The translations under genes and the position numbers were made by a program. The notes beneath the pieces were generated by a model. It was not told where the DNA came from. It was given only the letters and a program-made list of their open reading frames with translations, and did no database searches. A stretch of DNA of 64,000 nucleotides from Ulota crispa (Eukaryota; Streptophyta; Bryopsida; Orthotrichales; Orthotrichaceae). This document shows, piece after piece, positions 1-64,000 of this stretch (position 1 is its first letter; each line of letters opens with the position of its first letter). The stretch lies in the NCBI GenBank assembly GCA_963920765.1, contig OY987250.1:18840409-18904408 (forward strand), in the 5' to 3' direction.

Positions 1-1082
1 ACACATAATATCATTGTTTTTATAAAATGTTTCTTTATGAATGATATTATTCTCCTTTTTCCAATATATTTTAATAGAATTGAGTTTAATCATTTAGCAT
101 AGTTTTAGGATAGTGTCATGTATATCAAAATAAGTGTTGAGTGAAAGAGTAATTTGTAACTATTGTAATAAATAAAAATATGAGAACAAACAACCTTTTT
201 ATTGTAAGTGACAAAAACTTGCAAAGATTTTGGTATTTATCAACGCTTGTTTTGTATGCTTCAAAAAACCTACAAAAAGATTGTGTTATCACATGTTTTT
301 TTGATTGAGCCTCAAGCAAATAACAACTAAGTATCTTCAATTATGGTAAATTTTGTTTTTCTAGTCCACTACTTTTGTGGATCACAAATTATTTAGATCT
401 AAAAATGCAAACATATACAAGTTCTCTAGAGTCTACAAGGATATTGCCAATTGCTAATCCACTTATGAAAGTACAAGCCTTTTATTTCTATGTAAGGGTG
501 ATTGTTGAGAATACTTTGTCGCATTTATTGTATTAGAAGCGCTTTAAGAACATTGAATTTTCTTATTACAAAAATGGCTCTTATAGAAATTTGAGTTCTT
601 TGTATTTTTTAACTCAATGATGCAAGCTTTTTTGATTTACAAATGAAAGCATGAGTGCTTTAATATTTTTTGCACTAACCTTTTCAACTCTTAGTTTGAA
701 GGAGTGCTAAATATCTTCATGAAACATTTGAAAATGGTGTAATTGTGACTAGAATAGGAAGAACCACTTTATTTTGCTATATTATGGAACTTCCTCATTT
801 GTATAAAACTTAATTTATGTATGTACTTCTTGGAATCTCACATTTGTTGATAGAATTATTGTAGAATATGGTTTTCTTGATGTTATTCTCTTGATTACTT
901 AATTATTTAACTTGATCTTTATGTAAAGATGCGGAAATACCAGTATCAAAACTTTATGAAAAAATGTTGGAGGAAATTTAGCCATTTCTCACTTTGCATG
1001 AGAGATACTTGACCATTCATAAATCAAAATTTTAAATTCTAATACCCTTATGTAATCAATATTACACTTGTATCATGTGCAG
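1..1082. other. AT-rich non-coding DNA, probably intron
   Basis: No exon or named repeat is recognised. The stretch leads directly into the acceptor at 1082, so it is most simply an upstream intron of the membrane-protein gene. Confidence 0.4.
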
Positions 1083-1404
1083 TTTTGTTGTGGATGGATG
1101 CCAAGCTCTAGAAGCATTTAAAAGGGATCCTCATACCTCAAGCATAGCTAAGCTTCTACCTTGCTTAACTCCACACGAAGCAGGTGAAGCAATAAGTGGT
1201 GCCAAAAAAGCAATTAAGACTGTCATACAACGCTCCAATGCAGCTGTTGATCTGTTCAACCACCAAGAACAGAAGCTTGCAGAGAGAAAGATAGTTTCAT
1301 ATCCAACAATCCTACCTAGAATTTGTGATCCATTTGGCCCAAAGCCAGATTACTATCCTATGAGCTGTAGTCTTGTTGAAGGATCATTTGCACAATTTAC
1401 TGAG
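1083..1404 (+). CDS. Exon of a plant multi-pass plasma-membrane protein gene (extracellular loop)
   Basis: Seen: an open 322-bp exon with an acceptor (ATGTGCAG before 1083) and a donor (GAG then GTACTT after 1404). The translation begins around VVDGCQALEAF and contains DPHTSSIAKLLPC, then PTILPRICDPFGP and, further on, YPMSC. Known: this matches the long extracellular loop of a plant-wide multi-pass membrane family whose members carry C-x2-M/L-x7-NP/DP...LPC, then P-x-LC-[DN]PF and further Cys residues. Their biochemical role is poorly defined. The exon ends on a codon boundary, so the next exon must start in phase 0. Earlier exons with the signal peptide and first membrane spans would lie outside the window. 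The family assignment rests on the motif pattern only. The gene looks like an ordinary single host gene with very long introns. Confidence 0.62.
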
Positions 1405-3807
1405 GTACTTCTCTTAGAACCTTGGGCTTAAGAACATTCTAATAATACAAAAGTACAAATTCAAACATGTATTTACGGAATTTGGTTTTGATTGGCTTTG
1501 GAACTAAAAAAGAGAAAGCTTGTTATTAACATCAACTATAAATACTGCCAACAAAACGATGTTTGAGTAGGCATTATTCATAAAGCTAGTCTCTACTAGA
1601 TGGAATTGGCTTTTGAAATTTGGTTTGAGATACTCAAGCAATTTTGTTAGTGAACAATTTTTGGATTAAAAGAGCATTATTTGAATGAGCTAGTGGCACT
1701 AAAGTTCCACTTTTTTTATGCAATTCATAGCTAGTATCAGTTTCAGACGCCCAAAAAATCTAGGACCTAGATACCAAGACTGACAATTGGACTTGTTATT
1801 TTTTTGGTCCTAGTTTAAATATTTGAGCCTTTGAATGAGTTAAAAACATTGCAAAAGGACTACCCTATTTTAAAAACAAATCAAAATCTTACTTAGATAT
1901 AGGATCAAATTATCATAGTGCAAGTATTAGAATCATTAACTTGTATCTAAGAAGCTAAGCTTTTGATTTGAAATTATGTAAAAGAGATATAATTGAATTG
2001 ACAACACCTTTCATATTGAATGAAAACAAATGTAGTTTTCTGAAAGTAATCCAAAAACCAATAAAAATGAATGTAATAAATGTAAATTAGTCCCTTAACT
2101 AAAAGTGTGATGTTTGTAAGTAAAATATTTAACAAGAAAAAAATATTGCTTTAGGTTAATTTGATATTGATAGAAATCTACCAAGATAAATACAATATAA
2201 AGTTAAGGCTTTAGTGTTCTTGCATAGAAACTACAAGCATAAATGTGATTGATGCTATCATAGTTTTACAAGATTTTAATGATGTTTAATTGACTACCAT
2301 GCTTGAAACAAAATGATTCCTTGCTATTGCATATGACTTATGTTACTCTATATAATTAAGATTATTTAAAAATTAGCTTAATATAATAAAAAGACATTAT
2401 CCTTTTTAGTTGTAAACTTTTTGACATAATTTTATATTTTGTTTCCATACACATGTGGCTTGTCGTAAGCCAAGGTTTGAAATTAGACATACCAAAAAGT
2501 TGATGAAATTAAAGATAATGTCCATTTGTGCAAAACAAGTCATTAGAATCACATGGGATTACTTCTTTGTCTCTTGAACGATATGATTATTACATGGTTT
2601 ATTTATAAGCAATAGATATAATACCTTATTTCATCATACATGAGAAAACAAGTCTAAGGGTTTGTTGAATTCTCATCAATGTTGTACTTTTTATTTTCAA
2701 ATCCATTACTTTATAGTAAAATTTCCAATTTGCTAACCTCAAAGTTTTTTCTTATATAATACTCTACACCATGATTCATTTGTGTACAATTAGAAGGTTT
2801 AGATCTTTTCTTTTGACATTTAACAACCAAATGATTAAACCTTTAGAAGAAATGGCAACAATTTGAAATATCATATTCTATCAAATCCAAAATACTATGT
2901 ACAAATCATTGTTAATGTGAATACTTTTACAATGAGGCATTTTAGCTTGCATAAACCTAATAGTTTCCACTTGTTCTTACCAATAATAATAATCTAAGAA
3001 ATTTTATTCAATAGTTTTAATAATAGTAATATTTCAAATAGTTACCCCTTGAGATTACCAATAAATCTTTCTAGCATTTGATTTGGGTTAGTCAAGAATG
3101 TATTTAAATTTACACATGATAGGCTAAGACTAATGGTATATTAGTCTAGCAATTTTTTGGATGTTGTACAATTTTATAGTCTCCTAGCAAGAGAAAATAG
3201 GTTTATACTTTCTATTCTTACTTCCAAGATTTAGAAAATGTAAAATAGAAACATAAATGAATAATGTTTGTTTGCTTTACCATTATTATTTGAAGTGTAA
3301 ACCATAAAAAAATATAATTGCTTGTGTATTGGCTATATTTAAAGAGAATACAACTTGTGGTGTTAATTAATAATTACATTTTGAGTTATTATTTCATGAG
3401 ATAAACACATCATAATATCATGAAATATTATACAAGTATGCCTGCACTTGTTTTGATGTGTGTCTCTCTTTACATGTGACTTTTCACCTTTCCTTTTCTA
3501 ACATTTTCCTCTCCATTTCCTCTTCAAACTTCTTTTGGTACATATCCTCTCCTTCTATCTCCCTTTTATTTTCAAATTTTGGATGACTAAGAAACATCTA
3601 ATGCTTGACTCCCATCACTTTTTATAGCAAACAATTTCAAACTTATAAAACAGACTAGAATTTGAAAATTCCAAGAATTTTCACCCTTCTTTTGGGTGCC
3701 TTTTCCTCTTCCTTTTCTCCTCTCTAATAGAACTTGTGATATAATTAATATTATAACTATGTTGAGTCATTATATCATGAGATAAAGATCCTACTTATTT
3801 ATATATC

Positions 3808-4190
3808 CATACTACTACGTGGGAGGATTTGGAATTTTGGACTCCATACCATTTTCCAAAACCTTCTAGAACTTTTGGGTGGAAGTTGAAGCACTAAAGG
3901 ACACTCTAGATATAGAATACCAGGCACCCTCCAATCATGTCATCTTCCAAAAGGTTCTAAAACTTTTGAAGCAATAAAGGATGCCCCAAACATAAAAGCT
4001 GGAAAACCAACAAAATGCCAAGCACCCCCAATAAAGTATTAAAGAGTATCATTGTGATGAGGACAATTACTATTTTTGGATTAGAAATTGGACTAAAATG
4101 ATGGTGCATTAGGGTTCCATTGTAGACCAGTTGTGTAACATTGAATTTCTATAAAGTTGAATGTTGAATTACTCTTGCATGTCCAACAAT
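3808..4190 (+). repeat. Dispersed repeat, copy 1
   Basis: About 380 bp that recurs in the same orientation at 44475-44860. Shared segments include GTGGGAGGATTT, CCTTCTAGAA, AAGTTGAAGCA, ATTGTGATGA, AAAATGATGGTGCAT and AAAGTTGAATGTTG. The class is unknown; I saw no convincing terminal repeats. It lies inside the membrane-protein gene. Confidence 0.6.
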
Positions 4191-5512
4191 GGATCTGCGT
4201 CTCAGTACCGGTAGTTGAATTGCAAGATTCCATATAAAATTGTGACGTGACCTTCACCTTCATCTCTTCTTAGTTTTCTAAGCACTTGTCAGGGTTATAA
4301 CAAGCTAAGGATACTATTGAGTTGGTGGAAATCATGGAATCTGTTGGTGGTCACAAGTCAGGCAGTTTAGTCACTTCAGTGTCAAATATACCAATACCTA
4401 TGAAGGTCGATTTCTACCTTTAGTAAAATCACACTAACTTTGATTTTGGTATCACGTTTCCCAATTCCAATAAGAGTGTTCCGTGGTACTTCACATTGGT
4501 GAGTTTCAAACTACTCATTTGTAAAGCTTTGACTAGAGACTAAAGTTGTATGTTAGCCAAGAGCAGATTTCAATCTTACTTGCATGAATTTTAAAATATG
4601 TAAGTAGTGTTCTTCAATTTTCACGTTCCTTCAATCCAAAAAACACAATTTTTTCCAACTCACACAGAATGCGTGCCAATAAACATATATATATGTATAT
4701 ATAATGCTACTAAACCATAAATTAGCAATTATGCTTAGTTGTAATGTGTATGGGGAGTAAGAGAAAAGATGGGCAACAATTTTAGAACCAAGTAAGTTTT
4801 TCATTTATAAGAACTTTTAAAAAAAACTTTTTCAATATGTGAACACTATAAATGGCAAAATTGCAAAATGGAATTTTCTAGAGTTGTTCATCGGATTTTT
4901 TTTTTTTTTTGACACATTCTAGGGCAAACATTATTGTGCCAAATGCATGAATCAAAGTTGCACTTTTACATTAACCCAAAATGATATTGAGGACAGAATG
5001 TGTCTTCAATAATTTTTTGAAGTTAAATAAAACCATATCAAATTATTAATTTTAGTAGTTTATTCTTTTGAGGAATTCTTTTTGAAATTTAGTTTTAGCT
5101 TCTACAATCTGATTTTGCAAATGATTGATTATGATTTTTCTATTCAAGATTTGGTGCACGAGTATCCATTGCAATCTTGACTTTATGTAATGTTGAGGGC
5201 TTTTGGGAATGAGCCTCAAATACGCTAGGTCTTTGAGAAAAATTCACATTAAAAATTCATTTAAAGAAATTGTAGAGTAGATTTGGAGAAGCCATAAATT
5301 GATTGAGGTTATGCATGTTAGGCCCTTTAACCTCATATTTTTTTGGTGACCAAATTTTTAAATTTGACATGTGAAAAGAAGATTGAAAGACTTCAAATCA
5401 CTTTTATAGTTTGAACACCATCATGATCAAACATTATAATCATTCAATCCATAAGAAATGTTTTTGTTTTTTCTCATACAATCCTACTATTAGTAAAAAT
5501 ATGTCTTGAATG

Positions 5513-5655
5513 CCATATTCATTAAATTGGGAAAAAGTGACACTTTGGGACTTTTGGATTTTGTGTTTTTTGAAAAGAACTCATCAAGTTCTCTTTAAAA
5601 AACTCAAAATCCAAAAGTCCCAAAATATCACTTTTTCCCAATTTAATGAATATGG
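5513..5655. mobile_element. Hairpin MITE, family A (ATTCATTAAATTGGG ends)
   Basis: Seen: 143 bp that is almost wholly an inverted repeat. The arms start CCATATTCATTAAATTGGG and end with its complement, and both carry the complement pair CTTTGGGACTTTTGGATTTT / AAAATCCAAAAGTCCC. Related hairpins are at 37157-37413 and 38299-38437. It is a typical foldback MITE with no coding capacity. Confidence 0.8.
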
Positions 5656-6351
5656 CGTTCTTGTCTAATGAGAAGATATTGGAAGATAGAACATTTGATA
5701 AAATAGAGGACATTTTCATAAGCAATGTAAGTTTGTAATTGTAGAATAGTCCTCTATAAATTTTAGAATATCTCTTTAATTGATATAAATTTCTAAGGCC
5801 TCCTTAGATTTTTGTCAAACATTACTATATTCACTATTGCATTTAAAAAAATATTAGCTCATAATACAGGTCATTTGCATAAAGTTTTGATACCGTATCA
5901 TGTGTTTTTGAAAATCTAGCAACTAAAACATGTTTTGTCTATAGCCATTCATGTGAGGAACCTTTTGTCTTATTTCTTAATGTAATATTTTGGATATCTT
6001 GTTAATATACTTAATGAAATCACCCACAAAAAGTATTTTTGTATATGTCATTTGTTTTTTACTTATCATTTGGCATTATTTTGTTTTTGTTTAAAGTCTA
6101 TATTCATATCACATTTCACAGTGTGTTTCATAGAATTGGATAAACTCGATTTCAAGTAATTTTGAGATCATGTTTTAACAAAACAAACAATTGACAGAAC
6201 AAACAATTTCGTAGGAATCCGATTGCAATATAGAATAAGAACCAAAGAAAAGGTCAAATGGCCACATTTTATTACTTAAAAGAATTTTGTTAATGACCCT
6301 CGTTCTTCTACTTAATTCATATCTCTAGTAATTAGTGAATCTACAAATAAC

Positions 6352-6551
6352 NNNNNNNNNNNNNNNNNNNNNNNNNNNNNNNNNNNNNNNNNNNNNNNNN
6401 NNNNNNNNNNNNNNNNNNNNNNNNNNNNNNNNNNNNNNNNNNNNNNNNNNNNNNNNNNNNNNNNNNNNNNNNNNNNNNNNNNNNNNNNNNNNNNNNNNNN
6501 NNNNNNNNNNNNNNNNNNNNNNNNNNNNNNNNNNNNNNNNNNNNNNNNNNN
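6352..6551. other. Assembly gap of exactly 200 N
   Basis: A run of 200 undetermined bases within the long intron of the membrane-protein gene. The round length suggests a placeholder of unknown real size. Open frames drawn across it are artefacts. Confidence 0.98.
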
Positions 6552-7265
6552 TGAGGAGGTGCTCCATTTTAGAGCCCTATGGCCTTTCCACTTCAAAATT
6601 TCATAACTAATTCTACAAAGTTCCAAAAAATATGAAAAAACTTGGATTAGATGCCAATTCTTCTTGTCTTTCAAGGAAAGTTTACTGAAAAATATTTCAA
6701 GAAGTTTCACCTACCCAAAATTCCATTTCAGCCCTAAGATGCTCCATTTATGAGCCTCCTACCTTATAGTATAATACTAGTGATAGTTGACCACATCCAA
6801 TAACGTTCAAATATATTAATTTTTGAGATGTTGCCTCAACATAATTCACCAAATAAGCTGAAGCGTTGTTCCACAACATCTTGACTTCTAGATTGAAAGC
6901 TTTCCTGGTTCTAATCATATCCATGCTATGCATAGTGATTTGTTTTATACTGTTTTAACCAAACAAAAAATAGAATATAAAATAGAATTGCTTCTAAAAT
7001 TATGGAAGGAATTTAGTTTCTATATCAGTTTAGAATGTTTTGCAGGTCAATGACCACAAACGTGTTTGTAAAGTTGTGTTATCACCAGTCTTATCATTTA
7101 CAAAGACTTTCAAGCAGATCAAAAATTAATGATTTGCTTTGTACAGAAATTGTTAGAGTTGAATAATATCTCCAAGTTTGAAATAGTATGTTCTACCTTA
7201 TTCTATGGAGTTTTGGACGCTGGCATGAGGATAGTTAACCACATTTTTGGTAAGTATTATATTAA

Positions 7266-7655
7266 AATAAACATTCCTTGAATGTAATGAATTCTGTTTA
7301 TGTATTTGTGGACCAAAACTACAAAAAATACTGCTGCCTCTCAGATAGCATCAATGACTATTTGATTACTTCCACACCAATCCCCAAGTATGCATATATG
7401 GATGCAACAAAGGCAATGAATGCAACCAAGGGTGTATATATGATATTACTAGCTATTTTTCAAATTATCACTTGTGACTCTGTCAAGTTGGCTTTTGAAG
7501 AAATTTTAATCCAACATTGTAGGCCCCTAAAAGAATGCCTGAAGGTGCTTTGGATTTCACTCACAGTTGCTTCTCTGGGTTTGATGCTGCTTTTGTGTTT
7601 TATATATTTTCAAGGAAAAACATTTGCAATTGATGACTTTTCATGCTTCATTTGA
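7266..7655 (+). CDS. 3' coding part of the same plant membrane-protein gene (last membrane span)
   Basis: Seen: an open stretch containing IPKYAYMDATKAMNATKG, then ITCDSVKLAFEEI, QHCRPLK and a hydrophobic span of about 20 residues (LWISLTVASLGLMLLLCFIY), ending at TGA. Known: in the same family the C-terminal part runs TP-x-Y...M-x-A-x-N...DC-x2-V-x2-[TA]F-x2-I-x3-[HY]C-PLR/K followed by the last membrane helix and a short cytosolic tail, and the order here is the same. The exact 5' edge is unsettled. The best acceptor by sequence is after CTGCCTCTCAG near 7340, but its phase does not fit the exon ending at 1404. A short intermediate exon is probably missing, either in the 200-N gap or in unrecognised intron sequence. 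The gene may be functional or decaying; I cannot tell. Confidence 0.55.
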   Translation, partial: NKHSLNVMNSVYVFVDQNYKKYCCLSDSINDYLITSTPIPKYAYMDATKAMNATKGVYMILLAIFQIITCDSVKLAFEEILIQHCRPLKECLKVLWISLTVASLGLMLLLCFIYFQGKTFAIDDFSCFI

Positions 7656-8474
7656 ATTCCATAGAACACGGCTTGCCACTGGCCTCCTACACAGCAACCA
7701 AAAGAGATGTTTATTTAAATATCATAAATAAGATAAGGCCAGGCAAAACGGCAAAGATAAAAATGGAGCTCTAGCACTAGTTGCAAATGCATGTAATGAA
7801 TTTCCTTTCATCAAAACACGCTCAACAAGATTCACTCTCACTTCATGCTACTAAAATCACAAGGACCTTTGAAATATCCCATATCTAATCTTTATGATAT
7901 TATAACATAGACACAATTTGAAGACTCATTGAAATTTTTACTTTGCAGATTATCTACCATGTGAAAATCTTATTTAAATTCTAATGATGAATGCGTAGCA
8001 TAGCAAGTGCCAATTACTAGTAACAAACTAAATACAAATAAAACGTTGTAAGTGAATCACAATCAACAAGAAATTTTGAAAAGTTCCATATTAGGTTGCA
8101 CCGACCACTAACGCCGTTTTCTTTCACATTAAGATAAACAATTGTGACCACTAGTTTTTTGAAGTTGATTTGTGTAAGGAAAATAAGAAAATAATTATAC
8201 TCATCTACTATACCCGGATTCTAACAAAAGCATGAAAATATGTACACAAATGACGTTTATTATTTCCATGAAGTATCATATTCTATTCCTACATCTTAAG
8301 CCTAGTTAACATGCATTTACTATGAACATGGTATACATATAATTCCCTGACAACTTGCATTTGATGTTACCTGGAATCTCGATGAACTTGATTTATGGAA
8401 ATTAAAATGCAATCACTATCCCGCCAAAGTCATTTAATATTTTAAGTTTTTTTGGTTTGATACACATCATTTGA
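7656..8474. other. Downstream non-coding DNA
   Basis: AT-rich sequence after the stop of the membrane-protein gene, with no gene or repeat structure recognised. It probably holds the 3' UTR and polyadenylation site, but I cannot point to one. Confidence 0.3.
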
Positions 8475-8862
8475 CCCTCACGTGTATGGTTGTTACTTTG
8501 GGCAAGATTTGGGTATTGGAGAGCACAAGCAGAGGCACAAAATGGACAGCATGTATAGACATGTCCAACTCCTTGTGTTTTTTAGGGCATTTGAGAGTTT
8601 TTGACCTAAAAGAGGAAGAATCAAATTACTGTTTTTCATTTTTACAACGTGATATGGATTTAAATTCATATTTTTGACTTCATGTTGGAAACAATGAGTG
8701 TCATCAACATGTACAAAATAAGATTTTTTCATTGTTTTTTTATTAATTTGTGAAGTCAACTGTGAGTTGACTACATTAGACAAACCATGAGCTCCATTGG
8801 GCACTTTAAGCATACAGACAAGCAGACAAATGTGTAGCCCAACGTGACAACCATACCTCACA
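8475..8862. mobile_element. TIR element of about 390 bp
   Basis: Terminal inverted repeats of about 25 bp: left CACGTGTATGGTTGT followed by TTTGGGC, right GCCCAACGTGACAACCATAC. The interior is AT-rich with no transposase frame. It is a non-autonomous DNA transposon of unassigned superfamily. Confidence 0.65.
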
Positions 8863-9599
8863 CCACTCAAAATCAATAAATAAATCTAAAAATAACTTTA
8901 TTTAAGTTAAAAATTTAATAACTAAGAAAAAAAATGTTTTGTAACATTTCAATTAAATTAAAATTCAATTTTACAAATTACCATACAATGCTCTTTAATG
9001 CAATTATTGCTGTATTTGCACAATGAATCTTATGTTAAGCATACAGTATCACTCTATCAAGAATCTCTTACAATCATGGGTTAGCTTTTCATATTTCCTT
9101 AATAAAATAGGATAGCAAGGTTCTCTTTTTTTGTTTGATGTAAAGGAGTACTAAAGTCAAGTTAAGTTACTACAGCACAAGAATATGATACAAAATGACC
9201 AAACCTGCACTCCTAAAATTCCTTTGTGTTTACATGCAAATGGATTGAAATTGACCTCAATGATTAGTGGATTAAAGTTTTGAAACTGTTCCAGTAATTT
9301 AACCATAAGATCTATATTTTCACTTACTTATGTACATTCCTTCAAAATTTTAAACTTTGTAAGGGCATGTTTCATTAGATCAGAAGATTCAAAGTAGGGT
9401 CAAAACTTTCTTTGAAGCTTGTTTAAGGTTTCAAATTTTTTTAGTCATCCAAAACAATACCTCCCACTTTATGAATATCTTGTACAATTTGGACTTTTAT
9501 AGAGCATGAAGTAGGCTATATGCCTCACAGATTTCATGATTATCCAATGCTTAAACTATAGTGGATTATTTTGATTTGTTGAAAGTTACATTATATTAA

Positions 9600-10000
9600 G
9601 GGAATTACTACTTCAACACCCTTAATTGTTAATGAGACACCTCCTATGAGCATGACATTTGATAATTTAGTGCTATTTTTGATTTATTCAAGTGGTCCAT
9701 CATTCATTCAATCACAGCACTACCACATCCTTGAAAGAAAACAAGACAAATACAAGTTTATGTGGAAATACCATTGCACCAATACTAATTTTTGATGTTT
9801 TTTTATTTAAGTAAATCAAAAGTCATATATTTTTAAATTCAAAATCTAAGCACACCTATTTTTTTTTTTAGCATAGCCTTAGAATGATAAAGGTGAAACA
9901 AATCTTCTAATTCAAATAAAAAAATCAACATTAAAAATTGCATTTCATGCTCACAAGGGGTGTCCCGTTAGCAATTTTGGGTGTTGCGGTAGTAATTCCA
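9600..10000. mobile_element. TIR element of about 400 bp with an 8-bp target duplication
   Basis: Long imperfect inverted ends (GGAATTACTAC...CAACACCC...GAGACACC on the left, the complement on the right). TATATTAA occurs one base outside each end (9592-9599 and 10001-10008), consistent with an 8-bp target duplication of the kind hAT elements make. There is no coding capacity. A related end sequence begins near 10209. Confidence 0.65.
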
Positions 10001-10116
10001 TATATTAAAAGAATGTCACAAAAAAGACTCTTATAGTATGAGAAAAAACCTAAAAAGTAGTAAACTAAAACTTAGCAAACAACTAGATGTACACAAAATC
10101 AATCTAAAACTTTTAT

Positions 10117-10117
10117 A

Positions 10118-10208
<91 letters not shown>
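10117..10208. repeat. (AT)n microsatellite
   Basis: About 90 bp of nearly uninterrupted AT dinucleotides, lying exactly between one TIR element and the start of a related end sequence. Confidence 0.97.
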
Positions 10209-10209
<1 letters not shown>

Positions 10210-10260
10210 AAGAATTCCTATTGCAACACCCTAACTTGCTAAAGAGACACCTTGGCCTAC
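10209..10260 (+). mobile_element. Single end of the TIR family found at 9600-10000
   Basis: Matches the left end of the 9600-10000 element (ATTCCTATTGCAACACCCTA...TGCTAAAGAGACACC). No matching right end was found nearby, so it is a truncated or larger, unresolved copy. Confidence 0.45.
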
Positions 10261-10577
10261 TTCTCATACTGACCACAATCCATGGGCCACCCAAACCGGC
10301 TATGCAAGTCATCCAAACCTGAGGCCAAAAGACATGTGGTTGACCACAGGGTCGCTCTGGCAACGGGTACCTTGGAAACTTTTTTTTTTTAATCTACCCC
10401 CTGTGTTTATTGTCCATGTGCTTGCACCAAATTGCTGATAGCCCTAGATCAATCATTAATTTGCAAGGCTTGGATCCCCTTGGGATTTTATGCCGCGCAT
10501 ATTTCTTATTACCTGTTTACATTTCAACATTAGCTAACTAACTTAACCCTCTTAAAAATGACCCACCCACTGGGTTT

Positions 10578-11062
10578 TGAAGTGACGGAACGATGTGAGC
10601 GTACAAATGACGTATTAATTAAGGGCACGGGAGCATATAATCATGCGTGTAAATGTACGACGGCACGAGGGTGTAACAGCGTAACGATGTAAGGGTTCAT
10701 AGGTGTTGGGAGGAGAGGGGTTTTTAGGGTTTTTAATTAGGGTATGAGAGTGTGAGAGTGCAAGGGTGTTTAATCAAGGGTTTAGAAATAAATGCATGAA
10801 AAATGTGAGCGTACGAAGGTGCAAGGAAATGAAGGGCTCATTTATGGGGTTTTGAAGTGACAAAACAATGTGAGCGTACAAACGACGTATTAATTAAGGG
10901 CAGGAGAGCATATAATCATGCATGTAAATGTACGACAACACAAGGGTGTAATGGCAAAACGGTGTAAGGGTTAGCGAGTGTTGGGTGGAGAGGAGTTTTT
11001 AGGGTTTTTAATTAGGATATGAGAGTGTGAGGGTGCAAGAGTGTTTAATTAGGGGTTTAGGG
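10578..11062 (+). repeat. Tandem duplication of about 205 bp in a G-rich block
   Basis: The segment 10578-10783 is repeated at 10855-11062 (spacing about 277 bp). Shared words include GACGTATTAATTAAGGGCA, GAGCATATAATCATG, AATGTACGAC and GGTTTTTAATTAGG. Many differences are CG in copy 1 against CA or TG in copy 2. There is no coding frame. Confidence 0.8.
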
Positions 11063-11078
11063 TTTAGGGTTTAGGGTT
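11049..11078 (+). repeat. Interstitial plant-type telomere repeats (TTTAGGG)
   Basis: About four consecutive TTTAGGG units, with further degenerate GGTTTAGGG/GGGTTTGGGG words from 10.7 to 11.6 kb. The heptamer is the Arabidopsis-type telomere unit and supports a plant origin for the window. Confidence 0.85.
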
Positions 11079-11941
11079 ACATGGCCATCCTATCCAAAGC
11101 AACTTCTTGGGATTGAGTTTTTGAGGGGACGTACTCCCCCATTTTTGATAGCTGCAAGACCAACGGTTTGATTACTTTTTGATACAATATTGCGGTTTGG
11201 AAGATATGAGGATGTCAACTTTTTGATGCATATAGTTGACGATGCATTGACTTTTTGATGCCAACAATTGATCATTTGTTGACTTTTGTGGAGCTAGGTT
11301 GAGGATTATCATGCAAAAACCCTAATCATTAGGATTGGATACCCTTAGTGGAGTTGCCGGATGTTATTGGGGGTTTCCTTTTTTTTAGGGCTTGATTTAG
11401 GGTTACAAGAGTGTTTTTTAGCTTTTGGATTTTCCTTCCTAGTGGGTGTTTAGGGACAAGAATTACACCGTTTGGAAGCTTAAACGATGGAGATGAAGAA
11501 AAGCTAAAAAAATCAATCATACAAAATTTATTTGGATTGGGGTTTGGGGTTCGGGGTTGGGATTTGGGGTTTAACAAGAGTGTCCGTTAGCTTTTGGGGT
11601 TTCAAACCATTGGGTGTCTTGAGACAAGAGTTACAGCGTTGGAATCGTGAGAACATGGAGATTGAGAGAAGCTAAGAATATCTCGAGAATTCTCGAGTCT
11701 TGGTTGTGGGCTAGTTGAGATGGTTTAGGGGGGCATTTTGTGGCACGTGTAGGCTTTTTGCATGGCCATTTTGACGCCACCTACCCCCCCCGACGTTTTG
11801 GACGCCCATGATTCCAACTGCATGCTTGGAATGTAATGCTTGTGCGCGGTTCGTGAGATCCCGGGTTGCCATGTGTTTGAGGTGGGTTTTTAGGGGTGTT
11901 TTCTTTACGTATTGAGTGGAATGGATGTGAATTGGGGAGTG

Positions 11942-11996
11942 CTTGGATGAAATGAATGAATGAACAAATGAATGAATGAATGAATGAATGAATGGG
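11942..11996 (+). repeat. (AATG)n microsatellite
   Basis: A run of GAATGAAT units, interrupted once by GAACAAAT. Confidence 0.9.
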
Positions 11997-12159
11997 ATGA
12001 CATTGTATTTGTACCGATTTACATGACTATCGAGCATTTGTTGAAATTAAATGGGGATCCGGCAATGTGACAACGTGGTTATTTCACTTTTTGGGACTTT
12101 GGAACGGGTTTCAGGGGGTTAGAAACGTCTCAAATGCATGCAATTGATTCTTTTGTTGT

Positions 12160-12222
12160 TTGAATTTTTTTTGAATTTTTTTTGAATTTTTTTGAGATTT
12201 ATGAATTTTATGAATTTTTTTT
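12160..12222 (+). repeat. (TTTTTGAA)n-like simple repeat
   Basis: Repeated TGAATTTTTTT units ending in a G run. Confidence 0.75.
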
Positions 12223-12519
12223 GGGGGGCTACGGTTAGGGCAGATTCAAGTTACATGGATATCCTAGGGAAACTCATTTTTCAGAATCAAGTTTTGAGGT
12301 GACCTACCCCACGAAAGCAACCGTTCTGAGTCCAACGGCAGTGTTTTTTTGTTTCCTAATGATGTCCAGATTTTGAATTATTAAGGCGTTGACTTTTTGG
12401 GTTTAGGGCTGACTTTTTGGATAAGGGTCTGAAATTTTGAGTTTGTTTTGTTATGTTTTTTTTTTTTAAAGAGTGGGTGGTTTAGTATTAGTAGATGGGT
12501 GTACTTAGGATCCATGGTT

Positions 12520-12600
12520 GAACCCCCAAAGGACCAAGGAGCCCAATATGGCCAAAGGGGGTGCTTGGAGGTGTAGGGGTGTACAAAAGAGGCATTTTTA
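12520..12600 (+). mobile_element. Possible end fragment of the TTAA/CCCCTAAAGG family
   Basis: TTGAACCCCCAAAGGACCA resembles the family start with the TTAA mutated. No matching right end was found. Low confidence. Confidence 0.3.
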
Positions 12601-13215
12601 GCTCAGATTTTGGGCTGCTGCTCAAGTCCAAATGGAGTTGCTAGTTTGAAAAAAATTTATGATCGGCTTGCTGTTCCTTGAAGCGCCTCCTTTGCTCTAG
12701 AGGCTCTCCATAGATTATAGAAAATATTTTGTTTTTTGGACAATTAGGAGAAGAATGTCTTAAGTTGGGCAAACGAAGGGAGTGGCTAAGAGAGCAGATT
12801 GGATGGGTTTAGGGTGGTGTCATGTCTTGTATTGTACAAGGGAGAAGTTTAGTGATGTGTCATTTTTTTAATCCTTGATTTGGGCAAGCTTTAGGAGGCT
12901 GTAAAGGATTTAGCCAGTGGAATCTAGCAACTTTGGGTGACCATATATTTTGGAGTCTTAGGGTCAATTTGTGGAGTTTTCTTTTATTCCAACAAGTATA
13001 ACGAGACACAATCTCATGGGGTTAGGCATTAGGTAAATTTTGATTTTAGGGAAATATTACATGGGAGTCAAAAATCCATATTTTGAATTGTTGCCCAAAT
13101 TGGAAAACATGAGATTTTGAATGCTGGGGATTTAGGGTGGTTTGGGGAGATTTGAAATCAAATTGGTTCAAAACAATTGATTTATAGTTGGGTATAGAAT
13201 GACCGGTTACATGGG

Positions 13216-13357
13216 TTAACCCCTAAAGGCCTAAACACCCTTTTTTGGCAACATAGCAATTTTGGGCAGTTCGTTACCAATGGGGTTTTTAGTTTTTTTT
13301 CTTTGAAATTTTCACACATGATGTGTCCAAGAAGTAGCTTTAAGGCCCAAAAAATTA
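13216..13357 (+). mobile_element. TTAA/CCCCTAAAGG family, 5' fragment
   Basis: Starts TTAACCCCTAAAGGCCTAAA and shares TTTTTTGGCAACATAGCAAT and TTTTGGGCAG with the full copy at 43486-44420. The homology stops near 13357, so the 3' part is missing. Confidence 0.75.
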
Positions 13358-14292
13358 GAGCAAATGCACACATGGTATACTCAAATGTATAAGATACAAA
13401 TGAAGGACATGCGAGTGTTTCTAAACCCTCTCATCTATGTACTCTCCCAACCACTCTCCCTTCACCTAATCATATGGGATAACCACGCCCATGGTCTAAT
13501 CCTCTCTATGAGATGCCTCCTATCGCATGCTCTCTCTCCAATGCTAAGTACCTCACGTAGCATATCTCCTTTGGCCTAGAGCAAACTCCTAATGCCCTAT
13601 TCCAACCTTTCAACAATTAAGAAGGTATAACTAGTCACTAAATGCTACACCACATCACTTTTTCTTTAAAATGAGGGGCTTCATTAAAACCCTAACTAGG
13701 AGGGATTCTTTAGATACATATAGATTTCTTGGATCCTACATGAAAAAGTTGATGGAACTAGACTACTAAGGTAGGAGGCTTGTAAATGGAGCAGCCAAGC
13801 AAAAGTGTACTCCTATGGAAAAATCAGGGCGACTTGGCAATATGGAAATATTTTTGATAGAAAGGCAAAGAAGAGACAATATTGTGGCCATTTAATTTGA
13901 AATTTTTGAGTTTGTATGAATTAACCACAATATATCAAAGCAAAAGGTGCATAGGTAGCTCCTCTTGATCATAGGTGGTAGCATTCATGATGCAAAGGCT
14001 ACTTGTAAATGGAGCACATGAGTCCTAAAAGCAACCACTATAAAACCAAGGATGCTCCAATAAGGCTTTTAAAGTGTGCAAGCACCCATTCCATATTCTA
14101 ATACTCATATCATGATTAAGAACATGTTTTTATTTATTTTAGTATAACATATATCTATATTCTATTGAAAGACAAATTTAAATACAATTAAGATCAATAA
14201 GTACATTAGACAATGGCTCATGTCACTCTCTTGAGTTCCTAAAATAGTGCATATAGAAGTACAATTTTTGAACATAAAAAAATGTGATCCAT

Positions 14293-15249
14293 TTAACCCC
14301 TTAAGGACCATTGTCCCTTTAAGGGACAGGTTAGACTTTGGACATGTACCTATGGCTAAACTACTTTGTGTGATTTTTTGATACTTTTGTTGAAGGTGGG
14401 GAATTCAAGGATCTATGTGGGCATCTAGTTTTTTCTTCATTCCAACATTTGATGAAGAAGTTATGCATGAATTTATGAAAATTTGGGGAAGATTGTCTGC
14501 CCAGGCAGCATAGAAACTTTTTAAAAAAATCAAACTTTAAAAAATTAAAAATTGAAATTGGTTCTTTAGATTTTTTTCATAGATGAGAAGCTTTTGATCA
14601 TTCAATTTCAATCAATGAGATGAAAGCTGTGAGGAGTGTTTGTTTGCGGACAGTTATGGATTCTCTATTCTAAAATAAACTTTGAAGTCCTCTATTTTTC
14701 TCAATTTTTAGTATTTTGGAAAATTAAAAAAACTCAAAGAAGTAGATTGTTTATCACAACATTATGTCCGTTGGGATTTGCATTTTTCATTTCAAAAATA
14801 AAATTCTTAACAATTTAGTGTTTTGAATCATTCTCTACTTCTTTTTACTTACTAATTTTCCACATATGTTATGTATTTCCAATTGTTTTGAAAATTCTCC
14901 CACATACCTAACTTGATCTCCTACAAGGGAAAAAAAGGCACAACTTTGGGTAGAGCAGCGTTTTTGTTGTAAGAGTGGTCAAAGGCTTCTAAAACTTTTG
15001 GGCAGCATGAATTTATTTATTTATTTATTTATTTATTTATTTTTTTCCACTTTAGGTGTAAATATCTCACTCCTCTCCATATGGAATGAGCTGATTTTCT
15101 TCCCATAAGTACCTCTTCTAGTTTGAGGCAAGGTCCTTGGGTTGGATTTCCCAAAAACAAAACATAAAATTCCTTTTTACTAAACCTCCTAGAAGTGGCA
15201 ATTTTTAGTGATTTTCAGAGAAAAAAGGGCGTCATCCTTGAGGGGTTAA
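14293..15249 (+). mobile_element. TTAA/CCCCTAAAGG family, full copy
   Basis: About 957 bp. Left end TTAACCCCTTAAGGACCATT, right end GAGGGGTTAA. TTAA is present at both edges. The interior matches 29732-30702 and, reversed, 28199-29136. There is no transposase frame. Confidence 0.85.
15008..15043 (+). repeat. (TTTA)n microsatellite
   Basis: About nine TTTA units inside the 14293-15249 element. Confidence 0.95.
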
Positions 15250-15810
15250 GAACCTCTTTGCACTGTTTTTCTGACCCTTACACGGTCCATTCAAAATGCC
15301 CGTTTTTGTGATCCCTACATGGTCCATTCAAAATGCTTATTTTGTGATCCTTACATGGTCCATTCAAAGTGCCCGCTCCTAGCCTCCTACTTTGGAGCAT
15401 CCCCAATCCAACTGGGACAAGAGCTTTGAAAATTGTGTTTGACCGTGTCTAACTTGGGGTTAGGTATAGAGCAGGGATATTTCCCAGTCTAGCAGTCCCC
15501 AATGAACGTAAGTTATGACACTCACTAACCACAACTTTTTAAAAAGTTTATGTCTTTTTTAAATGCTTATATGAAGAGATTCATGTTAGAAATATTTGAA
15601 ATTGCATCAAGGTCAAAGAATCAGATAAGTGATATTCAAAACTCTCCAAATAGTGAAAATATGCAAGGGAGGGACTCTTGCATGGGGAGCCTTGAAAAAT
15701 GCAATTGCAAGTGTTTGCTGCATTGGAGCCCTGATTTCACTCAAGCTGGGTATAATACTCCATAGAAACTTTTACATGCATGTGTTACGACTAGATTGGA
15801 GATGCTCTTA

Positions 15811-15938
15811 GGGCATCCCCAATGTAGCCTTAAAAAAGCTTGCTATTAGCAAGATTAGTAGCCATCAGGTCATGATCTAATGGCTACTCTGTTGGGCTTG
15901 CTTATAGCAAGCCTTTTTAAGGCTACATTGGGGATGCT
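15811..15938. mobile_element. Tourist-like hairpin MITE
   Basis: A near-complete inverted repeat of about 128 bp: GGGCATCCCCAATGTAGCCT ... AGGCTACATTGGGGATGC, with TTA-like flanks. The GGGCATCCCCAATG end is common among plant PIF/Harbinger-related MITEs. The superfamily call is inference from the ends and the apparent 3-bp duplication. Confidence 0.75.
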
Positions 15939-17012
15939 TTTAGACGTAGGAATGAGGGAAGGAATGAGCTTGATAGTTGCAATGACATGATGATCAATAA
16001 TGGTGTTGGATAGACCGTTAATTGTATTGTATTGTACAATATCACACGCACCCATTTATGTTTGGAATCTAATCAGGTGTACTTCATGTACAGTTCAATA
16101 ATTAATTTGTTGAAAAAAAGCATCATGTGTGAGGACGGACTAGAGTTCGGAGAATATTTCAAAAATTTAGGTTGAACCGGTTACTCCAAAGTATGTTTGG
16201 TTGAATGTTGTTTGGACATTGTTTGAGATTTGTTTTTGCCTTATTGCACTTAGGGAAGCGACCAATTTCTTTTGGTACTAAATTTTAAGCGGCTAATTTT
16301 CCTTTCATCTTATGTATGAATTGGCTGAATTTTCTTTCATGTGGGATACAAATCAGCTAAATTTCATTTTACATATAACTCAATTCAACCAGAAACCTCA
16401 AAAAGATTTCAAAAATAACAAAGACATATACATATAAAAAATCAATAAACAATGTGATGTCTATAGCAAAAGTTGAACTTGGAAACTCCTCACTAGTTGA
16501 GGACCAAGTACTTAGCTTTACTAAAATACAAAGCTCACATTTGCAATTTAAAGAAATCCTACTTGCCGAAAGAGAGAGATAGAGATATTATTTGGTGGCA
16601 CTTATTTACAAATGGTATCATGAACAGGCTAAAATGGAATCATCCTGGTGGTTTAAAAGCGCAAACAGGTCAAGAGCCTTTGCAACCCTAGGCTTCAGTG
16701 GCTAGCCTTGAAGTCTTGAACTTATCTTACCATTGATGATTGGCTATCTTTTACTCTACTAGTCAGCTGAAATCTAGACATATCCTTTGGAGATCCTCTG
16801 ATATTTGATTTTTTGTAATCTCTTTTGGTCAATTTCCTACCCATTTTGAAAAAGAGTAGATAATTTTCTTTCATGTTTTTTTATTACTTGCTTATTTTCC
16901 TTTATATTTTCATTGCGTGTGGTTTTATAGCCTAACAACTTGGATTTGAACCGGCCAAATTTCAATCTTAGTCGGCTAATCTTACACTTCCCAGATCTTG
17001 GGATGGACCATC

Positions 17013-17328
17013 AAGTAGGAACACCCATAAGCGTTAGTGTCTCCATAACCGTCACTTCTAAAATCTTGGAATATATGAGGAAGTAAATAGGTGTAATTAC
17101 AAAGATGGACAACATGTGAACATGAAACCTTAGTATTGGTTATGGGTGCAATGGCAGTTTGCTCTTTAAAAATTCACAACTTACTCTCACCATATCCAAA
17201 TAATACATTTGAAAGTGCAAACTCATTATTGTTTTGTTGCTACTAGCATCTTGTAATTTGCTAGATGTTCATTAATAGTCATCATGTTCAAAACCCTTAA
17301 ACTGATGCTTATGGGTGTTCCTACCTTA
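17013..17328. mobile_element. Short TIR element of about 315 bp
   Basis: Inverted ends AAGTAGGAACACCCATAAGC and GCTTATGGGTGTTCCTACCT. No coding frame. Confidence 0.6.
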
Positions 17329-17936
17329 GTTTGGGGAGGTTTAAAAAAAATCGGTACATTTCCTACTCTTATGTGGTTCACTTGAGGTTTTTTTATATAA
17401 TCAATTGTAGTCTAGATATGTGTTTTTTGGTCAACCAATAACCTTTGATTTTTACTATCACTTGGTTGGTTTCCTAAGCTTGAAAAATTAGATTGGTTAA
17501 AACCCAATTTTTTTGTGTATTACATCAAATTTCTCTCTTCTTACAAAGGTTCCAACAAGGTTCACCTTTTGCTTACCATGCGTATGACATAGCAAAATTA
17601 GGCAATGATCAAGATAACATTACAACAACAACCTAACAATTAAATTATCCCCAAGCTCTAATCAATGCAAACTTCTTTGTACTTTAAACGGATTTATTAT
17701 TGAATTTTGTTGCTTAAATATCTTTGGCTAGATTTGAACTATGTTAAGTCCCACCATCTTGGGATCAAATAATCACTCTTCAAGAAATGTTTGGATTATA
17801 AATTGGAAATCCACACATTTTTTGGAGTCTAGTTAAGTACATGAGTTGGAAGTCAAGACTTGGGCTTCCATTGTTAGGGTTTACCCTTGAGCATCATGTG
17901 TCCTTCAAGGATTGGTGTACCAAGTTCACCTCTTTT

Positions 17937-18040
17937 CCCATCAACCATCACCCATTCACCCACTTTTACACTCACCCTCTCACTTACTCACCCACTCACT
18001 CACCTACTCATTCACTCATCCACTTGGCCACTTCACCCAT
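17937..18040 (+). repeat. C-rich (CACT/CACC)n degenerate simple repeat
   Basis: Repeated TCACCCACTCAC-type words over about 100 bp, which keep two reading frames open by composition only. Confidence 0.8.
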
Positions 18041-19343
18041 GTTTCTTGTCTTTTAATTTTTTTTTAAATTTTAGCATCATGTAACCACGTATGATAATGA
18101 GGAAAATTTTGGATTTGGCAAGCTTTTGATAAAATCTACCCTCATTTTGGCATTTGGGAAGTGAGGATATCCTTTTCACATGTTCAAAAAACATTTGGTT
18201 ATTTTTAAAAGGTAAAAAAAATTCCTTATCATGGAGAAGTTCATATATTGATTTCTTACAATTTCATATTTTACTTGTCCCTATTCCTCAACTACAAGTG
18301 CAAGTGCAAATTTGGCTAAATCTCTTGAAGATGAAATTGAAACTTGACTAATTTCTTGAAACCGGATTTCTCTAGTACAAAGCAAATTTATTAACTTTCA
18401 TTTTATTTAGGCAATTTTGAAAAAAAAAACTAGCTTGTAACTAAAAGTCAGTTCTCCCTAGGACATAGGGATAGACCAGCTTTGAATGGAAAGGCTTGTT
18501 TGGGATACGTGTGTATGACCAAAAAAAAAAAGAAGACATGCATGGCCTTGCAAGTAATAACTAGTGTTCTCTGAATTGGCAAAATTTAGCAAGATTGCTA
18601 ACAAATTTTTCATGCAACTAAAAAAAAATGTGAGCTTTCCAATGTTAAATTTGAAAATTTTAGCTTTTTAGCAATGTTTTTAGTCATTTGTGCAACAAGT
18701 GAATATTACTTTTGGGATCATTGGTAATAACACACTAGGTAGGCGGGCACTCCTTTTCTCATAATTGCAAATGTGCTTTGGGATCCCACAGAATGTGCTA
18801 TCGGTTTTCATTTTCACCTTCAGTTTTTTGCAACGGACTCTGGCTTGAGGTTGTTGCACAAATGGTTAGTGCAATTTTTTAGTCTCTTTTAGCAAATTTA
18901 CATAAACCACAAATTGTGATGTAGCCGGCTCTGGCCTAGTTGTGATTTATTTTTAGCTGCCCAATCTCCGGGGGAGGCTAATTTTCTTTAATAAGTACAT
19001 TTAATATTACATTTATGTTGCTTTGACAATTAGGTTGCCTTACTTCGGTAAAGTTACCTCACAACTCATCACTTGGCCACTTGCAAGTGCATGTAACTCT
19101 CTAAATACTTGGGCTTCACATGGTTTACGCCTTGGAAGCGGCTAGTTTGTCTTTTTGTAGCCTAATTCTTTTTGATAGGTTGTTTACAGATAGTAATTAT
19201 ATTGTGAAAAATGTCAAGAAATTACCGTGGAGCAACCTAAACACAAAATTCACTAAAGGTATCTCAAGAGTGATTGCCTTGCAATTTGAAGTATAATTAT
19301 TGGTTTTTGAGGGATGAATATGTGTCAAAATGAAATGGAGGCC

Positions 19344-20464
19344 TTAACCCCTAAAGGCCCAAGCTCAATTTTTCTGAAAAAACACAAAAATTTGTCATTT
19401 TTGATGTTTTGATCCTAAAAAGATTTTTTTCCAAATTTTTCAAAGTTTAAGTTTTGTAGGATCTTGCATAGGATTTATGCAAGAAGCTATACTAAAATTT
19501 TCATGAGGTTTGTCATTACAAGATTGAGAGGGTGTGAGAATTTGAAGTTGATGTAAATAGTTTTTTGACCTTTGCCCAAAAAATTTAGGTCCCTTTGACC
19601 ACATGTGGTGGACATCTTTTGCAACATGCATTAGTAGAAAACTACATTAAAACCCACTAAATTATATCTAGTTGTTTTTGTTGAGTTCCTTGATTTAATG
19701 TAAAATTCAGCAAAACAATGCAAAATTTTGCAAAGTTCCAACGCAAAAATTAATTCCAACTCAAAAATCTGCGTTGGAAATAAGGAACTCAACAAAAACA
19801 ACTGAACATAATTTAGTGGGTTTCAACACAATTTTCTACTAGTGATGGGTGTTGTAGAGAGTTGACCAACATGCTCTAAATCATGTTGGGCATATCTCTA
19901 CCAATTTTCAAGGTCATCAAAGACATGAAACACACCCTACATGGCCTTGCATTGCAAGCATGTGCTTGAAATATCCATAACACTAGGGTGTTTTGCAAAC
20001 CAAATTTGAGGGATAATTTGAAAATGTAAAAATCCAAAGGGTAGTTGAAAGAGTTTAACTCTACTAACAACCACAAAAAAATAAAAAATAAAAACATAAA
20101 ATCTCATATAGTTATTGTGAATCAAGAGTTAGTGTATCTATCAAATAAAAAAATGAATTCATCTTATTCACTATTGGTTTTGGTATATTCCAATGAGGGG
20201 TCATACCTTCATTAGTGGCCCTCAAGAGAAGTCAACAAAATTTGGCATGCTTGGTTTGCCCGTTGAACAAAAAAAAAGCTTATAAAACACCCACATGTTT
20301 TGATATGTGAATCCAATTTCAATAAAAATTGTACTCATGTGTAGCCCTTGCAAACCTCTAATTCAGAAATAAAATTCAAACAATTTGATAAAAATCTCCA
20401 CTAGAATAAGCTTGCCCAAAATTCATTTTGTCCCATGTGGAGACAATGGGCTTTTAGAGCTTAA
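19344..20464 (+). mobile_element. TTAA/CCCCTAAAGG family, copy interrupted by a nested MITE
   Basis: Left end TTAACCCCTAAAGGCCCAAG. The right end ATGGGCTTTTAGAGCTTAA matches the decayed end of 46866-47770. Removing the nested hairpin (19630-19844) leaves about 905 bp, the usual length of the long form. Confidence 0.7.
19630..19844. mobile_element. Hairpin MITE nested in the 19344-20464 element
   Basis: Arms of roughly 65 bp: TTAGTAGAAAAC, AACCCACTAAATTATAT and GTTGTTTTTGTTGAGTTCCT on the left, and their complements on the right. It is younger than its host element, because it splits it. Confidence 0.8.
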
Positions 20465-21286
20465 AGTAAGTTGTGAGAGATAGGGTTATTTCCATTGCTT
20501 TGTGCTTTGCTAAAGTACAACTAGTTTATAAAGGAGAGGCCACATGCCACAACCAAATGATTTGCACAGCTTTTGTGTTTTCAATGCCTCCCGAAGCTCC
20601 ACTTGGACTCAATTTTCACACTATAAGAACCAAATCAGACTAGCGGCTTGACAAAACATAAAAAACTAGCACCTTATTTGATGTTTCATCTGCTAGGACC
20701 ATTTTCACGTCATCCAGTCGCTGGATGTGCCATCCAAAAGTGTTCTTCTATCGCATAAGTTTGGAATAGCCTTCAAAGCAAGCCCAAAAATTTCTCTATC
20801 TTGTGTGTTGACATGGACATATTAGTTGGTGACATGGCAAGTTGACCTAAAAAATCCTACATGTGAACCCTCCAATGGACAAAACTAAGGACAAAACTTA
20901 TATTTCAACCAATGTTGTTTGAGATAATTTTGTCTGATTGCTAGTTTGAACATGGACTAAGCTTAGCTAAAAGGCCTTACATATGAAGAATGGGATATTT
21001 TTTATTCTTTCTGTTGTGAGTTAAAGGGAGGATGTAACAACTTCCTTCACCCTTACTCAATTGTATATAATAACATGTCAATCCTCTTATCAACTATACT
21101 GCACTTACAATTTTTGAACCAGAATAGAAGGCTATATGTCACCTATTGCTACAATCACCTAATTACAAACTAGAATGTAACTTGCAATTTTTTGTGCACA
21201 CCACTAGTTTAACTTGTCTTGAAAGGTGCATACTAAAGGGAGGAATTTTATGTATGTAGAGACATGAGTGCAAACCCATACAAGTC

Positions 21287-21697
21287 TTAACCCTTTAACG
21301 ACTGGTCGACCACTTTGTGGTCAATCCGGCCCTTTTTCCTTGTGTAGGAAGAAAATGACAATGAATTTGGTGATTAACAAAAGAGGGCATGTATGGGAAA
21401 TTGGGAAGTGAAGAGTTTAGGCCAATAACTAGGCCAATCTAAGGTAGCATGTGGCCAAAGGGTTGAAAAAACTATAAGAGTACTAGCTGAAAATACACCA
21501 ATGAATGCAAAAAGATGGCCATAACAACTAAAGAGTGAGCATAATTCATGATGCATAACACTAAACTCTGCAAGATACTTCCATCTGTACGGTCAAATTT
21601 GTGGTAGACATCTATATTCAATAGTTCAAAAATTTCCCCCAAATGGCCATATAAAGGATTGCCCACCCCAAATTGACCACGGTCGTTAAAGGATTAA
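21287..21697 (+). mobile_element. TTAA/CCCCTAAAGG family, 410-bp form
   Basis: Left TTAACCCTTTAACGACTGG, right CGGTCGTTAAAGGATTAA, with TTAA at both edges. The subterminal GACTGGTCGACCACTTTGTGG is itself partly palindromic. Confidence 0.75.
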
Positions 21698-22424
21698 GGT
21701 ATTTAAGACATTCCCCTCCTACCCATTTGAAACTAGTGTCTTCTCCCCAATTAGTCTTTAAATCATTTAGAGGCCTAAATTGCATGAGATTCATTTCATT
21801 TTAAAATCCAAGGCAATATCAAATATTTTTAGGATATTGCATACTTTTGATAAGTTTTTAATTCTCCTTTGAGGATACAAAGTTGTGACATCTCCATACA
21901 AGGTGTCTTGGAGCATGCATTTGCCTAAAAGTTTAAAATCTTGGATGTGATATGCTGGATTTATCCAGCATATTTTTTAGAGCATTCAAGATAACAATGT
22001 ACAAAAATGGAGCTAGAGGTATCCTTGACTAATTGATATGAAAACTTTAGGGAGCATGCTAACATCTTTCTTGACAACAATTGTCAATGATGCATATTGT
22101 AAAAATTCATTGTCCATTAGATGAGTTTTGAAGAAAAGTGGAAAAATGCTTTGCTCATTTTATGTTCATTCACCAACCATAGATTTTAGGTGAGTGGTTT
22201 TATACCATGTAAACATTTGGGAACTTTTACTAAAATGCCAATGGCTTGTTATTGAATTTATATTGCAAGGGTGCAAATGCATTTCTTTTACATGGAATGT
22301 ACATGATTGATGCATTGTTAATAATATTCTAACCATGGAATTGTTTGCAATCATTTAGTCCTAAAAATAACCTTGTTTTTGGTAACCTTTAGCCTTGTAG
22401 GCTTACAAAAGCTATTCATACATC

Positions 22425-22661
22425 TTAACTATTAAATGACCAAACAATCATAGTACGTAGTGTGTACAGTGCTGTGTAACTTGCATTTGCTACCAACAAA
22501 AAGTTTTCATTTGGGATCTTTACTAGCTCACTAGAGTTGCACTGATCTATATTCTAACTTGTTGATCTCAAATGTAATAAAAGTGTGGATGCATTCCAAG
22601 TACAAGAAAAATATAGTGTATTATATTGTGTACTATGGCCAGTTGGTCATTTAAGGGTTAA
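22425..22661 (-). mobile_element. TTAA/CCCCTAAAGG family, 237-bp form, reversed
   Basis: Reverse-oriented relative of 24269-24502 and 34770-35003. It contains TTTGCTACCAACAAAAAG on the plus strand and ends GGTCATTTAAGGGTTAA. Confidence 0.65.
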
Positions 22662-24268
22662 AATTTGGATCTTCAAAACATTTTTGAAATCAAAAACTTG
22701 GCTTAAAGAACACAACTCTCTCATAAGAAAAAGTGATTTTCACAAAGACTTACATTTGGTTGTGAAAATGCCAACACATTTGAAAGTTGTTATTTTTTTT
22801 TTGTTAATCAATAACCTACAACTGCATTGGTATGTGTCTATTAATCAAAGAATTGTAATGTTTATTTCACTTTGAGTAAAAAAATTGCTTTGGTCTTACA
22901 AATTCAAAAGAGCCAAATCCAATCCATTATTGTGATGATGAATTTAGCCTAAAAAACTCTCTAATTTGGAAAAGTTGACTTGTTGCCAATTGGCTTTTAG
23001 TCAAGTGAACTAAACAAGAGGTAACTATCAATACAAACTCAGAGTGGTGTACCAAAATGTGCACCTCTTCATTTTTTAGATGTACAAACAAAAAAGTTGA
23101 TAGTAAATATCTTAATTCAAAAAATAGAAAGTATTGCTTCACAATCATAAAAGAAACCTAACTCTTCAATCACACATTGCCACTTATAGTATAAGATTGT
23201 ATGCAATTAAGACATGGTTGCCAAAGTACAAATTAATCTAGTCCATGGTTGAAATACATATTATCAAATATATGTTTTTAGCTTCAAGTCAATCTACTTT
23301 GTTGAAGGCAATAGCCAAAGTTTAGTGTTGTTATTGCTCATTTTCAAAAATGTACATGACCGCACTAACTGAAAATTCATGGATACATTTGTATGCAAAC
23401 AAGACATTCAACTGTAACATCTTTGCATTGAGATGAAAATTGCAAAATGCTTTGCAAATGGCATGTAAGACATTTGCAAGTTTTTATGGAAATTTTCCAA
23501 ACACTCGCCATTGTGACTCTTTTGAATAACAAAACTAGATGTGAACGGGATGGGGCATGGGCAAAATATTTTCTATCCATGGCATTCCAACTTAGAAAAG
23601 TTGCTAAATAACAATGGAGAACCAATAAAAGTAAGAAGTGCAAAGAGAATTTTAGCAATGGTTGCAAAAAATTAAATTGCACAAAGAGGTGAGGAGGCAC
23701 CACTATAAGGATAAGAATAAAGGAAGCTTTGCTAATAAAACTTGCACCAAAGATGGTTGTGAGCAAAGTTCATTATTGTCAAATAGAAGATACAAAATCC
23801 AGATTGCATTTCATTTAAGATTTTGTCTCAAGGAAAATATGGATGATAACAATTTTAGTGTTTAAACTTGGGAATAGTCACAAGCTATAAAAAAGTGAGG
23901 AGAATAAACTCGTGGTAAATGTGACAATAGTTAGTACTAAACGATGGAAGTTGCACAAATAAACCATTTAGGTTTGTATGGTATTATAATTCATTAGCCA
24001 GAGCTACAATAACTATGATTTTTTTGAATGAATGGTCCTTCCATATTAATACTAGGTAGCACAATAGGCTAATTCATTTTACAACCAACTACATTCTTGC
24101 AAGGTGCAAATGTGACCAAGTAACAAAAAGGTGTTAAACTAAGCTACAAGTTTAAAGGTTTTACATTATATTAGTGTTGTATCCACTATCAATGACATAT
24201 TATGCATTTGTGTCACTTATCTCAAAGTGCAAAGTGTGGATTAAATAGCACGTGGATAGGAATTGACT

Positions 24269-24502
24269 TTAATCCTTAAATGTCAAAAAGGCCCTTTGCA
24301 ACCAGTACAATATGTGGTATTTTTCTTCTATTTGGAATGGATCCACACCTCTACTACATTTGATATCAACAAAGAAGTTGGAATAAGGATAAACGCTATT
24401 CTAGTGAGCTATTTGAGATCCCAAGTTCAAATTTCTTGTTGGTAGCAAATGTCACATATACGGCAACGTATCTACTATGCCCTCCTGATGTTTAGGGATT
24501 AC
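24269..24502 (+). mobile_element. TTAA/CCCCTAAAGG family, 237-bp form
   Basis: Shares GGAATGGATCCACACCTCTA, AACAAAGAAGTTGGA and TTGTTGGTAGCAAATG with 34770-35003. The right TTAA is eroded. Confidence 0.7.
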
Positions 24503-27500
24503 TTTGCACTTTGATTTATTGCATTGCATGAAATGAGAAAAAGTGGACTATGAGAAAAACGTGAATGTGGTCCATATCACTTTTTCAATTTTAGCAATCA
24601 AAAGCTTATTCATGACTAACTTCATGTATTCAAATGTATATTTAAGAATGACCAATTTTAGTGTAATTCTTATTTGTAAATGACTACAAATAGTTTTGAT
24701 TGCTAAATGATGAATTATGTGTAGTTAAAAATCTAGTCAAGTACTATTGCTTGTAGTAAAGGAAATGAAATATTGCACAAATTTTGATGCAAATCCATCT
24801 TGTTGCATGCACCATAACCATGCCATATTCATTGCATGGGTGAAGGCCTAAGTAGGTACTATTCATTGTGTGTGGTTGTTAAATAGTTCAAAAGTTCATG
24901 TCCAAATTCTTCAAAAAAAATTTACATGACTAGGAAAAGTTAACAACATGTCCATTCATGACTATTTGTGATCAATGATAGAAAAATAAAAGCTTGCAAA
25001 AAGTGCAAGGTCATGTCTATTTTGCAATGAAGCTTATTAGTCATGAATGATTAGGTTCTTGCTAAATGCATTTCACCTTTTGCATTACCAAATGCAATCA
25101 AAAAATGTACAAAGTATGACTAGTTGTAGTTGCAAAAGAGCTAAAAAGGCCTAAAAACTAGGGAACTCTATGCATTTGACCAAATTGAGTTGTAGGTACA
25201 TTAGTAGAGCCTTTATTGTAGTCCGTTTTTCACCACCTTTAGTATGTTTACATAACTTTGTATATTAATCACTAAATATAAATATGATTAACAAGAATCA
25301 AAGTGTATAATTACAAATAATCATAAATTTCCAAGTGACAACTTGGAAACTAGCTGAGGACCTAAATGCCATTGGAAATATGCCATTGAGAATAATTTGG
25401 CAACCTTTTGATTGCTACTCAAAATGTTTAAAATCACTTGTTCAAAATGCTTAAAGAGAGCCCAATCATAAGGCAATTTTTTGACTTGCTCTAGTAACAA
25501 AGTGTGATCATAAAGTTTTGCATTTGATATAGTGTAGTAAGCTTACTATATACTTTTGGAAGTTTTAGGTTTTTTTTATTGAATTTCACTTTAAAACACT
25601 CTTTTTTTTAAAACACCCTTTTTTAGCAAATCCAAAATATTTCTTTTTTTCATAACTCTTTTGATATTTGTAGCAATATACTACATTTGTGTTTCTTTGA
25701 AAAGTTCACATATAGGAAGTTTTGACCTAACACTATTCCAATTTTATAGAACATATACATCTTTTGGATTTAAAATTTAATTTTCAAACTTCTTTGTTTA
25801 CTCTCTATAAAATCAAAATTTTATTATTGTAAAAAGAGCATGATATGCTTTTTTAGAGTTGTGAAAAGGAAAGCAATACCAAGTTTTTGCTCCCTCTTTG
25901 TTTCCCAAGCCACATGGTCAATTAACTTTTGTTTTACTACTTTCATTCTCTTGCCAATTCCTTGATGCTTTCATCATTCAAAAAACATTAGCAATTTGAA
26001 TAGCATTAGAATTTTACATTTTTATACAATATAAAATGCACCTCTTGTGCATTCTATATTGCATCTACACTTAGATGCATCTTCTAGGCGCTAGTTTGTG
26101 CAAAAATTTAACAATCAATACACAAAGTTTTAAAACTAAAGCACCCACTAATATCATTCAATTTCTTAGCTGGTTTGGCTTTTGGAGTCTCACCACATCT
26201 AATCCATGAATGTCTTTGACCTTGCATTACTCAAAGTTTTGGTGCTAAATTTCCACGTGCCCACAAAGTTCTTGGAGTTTCTATGGATTCTCATATAGTG
26301 TGTGCCACCATAAACCAACAAAGATGCAACAATCATATTAACTACTAATAGCAATTCTACAAAAATTATATCTCTTCGTAACTACAAGCAATGAGATGTT
26401 AGGAATAAAGTTATAAAGAGAAATCAGAATTATCAATTGCCGAAAACAAGTCATCATCATTCAAAAATGGTAATTACTAGTTCTTTTACACTAAGAGGGC
26501 AAAAAAATGGCCACCCTAGAACTTGTTGCCTCAATATTAAATATAAATAATTTGCATTAAACTGACAAGTTGACTAACTAAATTGATAAAAATCCAAAGT
26601 GAATCATGCTACTTGGTCAACGCATTTATGTCCATTGTGGCAAGTCCATGAGGTGTCATCTCAATAGTGGAGCAGGTCACAACTAAAAACAAATAAAACA
26701 AACTACTTGGGGATTTGGCCACTTTCCATAATTTGTTGGTTTATAATGGCACGCACCGTAGTAACGTTACAAGTCCAACGTACATGGCCACCTTTTGTGC
26801 CTGAGGCACAAGTCATTTTGATTTGTAAATCAATCTATTTGATAAGTGTCTCAACAAAAATTGATATTTGTCACATTATGAGCTTTTGACGCTTGTGTAA
26901 ATATTCAATTTCTTGTAATGCCCTTCATAACAAGGGACTTTCTATCCTTTCCATTTAGGGCATTGACATCCTTGTTAAGTTCCAAACTTCCAACATAGCA
27001 CTATCCTTGATTCAATTCAAGCAAAAAAAGATGAATATTTTTTATTTTTTTGAAAGTAACCAATTCCTTTGTGGAGCCTATATTTGGTGTTAGTACAACA
27101 TATTATTATGTGCAATTTATTTTTTTGTCATTTAAACTAGATCTATACTAGTTGTTATTTCATTTTTTAATATGATCTTCCCTCTTTAAACCTTATTTTG
27201 CCAGAAGTAAGTAATAGGCATTTACAAGCCAACAAGTAGAATTTGTTTAAAGTCCGCAAAACCTTTTGTTTCATTATCCCATTAAAACATGGTTACCCAT
27301 CCATACAATTTTGCTTCAAGGTATGTTCTATGAAGGAATTCTTTGCGGCCTGACACTTGCACTTTGATCTTGCCACAAATAAACTCACATTTACTATTTT
27401 TCAAGTAAGTCCCCTCAATGGTATTCATTGTCTAAATTGTAGTTATTTTTCTTCTTGTCTCGGGATTTTCACCTTTATATTCAGAAATTTTCATTTCTTG

Positions 27501-27508
27501 TCTTTTTA
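24503..27508. other. AT-rich non-coding DNA
   Basis: No gene or complete element recognised in about 3 kb. The short open frames have no supporting splice or domain signal. Confidence 0.35.
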
Positions 27509-27908
27509 TTGTAGGTTAGGAGCAGATTTGGCATGTTTTTGCCAAATCAATCACTTTTTGAGAAAAACCCAATTAGGCATCTAATTTCATAATTAAACAA
27601 GATTAGGCATTTTCAAAAAAGGTTGTAATTATTTGGCATTCAACCAAATTTTTTAGTAGAGTTAAGCCTTTTTCTAAGCATCTTTCACTTTCTAAAATTA
27701 GCCTTTGGTATAAAACTTGTAGTAGATTGAGCCCTCTTGAAATCAACCTTGACCTTCCATTGTTAATAAGTTTAATGACTTCTATAATATTTGACATTTC
27801 AATTTTTTGATTTGTTTGACATTGGACATTTTTGGAGAATAATTTATAGAGTAATTAGGCAAAATTTTGGGGAATTATTTTATGTCAAATCTGCTACCAA
27901 CCTACTAT
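27509..27908. mobile_element. TIR element of about 400 bp
   Basis: Inverted ends: GTAGGTTAGGAGCAGATTTG on the left, CAAATCTGCTACCAACCTAC on the right. The interior is rich in the word TTAGGCA. Non-coding. Confidence 0.7.
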
Positions 27909-28198
27909 ATTCTTATTTGACTGTACTTTGTAGCTAGAGTAACAAGGCAAAACCTTTGTTTTTCCTCCACATTGAGAGACGTGATGTCTTCATCACTCAC
28001 TCTTTTGAATGTGCACAATATTTTTAGGTGTGGAGCAAGTATATTTGGTAATTTATGGGTTTTCATTGTATCTTGATTCCTTTTTAAAATCACAATTACC
28101 AATAAAAATGACTTTATTTATAAACCCCTTAACTTAAAAAGGTATCATGAGATGTTATTAATGTTCTATTGTAGCAAAACTTTGCTACTAGTAGTATT

Positions 28199-29136
28199 TT
28201 AACCTCTAAAGGATCGAGCCATTTTTTCTTTGAAAATCACTAAAAACTGTCACTTCTAGGAAGTTTTGGAGAAAGGGATTTTGATTTGTTTTTGAGAAAT
28301 CCAACCTTAGGATCGTGCCATAGACAAGAAGAGGTACTTTTGGGAAAAAAAATCAGGTCATTCTAGTTGGAGAGGAGGGAGATATTTACATCTGAAGTGA
28401 AAAAAAAGGTTTTTTCCCATGCTGTCCAAAAAATTCAAAAGCCTTTGACTACTCTAACTTGAAAAAAACTGCTCTACACAAAGTTGAGGTTTATTTTTTC
28501 CATGTAGAAGACCAAGTTAGGTATGTGTAGGAGAATTTTCAAATCAATTAAAACTATACAACACATGGGAAAAAAGAGTAAGCAAAAAGAAGTAGAGAAT
28601 GAGTCAAAACACTAAATAATTAAGAATTTATTTATTGAAATGAAAAATGCAAATCCCAATAGTGATAATGTTGTGATGAACAATCTACTTCCTCTAGTGG
28701 ATTTTTCTTTTTCAAAATTTCAAATATTAAGTAAAATAAAGGACTTCAAAGTTTGTTTTAGAGTAGAGATTCCATAAGTGCCTCCAAACAAAAACATCTC
28801 CTAACTTTCATCTAATTGGTTGAAATTGAATGATTCAAAGCTTCTCACGTATAAAAAAATCTAAAGAACTAATTTAAAATCTAGAATTTTAAAAAATATA
28901 AGTTTCAAAAAAGTTTTTAGGCTGCCCGGATTGCCCTCCCTTCCCCGTGTTGCAAAAATTCTTGCATAACTTCTTTGTCAAATGTCAAAATGAAGAAAAA
29001 GTTAGATGCACGCGTAGGTCTTAGAATTCTCCACCTTCATTAAAAGTTTCAAAATATCATGCAAAGCAATTTACCCATAGAAACATAACCAAAACCCAAA
29101 CAGTCCCTGAAGGGACAACGGTCCTTTAGGGGTTAA
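28199..29136 (-). mobile_element. TTAA/CCCCTAAAGG family, full copy, reversed
   Basis: Plus-strand edges TTAACCTCTAAAGG and GGTCCTTTAGGGGTTAA. The interior is the reverse complement of 14293-15249 and 29732-30702. Confidence 0.85.
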
Positions 29137-29731
29137 GCCAACCCAACCAATCACAAATATAAAATGACCTCACAATCATACTAAAGATAGAATTGGTCCT
29201 CCTAATTAGTTGTTTCCTTTTGATTGCCAAATCAAGGTCATTTTTAAATCAATGTCTATCTTCTTTTATTTATTATGTGTTAATTAAAATTCTATTTAAA
29301 ATAATCATTTTTTATCACCCGCCACACCATGTCTTATAGAAATACTTTATGCTTTACATAATGATCAAAGAAAATTTTGACCACCCAATATTCCTTATTC
29401 CTTTTTATACAAGGTATAAATGTTACCTATTTTGTAAATGCGTTAAGTGTCACAATTATAGAATTCCACTTATCTACCTTGAAATACTTCATCACAAAGC
29501 TTGTAGATACAAATTAAAATGTCAACTCTTAAATATGTAAGGACACAGCTTTTCAATCTTGGCTACTACGCTTGTATGTTAGGTATTTTGCACATAACTT
29601 GATGTAGTTCTTTACAGCTATTTTTGTTAGAAATCATAACTAATTTTTCTATAGGGTTTAGGTTAAGTTGCTCTAATCTCTTTATGGTTCAGCTACAAAA
29701 GCGCCGTAATGGACATAAAGTAACTTTTTTC

Positions 29732-30150
29732 TTAACCCCTAAAGGACCATTGTCCATTTGGGAGACATTTTGGATTTCATGCATCCACCTATGGCTAATC
29801 AACTTTACGGGATTTTTTAAAACTTTTATTGAAGATGGGGAATTATAAGATTTGTGTGGGCATTTAATTTTTTCTTCATTCCAACATTTATTGAAGAAGT
29901 TATGCATGAATAATTGAAAAACATGGGAGAATCAAGCAAAAAAAGAAAAGAAAAAAGATTGCAATTTTTTTAAATAAAAATTTGAAATTGGTTATTTAGA
30001 TTTTTTGTATTTTCAAAGCTTTGAATCATTCAATTTTGATTAATAGATGAAAGTTATGAGGAGTATTAGTTTGCAAGTAGTTATGGGACTCCCAAACCTC
30101 CATTCCTTTTCCCCCTTGTAAAACTTGTTGCTTTACATTTTTGAGCTCTT

Positions 30151-30202
<52 letters not shown>

Positions 30203-30702
30203 TTGTAGTAGACTAAGATTCTTTGGTTTTCACCATTTGGATCAAAGTAACTCAAGTTCCTAAATTTTACATAAATCCTCCAATTTTGCCTAGTGTATAT
30301 GCAAATTTCATGGCCTTACATCATTGCAAGACTTTACAAAGTATGTTTTACACCTTCAATTCATTTGAAATTTTCTTACACTTACCTAACTTGGTTTTCT
30401 ACGAGGTAAAAATAAACCTCAACTTTGTGTAGAGCAATTTTTTTGATATAGGAGAGGTCAAAGGCTTCTAAAATTTTTGGGCAATAGTGAATTTTTTTTT
30501 GCAATTCAAATGAGAATATCTCACTCCTCTACAATGAGAATGAGCTGATTTTTTTCCCACAAGTACCTCCCATAGTCTAGGGCATGACCCTATGGTTGGA
30601 TTTTCAAAAAAACTTTATTTCTTACATTTCTTTTCATTCCCCAAAAAGTGATAGTTTTCAATGATTTTCATAGAAAGAAGGACTTGGTCCTTTAGGGGTT
30701 AA
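29732..30702 (+). mobile_element. TTAA/CCCCTAAAGG family, full copy
   Basis: Edges TTAACCCCTAAAGGACCATT and TTGGTCCTTTAGGGGTTAA; this is the best-preserved TIR pair in the window. It contains an internal (TA)n run at about 30158-30198. No transposase frame. Confidence 0.9.
30158..30198 (+). repeat. (TA)n microsatellite
   Basis: About 40 bp of TA dinucleotides inside the 29732-30702 element. Confidence 0.95.
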
Positions 30703-30914
30703 ACCCTTTTTTGAAATGTAAAAGTGGATTTTCTTGAAGTAATGCAATTCATCCTTTTTATTGGAGTTTACTATTTTATTACCTCCTGAAATAGAAATAC
30801 ACTTTGTTAATTTCCTTTGAAAAACTATTTTGTTAAAAAATTCTTTACAATATAATGCATTAGCACTTTGGCACTCTTTGTATACTGCCCCTCACTATTT
30901 GTAAGAATTTTTGT

Positions 30915-31861
30915 TTAACTCCAAAAGGACCATGGTGTTTTTTGAGAAAAAATCTCAGAAATTGCCAACTTTTAGTGCATTGCCCAAAATTGAAAATAAA
31001 AACTTCTTTTTTGAATATCAACCGTCCAAAGTGTGTGAAATAGATAAATTAATGTACCCTAAACCCATTCGATTGTGCAAATTGTAAGATTATAACATTT
31101 GAAGTGAGAACTTCTTTTCATTCCTGCAAAACAAGGTCAGCAGACTTTGAGCCTTCTAAAAGTAGATTTTTGCTCTAAGCAAAAATGAGGTTTCCAACCT
31201 ATCATAAGTAAATGATGTTAGATTCACTCATGAAAAGTTTCAAAAGCAAATATACAATCTAGCTTATTCTAAATCACCCTGCAATGCAAGGAGTTTAAGT
31301 GAATTGTCAATACAGTAGTCATTCTTTCATGATTTCTTGTGCATTGGGGGAATGTCTATCATTTTAAATTTGAACAAAAGAAAGTTAGAGACAAACATTT
31401 GGAATATGTGAAAAAAGACTCATGAACTTTGGATTTATAAATTGAAAGAAAATAGGGCATAAGGTTAGAGGAAAATATTTTTTCTTGAAACGGCTCAAAC
31501 ATAGTCATCAAAATTTGACTCCCTTTAGAATGTGATGAGAGAGCTCAAGTTTTTATATATTTTAAATAATTGTGCACCATGTTTTTTTATTACATGCTTG
31601 CCAAATTTCAAAAATTGATGAGAGTTTTAGCATAAGATTCTCCAAAGATGCCCAAATTGTCCAAGGTGCTCAAATTCTTTTAGGCAGCACAACTTTTGAT
31701 TTGGGCAATTGATTGGGGAAAAAACTATATTTCCACTTGGGAGATAAATATTTACACTTTGTATAACAATATGGAGAACATCCAATAAAAATTGACTTCA
31801 TGTGACCCTACCTGAGTTTTCAAGTGGCTATAAAATAAACACTTGGTTGCTTAGGGGTTAA
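30915..31861 (+). mobile_element. TTAA/CCCCTAAAGG family, full copy, diverged interior
   Basis: Edges TTAACTCCAAAAGGACCATG and TGCTTAGGGGTTAA. It lies 212 bp after the previous copy. The interior differs from the 14.3/29.7 kb type, so it is a separate subfamily. Confidence 0.75.
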
Positions 31862-32721
31862 TCTCATCTAAATGTTTTTTGGCTATCATGAAGAGACTTT
31901 CAATTTATAACTTTTATTTCCTCTTTAGTGCTTTCAGCAAATTATTTTTTCTTGATTTGCAAATAAGTTCTACATCCATAGATACAATGGAATTATACTA
32001 CCTCAACTCTTTAAGCATTGTGTGCACTTTATATTTTATATACTTAATTTGTGTGTCTCCAATAAAAATCTACTGCTTTTTGAACATTATATTGCCATGC
32101 TACAAAGCAATTTTGTAGTGCATAAAGCTCTTTTTCTTAAGTTGGCTACTTCAATTGACATTTAGTGGGCCTCTTATAGTGTCTATCTTGCATAAGTACC
32201 GTGACAATTGTTAATCTAATAGCATTTGTGTGTATTTGAAAGAGTTATTTATTTATTTATAGGCATTTTGATTTGTAAGAGATGATTGATATTGCCATCT
32301 TCAACAAGCTAACCAACTTCCATATAAAAATTTAGTGAAGAACTATAGCGTATTTTTTTTCTTGGTGTAAAAGTGTATATTTCTATTTTTAATAAAGATG
32401 CATATGCATAAGAAAGTTCTTTTTGAGAATACAAAATGTGATCATTTAGCCATAACAAAAAGAAAAAGAAAAAAAGGAAGTTAATAATATATCTGATTTA
32501 CTGATAATATAAAGGTTTAAGGCCTAACACCAAAAAACAAATTGTGGTATACTTAGTACAAGGGCGTTGCACACATCAACCATTTAAAAAGTTTTACAAT
32601 CAACAACAATAAATTTGCAAGCCACAATGTACTTCAATTCTATGACAAATTTTCATTAACCTTTTTTAAATTTGCAAAAATGTGGACAATCTTATGTGTC
32701 AAGTGAAGTATACATACAACG

Positions 32722-32995
32722 TTAACCCCCAAAGGATCAAAAAGCCCACTTTGAGTTTTTTAGATATTTGGGCAAATTTTTTTCTTGTAACCATTTGAGA
32801 TAAATTTTTGAAAAGATGGTTGTATGTGCTCATATTGAGAAGCTTGCCTTTCTCCCAAAAAAATTATGGAATTGAATGCTTGTAGAGTGAGATATAAGGC
32901 CATATGTGGTTTAGATGCTAATTTGGGCATCCTTAGAAAAACTAGAAACAAAGGGACATGAAAAGGACATTGTCCACATAAATTTTCAAAGTGAT
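32722..32995 (+). mobile_element. TTAA/CCCCTAAAGG family, 5' fragment
   Basis: Begins TTAACCCCCAAAGGATCAAA. No right end recognised. Confidence 0.45.
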
Positions 32996-33564
32996 GCCCC
33001 TAATGCCTTGGTCAATGGGCAAAATTAGTAGTCAACTCTTCTTAACTACGTAATGGCTTCTACTTAAATGTGTATTTTAAAAAACATTACTTTGTCAAGT
33101 ACTCCACACAATGTTCTAGGTTTACATTATAGATTTTGTAGTTGAAATTTATTACTAAAAGTTCCCTTTATTTCTTCAATGTAATGATAGTTGTGCAATT
33201 CCAACTTCCAATTTTAGTCCGCTATATATTCTATGCATCAGGTGATAATAAGCAATTTGAAGTATATAGCCAATTTCATGCTTTACAAGAAATTCACAAG
33301 GTGGAAGATATCATTTTGGATGACAAAAGACAAATTTAACACCTTGGACAAGTATCAAAATAAATTTTTGACAATACTTTTAAGTGTTATGATCTAATGA
33401 AGTATGCCCTTCAAAAGCCCAAAATTTTGAATGGATGTACACAAGTGAATGAAAAAATAGATCTTATGATCAAATTGTTCAAAAGTTTAAACATTTGATC
33501 CACTCTTGTTGAGAGAGTCAATCTCTAGCCATTTGAGCATGTAAACATGAAGGAATTTGAGGGA

Positions 33565-33784
33565 TTAATCCTTGAATGTCACATGGGCTCTGGAGATATG
33601 GTACCAAATACGGTCGCAATCAATATTTAGAAGTTTGAATAAGTTAGAAATTAAGTGTTACAACCATACATATTGAAGGGTTATATGATGGAGGGTGCAT
33701 AATTTTTTCTGGAAAGCCCTTTGAGTAGTTCAAATACGTCCGTATATACGGCCGCAAAGGGCTTTCATGTTGTTCAAGGGTTAA
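33565..33784 (+). mobile_element. TTAA/CCCCTAAAGG family, 220-bp form
   Basis: TTAA at both edges. Shares GGGCTCTGGAGATA, TTTGGAAAGCCCT-like and CCGCAAAGGGCTTT with 39821-40041 and (reversed) 41722-41941. It carries the small palindrome CCGTATATACGG. Confidence 0.8.
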
Positions 33785-34769
33785 ACAAACTTGGATACTA
33801 ACATTTGTATTGCTAAATGAACTGCAATATTGACAATCGATGATTGTTATGTGGATGAACAACTTTTTGTACTACTGATAAATGGTATTGCAAAATTGAA
33901 TGGGTGATAATTGAATGATTTGTGGTACTCATGATGGATAAAAATGTTGGTTTTGGATGGAAAGAAATGGAGAATTGCTTGTGCCAATGACAAAAAAAAC
34001 ATTCATTTTGATGACAATGCATAATACAATGGTCGAATAAAAGTTTTTGCCACTCGCTTCTATCATTTCAAAGAATTTAGCATATTAAAGAACATGATTG
34101 GCATTTTGTTTGACTCATACATTATGATTGTGTTTGTACCTTTGAGCACAAAAAATCATGCATGCTATCAAAAATAGAAAAAAGAAAGATGCTTATTTCA
34201 CAAATTTTGGTCATACCACACCTCATATTGAACTTCTCATAAATTGTATATTTCTTATTTGATGAGATTTTTTTGGCTTAAAAGGTGTGCATATGGTTTT
34301 TTCCTACATATCCATGGTATCAACTCTCAAAATTTCATTACTGATGTTTAGCAATTAATTGTCTTGCCAAACCATGAATATTATACAAAACAATTTAACA
34401 AAAATTTGGATTTTGGTTTTTTGGAACCAAATTTTGGTGTGCTTGATTGGAATTGCAAGTAAAAACTAATTTTCATTGATGCAAGGTAATTTCATGCCAA
34501 TTGTATATGTTCTATAACATGTTAAGTTCTTTGAATGGTAAAAAAGGTGGCAAAAACCTTTGTTTTGCTGCTATACAATGTTTTCCAACAAGCTCTGTAG
34601 TTCTTTATAACTTAGCTAAACAATAACCCTTGGTGAATTACAACAATTGAATACTTCAAAATCAATAACATCACATGAGGCTGTGTGCTACCAATCTCAA
34701 GCCACATCCACATATCATATTAGTAGAAAATACTAGTTAGACTATAAGACTTGTTGTTGTTTGGCAAAG

Positions 34770-35003
34770 TTAACCCCTAAACATCTAAGCATGCCTCTCC
34801 AACCAATACAATTTAGGATATTTTTATTATATTTGGAATGGATCCACACCTCTACTACATTTGAGACCAACAAAGAAGTTGGAGAATAGATCAATGCAGT
34901 TCTAGAGAGCCACTTGAGATCTCAAATTAAAATTTCTTATTGGTAGCAAATGACAATTATACGTCAACCTATATACTATGGCCTATGGTCATTTAAGGGT
35001 TAA
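34770..35003 (+). mobile_element. TTAA/CCCCTAAAGG family, 237-bp form
   Basis: Edges TTAACCCCTAAACATC and GGTCATTTAAGGGTTAA. The interior matches 24269-24502. Confidence 0.8.
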
Positions 35004-35756
35004 AATAATAGCTAGCTGAGTTTCAAAAAACTAAGAGAACTTGTTGAGAGGGGCATTGTACATACCCAGGACAAATCTATTTGTCCATATAGCCATATTT
35101 TATGAATAGATATCTCTATTTCTTTTATTGGTTTTTGGCAGAGTACACGTATTATTTTGCTTAAAGGCACAAGTTTAATTACAATGTGCAAGTCATATAG
35201 CAAAATCCAATTATCAGACAGAATGGTACCCTATACAAAAATTTGGACATGGACACCCCAACATTGAAATCATTATAAAAGAAATATGAAGTTCTTTTGA
35301 AGATGCTTGTTACAAAGAAAGGTGTGCACATGAATGTTTCATACATATCCATACAGTAACATCTCAAAAAATTATAACCAACATTTTTCAATCAATTATC
35401 ATACAAAACCATAAATATCATATAAAATAATTCACCAAAATTTGAATTTAGGTTCATCGAAATTGAATTTTGGTAAGCTTTCTTGGGATTGCTGGTAAGC
35501 ACTAATAATCAATGATGCAAGATAATAAAATGAAAATGTATTCTATAATATGCTAAATTATTTAAAAAAATCTTATCCAAGTGTTGTATAGTACATCATA
35601 TTTGCTGAGATTGAAATAGAGCAATTTAAATGGGTAGGGAACTGTGGGAATTCCTTTACACTTGAACTTATTACGTGTTCATTTTTCAGTAATCTTTCAA
35701 TAATATAGCAATGAACATAAACAATCTTCCAATCCATAGTCAACAAAAAAAAACTA

Positions 35757-36169
35757 TGAGAATTGATATATGCACACCGGGGTTGATATTTACACACCCC
35801 ATTGGGGTAAATTTTAGATTTCTTCTATCATAAAGCTGAATTTGAGAACTTTGAATTCAGATTTAGAGTTAGAGACCATGATTTTCTCTAGAACCATAAA
35901 GAAAAAGTTGCAATTCAACAATACCCAACAAAAAACTTATCTTTTTCTACAAACAAAAGTAAAAGTAACATATTTTCCCCTAGCTAAACTTTTCTGATAG
36001 GTGTTGTTGAATTGCAACTTTTTTATGGTTCTAGATAAATTCATGGTCTCTAAGTCCAAATCTAAATTCAAAGTTCTCAAATTCAGCTATATGATGGAAG
36101 AAACCTAAAATTCATCCTAGGGGGTGTACAATTATCAACCCCCAATGTGCACATTTCAATTCCCAAAAC
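35757..36169. mobile_element. Foldback MITE, family B (AAACAAAAGTAAAAGTAA core)
   Basis: About 410 bp with arms of about 180 bp. The left arm holds GGGGTTGATATTTACACACC and TTTGAGAACTTTGAATTCAG; the right arm holds their complements. The loop contains ACAAACAAAAGTAAAAGTAA. A second full copy is at 45158-45566 and fragments lie near 40.7 kb and 42.2-42.4 kb. Confidence 0.8.
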
Positions 36170-36404
36170 TATCCTCTCTTATTAAATATTGCAAATGTAA
36201 CTAACTTGTTAAGACAACCATGGTTTCCATTAGTTATAAAGATTGTAATACTTTTAAAGACAATCTATCTATATAAAAGAATATAATTTACTGCGTGGCG
36301 ATCTTGTCATAGCAATCCTTTTATTGCACAGGTAAAATTTTACGTGCATAAAAACCTACTTGGGTACATAAAAAAGAATACAATTGGCAATCCTTTTACC
36401 ACGA

Positions 36405-36790
36405 GGGTAAAAACTTGCATGGGTAAAAACTTGCATGAATAAAAACTTGCATGGATAAAAACTTGCATGGGTAAAATCTTGCATGGATAAAACCTTGCAT
36501 GGATAAATACTTGCATGGATAAAAACTTGCATGGATAAAAACTTGCATGGATAAAAACTTGCATGGATAAAAACTTGCATGGGTAAAATCTTGCATGGAT
36601 AAAAACTTGCATGGATAAAAACTTGCATGGCTAAAAATTTGCATGGATAAAAATTTGCATGCGTAAGAACTTGTGTGCATAAAAACCTACATGGATAAGT
36701 ACCTACAAGGGTAAAAATCTACATGAGTAAAAACTTGCATGGATACAAATCTACATAGGTAAAAACCTACATGGGTAAAAAACAAAAAAT
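36405..36790 (+). repeat. 16-bp minisatellite (GGATAAAAACTTGCAT)n
   Basis: About 20 or more units of GGATAAAAACTTGCAT with small variants (GGGTAAAATCTTGCAT, CCTACATGGGTAAAA) that become more diverged toward 36790. With 16-bp units, 48 bp encode 16 residues, so long open frames appear on the minus strand in several phases. They are not genes. Confidence 0.95.
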
Positions 36791-37156
36791 GTAAAAAATT
36801 TTGTGGATAAATTATTATGTGGGCAAAAAAATTGTGTGTTAAAAAACAAATAATATTTTTTGCTTGAAAAGACTATAGCAATCCTTTTACAGAGTTGGTA
36901 AAATATTGTGGGTATAAAACAAAAATTGCTTCATTGCAAGGAAATGTTTTTAAAATTTAAAAAAAAATGTTTTATTGGCATAGATAAAGTTCAAAATTGG
37001 ATTATGTAGATGAAAAGTTGAAAAAAGTTATTGCAAGGGAAATGTTTTGCGAGATTGGGCTTGATTTTATTTTGTGTCCCATTGGACCGATGGGTGTCTA
37101 TACTAATTTTACAACAATAACAATGAAATGAAATTGTATTTTGTATTTTTACTCCA

Positions 37157-37413
37157 AACACCATATTAGGTAAATCGGGAAAAAGAGTACATTTTGGGAC
37201 TTTTGAAGGTTTGAGGTGATCACCTCAAACCAAGCTCTAGTGTTTTTTTTCATACATGTGCCTTCACCTGAGAGGAGGAATTTGTGAAGGAAAAAATCTT
37301 AGTGGCTCAGAGTGAATCTGATACCTTTGAATTTGATTTAAGATAATTCTTTGGGTTTAAGGTGGAGTACAAAATAGTACCTCTATTTTTCCCAATTTAC
37401 CTAATGTGTTGTT
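37157..37413. mobile_element. Hairpin MITE related to family A, AGGTAAATCGGG ends
   Basis: Ends ATTAGGTAAATCGGGAAAAA and TTTTTCCCAATTTACCTAAT, with TTTTGGGACTTTTG next to the left arm as in 5513-5655. It contains a perfect 24-bp palindrome centred near 37219. Confidence 0.75.
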
Positions 37414-37570
37414 TCTATATTAAATTTTATTTATTTTATTTCTACAAGTTGATTGGTCATTCAATATCTTCATAGTTCATACCATGGGTAATCCCTCAAT
37501 GCAAGGGGGTCTCTAAATACACAAGAAACTACCTAAATTTTGGCCCCGTAGGCGTTGAGGCCTTAGGGGG

Positions 37571-37819
37571 TTAACCCCTGAGCACCCTGGCAACCTTGTA
37601 GTGGTTGCTCAGTTTTGAAAAATGTCCACATTTGACTCTTATCCTCTTCTTAATGGTAATGTCAAAGGGCTTGTATTTTTTCATGTACCTCTGGTCATGT
37701 ATCTACTACCACTCAAAAAAGATTCAAGCTATTTGACTTTACTCATGTAAACTTTTTATTGAACTAAGTACACAAGGGTATGGGTTTGAGTGAAAAAACT
37801 TTGGGCGCTCAGGGGTTAA
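37571..37819 (+). mobile_element. TTAA/CCCCTAAAGG-like element, 249-bp form
   Basis: Edges TTAACCCCTGAGCACCC and GGGCGCTCAGGGGTTAA. The inverted ends read CCCCTGAGC rather than CCCCTAAAG, so it is a distinct subfamily sharing the TTAA edge. Confidence 0.7.
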
Positions 37820-38298
37820 ATATGTAATTTTAAAATTTCACTATATTACAACTTGTAGATAGAAAATGATGATTATTTCAAAATGGCTCCTTGAAGATTG
37901 GGTTTATTTAAAGATGATAGATTTACTAAAATTGTTGGAAATATGATAATCTTTGATCAATTGTAGTACTATTTAGCAAAATAGAAGTCAACAATAAAAA
38001 AATCAAATTGGAATTGGGTTGGATTGTAGAACAAGTGACTTACTTTTCAACTTATAATATGAAAATGACTTTTAGTGAGCTGCATATTCATTACTATGAG
38101 TATACCTTAATGGAGAATATTTTGATTATATTAATTGGAGGTTTATAAAAATAAATAAACCTCATTATATTATTAAGGTGTTCAAGCTTCAATTATGTTG
38201 ACTTGATTGGATGCCAATAAGAGAGAACACAAACAATGTATACAAACAATGTATCTTTCAAGAGATTAGCTAAATGACTAAAGGCATATCAAGAAACG

Positions 38299-38437
38299 CA
38301 ATATTCATTAAATTGGGAGAAATTCCTTCTTTGGGACTTCTAGATTTTATGTTCTTGGAAGAGTATTCAGTAAAAAAAAAATGGAGGTGTAACAACTCAA
38401 AAGTCCCAAAATTAAGTTTCTCCTAATTAATGAATGT
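38299..38437. mobile_element. Hairpin MITE, family A, diverged copy
   Basis: AATATTCATTAAATTGGGAG ... CTCCTAATTAATGAATGTT, with CTTTGGGACTT and its complement inside, as in 5513-5655. Confidence 0.7.
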
Positions 38438-39820
38438 TCTACTAAGATTAGAATTTCAATAGAATTAGAGAAACTTGAAGTGGGCTAAACATATTCAATA
38501 TACTAGTTTGTGGGCTTAGGGCAAAAAAGCTCCATTTCTTCATTTAAATGAAGTAGGAATTTAGGAATTTATCATTGGGAGGTCAAAACTTTAAAAAAAA
38601 AAAAAGTATTAAGAGGTTTTTTTTTTTTTTTTTTCAAAAATAGGAAGTTTTCCACTCAAGATTATGTTTTTGCCATAAGAAAGTCAAAACGTTTTCCCCA
38701 CCTAGCAAGATATGAAAAATTGCAAGCTTGGACCCTCTTGTATAAGAAAACTAAGATTAAGACAAAGAAAATATGGACCATCTTGAGTGACAAGACAAAG
38801 GAAGATGGCAAAACCAAGTTTTGAAAGCACCTTAAAATTGCAAAAAACATCTTGCTAAAGGACTATAGGGAAAACAAAGTTCAACTAAAGAATTTACTAA
38901 GCTATGAGACTTACAAGGGAATTTGTAAATGTAGGAGTTTGGAATTTTACTACTAGATTGTAACAATCAATTAATTTGGATTTGCCTTCAAAGACCTTGA
39001 ACTAGTGCAGTGTTGTACATTGACATATAATTGACCAACCACAAAATTTTGAAAGCCAAATTTGTATGTCATATTTTTTTCTACATAAATTGAAAACTTT
39101 CTATCATCAATGCAAACAATTTTCAAAAATACTGAACTTTGACAAGATTTGTGTTAAATCACATAATGGGTTGGAAATTTGGTCTTGTCCTTTAGATTAA
39201 AATCCAATGCATAGACTTAAATGATTGTCATCAAGTTGGAGAATGCTAAAATGTGAGTGGAGATTCATGAGCTATAAGCCATGATCCTAGATTTTTTGTT
39301 GGCATACTAAATTTCACTTGTCATCATGTACATAGGGTCCTATAATTGTACATTTTGAATTTTCATCTTTTAAAAAACTTGTTGTTATTTTTTAGTTTTC
39401 CCATTGATTTTCAGCTCAAAAATGATTCATGCTCACAACATCTTGGCTCACTGCTAATAGCTCACCATTTTACACTCAGTAAATAGCGTTGATCTACATA
39501 TAATTATCCCAAGTATAGCCAATGATACTTGAATGTTGCTCTCTCTTAGGTCAATGAAGTTTGTGGTTCAATATATGTTGTTCCTTATAGTCCAAAGCTC
39601 GCTCACTTGGCTTCAAGGGTAATTTTACAAGGAAAACAAATAAAATCTATTGCAAACCAAAACACTATATTATGCAAACTATATGGTTGTATATAGTTTC
39701 TTTAGAAGACAACACAATGCAGTATCCACCAATTTTCAAATATTCATATTAATTAGCATAAGTAATTGAAGACAGGAGATAAACCAGTTTCAAATTTCTA
39801 GCCTGCACCCACTCTACAAG

Positions 39821-40041
39821 TTAACCCCTAAAGGGCCCTTGGGCTCTGGAGATACGGTACCAAACATGGTCACAACCACTATTCAGAAGTTTGAATTAGT
39901 TAGAAATTACGTGTTACAATCATATATACTAAAAGGTTTTTATGATGATAGGTGCATAATTTTTTTTGGAAAGCCCTCAAAACATCTCAAATACGTCTGT
40001 ATATATTGCCGCAAAGGGCTTTTGGGATGTTCAGGAGTTAA
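39821..40041 (+). mobile_element. TTAA/CCCCTAAAGG family, 220-bp form
   Basis: Edges TTAACCCCTAAAGGGCCC and TTCAGGAGTTAA. The interior matches 33565-33784. Confidence 0.8.
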
Positions 40042-40619
40042 GGTAAATGTTCATGCTAGTCTTTTAAGTTAGAATTAGTAAACTCGGAAATGTCGAACAA
40101 TTTTGCGCAAATATGTTTTAAATGCAAAATCGTTTGTCATTTTTGTGTTTCCTATTCCGGGCTACTCTTAAAATAAAACAAAATAGGCCACCTCAAGTCC
40201 ACCTCAAGAAAGTCATTATTCACCAAATGTAGATAAAATTCACAAAACCCATACTAGACCTTTTGACAACTATCACTAAACCTCACATTGGACTTAATGA
40301 CTTCGACACATTGTTTGTGGGGATGGAATAAATAAAAAGAATAATGCTCTTTTATGGTGATAGTGAGAATATCTCTATTTTGGAGTTGGTCATTTTTCAT
40401 TTCCTTTTGTGGTTCCTAAATCATTAGGGTTTTTAAACTCAAAAGTGAGTTTCAAAATTCTCAAGTTTAATCTTCCAATGAAGAATATCTAAACTCTCAC
40501 CTTTTTTGACATATGAAATAACATGGCTATTTTACCCTTGGCCTCACATACAAGGTATCATGGTCAATAATGATGATCAATAATTCTAGGGTGAGATTAA
40601 GTATTTTGTTAAGTTTACT

Positions 40620-40880
40620 ACACAAAAAGTTGATGTAGGGTCAAGGTGAAAAAACCCAACTTTTTTTACAAACAAGGGTAAAAGTAATTAGTTGCTCTCT
40701 ATTTTAGAATGTTTCAATTGTATCCTTCTCTACTGTTTTAGTCTAGGGTCTCCAAATTTAGATGAGAATTCAAAAAATCCCTAATTCAATCTCCCCATAG
40801 GTAAAAACATAAACCAATACATTTCTCTAACTGATGAAAAATCAAACTTTTTTCACCCTAACCCCAAATTGACATATGTG
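40620..40880 (+). mobile_element. Fragment of foldback family B
   Basis: ACAAACAAGGGTAAAAGTAA followed by a diverged right arm (GTCTCCAAATTTAGATGAGA). A decayed left arm may lie at 40.36-40.52 kb. Confidence 0.4.
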
Positions 40881-41721
40881 CTGTAAATTGAGCCTAGCTA
40901 GTGTTCTCCATTCTACAATTGTCAAGTTTAGATTCTTTGTTGACATAGCAATATTTTAGGGTCTGTTTAGACTATGTCTCATGTCCCATCTTTGCAAGTT
41001 CCACCTCAAAGCCAAATCCCAACCTACTTAGGCTATTTCCGGCAAAAATGAGTTGTACTAAAGAAAGTCATAAATATTTTATGCAAAAATGTTGGTGGAA
41101 CTTGGGTTGAAAGTTGGATTTAGCAAATTGGTTGGCCAAAACTTGGAATAAAATCCCATTTTCTTTGGCGTCAAAATTTTCAAAAAATATTGCAATGTAA
41201 ACAACTGGGACATGAAATGTGGAATTTCAGGTGTAGTGTGAAACACCAAGTCTCAACTTTTGGCTTTACACTAATCAAAGTCTCAAATCTCATTGCAACT
41301 TGGGAGTTGGGACATGGTGTAAACTGACCCTTAACTCTTAATCATCTAGTTGGTCATCATTACTAGGCTTGCTACAATGTCTATATTATGACAAGTACCC
41401 AACAATTATAATAGTATTTCCTTAAGTTGCAGAAGTTAATAGATACATGGTGTCCTCATGAAAAGTGCAAGAGGGGTAACTTGGACTTAACACTGTGTCT
41501 TAGAATCTTCTCACAATTTGGATCACTTAAAAATTTGAGTACATCTAATGAGGTCATTTTTTGCTTTCCATGATGGATCATGTATTCATGATTAGTTATG
41601 AAAAGAAATTAAATGAAAATTGGCCTTTTTTTTATGGGTCATAAGTTACATATTTTTTGGAGCAAGAAGACAAAAAACGTCTTGCTTGGCATTGAAGGGT
41701 TAAACTCTAGTAGCAGAAGGG

Positions 41722-41941
41722 TTAACCTTTGAATAGCACAAAAGCCCTTTGCGGCTGTATGTGCAGACTTTTTTGAGCTGCTTTGAGGGCTTTCCAATTT
41801 TTTTTATGCACCCCTCAACATACAATCCTTCAATATGTATGGTTGTAAGACTTAATTTCTAGTTGATTCAAACTTCTAAATACTGGTTGCAACCGTGTTT
41901 GGTATAGTATTTCCAAAGCCCATGTGACATTTAGGGGTTAA
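41722..41941 (-). mobile_element. TTAA/CCCCTAAAGG family, 220-bp form, reversed
   Basis: Plus-strand edges TTAACCTTTGAATAGC and ACATTTAGGGGTTAA. AGCCCTTTGCGGC matches the complement of the 33.6 and 39.8 kb copies. A TAGTAGCAG word occurs just outside both edges. Confidence 0.75.
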
Positions 41942-42172
41942 ACATTAGTAGCAGTATTTCTAGGCAAATCATTAGAGCTAATTTTGGAGAAAATAATCTG
42001 GATTAAAACAGCAAAAGTAATCCTTCACGGCTTCACTTGACAATTGTCCTTAAAGTTTCTGACAAAAAGACGACAGCTGCTCCCTAGTCTCCACAAAATC
42101 AGACATCCTCTATTTGTAAAACAACATCTATTCTTCAAGTAGTAGGCCTGACAATTGGTCATAATGTCATAT

Positions 42173-43101
42173 ATAGAAAATAGACCTGACAATTAAAAAA
42201 TTCCAGAAATAGGCTTATGTGGGCAAATTATTACTTTTACCTTAGTGCAAGAACATCTAAGCTTTCTCACTAAGTGTTGTTTAGCTGTAACTTCCACTAT
42301 AGTTCTAGACTATATTAAGATATCTAAGTCCAAATTTGAATTCAAAATTTCCAAACTTAGCTTTTTGATGGTTAATATCTAAAATTTAACCTTGTATGAA
42401 ACCCCATAAATTAGTGTTTAAATTTCTATCAAATTTTTGTGAAAATCTTACTTCAAATTGGGACCCGCTCCCACAATACTAAGAAAATTGGTTGAAATAA
42501 CGAATGAAATTGCCAAACTCCTCTTCACACAAACGCGTGGTTTGCCAAAAATTGGATGAAAGTTACTAGAATTAGTAGAGTTTACGAATGAACTTACAGG
42601 ACTTGTAGATTCCATTCATTTTTGTCCAAATTTTCCTTACATGCTTGCATTGTTGAGTGTTGCCGCGTGACCAACAAAAAAATAGAATTTAAAGGCTGCT
42701 CATCATATATCAAAAGTAGGTTTTGCAACTAAAGTGACCAAAATTTTGTGCATGTTTATTTATGGCAGCCTTTAAATTTTGTTTTTATGTTGGTCGCGTG
42801 GCGCTCACCCAACAATGCAAGCATGTAAGAAAAATTTGGATAGAAATGGATGGAATCCACAAGTTCTGTAAGTTCATCTGTAAACTCTACTAATTCTAGT
42901 AACTTTCATCCAATTTTTGGAGAACCATGCGTTTGTGTGAAGAGGAGTCTAGCAATTTCATCCATTTTTTCTACCAGTTTTCTTAGTGTTGTGGGAGCTG
43001 GTCCCAATTTGAGATAAGATTCTAGCAAAAATTTGCCAAAAATTTAAACTCACTGCTGAGGCCTATTTCTGGAATTTTTAATTGTCAAGCATATTTTCTA
43101 T
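42173..43101. mobile_element. Large foldback element of about 930 bp with a nested insertion
   Basis: Outer arms ATTCCAGAAATAGGC / GCCTATTTCTGGAAT. Inner arms run from about 42415 to 42690 and 42750 to 43050, including CACACAAACGCGTGG against CCATGCGTTTGTGTG and GCAAGCATGTAAG against its complement. The left arm is split by about 200 bp (42214-42413) that match one arm of foldback family B. Confidence 0.75.
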
Positions 43102-43485
43102 TTTTTTCCTTATTTCAATTATTGCTCTACTCCACTAACAATACTGACCATACTAATTGAAGGACTAAGTGACTTTGGAAGTGGTTTGTAGTAAATTAGA
43201 TAAAGTCAATATGCCGTGGGTTACAATATCTGAATACCATCTCAAAGTTGTGATTCAAGTGGCCAATTCTTGAGGTTTTTTCCTAAGCACGTATCCCAAT
43301 TGCTATGAATATGGCATTTGTTGTTGCACACACTAATTCAAGTAGCAAATTTTGAAAATCAATAGCACAAAATATGGCCACAAACAATGTTTCTCTAATT
43401 CATGTAATGTATAACAATAATACATGATTCACCAAAAACACCTCATTTATCAAAATTGTATATTTACATAAAAAAGAGGGTGATT

Positions 43486-44420
43486 TTAACCCCTAAAGTC
43501 TTGACATCCTTTTTTGGCAACATAGCAATTTTGGGCAGCTCACTACCAATGGGTTTTTTTTTTCTTCAAAATTTTTACACATGATGTGTCCAAAGAGTAG
43601 CTTTAAGGCCTAATAGTTTTCATAACTTTTGACTTCATGGTTCAAAATTTGTTGCATGATATGTAGTTTATGTTTTGCTTGGTTGGCAACCCTAAAGCTC
43701 ATAAAACTTCTTTAAAATCACAATTTTAAATTTTTATTTTTTGAAATTATTTCTTTAGATTTATGTCTACATGGGAAGCTTTGAATCATTCCATTTTGAT
43801 TGATGAGATGAAAATTATGAGGAGATTTTGTTTGCAGGCATTTATGGATTCTCTACTCTAAAATAAACTGTGAAGTCCTTTGTTTTACTCCATTTTCAAT
43901 ATTTTAGAAAAAAAACAAAACCAAAATATGCAGATTGTTTATTACAACATCACAACCATTGCAATTGGAATTTTCCATTTCCATAATTAAGTTCTAAACA
44001 ATTTAGTCATTTGGACCATTCTCTACTTCTTTTTACTTACTATTTTTTTTTCATGGGTTTTACAATTCCAAATTATTTGAAAAATTTCAGTGTGTACCTA
44101 ACTTGGTTTGAAGAGCAAATCCAAAAAATTACAAGCATTTTGGAAACTTTTTCATACAAAGATGACCTTATGAAGTTCAGCTATGCCTTGATTTTTGCGA
44201 GGACAAAAAATAACTTTTTGTCAATTCAAACTCATATATCTAACATTTTACATGGTGAAAACTTCTGAATTTTTTTCACATCTTTTGATACTTGTGTAGT
44301 ACAAGATCTTACGGCTTCATTTGTGAAAAATATTTTTTTTTAAAATTTGGTAATTGTAGTAGAAATGACAATTTTGGAGCAATTTTGGTGAAAAACTTAG
44401 CTTAGAACTTTAGGGGTTAA
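43486..44420 (+). mobile_element. TTAA/CCCCTAAAGG family, full copy
   Basis: Edges TTAACCCCTAAAGTC and CTTTAGGGGTTAA. The 5' part matches 13216-13357 and the middle matches 14293-15249 (GGATTCTCTA, TAAAATAAACT), so copies are mosaics. Confidence 0.8.
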
Positions 44421-44474
44421 GTAGTGTATTATTGGATTCATATGAAAAAGTTACTTTAAAACATTTGTACTATT

Positions 44475-44860
44475 AAGTGGGAGGATTTCTCTAAGTGCAC
44501 CCTTTCCTAGAACCTTCTAGAATTTTTTGTAGTAAGTTGAAGCAACAAAGGACGCCCAAGATATAGATAATCAAGTGCTCTACAACCATGTCCATTTCCA
44601 AAACTTTGTAGAACATTTTGGTGGAAATTGAAACAATAAAGGATGCCTTGAAAGAGTAGCATTGTGATGAAAGCAGTTGCTATTGTTGAGTTTAAAATAG
44701 GACCAAAATGATGGTGCATGTGGATTAGATTCTATACCAATTGTGAGATTGATTATTTGGATTTGTATAGTACATTAAGATTAGATACTAGACCAATTAG
44801 TTTGTGAGATATCTACTTTTTGTAAAGTTGAATGTTGCTTTACTCATACATGTCCTACTC
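44475..44860 (+). repeat. Dispersed repeat, copy 2
   Basis: Same-orientation match to 3808-4190 over most of its length. Class unknown. Confidence 0.6.
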
Positions 44861-45157
44861 ATGCAAAGTGTGTGCCTGTATACTAGTTAAGAGATATGTC
44901 CAAACCAAAAGACATGCAATTTTTTTGGGAAAAACATATGCAAAATATTGGAGAAATCCTAATGGTGGATATGAAACATTGACAATTACTTTAGTCCGTC
45001 AAGAGATAAATGTGTCATAGTTATAATATTAGTAGAGGCAATGGGTTAGACCAACTAAGTAAGGATATGAAAAACTAGTCAAATTTAAAATCCCAAACTA
45101 ACAAATATTCTTCATGCAAAGAGATTTGAGTACCAAAGTGTTGGATTTGACTATAAG

Positions 45158-45566
45158 AATTGATATACATAAGTTACCACACCTTCTTGACTATCCCACC
45201 ACTTCTTGAGGTAAATTTTAGATTTTTACCATCAAAAAGCTGGTTTTGAGAATTTAGAATTCAAATTTGGACTAAAAGGCAGTGATTTTGTTTAGAACCA
45301 CAAAAAAAGTTCTAATTGAATAACATGCAATGAAAAAGTTTACCTTTTTTATAAACAAAAGTAAAAGTAATACTTATCCTTTGAGCTAAGCTTTTTCATT
45401 GGGTGTTGTTCAATTACAACATTTTTTATGGTTCCAAATAAAATCAAAGTGTCTGAGTCCAAATCTAAATTCCAAATTTTCAAATTTAGCTTTTTGATGG
45501 TAGAAATATAACATTTACCCCAAGATGTGGTGGGATAGTCAAGAAGGTGTGGTACGCATATCAATT
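45158..45566. mobile_element. Foldback MITE, family B, full copy
   Basis: Arms AATTGATATACAT and CCACACCTTCTTGACTATCC with their complements; loop ATAAACAAAAGTAAAAGTAA. The frame open on the minus strand here is a by-product of the hairpin. Confidence 0.8.
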
Positions 45567-45816
45567 TCCTTTGACTATTTAACACTTTTAGCAAAAAAAA
45601 AACCCCCCACTTGAGCTAATTACAAGAATCACAAGAACAATTGTTACATAAGTTATTTCCATTGCAAAAGTGCTTTTATTTAATTAAAGAGGAATGGTGG
45701 CATGCCCATCAGTATGATAATTGGTTGCAAAAGAAACAAGATTTGAAAGAACAATTCATCAAACTCTAAAAAATAATAGAGAAATTCATGACACCAAGTT
45801 TTAAAAAAATTTCTCA

Positions 45817-46700
45817 CTAACCCTTAAAAGTCCATTGTCCCTCACAAGACAAAATCAGTTTTGGGCAAGCTTGTTCTACTGGGATTTTTGATAAGCTAGT
45901 TTGGGTTTTATTCTAAAATAGAGTTTTACAAGGGTTACATGTGAGTACCGCTTTTATTGAAGTTAGAGTTACATTCCAAAAGTTGTTGGTGCTTTATGGG
46001 TTATTTTTGTTCAAATGGGAAATTTGGGCAAATTATTTTCTATTGACTCTTTTCAAAAAAAAATGAAGGCATTACCCTTCATTGGGGTACATCAAGCAAT
46101 AGTGTACTAGATAAATACATTATCACTTATAATAAATATAGTAACATTTGATATTCAATAGTTCTTCTAGATTTGTTTGTTTGTTTTTTTTTCAATTGTC
46201 AACAAAAGTAAAGTTTTTCAATTGACTATTTGGATTTTTATAATTCAAAACCTAGCCCTCAAAATTTTGGTTTGCCATAGATCTCTATGTAGTGTGAATT
46301 TCAAGCTCACGCTTGCATGCAAGGCCTCATAAGGTGTGTTCAATGTCTTTGTTGGTTTGGAAAACATGAGGAAACATGCCTGACATGATGTAGAGCATGT
46401 TAGACAAGTCTCTTCAACACTCATGTTGCAAGTAATGGTCATAATGTATGATCAAAGGGGTTTTTTATTTTATTTTAGCAAAGGTTAAAAAACTATATAT
46501 TCAATTTTCAAGTTACCATAACTCTCAATTTATATGGCCAAACCTCATGAAATTTTCACCATGGCTTTTTGCTTAAGTTTAATGTAAGACACTAAAACTA
46601 GATTTGTAGAAGAAAAAAAATCTCTCTTAAAATTTCATATCCAAAAATGATAATTTCAAGTGTACATCAAGGAAAATGGCCTTGGTCCTATAGGAGTTAA
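45817..46700 (+). mobile_element. TTAA/CCCCTAAAGG family, decayed long copy
   Basis: Left CTAACCCTTAAAAGTCCATT, right GGTCCTATAGGAGTTAA. About 884 bp. Confidence 0.65.
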
Positions 46701-46865
46701 AATTGGTACAAAATCCCATTTGAACAACCAGTTTCTCCCATATCAATATCTATACTACCTATTATTGTCATAATATGAGCTAGTTTCATTCCTTGTGGAA
46801 TAAATTGTATAGTAATAAAATTGAGGAGGCAAATTTTCCATTTCCAACTAAAACATAATCATTTC

Positions 46866-47770
46866 CTACTCCTAAAGTTCTAAGGCCTTTTGACCACAAA
46901 AAACCATTCAAAATTGCCATCTTTATTGTAAAGAGAAAAAAATATTAAAATGTTTTTTTCATGTCCAACCGTAGGATCTCTTACCAAATTAGATTAAAAT
47001 TGTGTAGAAGAAATTTCAAAAACTTTGACTTTGCAGGTTGCAAGATGTTTGCATTTAAAATGAAGAAAACAATACTTTTGGCACATTGCTTGACTAGATT
47101 ATATAGCTTTTTATTTTAATCAACCAAAATTTTTGATTTACAAGTTTTGAAGTTCTAACTATTTGTATCAAAAAATTGATTTGAGAATCCAAGGAAAAAA
47201 ATTTAGAAAAAAACACTTAACTTTCACTTACAAAAATATTGTTGAATAGAAGAAGGCTCAAAATTGGAAAGAAAACAAAATTGTTAATAGCTCAAAGATG
47301 GAACTGAAACACACATATCTCAATGGTGAGATTGTTCTAGCAAGAAATCAAACTTTACAATACTTTTTTATCCAAAATTGTGAAATTGATATAAAAATGG
47401 ATCTTGCAAGTGATTTTTTCTAGAAAATGCTTTGATTGTCCATAATTTTTTCATGACAAATTCAAAAGGAACATATCAAAATTTCACATGTAAATAAAAA
47501 TACAATGTATAAGTAAAGAAAATTGAATGTTTCCATTTCAACTTATTCTAGAGATATTTCTTTGCTTTTTGAACTAAGAAAGGAGTTTTTGTGCCATAGC
47601 TTTTGCTCCTTAGCACCAATTGAAATAAATACTGTATTTCCAAAAAGCTAATGCAATTTTCTATCTTCAAAAAAAAAAAGCTAAAAAAACTGCAATGAAT
47701 ATTGTAACTGTAAATGCTTGCCCAAAATCCATTTTGTTCCTTGCAATGACAATGGGACGTTAGGAGTTAA
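46866..47770 (+). mobile_element. TTAA/CCCCTAAAGG family, decayed long copy
   Basis: Right end GGGACGTTAGGAGTTAA is clear. The left end (CTACTCCTAAAGTTC) is eroded. The right 60 bp resemble the end at 20464. Confidence 0.5.
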
Positions 47771-49300
47771 ACAAAAGCACCTAGTTCTCCTTTAGGAGCT
47801 TCTACTCTAGGATAATGCTCTTGTTTAGGTAGACCTTCCATCTTAATTCTCTTAGTTATAGGTTTGTTCACAATAAATTAGTTGCTCCTTGTGAAGCAAT
47901 TTGGGGAGATGTGTTTGTAATGCAATGTTTTTCACACATTTTGTACACCAAATATGACATTCATTATAATAGTGTTATAACTTTCATAGTGTCACTAGCA
48001 CTAAAATTGTTTGTTACAATATATGGTATCACTTATACTATTATATGTGAAATTATTATTTTTTTTAAAAACATTAACACTATTTTGTGTGAATTGGTGA
48101 GAATGACTGAAATTCTTGTAAATTTTCAAAATTCACTTGTTACCATTTTCATGTGATATTTATCATGAATCCAATAAAAAGTATATCAAACTTGAAATCT
48201 AGCTTAAAAATTGGTATAAGTTTGTAAATATAATGCAAGATTTCCATTCACTAAAATTTAAAACACACAAGATTAGGCAAGCAATGTTACATACAATTCA
48301 TGGTGGATTGTGAATATCTTTTGAGAGTAAGATTGTTGATTTTCCAACACACACCCTACAAAACATCACTCAATATACAATTATATGCTAGTCAAAACTT
48401 GAAAATATTATACAATAGGGATTCACTATTCAAAAGTGAGTTTCCAAACTTTGGCCATGAATTTGAAAGGCATTTCTTCATAATTAAGTAGCTTTGTAAT
48501 ATCAATCCATAATATACTTTTAAAAGCCTAATTATATTTTGATAAAAGACCCAACGTTTTGATACAAACATACGTATAAAAGTGAGGTTAAACTCTTCCA
48601 AGAAATTTTAGAAGCGATGCTTCACAAATTTTGGAAACTTTTGAACATAGAGTATTTATAATCTATTATACATTGTTGGATTATAACATGTGTAGCAAAG
48701 CATAAATTAATTCAAAATATCAAAATTTGACAATCTAGTGGATGATCATAACAACTTAAGTTCCATTCCATAAATTATAATAAATAAACACAATGTATGA
48801 AACGGGTGCTCTATGATGTCAAGATCTTAATAATTGATAATGCTTGTAGTTGGCATAAACGTCCTAAGTTCTTTGAAAATTCCATTACAATCTTTAGTCC
48901 ATTCAAACGCCTTGTCATTCTTATCATGTAAATTTGAAAATAAAGTTGCATTTTTAGAGGAAAAAAATTTAAACTATAGATAGTAGTTAGTGCACTTTAT
49001 AAACTATTTTATAAACTAATTAGTTTGTAAAACCTTCTATTTTGTTATGACTTTAATCTTTGTTCAATTAATTCTAATTTTATCTTTGTGCAATACAAGT
49101 TTTTAGAGTTCTAGCTTTTACTAACTATAGCTATTTTTTCACATTGGCCATTGACTTTTGTATTCTAAAATCAAGAAAATTAAATGTTTAATTTTTTCCA
49201 TGATCTTGTTAATTTACGAACAGTATTTACTATCTATATGAGTTACTATGCATTCACTCAAGCTTTTACAAATAAAACTAAAGATGTGGAAGAGCATTCC
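47771..49300. other. AT-rich non-coding DNA up to the composition boundary
   Basis: No gene or repeat recognised. The sequence is very AT-rich and stops abruptly at about 49.3 kb. Confidence 0.4.
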
Positions 49301-51200
49301 CTCAAGGCTTGCCGCAACCAAACTCACAAGGATCCTCAGGAAAGGCGCGGCCACTTGACCTGATTGGTTCTTGCAAGGGCCAACTGTGTTCTATGGTGGC
49401 CGCTGCGTCCTGTACTAGTACAATCAAAACGTGTGAGTGGTGGTGGTAGGCGTCTCGAGGGGTGCATGAGGTGCACGGTTTGCGCTCTTGCAACCAAAAG
49501 CTGCTGGTCGTTCATCACTTTGCATTGCACCTACCAGTTTAAGTGCGCCGCTATTATTGCAGATCCTTGAGGCGTGCGTGCGGTGGTGCTGACCGCATTC
49601 TAGGTGGTATTGTGTTGCACCTTGCTTGCGGGGTTTCACGAGGTGCCATTTGGAAGAGGTGTTGTCGTGGACTTGTCGCTGGGTTCTTTTGGATGCCGTG
49701 AGGCGCGTGTGCAGTGGACATTTTCTTGTGCAAACTAGGTTGGTATCCTGTCGTGCCCTAGTTTTGAGGTTTCATGGGATATTGCTCAGGCGGGGCATCA
49801 TTGTGTGCTTGTCAATCATTTTCCAGTGGTCAGCGCGCTAGTGGAGCATTGGTCTTGATTGCTGGTCGGTAGCTTCTTGTGGCATCATAGAGGACATGGC
49901 CAAAAGCAATACTTAGATCGGACCGGGAGCGGGTTGCGCCTCGTGGGGTGCCGCTTGTCAACATGTGGTGGTGGTGGTGAACTAGTCTTGTCTCCTATAT
50001 GTGAGTTTGTCGCCCTTGCTGGTGGCGGAGGCTAATTGTTAGTCTTATGCCGATATGCAACTAATTGCGCAGCCGGAGCTATCTGAGCCGCTTTCCTTTT
50101 CATGCAAGAGGCAATGCTTGCGGTGGCTTGGCGCACGCGCCTCCTAGACCTCCTAAAAATGGAGGCTAGCTAGGCACCGTGGTGACAAGTCACATTGCGG
50201 GAGTGCAGCTCCTCCCTTTTAGTTGCCATTAAGAATGCATTGATTGAACTGAGTCAAGGTGGGAACATGACAAGTAGCGAGCGCGAGGATCATTCATGTC
50301 CAAACGCAAGGGAATGTGGTGGAATATTGCGCGTGCTTTGCTGTCGCAGGCTGAAGTGCGCGAGGTCTTGCCCGTGCCATCTGGACAATGAAGCACGCCA
50401 TACTCCCTCTTTGGAGGGGTGCGCGCTGCTGAAGGAGATAATGATTGGGACCACTTCTTACAGGGCCTCTCACAGTTGGCGCGTGACGGCGCGGATGTTA
50501 GCCCACATTGCTCTCCTGACCCTCTACATCAGGCACGTTGCTAGGCGTGGCCAATGTGGTGTGAAAGTTGCGGTTTTTGTGTTGCAACAGGTGGGAGGCT
50601 TAGGGGACACGCCCGCTTATGCGCAACTCTAGATCCCAAAACCAAGATTGGTGTGAGCCACAGATGAGCCAGGCGCTTATTGGTTGTGAGACCTTGTGAC
50701 GCGGAGGGTACTCAACAAGAGTGCGTTGGAAGACTGGCTTTGGTGGTGGAGCGGGTTGAGTCAAGACGCTTAGTAAGACCATATCACACTTTTTATACCA
50801 TTGCACTTCTTAGAGGGCCCCTTGAGATTGGCATGCAATGCGGATGCGAGAGCTCGCGCCGCTCTCTTGACCTTCTACATTAGGCCACGCCGCCCGGTGT
50901 GGTGTAAAAAGCCACAATCACCTTGTTGCTTTGGGTGGGAGCAACAATCTGGCGTGGACTCTAGGTCCTTGTGACATGGACGGTTCTTGAACAGAGAGGG
51001 CTTTGCAAGTTCGGGCAGAGCGGGTCAGCCCGGGGTGTTGATTGAGCAAGGTGATTGCACGCTACGGTCAACCCTCTAGCCAAATGTAAGAATATACATG
51101 GTGAGTACAAGTTGTACAAATAATTAGTATGCCGCATATTTAGGCGCATCCAGGGGTTCTTTGTCAATGACTCTGCAAAGGTGCCAGAGAATTTGGCGTA
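49300..51200. other. GC- and CpG-rich block without a recognised gene
   Basis: A sharp rise in GC relative to the flanking 30%-like DNA, with many intact CG dinucleotides (GGCGCGGCC, GCGCGAGG, GCGCACGCGCC). Several open frames occur on both strands, as expected from composition, and none resembles a known protein. A diverged tandem pair (50440-50600 and 50790-50950) lies inside. It could be a promoter or CpG-rich end region of the block that follows, or a degenerate repeat. Confidence 0.5.
50440..50950 (+). repeat. Diverged tandem duplication, period about 351 bp
   Basis: CTCTCCTGACCCTCTACATC (50511) against CTCTCTTGACCTTCTACAT (50862), then CACGTTGCTAGGCGTGG against CACGCCGCCCGGTGTGG, and GGTGGGAGGC against GGTGGGAGCA. 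Confidence 0.6.
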
Positions 51201-51512
51201 CTAATAGTTTCCTGCAAAAGCACCAAAAGATGCGGCATATTGCCGGTTGTACAATATGTACAATGACAAAGGGGCCAATGCTTCAGTGGTGGTTTCAAGA
51301 TTTCATTCTATGTGTTTCATTTTCATGTGAAGGTTTGTTATTTTGTATGCATATTATTTTCACTTTAGCTCTTTGTAATGGCAAATCAAAGGCTCATAGA
51401 ATGACGTGCCAGATTCAAGAGGAAGGGACCTTGTGGGAGGGCCGAGGATTATAATGCAGTGCCGGAGAGTCTAAGAGATGGAGAGGCAGAGAGGCAACGG
51501 AAATGTTGACAT

Positions 51513-52154
51513 TTGCTAAGGGAGAGAGAAGAAGCAGCGAGGTTGCTTGCTATTGCTCAAGATGAATTGGAGGTAGAAAGGGAGATGTCTTCACAAGAAC
51601 TTTCACTAGTTGTGTCCAAAATTGTGGATTTTTTCATAATAAAGATGCAAGGTTGTTGGACGGCATCTTCTAGGTTGAAGATTATGGAACATTTTTTGGA
51701 AAATGAATGTATATCTCCATTTCTTCCTGAGTATTATCCTTGTGGGCAAGATGCCAAGGCTCAATTTGAATTCCTCAAGAACTATCACTTGGAGTTGGAC
51801 GCTGTGAAGGGTGTTCAATCGGCAGATATGCATGCTAGGAAGGCTATTCTCTTAGATGCAGCTATATCTGCTTTTGTGATAAATACCAAAGCTTTGTTAC
51901 GGGTTTTGAAAGTTCGTCCATCCAATTTAAGAGTGGCTATAACCCGCCAAAGTAGTGTGCGTCTGCTTGGAACACCATTTGCACTTGCAAGACTCAAAAA
52001 GAGACCTGGTTTTCCTGACAAGATTAAAGACCTTGTTACAAAGTGGTGGACAAAAGAGACCCGTGTAAGCTCCAATTGGAAGCAAATTGTACAAAAATGG
52101 ATAAGCCCTAAAATGTATCAGAAGCATTGCACTCACTATTTGCTTGAAAGCCAA
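51513..52154 (+). CDS. 5' exon of a DDE/RNase H-like (transposase-type) gene
   Basis: Seen: 214 open codons. It starts Glu/Arg-rich (REREEAARLLAIAQDELEVE) and continues to WWTKETRVSSNWKQIVQKW and KHCTHYLLESQ, ending exactly at a GT donor. The next exon continues in phase 0 after an intron of 391 bp (GTATTG ... CTTGCAG). The block TRVS-x-N/P...H-x-HxL-x2-SQ ahead of FE-x-LKPYFVR is, from memory, the usual N-terminal arrangement in uncharacterised plant proteins of this DDE-like family, which have animal relatives. The function of this part (DNA binding?) is not known. The true start is upstream or at a non-ATG reading here, since a stop precedes 51513. Confidence is good that it is coding and moderate for the family. 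Confidence 0.6.
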
Positions 52155-52545
52155 GTATTGTCAATGGACTGCAGTATGGCAGCACCCTATTCAACCTTTC
52201 CTTTGTCATGTATACAATCCTAGATATTCTTTCCGTCCGTCATATACACTACGCATGCCCACACCTTCATACATTTCCTTTGGCTATTTGATGGCTTGTA
52301 TGTGTACTTTGCAATACGTTTATTGTAACAATTTAAGTACATATTGTAGTAATAAATGTACAGTACATAACATTTGCACAGTAGGTCTAAAGATTGAGTA
52401 TTTAGAGTGCCTTTTCTGTCGGATGTTTGCTTTGTTGAAGGTTTGTACTCCACATGTTCTGCTGCGTATTAGGGTTTAGGGTATATGGACATGGTTTGTA
52501 CTTGTCAATACCTCTTTTTCATGAAATTTTATTGCATTCTTGCAG
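52155..52545 (+). other. Intron of the DDE-like gene
   Basis: GTATTG at the 5' edge and TTCTTGCAG at the 3' edge, phase 0, 391 bp. It contains several TGTAC words. Confidence 0.6.
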
Positions 52546-53419
52546 ACTGCATTCTTCCATTGGTTTAAGGTTGCCCACCAAGACGTGCCAATCAAACAGA
52601 GAGCCTTTGAGAAACTAAAGCCTTATTTTGTTAGAGCTTGCAACGAGAGGAATGTTTGTTGTTGCAGATAGCACGTAGAGATTGGCATGCTCAAGGAGGG
52701 ATTCAATCAGATTTGGGATGGCACAAGGGGAATCCACATCTTAGAAAATTGCTAATGCGTGTGTGATTTGTATCTCTTTTGTGTGGAAGAGTTGAGGTGC
52801 AACACACATATGAAGACATATGCAAGTACAACAACTCTGTGGCAGGAGATTGTCTGCCCTAAGCCTGAAAATGAAGAGTGGCATGTTTTGCAATGTGTCA
52901 TGGGTACGTGTGGAAGTTGTGGTATTTCAAAGCTTTCGATTTACCCTCTTGAATCATCATCATCTTCAAACGTCACTTGGAAGTGTTTTGAGAGTGAAAT
53001 CATTGGGGTGACGCAAGATGGGAAGTCCCGGAAGAGGGTTGTTGAGGTATATAAAGACACCTCTCCACGAGTGTTCTTTGAATACTTCAAGTCTAAATTG
53101 CCCCAATTCGTGAAGCACAGCTTCATTGCAAGGTGGCAGGACAACCACTGCAAGCGTTCTATGCAAAGTTTGGGCAAAGATGTGATTTTATCACATATCG
53201 ATTTTGCCAAGAACTACATTTTTGAGATTCAAAACTAGATTCAGAGCATGTACTAGTGCTCAATGGAGATCAGTATCCTTGTGCACATCACGTATTGTTT
53301 CAAACTTGATAGAGACATGGTGAAGGAATCGCATTTCTACATAACTAATGACAAAAAGCATGAGTCTCTTTTCGTACAGCATTGCTTGATGCAACATTGG
53401 CAATGGCTAGAGTCTCAAG
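52546..53419 (+). pseudogene. Central exon of the DDE-like gene, interrupted by in-frame stops
   Basis: One continuous frame reads KQRAFEKLKPYFVR, NERNVCCC, then a Cys-containing region (CVMGTCGSCG), then FVKHSFIARWQDNHCKRS, HIDFAKNYIFEIQN and HFYITNDKKHESLFVQHCL. Known pattern: relatives show FE-x-LKPYFVR...R-x-CCC-x2-H, a Cys-rich region, [MI]DFAEN[YF], then Q[SN]-x-HW and a D-x2-HD/E segment. The Asp of DFAEN is probably the first catalytic acid of an RNase H fold. Here the Glu of that motif is Lys. The frame is broken four times (three TAG, one TAA) with no frameshift, which suggests recent decay. The exon ends at CAAG/GTGTAC. Confidence 0.6.
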
Positions 53420-53611
53420 GTGTACACGATAGTGCCCTTACCTCTATATTTCTTGTCTTCCTCTCTAATTTAAACTACATGCCTAGCTCTTACAAGAGTA
53501 TTTTGTGGCTAGCATGGAGAATCTAAACTTTATGCTATGATGCTAGCTTATGTACTGCACTTAGAAACGGTATGGTTGAATTGATTGTTGTCCAGGCATT
53601 GTAATACAAGG

Positions 53612-54631
53612 ATTTGACCGAAGCACCACATAGTGTGGTCCAATGGTTGTGCAAGCCAGTTCAAAGGTGCCCAAGCATTCTATTTTATGTCCAAATATCT
53701 CAATGCCACCAATGGTTGTATTATGAACTGGAACTTTTTTGGAACAGGTCATGGGAAGGGAGAGAGGGACGGGGCTAGTGCTATTGTGAAGCATGCACTT
53801 AGGCAGTCTCAATTACACAACACATGGAGGAGGATGCAAAATGCTAACAACGCAGTGTCTTTCTTGAACAAAACAATGAGAGGGACAGTCCATACTAACT
53901 TTGAGAAGATAGGCATCAAGGAAGTGAAGAGATTCTTTTGGGAAATCCCCAAGGACATTATGATGGATTATAGCTATCACTGTGAAACCGTTCAAGGTTC
54001 CCAAGCATTACTTTCAATTTACTCGTTTGCTGTTGCAAACCCAACGCAACTGTTTGTTTGCAAACTCTCATGCTTTTGTGCCTATTGTCTAGACGGCAAT
54101 TTTGCAAATTGTGTGAATAGATCTCACGTTGAAAATTGGGATCTCGTGAAACTAAAACCGTATGATCTCCAAGATGTGGCTAACCACATGACACACCACA
54201 ATGTCCCAAATGACAAGGATTGGGAGGAAGCCATCGAAGGCAAGGGATTTAGAGATTTGATTCGGCCAAGTGACAACTTTGTTGTCCCTGTTGTGGAGGG
54301 CGATATTGAAGGTGTGGAGTTTTATATTCTGCAATGCACAAGGGGGAAGTATGAGATTCAGCAAGGTTTCAAATGCGCTTAGGGCCCTGATTTTGAAGCT
54401 GGAGACTTCATCTTACAAGGGACTTATTATCAAAAGTAGAACAGTGGATGTGTATTTTTGAGCAACTCTCAACCAGCCCATATTGATACACATCTTGTGG
54501 TGCATGGTAAATTTGCTATGATTCCAAAGCCAGGCAAGAAAAAAGGTGGGGAGGTTACCTACGACATAAGCAAAGACAATATCGACACTATTAGGGCTTA
54601 GTTACATTGGTTCAGGGAGGAAGAGGACTAA
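53612..54631 (+). pseudogene. 3' exon of the DDE-like gene (WSNGCASQFKG / GHGKGERDG)
   Basis: Reads PKHHIVWSNGCASQFKGAQA, then NWNFFGTGHGKGERDGASAI-VKHALRQ, then an intact frame of about 250 codons and a tail with HLVVHGKFAMIPKPGKKKGG, ending EEED-TAA at 54629-54631. Relatives carry [FW]SDG-x-xSQ[FY]K and FFxTGHGKGxxDGxGAxVKR. The Asp of SDG and the acid after HGKG are the likely second and third metal ligands. Here SDG is SNG, so the second ligand is lost if that reading is right. Three further TAG interrupt the tail. The junction with the previous exon is one base out of phase with the obvious acceptors. It is probably an inactive copy of a DNA-transposon-type gene. Confidence 0.62.
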
Positions 54632-55248
54632 AAATGATTTAGGGTGACTTTATTTTTAATATACATCCATTACTTGGAATACTTTAACTGCAGTAGTCTC
54701 TTTACGCATGTTGTTTTGTAATTTGAAAAAATGCCGCTTTCATTTGGTGCTTCTTTGTTGAATCTATACTTAGGTATACTCATTTGTATTCTATTATGCT
54801 TTTTTTGTGTTGAAGCGGTTTCTTCAATGTACAATACCATACTCTTGTACTATATTATTAATTGTTCAAAGATGGAATGAGCTGCACAATTCATCCATTA
54901 TGTAAGCATTATATTCCAAAACCCAAAACTTACATCATTGTATAATGGCATTCTCCTTATATAGTTACTTCATTTTGTACAATTTCATATCCCATGTACA
55001 AATTTGTACTTGGCTACTTCTGTCTGCACAATGTACTGACCCATTGTACTTTCCAAATGATCTTTGAAGGTGCGTTAATGGTACTTGGATTGACCTTTAA
55101 GTTGTAGGCTCAAATTTTGGAACGTTGTCAGCAAACACTCATTGTGAATTGGGCGGCATATGGAATTGCCAACACTTCGTTGCCTTTGGCAGTTCTTTTG
55201 TTTCAGTGGTTTGTAAGAGACGTGTAGAGGTTTTTTTGTTTTTTTCTG
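54632..55248. other. Intergenic DNA rich in GTAC words
   Basis: No exon seen. It contains many TTGTAC and GTACAA words, among them the palindrome GTACAAATTTGTAC (about 54996). Confidence 0.5.
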
Positions 55249-55626
55249 TTGTGTTGCTCTTGTGTTTTTTGTGCAATGTCTAACCCTCCATTCCCAAAGT
55301 CTCCACTAGTTCAACAATGTAGCATGGATTATTTTCCTTTTCGTAGCTCTAGGCTTATTCAACAATGCATCATGCGCTACTTTTCATTGTGTAGTACTAG
55401 ACGTCATTCCTTGGCCAAAGTAAACAATCATTTTGATTCTTCAGTTACTTCCTTATATAGTTTTGTCTCAAAAACAACAACGTCAAAGCAAGGAAACATT
55501 GCGTACTATCTAGGACTTTGTAGCACTAGAACTACTATTGTCAAAAGCAGTGAGGCATTGTTTGAGCGAGCAATGGAGATAGAAGGCCCTACACTCTCTT
55601 TTGAGTTGCTGAACCAGAGTCTGTGA
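55249..55626 (+). CDS. Hypothetical exon, Ser/Cys-rich, internally repetitive
   Basis: An open stretch of 125 codons with a loosely repeated motif (VQQCSMDYFPFRSSR, IQQCIMRYFSLCSTRR, YYLGLCSTR). It is followed by a possible donor AAG/GTTTGT. No family is recognised. It follows the DDE-like gene on the same strand. It may be an exon of an unrelated or captured gene, or chance. Confidence 0.25.
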   Translation: MCCSCVFCAMSNPPFPKSPLVQQCSMDYFPFRSSRLIQQCIMRYFSLCSTRRHSLAKVNNHFDSSVTSLYSFVSKTTTSKQGNIAYYLGLCSTRTTIVKSSEALFERAMEIEGPTLSFELLNQSL

Positions 55627-55786
55627 AGGTTTGTATTCACAATTCCTATTACTTCCATTTCACTTTGATTTCAACTTGCTGTTTGACATAATTTAAGGAC
55701 AAGGAATTAGGAGAAGTTTTCAATTATAATGTAATGCCCACATCCTAGTACTAATTGACACCTTGCTTTTGGTTTGTTCATTGTAG

Positions 55787-55913
55787 GAATCTCAAAATGG
55801 TTCCTTCCAAGGGTCAAATTGAAGGCATCATTGGCGCTGTGTTTGATTGCAATTTCCAATTGATTGCGGCAATTCTAGATTTCGTTTGCTCATGGCATAG
55901 TCAACAAGTTTAG
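55787..55913 (+). CDS. Possible short exon
   Basis: After a good acceptor (TTTGTTCATTGTAG) a frame reads MVPSKGQIEGIIGAVFDCNF and ILDFVCSWHSQQV, then TAG. No family recognised. Confidence 0.2.
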
Positions 55914-57031
55914 CTCTTGTCTTGCTCTCCGTTTTTCCATAGCCTTGCCCATGACAACATAATTGAGATATGTACTTCATTCTAATACACTGATTATTAT
56001 CTTTCTATGTTATACAGATTGTAAACATTCATTGCATTGAATTATGTTCAGCTCTAGTGTAGAATGGTCATAGATTTACTGTCCTAATTCAATGGGATGA
56101 AAAGCTATTAGTATTTAGAACTGAGCGTATTGTTTTGATTTAGTTGTTTCCTTGAGGTAGTATAATAGTGGTTTCAAATTTCAAGCGTTTACCCTCTATG
56201 CAATGGGGGGATGGAGTTCAGATTCATGACATACAATTTGTGATCTCACTATGTAAATTTTTCATTTCTTTGTACATCATTAGTGTTTGTAATGGTTCAT
56301 GTACTACTCTTATTATGAGAGGTATGTCATTGTAACAAGACAACTGCATTTGCATTGATAGTGGTAATTGAAATGAATGTTTGTAAAGTGTTGCACTACC
56401 ATTTTATAGTTCCAAGGGTACAAACTGTACTACCTTGAACCGAGGTTCAAGATTTAGAATTGTTGAGTTACTTATACTTTAGAAATTGTAGTGTTTCTAG
56501 TGTATGTAGTAGTACAACTGCATTTGTTTCGATAACAATAACCTAACAAATGTTAGTACATTGTTGCAGTACCACCTTATGGTATCATTAGTACAAATTG
56601 TACATTGTAACCCATATTCATGTTTTAAAATTGTTGAATTACATTTAGTTCAAAAATTGCATAATTTGTAATGTTTGTAATTACATGTTGTACTTTTGAT
56701 GTTTACAATAGTACAAGTCAATCCTAATGGAACAATCATCTTTGATTTAAATCAATAACAGTTGTACTACCAATACAAAACACTAAATATGGAGTACCAA
56801 AACGAGATCTACCTTTTCCTATACGTTTAGTTGGACTTTATGTACTATCTCTATTGTTGACAGCATTTGCATTGAGGTCATGGATTGGAGGCATTTAATA
56901 TTTATTAAGCTATGTACAATCTATATGGATCTGCTGGATGCAGTTGTTTTTGTTCCCCGACATTGAGCCTTGAGTCAAAATAAGTAGACTAATGTTCCTA
57001 AGTACTCCTACAATGGTGAAAGGACCCATCA
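55914..57031. other. Intergenic or intronic DNA, very rich in GTAC words
   Basis: From 56270 to 56830 there are many copies of AGTAC, GTACAA or TTGTAC, several as near-palindromes (AGTACAAATTGTACATT). No exon identified. Confidence 0.5.
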
Positions 57032-57340
57032 ATGCCAAAGTACAAGAGCAAACGTAAGTGCAAGAAACAGCTCACGCGCTTGCGAAAGTGCTTCAGCAAT
57101 GTCTGCAAGAGGTGGAGTTCACAATCCTTTTCCTTTGCAGATCCTCGGAGTGTGTGGTGTAAGTGGTACGGGAGGTCAGTTGCATGGGGTTTAGGGTCTT
57201 TTATAGTGCTAATCTTACATGATCATTTGTTTAAGTTTATTCCATAAGTAATTATTGTAGAACTTAGTACTGGATTATGCATGTTTGTAGTCTTATGATT
57301 GTTTCTAAATGTGTTTATTGCTGGGTGGATTTGTGGGCAG

Positions 57341-57484
57341 AGGCTTCTAAGCAAAACACAGTTCACCGTCTTCTATTATCTTGTCTTGCACGACAAGGCT
57401 CACAAACATTGGAATGTAGTGCACAATGAGAAGGATGTGGCCACGCTGTTGCATTGTCTAGATACTGGATATTACTTGACATAG
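57341..57484 (+). CDS. Probable exon of an unidentified gene
   Basis: A good acceptor (TGGATTTGTGGGCAG) is followed by a frame reading RLLSKTQFTVFYYLVLHDKA, HKHWNVVHNEKDVATLLHC and LDTGYYLT, then TAG, after which the frame continues for about 27 codons. The sequence has normal protein character and slightly resembles a beta-barrel chromatin-reader segment, but I cannot assign it. A weaker open stretch at 57032-57247 may belong to the same gene. Confidence 0.35.
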   Translation, partial: RLLSKTQFTVFYYLVLHDKAHKHWNVVHNEKDVATLLHCLDTGYYLT

Positions 57485-58320
57485 AAGTATTTTTTGGCAA
57501 ATGAGGACTTATATCCATCCATTGCCCAAAGTTTAGGTTTTAGTATTAATATTACCATTGTGATATGAATTATTCAAAATATTGAATTGGTAGTGTGGGA
57601 TTTCTTTCCTCGGGTGATTCTGGACATAATGTGACATTGCTTGTTACAAAAACATTTGGCTCTTGATTTGTAATGTTAATTGCTTTGAATATTGAGAATT
57701 TGTGGCGTATTGCAAGAGTTTAATGCTAATGATTACCAAGTAGGTCATACTATCAATATAGGTTCAAATTGATATAGCAACGACACAGGGAGAATGTGGT
57801 ACAAGATGGTCGTGCAAAAACACTAGCGTTTACAGCTACCATTCAGAAGCAGTTGTACATAGGTGGTTCTTTCTTGTATAGTACAAGTTTTAACTAGCTT
57901 TAGTAAAGTCAATTACTAGAGTCCATGCACTTTATGCACTAATGGTCTTTCACCTCATAATCAAATGTGCGTATGAATATATATTACTCAGAAGTTTTTG
58001 TTCTCCTTGTTTGCAACACATGCATGTTTCCTTCCATGTGTATAATTTTATACCCTGTGTACATCTCCGTACTTTGCATACAATTCTGTACTTTGCGTAC
58101 AATTTTGTACAAAATATACAAACTTTACAAATAAACATAGTTCAATCTTCCTTGCATGATCGTTCTGTCTTTCAACATAGTTCTCTTTCAGTACTAACAT
58201 GTCTTGGGTGGACGTTTAGACATTTGCGACTTTGGAAAACAGTACTGTAGCAAGAGTGTCATAATGCCAGATACAACCCAACACCAATTAGTTCACTGAT
58301 ACATCCACTAAGTAAATCCA
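57485..58320. other. Intergenic DNA between convergent gene groups
   Basis: Separates plus-strand models from minus-strand models. It holds a dense GTAC/TACAA run at 58040-58140. No exon seen. Confidence 0.45.
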
Positions 58321-58332
58321 TCACTTTCCACA

Positions 58333-58579
58333 CTATGCTAAGAAGTCATTGATTTGATGAATTGGGGGATTTCCTTTGTCAAGGCTGTGAGTGCTACCAC
58401 ACTTACAATGAAATGGTACTATAGCATCTAAAATTGGCATTTCAAAACTACATCCATAATCCCATGTCAACTCTACCAATGGTGGAATATCTTGCCGTGC
58501 AAAAAATGCAACATGGTAAATTCTTGGGTCTTTGCTGCTCATTCTGATGGGCACATCAACAAGGTTTGCATCTTCACAT
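58333..58579 (-). CDS. SUVR-like histone-lysine methyltransferase, 3' exon (end of SET and post-SET)
   Basis: Minus strand, following an acceptor TTTTCTAG. The reading begins at the C of the NHRC motif and runs CEDANLVDVPIRM, IYHVAFFARQDIPPL, ELTWDYG and FHCKCGS, ending NDFLA-TAG. Known: plant SUVR proteins have NHRC-x-DANL-x-[ED]IP...YYH-x-AFF...ELTWDYG...F-x-C-x-CGS-x2-C. ELTWDYG holds the catalytic-site Tyr, and the post-SET Cys residues bind a structural zinc with the Cys of NHRC. Here the third post-SET Cys is Ser (CGSTHS), so zinc binding may be weakened. SET enzymes of this class methylate histone H3 Lys9 in the nucleus. The splice joins AAC-CAC-AG to A-TGT in frame to give NHRC exactly. 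Confidence 0.82.
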
Positions 58580-58704
58580 CTAGAAAACAAGCAACTACAC
58601 GTAATGAAATTCAAAACATCACATGTATCATGAACTGTAAATTAATACTATATGAATCACAACAACTGCAATTCACAAATAACAAGTATAATTATGGCAA
58701 ATAC
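58580..58704 (-). other. Intron inside the SET domain
   Basis: 125 bp, GTATTTG ... TTTTCTAG on the minus strand. Removing it restores the conserved NHR-CEDANL junction, which is strong evidence for the model. Confidence 0.82.
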
Positions 58705-59048
58705 CTGTGGTTTAGGAATCTACTGACATTTTCCCATAAAGTGTTGTCTATGCAGAGTGCCGCATCATCAGTCACCACCAGCTCGGATTTCCAATTTGCG
58801 TCAAGTGCTAGCGTGAATGCCTCAGATTTTCCCAATTTTGAAGAAGCCCTCCACTGCATTAGTTCCTCATTTGTAACTATTTCTCCTACAAACCCAAAGA
58901 CAAAACTCCCCTTCCAAACGAGCTTCTTCCCTCGCAATCCCCATCCCTTTTCTCTAGTCCAAAAAACCTCAATGGAGATTTGCAATCCTTTTTTCATCAC
59001 CCTATTTCCTCCGCAGATGCAAGAGTCCTTGCACTCTTGAAGGAAAAC
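58705..59048 (-). CDS. SUVR-like histone-lysine methyltransferase, central exon (end of pre-SET, first half of SET)
   Basis: Reads VFLQECKDSCICGGNRVMKK from the acceptor ATATCAATCAG, then ISIEVFWTREKGWGLRGKKL, GSFVFGFVGEIVTNEEL, LDANWKSE, DDAALCIDNTLWENVSRFLNH. Known: in SUVR1/2/4-type enzymes FI-x-EC...C-x-C...CGNRVVQ-x-G closes the zinc-binding pre-SET domain, KGWGLR and E[FY]VGEI form the S-adenosylmethionine pocket, and N[IV][SA]RF[LI]NHR is the other half of that pocket. All are present and open for 115 codons, so this part has been under selection until recently. The neighbouring coiled-coil gene is on the same strand upstream. Confidence 0.82.
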
Positions 59049-59284
59049 CTGATTGATATGGCCAGGGCATGCAGAACCTTACTCTTGAGAACATTGTATA
59101 TTGCAAAATAAAGTATCTTCCTTCAAAACATACCATCTGTACAAATCAGTATCTAGTCATTATCCAATGTAAAACCAGTATACAATCAATACATAATATA
59201 CATGTTTACACATAGAAATCTAAAATTGTATGAGCGGAAAGGTAGAAAATATTGCATAATGCAAAGGCATAAAAATGTACTCAC

Positions 59285-59586
59285 CTATTTGTTTAGAATG
59301 GAACTTTGTAGATGACCTCATTTGTCACACGCCAAGCACAAGCACAAAATGTGATTCACCCCACAACAGCATTCATGCCCATGACAAGTACAGTCACCAC
59401 ATTGGCAAGAAGTGGGGAAATCTATTCCTTTTTAGCCAGCTTCTCAGATGTTCTTGTAGATAGCTTGGACAGAGAACAATAAGTAAATTCTTCTAAAGCA
59501 TGGAATCCCATACTTGGCATACACACCTTGATTGGAAATTTTTCCAACCCATTGGACAAGTTGTGTGCATCATACCACAGTTGTCC
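59285..59586 (-). pseudogene. Probable 5' pre-SET exon of the SUVR-like gene, frame inconsistent
   Basis: Bounded by a good acceptor (TGTCTATAG at 59587) and a near-perfect donor (AATAG/GTGAGT). One frame gives WYDAHNLSNGLEKFPIKV, LEEFTYC and STRTSEKLAKK, which fit the segment before a SUVR pre-SET domain. A second frame gives DFPTSCQCGDCTCHGHECCC, a pre-SET-like Cys cluster. The first frame resumes with FCACAWRVTNEVIYKV. The segments are not in one frame, and stops occur near the end. Either small indels have broken the gene here, or the true splicing differs from my model. Family signal is moderate. Confidence 0.5.
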
Positions 59587-59888
59587 CTATAGACAAGAAG
59601 ACAACCTCAAAAGCAATTAAGCTCCAAATGGCCGAGATTTTTTTCTACATGAATGAAACAACAAACTATACATTAAAAGAAGCAAGGAGTTGGGTTTCCA
59701 GCTCATATCACTGATGCTAATTTGCTCACTTTGGGTCTTTTTTGCTTGGGCCCTTCCTCGTGTCTTTATCCTTTGGCTTCCCCGGGTCTCTATCCTTCTA
59801 CTTCTCCATGTCTTTATCTTTTCACTTCTTCCCTCTAAAACCAACAAAAAAACAAATATGTCATATAATTGTAGATGATGATCACATC

Positions 59889-60566
59889 TTATAAGCATAA
59901 GAAGACTACACAAAGACAAACCACTAAGACAGTATAGTACCCGGATCTTGTTGGGTATTGTGGTTCAGCAACCTCATCTTCCCCTCCTCCAATGGTGCCT
60001 TCTGCATTCAATCCCCCTCCAACGACTCTGTTGTGCACGTTTTTTATGATATGACGACCTTTTCTTCTTTGAACCGTACCGGCACTAGGGCATTGTCCTT
60101 CTGCAACTCCACCAGTACTAGGACCTTGTCCCCCTCCAACGGCTCTGTTGTGCACGTTTTTTATGATATGACGACCTTTTCTTCTTTGAACCGTACCGGC
60201 ACTAGGGCATTGTCCTTCTGCAACTCCACCAGTACTAGGACCTTGTCCCCCTCCAACTCCGCCAGTGGTTTTGTCATCAACACTGCTTGTGCCGACTATG
60301 GTTTCTTCAACACCCCCGTCACCGGCCGCTAGTAAGCACTGGGCTGCTTGTTCAATTGTGGCTATAAGCACTCCCTCTTTGCCAGGGTTTTCCTTACTAA
60401 CGCAGCGGCCACCATCCTTGTCCGTCTTGTCACCACCATCTTGGTCCTTGTTGTTGATTTCTACTTGTTGATTGATATGACTTACGCATTCCACACACAA
60501 CAAATTGTACAAATTTGTACACAAAACACATTTCCTTGATCTACTTCTACATTTCACAGAAAACAC
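59889..60566 (-). CDS. Gly-rich open frame with a 117-bp coding repeat, possibly the 5' end of the SUVR-like gene
   Basis: An ATG-started frame of 225 codons. It has a Cys-containing start (MFSVKCRSRSRKCVLCTN), an Asp/Gly/Lys-rich stretch, then a 39-residue unit present twice plus a partial third, each with GGQGPSTGGVAEGQCPSAGT and RRKGRHIIKNVHNR. It ends in a hydrophobic tail (VLVVCLCVVFLCL). No domain is recognised. RRKGRHIIKN is basic and could bind nucleic acid or act as a nuclear signal, but this is speculation. A donor-like site (CCGG/GTACTATAC) before the hydrophobic tail suggests the tail is intron sequence and that the frame splices into the SET gene downstream. It could also be a separate gene. 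Confidence 0.4.
   Translation of the reverse strand: MFSVKCRSRSRKCVLCTNLYNLLCVECVSHINQQVEINNKDQDGGDKTDKDGGRCVSKENPGKEGVLIATIEQAAQCLLAAGDGGVEETIVGTSSVDDKTTGGVGGGQGPSTGGVAEGQCPSAGTVQRRKGRHIIKNVHNRAVGGGQGPSTGGVAEGQCPSAGTVQRRKGRHIIKNVHNRVVGGGLNAEGTIGGGEDEVAEPQYPTRSGYYTVLVVCLCVVFLCL
60021..60254 (-). repeat. Coding minisatellite, 2 x 117 bp
   Basis: Two nearly identical 117-bp units (60021-60137 and 60138-60254; GACTC against GGCTC near the start), with part of a third beyond 60254. Because 117 is a multiple of three, the frame is kept. The near-identity implies recent duplication or conversion. Confidence 0.9.
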
Positions 60567-60775
60567 ATTTTAGAATTTTGTACAACTTCATACAAATTTT
60601 GATTATTTTGTACAAATATAAAACACTTGTACAAAACCCACTAACAAAAATTCGTCTACCCATTATGGCTCTACATCCCAAATTGAACACATTCATGTAA
60701 TTATTCACATTTTCACATTTGACACATTCCGTGAAGATGTAATACCTATCAAATATAGCATAAATTTATTAAGCT

Positions 60776-60845
60776 TCACGTAGAGATCTTGATCTATGTT
60801 TCTTCCTTGAACACTCCATCCATCCCAAGAGACACACGTACATCC
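60776..60845 (-). CDS. Coiled-coil/RING-like gene, last exon (tentative)
   Basis: Acceptor GATTCTAG; in phase with the previous exon it reads DVRVSLGMDGVFKEET, then TAG at 60794-60796 and TGA at 60776-60778. If TAG is the true stop the coding part ends at 60794. Another frame stays open to a donor-like AG/GTATTAC, so this end is uncertain. Confidence 0.4.
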
Positions 60846-60967
60846 CTAGAATCAGACATCAGAAAATCTATAGAAAACGTATTCCACATTTGCATAACCA
60901 ATAATTAATGAAAATACAAAGATATTATAAAAAATACTACAACTTAGGAAAGGTTCAAGAATCATAC

Positions 60968-61156
60968 CTAGAAATGTGTTGGCTTGCATTTTGCATTGCT
61001 TTAGCGTATTCCTCACAACCAATACAGAAGGAGTCTAAACAATCCTACACCACCCATTGATCTTGTCCCTCTCCGGTAGTGCCTACAGTGAATGGAAGTG
61101 ACTCTACTGTACTTTGTAATTCTCCACTCATTGAATTGATCGAGAGTGCCTCCATC
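60968..61156 (-). pseudogene. Coiled-coil/RING-like gene, third exon
   Basis: Acceptor GTGTGTAG and donor TCTAG/GTATGA, 189 bp, in phase with its neighbours. Reads MEALSINSMSGELQSTVESL, TGEGQDQWVV, one TAG, then DCLDSFCIGCEEYAKAMQNA. No known domain. Confidence 0.5.
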
Positions 61157-61268
61157 CTACACACCACAACAATACACTATAAACCTAGTACCTAATGTAG
61201 ATTTATGTTTACAGTTAAGAAGTACCAAAATATTTCATTAAATAGAATGATAGATTTGAAAATAGTAC

Positions 61269-61449
61269 CTTGTTGTTGTTTGTGTAGGACATTCGGCTAG
61301 TCCTAATAACGCTGCTTGTGTATGTTCTTCTACCCAAAGCACAAAACCCACATCGATCATAGTGTGTTCTTCATGAACCACCTATTCATTGCCACCTAAT
61401 CTTGCGGCAAAATTTCCTCTCTTTCTTTCTCCATCCAAGGAACCAAGCC
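61269..61449 (-). pseudogene. Coiled-coil/RING-like gene, second exon
   Basis: Acceptor TTTGGATGCAG, donor AAG/GTACTA, 181 bp. Reads LGSLDGERKRGNFAARLGGN, one TAG after E, then VVHEEHTMIDVGFVLWVEEH and TQAALLGLAECPTQTTT. It joins its neighbours in phase on both sides (G/GG and AG/G), which supports the exon structure despite the stop. Confidence 0.55.
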
Positions 61450-62073
61450 CTGCATCCAAACACAATCTTCAATTGCTTACAACATGTTTGTATCTAGGTT
61501 GGATATGAACAAAAGAACATGACACCTATCATAGTACAAAAGGTATAATCTTGTACAATCTATACATACACGTCATACAAAATATACAATCTAGGTAAGA
61601 ACAAAATGTATTGCAAATAACACAACAATTGCGTAATTATTGAGAACACCCAAACTTATACAAACTAACCAAATTATACTATAGGTACAACAATGAGGAC
61701 TCTATTGAACATGAAGTACAAATAAGGGAACCCAATAACGCTTGCGGCTAACAACGTATCTGAAACAGTACCAACCTTTACAAACTTGAAATTCTTAAAT
61801 GAAGACGATACAATTGCAAGGCTTGTACTAAACATCAAGTACAATTTCATACTCTCCAAGCACCCTTTTGGTAACAATATACACAAAAATTTAAATTTTG
61901 TTACAAAAGTAATATACCCTAATACAAACACTACAACTACTGATATAAAAACTGCCTTTTCCCATCTTTAGTAGCATAAACCATCTAAATCCAAGAAAAC
62001 TAGAAAAGGCTATTAGAATATGTACCAATCAATACAAATGTGTACAAAGCATGAAGAAGTTGTAGAGTATTAC

Positions 62074-63392
62074 CTTCTTTGTCAATGGCTGTTCTACATT
62101 GCTAGATGGATGTACGTAATTTTGCTGCTGCATCAGTCTTGGCTGCTAATCCTCCAATGATAGCAGTGTTACATTGGGCCTTCAACTTTGTCCACTCTTC
62201 ACTCCCACCTCCAAGACGTCCACACCCACGAACACCCCTCCAACCAAAACTCATAATCCATTCAATGGGCTGAACTTGCTTGCAATCCAAAGCAGCGTAA
62301 TCTATGCCCTCAGTGAAGTTTACCAATGCACACTATGGGTGATACACATGTTTACATGCAGAGACAATCATCTCAGAATGGGGGAAGGGGAATCCGCAGA
62401 GGACGCACAAAGATTCTCCTCCACTGCCTATTTCCCCTGCAACATATACCAGAGGTAATAGTTGCAAATGAAACCCGCATGATGCACACCCCAGGTAAGC
62501 ATGCTCCTCCTTCAAAGCACAAACTTGCATCCGCATCTTCACAACTCGATTGCGCTCAAGCTTAAGAGTTTCCTCTAAGGTAGAGATGGACTTCTCCAAC
62601 TTCTTCACTTTTTTCTGAACGCCACATATTAAGTCGTTGTACGCGTCCACCTTCTCCCCTAACTTGAAGTCTACCATCCTAGTTGAGGTTGCTGTAAGTA
62701 ATTGCTTCTCATACACCTTTTGCTTGACTTTCATAATCTTTAGTACTCCCTTGTGATGATTCAGTCCCTCCACTTGCTTTTCCTTTGTTGTGTCAGCCTC
62801 TCGCTCAGCATCCAACTTAGCCTTGAGCTCTAAGTTCTCCACTGCCAACAACTGGCCCAAATACTCGAACCTAGAGTTGCAGTCTTCCTCCTCCAAAACC
62901 ATTTTGCCCATTGTGCTCCCCCTCCCTTTGTAAACCTCTGGCTAAAGCTCTCTCTTGTTGACGTGAAGTTTTTGCCAAGCTTGATGAGCCGCCTTTCTTG
63001 TCTCCTTTGCCCTTTCCTTCATGTTCTTCATCTTTTGCAATCGGATGACATTCCTCTCATGATTAGAATGTTGAGTCTTGTTTGTGGATTCCCCGTAAGC
63101 GGCCTAATTCACCGGCATATTTTTGTTTTCCAAAACAATCCCCCTAGCCATCTTGTGAAGAAGTAATGCACAAGGAACTCCTTGTTGATAGAGAGCTTGT
63201 AAGAGCTGTTTGATCCTCTTCTAAATCCTCTGCGACTTCACTTCCTTCCAATTGTAATGGTAGAGTCCATTCCTCTCCATCGGCTCTCCAAATAGAGAGA
63301 CACATTTGTCATCATCAATGGTTTGCCTTTCCATTTGGTTAGGCAATTTGGCAAGTGTCCTTTGTCCTTTTATCCATACTTGTTGACAAAAT
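62074..63392 (-). pseudogene. Coiled-coil protein with RING-like Cys/His cluster, main exon, several in-frame TAG
   Basis: One frame of about 440 codons with no frameshift. In order: WIKGQRTLAKLPNQMERQ, CVSLFGEPMERNGLYHYNW, QLLQALYQQGVPCALLLHKM, a basic helical region (QKMKNMKERAKETRKAAHQA), a long coiled coil (FEYLGQLLAVENLELKAKLD ... KKVKKLEKSISTLEETLKLE), then CASCGF, CVLCGFPFPHSEMIVSACKH and VYHP, and a Cys-poor tail (IEWIMSFGWRG). The pattern C-x2-C...C-x-H-x-YH-x2-C is that of RING-type zinc folds, which often act in ubiquitin ligation. The role here is unknown. The frame holds five TAG and no TAA or TGA. Donor AAAGAAG/GTAATA leads in phase into 61449. It may be a repeated, element-borne gene family. 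Confidence 0.55.
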
Positions 63393-63670
63393 CTGCTCTG
63401 GTGAGTGTTGGTGGTGGATTGGTGAGCTTCTCCAACTCTTTGTCAACAACCAACTCCAACCCATCCCCCTCCTAGCTGCCATTGCCCTCCTTGCCACAAT
63501 TGATGTTGCCGCCCCCCTTACTGCTGTCACTCCCCCCACTGCCCTTGGCCCCCTTGCTGCCCTTGCCCCCTTTGCTACTCTCGCCCTCCTTGTTTTCCTT
63601 GCCACTGTCCTTCTCAACATCTACGAGGGCTTGTTCTTCCACTACCTCCACCACAAGCCCCTTCTCCTAA
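63393..63670 (-). CDS. Gly/Ser/Lys-rich coding-like segment upstream of the coiled-coil gene
   Basis: In one minus-strand frame: VEEQALVDVEKDSGKENKEG, then SSKGGKGSKGAKGSGGSDSS and KGGGNINCGKEGNGS, one TAG, and ELVVDKELEKLTNPPPTLTR. It is a low-complexity, probably disordered segment. It is offset by one frame from the downstream exon, so either a small indel or an intron lies near 63390. Other frames over the same stretch are compositional shadows. Confidence 0.4.
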
Positions 63671-64000
63671 CTAGTAGTGCCACGTCTTTTTTCACCACGT
63701 AGATGGGATAGAAAATTGGCCCTCCGTGATTGTGCTCGCAATACCAAAACTATCCCTTTACCTTTGACCTTAGTCATTTCTTGCCCTAAAATTGTTTTGA
63801 GGCATTTGATTAGACCAAAAGGAAATTAATGAAAACATTACCTTGCAAATCTTAATTGTAAACCTAGCTATTTCTCTTGTAGAAGAAAAAAGCAATAGAG
63901 CGCTGCTATTTCACTGAAACCACCTACTGATTACAAGAAATTTGCGGTGACGGAGAGACAAAAAGCATTCAAGGTGCACTATGATATGTCTGAAACAAAT
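63671..64000. other. Non-coding or unassigned end of window
   Basis: No exon or repeat recognised. The block of minus-strand genes may continue past the window edge. Confidence 0.3.

What the first reader, a model, noticed from the sequence alone, without database searches (positions are those of the whole stretch)
49300..64000. Candidate large composite DNA element carrying a histone methyltransferase and a RING-like protein beside a DDE-like gene
A sharp change in composition at 49.3 kb opens a block that differs from the preceding 49 kb. It contains a transposase-type gene (plus strand), then a SUVR-like SET gene and a coiled-coil/RING-like gene (both minus strand). They share GTAC-rich intergenic DNA and, for two of them, the same kind of decay. 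DNA transposons that carry a complete SET-type H3K9 methyltransferase are not something I know as described. If this cluster recurs in the genome as a unit, it would be an element able to affect its own chromatin state. The ends were not found, so the unit is inferred from position and composition only; three independent neighbours remain possible.
Basis: inference. Interest (0 to 1): 0.75.

Follow-up and report, generated by a model that had tools for sequence, protein, structure and literature searches.

The report
Giant plant transposon carrying histone methyltransferase
This stretch holds most of the first half of a 24,000-base jumping DNA element of a land plant that carries, besides its own transposase, genes for a histone-marking enzyme and zinc-finger (RING-like) proteins, and the same gene trio recurs at dozens of places in the genome, so the element seems to carry its own tools for changing chromatin.

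Summary
The composite element is real, but its borders differ from the finding's. Comparison with an empty site on C2 places it at window 51,049 to 74,896 (10.9 kb past the window end): 23,848 bp, imperfect inverted ends, 4-bp target duplication AGCA. The GC-rich 49.3-51.05 kb block that prompted the finding is flank, present in the empty site. Five more units of 23.1-23.9 kb have both ends located. Genome-wide, 55 of 78 transposase loci have a SET gene convergent and downstream (random placement: mean 0.2, maximum 3 in 1000), and 51 of 78 have transposase, SET and RING in that order, including families with transposases roughly 30-50% identical. SET, coiled-coil/RING and a second RING gene show coding constraint. 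A diverged copy has an open exon with Pre-SET and SET above Pfam cut-offs, matching H3K9 methyltransferases. The transposase has a DDD-like motif; with 4-bp duplications this resembles Sola, but membership could not be tested. SET-bearing DNA transposons are already in print (HarbingerS, MuDR of oomycetes), so this is a new variant: plant, probably moss, with a RING partner. What the enzyme does for the element is inferred.

The parts
51049..64000 (.). Part of the element inside the window; the whole element is 51,049 to 74,896 in window numbering (23,848 bp; its last 10,896 bp lie in L009/L010)
   Evidence: empty site on C2 aligned to both flanks; boundaries repeated in other copies
51045..51048 (.). 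4-bp target-site duplication AGCA, left copy (right copy at 74,897-74,900 in window numbering)
   Evidence: single AGCA in the empty site
51049..51073 (+). Left terminal inverted repeat (imperfect); right partner at about 74,872-74,896
   Evidence: a right-end pattern with up to 3 mismatches has 13 matches in the genome and 0 when read backwards
51510..54412 (+). Transposase gene, decayed (in-frame stops; second acidic motif WSDG reads WSNG here)
   Evidence: dN/dS 0.18-0.28 for stretches 52756-53235 and 53618-54379 and 0.44-0.52 for 51510-52220, each against three copies; exon boundaries approximate
59321..59407 (-). Cys-rich, Pre-SET-like block of the SET gene
   Evidence: sequence reading and aligned copies; not recognised by a profile
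58695..59078 (-). SET gene, stretch with the N-terminal half of the SET domain, ending FLNH
   Evidence: Pfam SET 24.7 bits (cut-off 22.4); dN/dS 0.19-0.40 in 5 of 5 copies
58336..58605 (-). SET gene, stretch with the C-terminal half of SET (ELTWDYG) and post-SET-like CKCGS
   Evidence: Pfam SET 19.4 bits (below the cut-off, ORF 58336-58641); dN/dS 0.31-0.97
62336..63340 (-). Coiled-coil / RING-like gene (two coding stretches, 62336-62941 and 62981-63340)
   Evidence: dN/dS 0.18-0.44 in 5 of 5 copies for both stretches; matched by the further RING gene
49300..51048 (.). GC-rich flank, NOT part of the element
   Evidence: present in the empty site at C2 and, by DNA search, at C8:996686

Best explanation
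A large cut-and-paste-type DNA transposon family of a land plant (probably a moss) with inverted ends and 4-bp target duplications, whose core, long-inherited gene set is a DDD-type (RNase H-like, Sola-like) transposase, a SUV39/G9a-class histone H3K9 methyltransferase and one or two RING-type proteins. Shown: element borders, empty site, gene trio in fixed order at dozens of loci, coding constraint on the SET and RING genes, an open Pre-SET/SET exon in a diverged copy. Inferred: the transposase cuts the GGGT-type ends and inserts with a 4-bp stagger; the SET protein writes H3K9 methylation on chromatin, the RING protein acts as its ubiquitin-ligase or assembly partner; together they tune the chromatin of the element (or of competing elements and host genes) in a way that favours its long-term persistence, for example by moderating its own activity outside the germ line or by marking preferred insertion chromatin. 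The window copy itself is dead.
For: Empty site and ends; five more units with both ends, with target duplications AGCA/AGCA and CCTT/CCTT perfect, TGGA/TAGA and TTTA/TTCA with one mismatch. Fixed trio: 51 of 78 transposase loci have T> <SET <RING in order; 55 of 78 have a convergent SET (random mean 0.218, maximum 3 in 1000 trials; no such control was run for RING). dN/dS: transposase core 0.11-0.28, first SET stretch 0.19-0.40, coiled-coil/RING 0.18-0.44, further RING gene 0.28-0.48 for its three main stretches (two copies only), against 0.62-1.71 for seven non-coding controls. SET identity: L047 exon, Pre-SET 49.2 bits (cut-off 29.1), SET 35.1 (22.4), best PDB relative EHMT2 at 4.5e-23. Transposase core: of Foldseek's first 16 PDB matches 15 are chains of the RNase H superfamily as I recall it (Argonaute/PIWI, RNase H, resolvases) and one is reverse transcriptase p51; none is below 1e-3. 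C>T decay at CG (57 of 250) and CHG (73 of 354) against CHH (332 of 4378) fits DNA-methylated chromatin.
Against: No expression or chromatin data. No copy was shown to have all genes intact, so present activity is unproven. C8:20719871-20743313 shows no matching target duplication; the right end of the C6:7.42 Mb copy is not recognisable; the left end of the C3:3.52 Mb copy was not found in the stretch fetched. The second SET stretch is unconstrained against one copy (0.97 vs A6), the first transposase stretch is only weakly constrained (0.44-0.52), and the last Cys of post-SET is lost in the window copy. Ends of the diverged families were not mapped (one search found none). Constraint shows that the SET gene was useful, not for what. 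RING profiles stay below Pfam cut-offs. Transposase models are of low confidence (mean pLDDT 37 and 50).
Confidence: 0.68

Rival explanations
1. Anti-defence: the element's SUVR-like protein is a competitor of the host's H3K9/DNA-methylation silencing, or redirects it away, comparable in purpose to the transposon-encoded anti-silencing proteins of plants.
For: Constraint on SET; the decay pattern at CG/CHG suggests that copies are methylated; host-like SET loci without a transposase nearby exist at C1:30103190 and C1:31491655, so interplay with host enzymes is possible. Transposon-encoded control of silencing is cited in PMC12730594 (passages).
Against: Motifs recalled as catalytic (GxG, NH, WDY, CxC) are largely kept in the copies compared, which a pure decoy would not need.
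Confidence: 0.22
2. The SET and RING genes are passengers: host genes once captured, carried along without function.
For: Large elements can capture genes (general knowledge); many copies are decayed.
Against: Coding constraint against all five copies for both stretches of the coiled-coil/RING gene and the first SET stretch, and fixed order at 51 of 78 transposase loci across diverged families.
Confidence: 0.06
3. Independent neighbours in a repeat-rich chromosome end, not a unit.
For: The window lies about 230 kb from the end of C9, in a block shared with C2 and, by its left flank, with C7.
Against: Empty site spanning both borders and repeated units on C2, C3, C4, C8 and C11.
Confidence: 0.01
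4. The SET gene serves targeting: it or its partner marks or reads heterochromatin to steer insertion to silent DNA.
For: The transposon-borne protein is of the H3K9 class.
Against: No chromodomain or other reader appeared in the pieces scanned; insertion preference was not measured.
Confidence: 0.1

Closest known systems
HarbingerS (Harbinger clade encoding a SET histone lysine methyltransferase) and SET-bearing MuDR of oomycetes, Repbase Reports 2014, as cited in PMC12730594 (passages seen; the Reports themselves not seen)
   Same: DNA transposon carrying a SET methyltransferase gene beside its transposase
   Different: Other transposase superfamilies and host kingdom; here the target duplication is 4 bp, the unit is 23-24 kb, and RING-type genes belong to the recurring set. 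Whether HarbingerS carries a RING gene was not checked.
Sola superfamily (Sola1 named for Physcomitrella; PMC10741241 and PMC9033089, passages seen)
   Same: DDD-type motif, 4-bp target duplications, host outside the flowering plants (inferred); some Sola elements exceed 15 kb
   Different: SET and RING genes are not mentioned in the passages seen; no Sola sequence was at hand to compare
Fungal TET/JBP-bearing DNA transposons (KDZ, hAT, IS3EU and others; PMC12730594, passages including part of the abstract)
   Same: DNA transposons that carry a gene for a chromatin-mark enzyme
   Different: An enzyme acting on DNA methylation instead of an H3K9 methyltransferase; other transposases
SETMAR (SET + mariner fusion of primates; PDB 3bo5 hit; the rest recalled)
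   Same: SET domain linked with a transposase
   Different: A host gene fusion, not part of a mobile unit

Membership tests
TIR DNA transposon | terminal inverted repeats, target duplication, empty site | tested here: met
   empty site on C2; both ends found in 6 of 8 copies (the window copy plus 7 with both end windows fetched or before); TSD perfect in 3 of 6, one mismatch in 2 of 6, none in 1 of 6
Sola superfamily | 4-bp target-site duplication (PMC10741241 passage) | tested here: met
Sola superfamily | DDD catalytic triad on an RNase H-like fold | tested here: inconclusive
   D in HID(F/Y), SDG and GEWDG motifs across copies, with SNG in the window copy and in L029; fold models of low confidence, weak RNase H-superfamily matches
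Sola superfamily | sequence similarity to Sola1/2/3 transposases | not testable with these tools
   no Sola reference sequence held; no convincing Pfam, NCBIfam or PDB sequence match
HarbingerS / Harbinger | Harbinger-type DDE transposase and 3-bp target duplication (both recalled) | tested here: not met
   no Pfam transposase match (queries partly decayed); 4-bp duplication
MuDR / Mutator | 7-12 bp target duplication (PMC10741241 passage) | tested here: not met
   4 bp
SUV39-class H3K9 methyltransferase | Pre-SET and SET domains over curated cut-offs | tested here: met
   diverged copy L047; the window copy alone passes the SET cut-off in one stretch only
SUV39-class H3K9 methyltransferase | catalytic and post-SET motifs (NH, WDY, CxC; meanings recalled) | tested here: met
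   with losses in single copies; last post-SET Cys lost in the window copy
SUV39-class H3K9 methyltransferase | methylates H3K9 | not testable with these tools
   needs an enzyme assay
RING finger protein | RING profile over curated cut-off | tested here: inconclusive
   further RING gene: zf-RING_2 24.7 bits, cut-off 27.3; diverged copy 14.8 bits for the same model; no RING match for the window's own coiled-coil/RING gene; Cys/His spacing read by eye fits a RING-H2-like finger

The most novel reading that the evidence does not exclude
An entire transposon superfamily in plants outside the flowering plants is built on a three-gene core of transposase, H3K9 methyltransferase and RING ligase: a mobile, self-owned heterochromatin-writing module, in which the RING protein ubiquitinates histone H3 to stimulate the element's own methyltransferase (as the Clr4 complex does in fission yeast, recalled), letting the element set its own silencing level and spread silencing to neighbours or rivals.
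Probability: 0.2. Interest if true: 0.88.

Novelty: new variant of a known kind. Interest (0 to 1): 0.72.

Why it matters
Silencing of transposons by H3K9 methylation is a host defence. An old, multi-family transposon lineage that keeps its own H3K9-class methyltransferase under selection, in the same place beside a RING gene, suggests that the element gains from the mark. It makes a testable case for transposons that manage their own silencing, shows that SET-bearing DNA transposons are not confined to oomycetes, and warns that many SUVR-like genes in such genomes may belong to transposons.

Tried and rejected
ORF 59892-60569 (-), at first taken for a SET exon, shows no constraint (dN/dS 0.69-1.34) and is not counted as coding; 63342-63620 is doubtful (0.46-0.95), and so is a fourth stretch of the further RING gene (0.44 and 0.83). 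The palindromic insert at about 67.7-69.0 kb was set apart as a separate repeat. A search of viral contigs with the diverged transposase gave two weak 28-residue matches, not followed up; bacterial and archaeal genomes gave none. A simple search for paired ends in L029-L031 found none. Phase analysis of mismatches was superseded by dN/dS. The first co-location count (49 of 58 SET rows near a transposase row, all 49 convergent and downstream) was superseded. Literature searches: (nine); in the titles and abstract starts shown none described a plant SET-bearing Sola-like element, which says nothing about subscription papers or Repbase Reports. Passages of PMC4455052 and PMC9587614 were also looked at.

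Rows dropped before counts: one search used 72 of 112 transposase rows, 58 of 62 SET rows and 27 of 32 RING rows (second fragments of a locus left out). In one search the transposase rows were typed by hand (not recounted against 112 and 124), the SET rows plus four rows (its other rows lie at loci already listed or are upstream exons), and the RING rows without those repeating a listed locus; rows were then clustered within 3 kb, so an element with two RING genes counts as two RING loci. The random control was run for SET only and used an assumed length for C1 (38.5 Mb); the other lengths are those shown. In one search codons with gaps or stops in either copy were left out. The right ends of the C3:25.91 Mb and C8:20.72 Mb copies read TTTTATCC where others read TTTTACCC and were placed by that alignment.
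Full report
Where it is. The window is C9:18840409-18904408 of a 274.8-Mb assembly.

The unit. The window extended by 30 kb was compared with other places of the genome. One stretch at the start of C2 matches window 39,874-51,048 at 93% and, directly beyond, window-frame 74,897-82,162 at 85-89%, with only four bases (AGCA) shared. This is an empty site. The element is therefore 51,049-74,896, 23,848 bp, flanked by AGCA twice, with ends AGGTGATTGCACGCTACGG and, on the other strand, AGGTAAAAGCACACTATGG. The copy on C7 (right-end signature at C7:170214) has nearly the same 20 bases of left flank as the window copy, so these two probably descend from one insertion by duplication of the region.

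Other copies. Both end windows were available for seven further copies. Both ends were found for five of them: C2:6498304-6521685, C3:25912000-25935943, C4:11780928-11804066, C8:20719871-20743313 and C11:3763710-3787247, all 23.1-23.9 kb. Duplications, in that order: AGCA/AGCA, CCTT/CCTT, TGGA/TAGA, CATG/TCGT (no match) and TTTA/TTCA. For the C6:7.42 Mb copy the right end is not recognisable, and for C3:3.52 Mb the left end was not in the stretch fetched. A pattern for the right end, with up to three mismatches, has 13 matches in the genome and none when read backwards.

Genes. Plus strand: transposase, about 51.5-54.4 kb. Minus strand: SET gene 58.3-59.4 kb, coiled-coil/RING-like gene 62.3-63.3 kb, and beyond the window a further RING-type gene about 71.5-73.1 kb. 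Pairwise dN/dS: transposase stretches 52756-53235 and 53618-54379, 0.18-0.28, and 53257-53430, 0.11-0.21, but 0.44-0.52 for 51510-52220 (three copies each); first SET stretch 0.19-0.40 and second 0.31-0.97 (five copies); coiled-coil/RING stretches 0.18-0.44 (five copies); further RING gene 0.28-0.48 for three stretches and 0.44-0.83 for a fourth (two copies); seven non-coding controls 0.62-1.71. The extra genes were thus constrained, most of them about as strongly as the transposase.

Co-inheritance. Searches with stretches of the window copy and of diverged relatives were clustered into 78 transposase, 61 SET and 84 RING loci (an element with two RING genes counts twice). Of the 78, 56 have a SET locus within 15 kb and in 55 it is convergent and downstream; 63 have a RING locus within 20 kb, 61 convergent and downstream; 51 show transposase, SET, RING in that order; 11 stand alone. 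Random placement of the SET loci gives a mean of 0.218 and at most 3 in 1000 trials. Nine of 61 SET loci have no transposase within 15 kb: they include host-type genes with long open frames (C9:6933964, C10:6734639), host-like loci C1:30103190 and C1:31491655, and element-type SET genes whose transposase was not found, such as C6:22536295 and C6:21303589. The trio spans families whose transposases share roughly 30-50% identity, so the association looks old. The searches score only the best candidates, so counts are lower bounds.

What the SET protein is. Exon L047:3519-4247 of a diverged copy is open over 243 codons and scores 49.2 bits for Pre-SET and 35.1 for SET, both over Pfam's cut-offs; the transposase of the same copy has stops. 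Its best PDB relatives are EHMT2/G9a (4.5e-23) and EHMT1, then SETMAR, Clr4 and SUV39H2. Alignment of copies largely keeps NH, WDY and CKCG motifs. Similarity to plant SUVR proteins in particular is recalled, not tested. The window's SET stretch is 46% and 42% identical to the two host-like loci on C1 over 92 and 106 residues, about as much as to the SET genes of diverged elements, so descent of all element SET genes from one capture is not proved.

What the transposase is. No convincing Pfam, NCBIfam or PDB sequence match. Conserved acidic motifs HID(F/Y), SDG and GEWDG suggest a DDD triad; the window copy and L029 read SNG at the second. Two fold models are of low confidence (mean pLDDT 37 and 50); the strand/helix order fits RNase H, and 15 of Foldseek's first 16 matches are chains that I recall as RNase H superfamily, none below E 1e-3. 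DDD plus 4-bp duplications is what PMC10741241 gives for Sola, which is known from Physcomitrella (passages seen).

Decay. At sites where two other copies agree, C>T change (both strands) on the window copy's side affected 57 of 250 CG, 73 of 354 CHG and 332 of 4378 CHH sites, as expected for long DNA methylation in CG and CHG contexts. The copy is dead.

How it may work. Shown: a mobile unit, a recurring trio, constraint. Inferred: the SET protein writes H3K9 methylation, the RING protein partners with it, and the pair tunes the chromatin of the element or of its rivals. Rival readings are anti-silencing by competition and targeting of insertion. Known relatives: SET genes in HarbingerS and MuDR transposons of oomycetes (PMC12730594, passages) and TET/JBP genes in fungal transposons. 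The present case adds a plant host, another transposase lineage and a RING partner.

Noticed in passing
window-frame 67720-69017 (L009 about 3720-5017): Nested 1.17-kb near-perfect palindrome (95% self-complementary) inside the element, absent from the two copies on C6 compared; related palindromes occur at other places (C7:16489113, C4:16115171, C6:8932457 and others): a foldback-type repeat family.
   Followed up: partly
window 39874-51048 and the right flank to 82162 (window numbering): Large duplicated block shared with the start of C2 (without the element) and, judged by 20 bases of left flank, with the region near the start of C7 (with the element at the same site), which suggests exchange among chromosome ends.
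   Followed up: partly
window 49300-51048: GC-rich (about 54%) 1.7-kb segment in AT-rich surroundings, with 88% identical matches at C2:9832 and C8:996686; nature unknown.
   Followed up: no
window 36405-36797: Tandem array with a 16-bp period, seen as stepped self-matches.
   Followed up: no
window 45175-45554, 42416-43049, 35757-36165: Palindromic repeats, some related to one another and to places in other element copies, probably foldback or MITE-like repeats.
   Followed up: no
window 10001-13000: Stretch with raised G+C and strong GC skew (up to 0.37) and only one open frame of 120 residues or more nearby, which is of low complexity.
   Followed up: no
L048, L049 (viral collection): Two contigs of 17-18 kb with a weak 28-residue match to the diverged transposase.
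   Followed up: no
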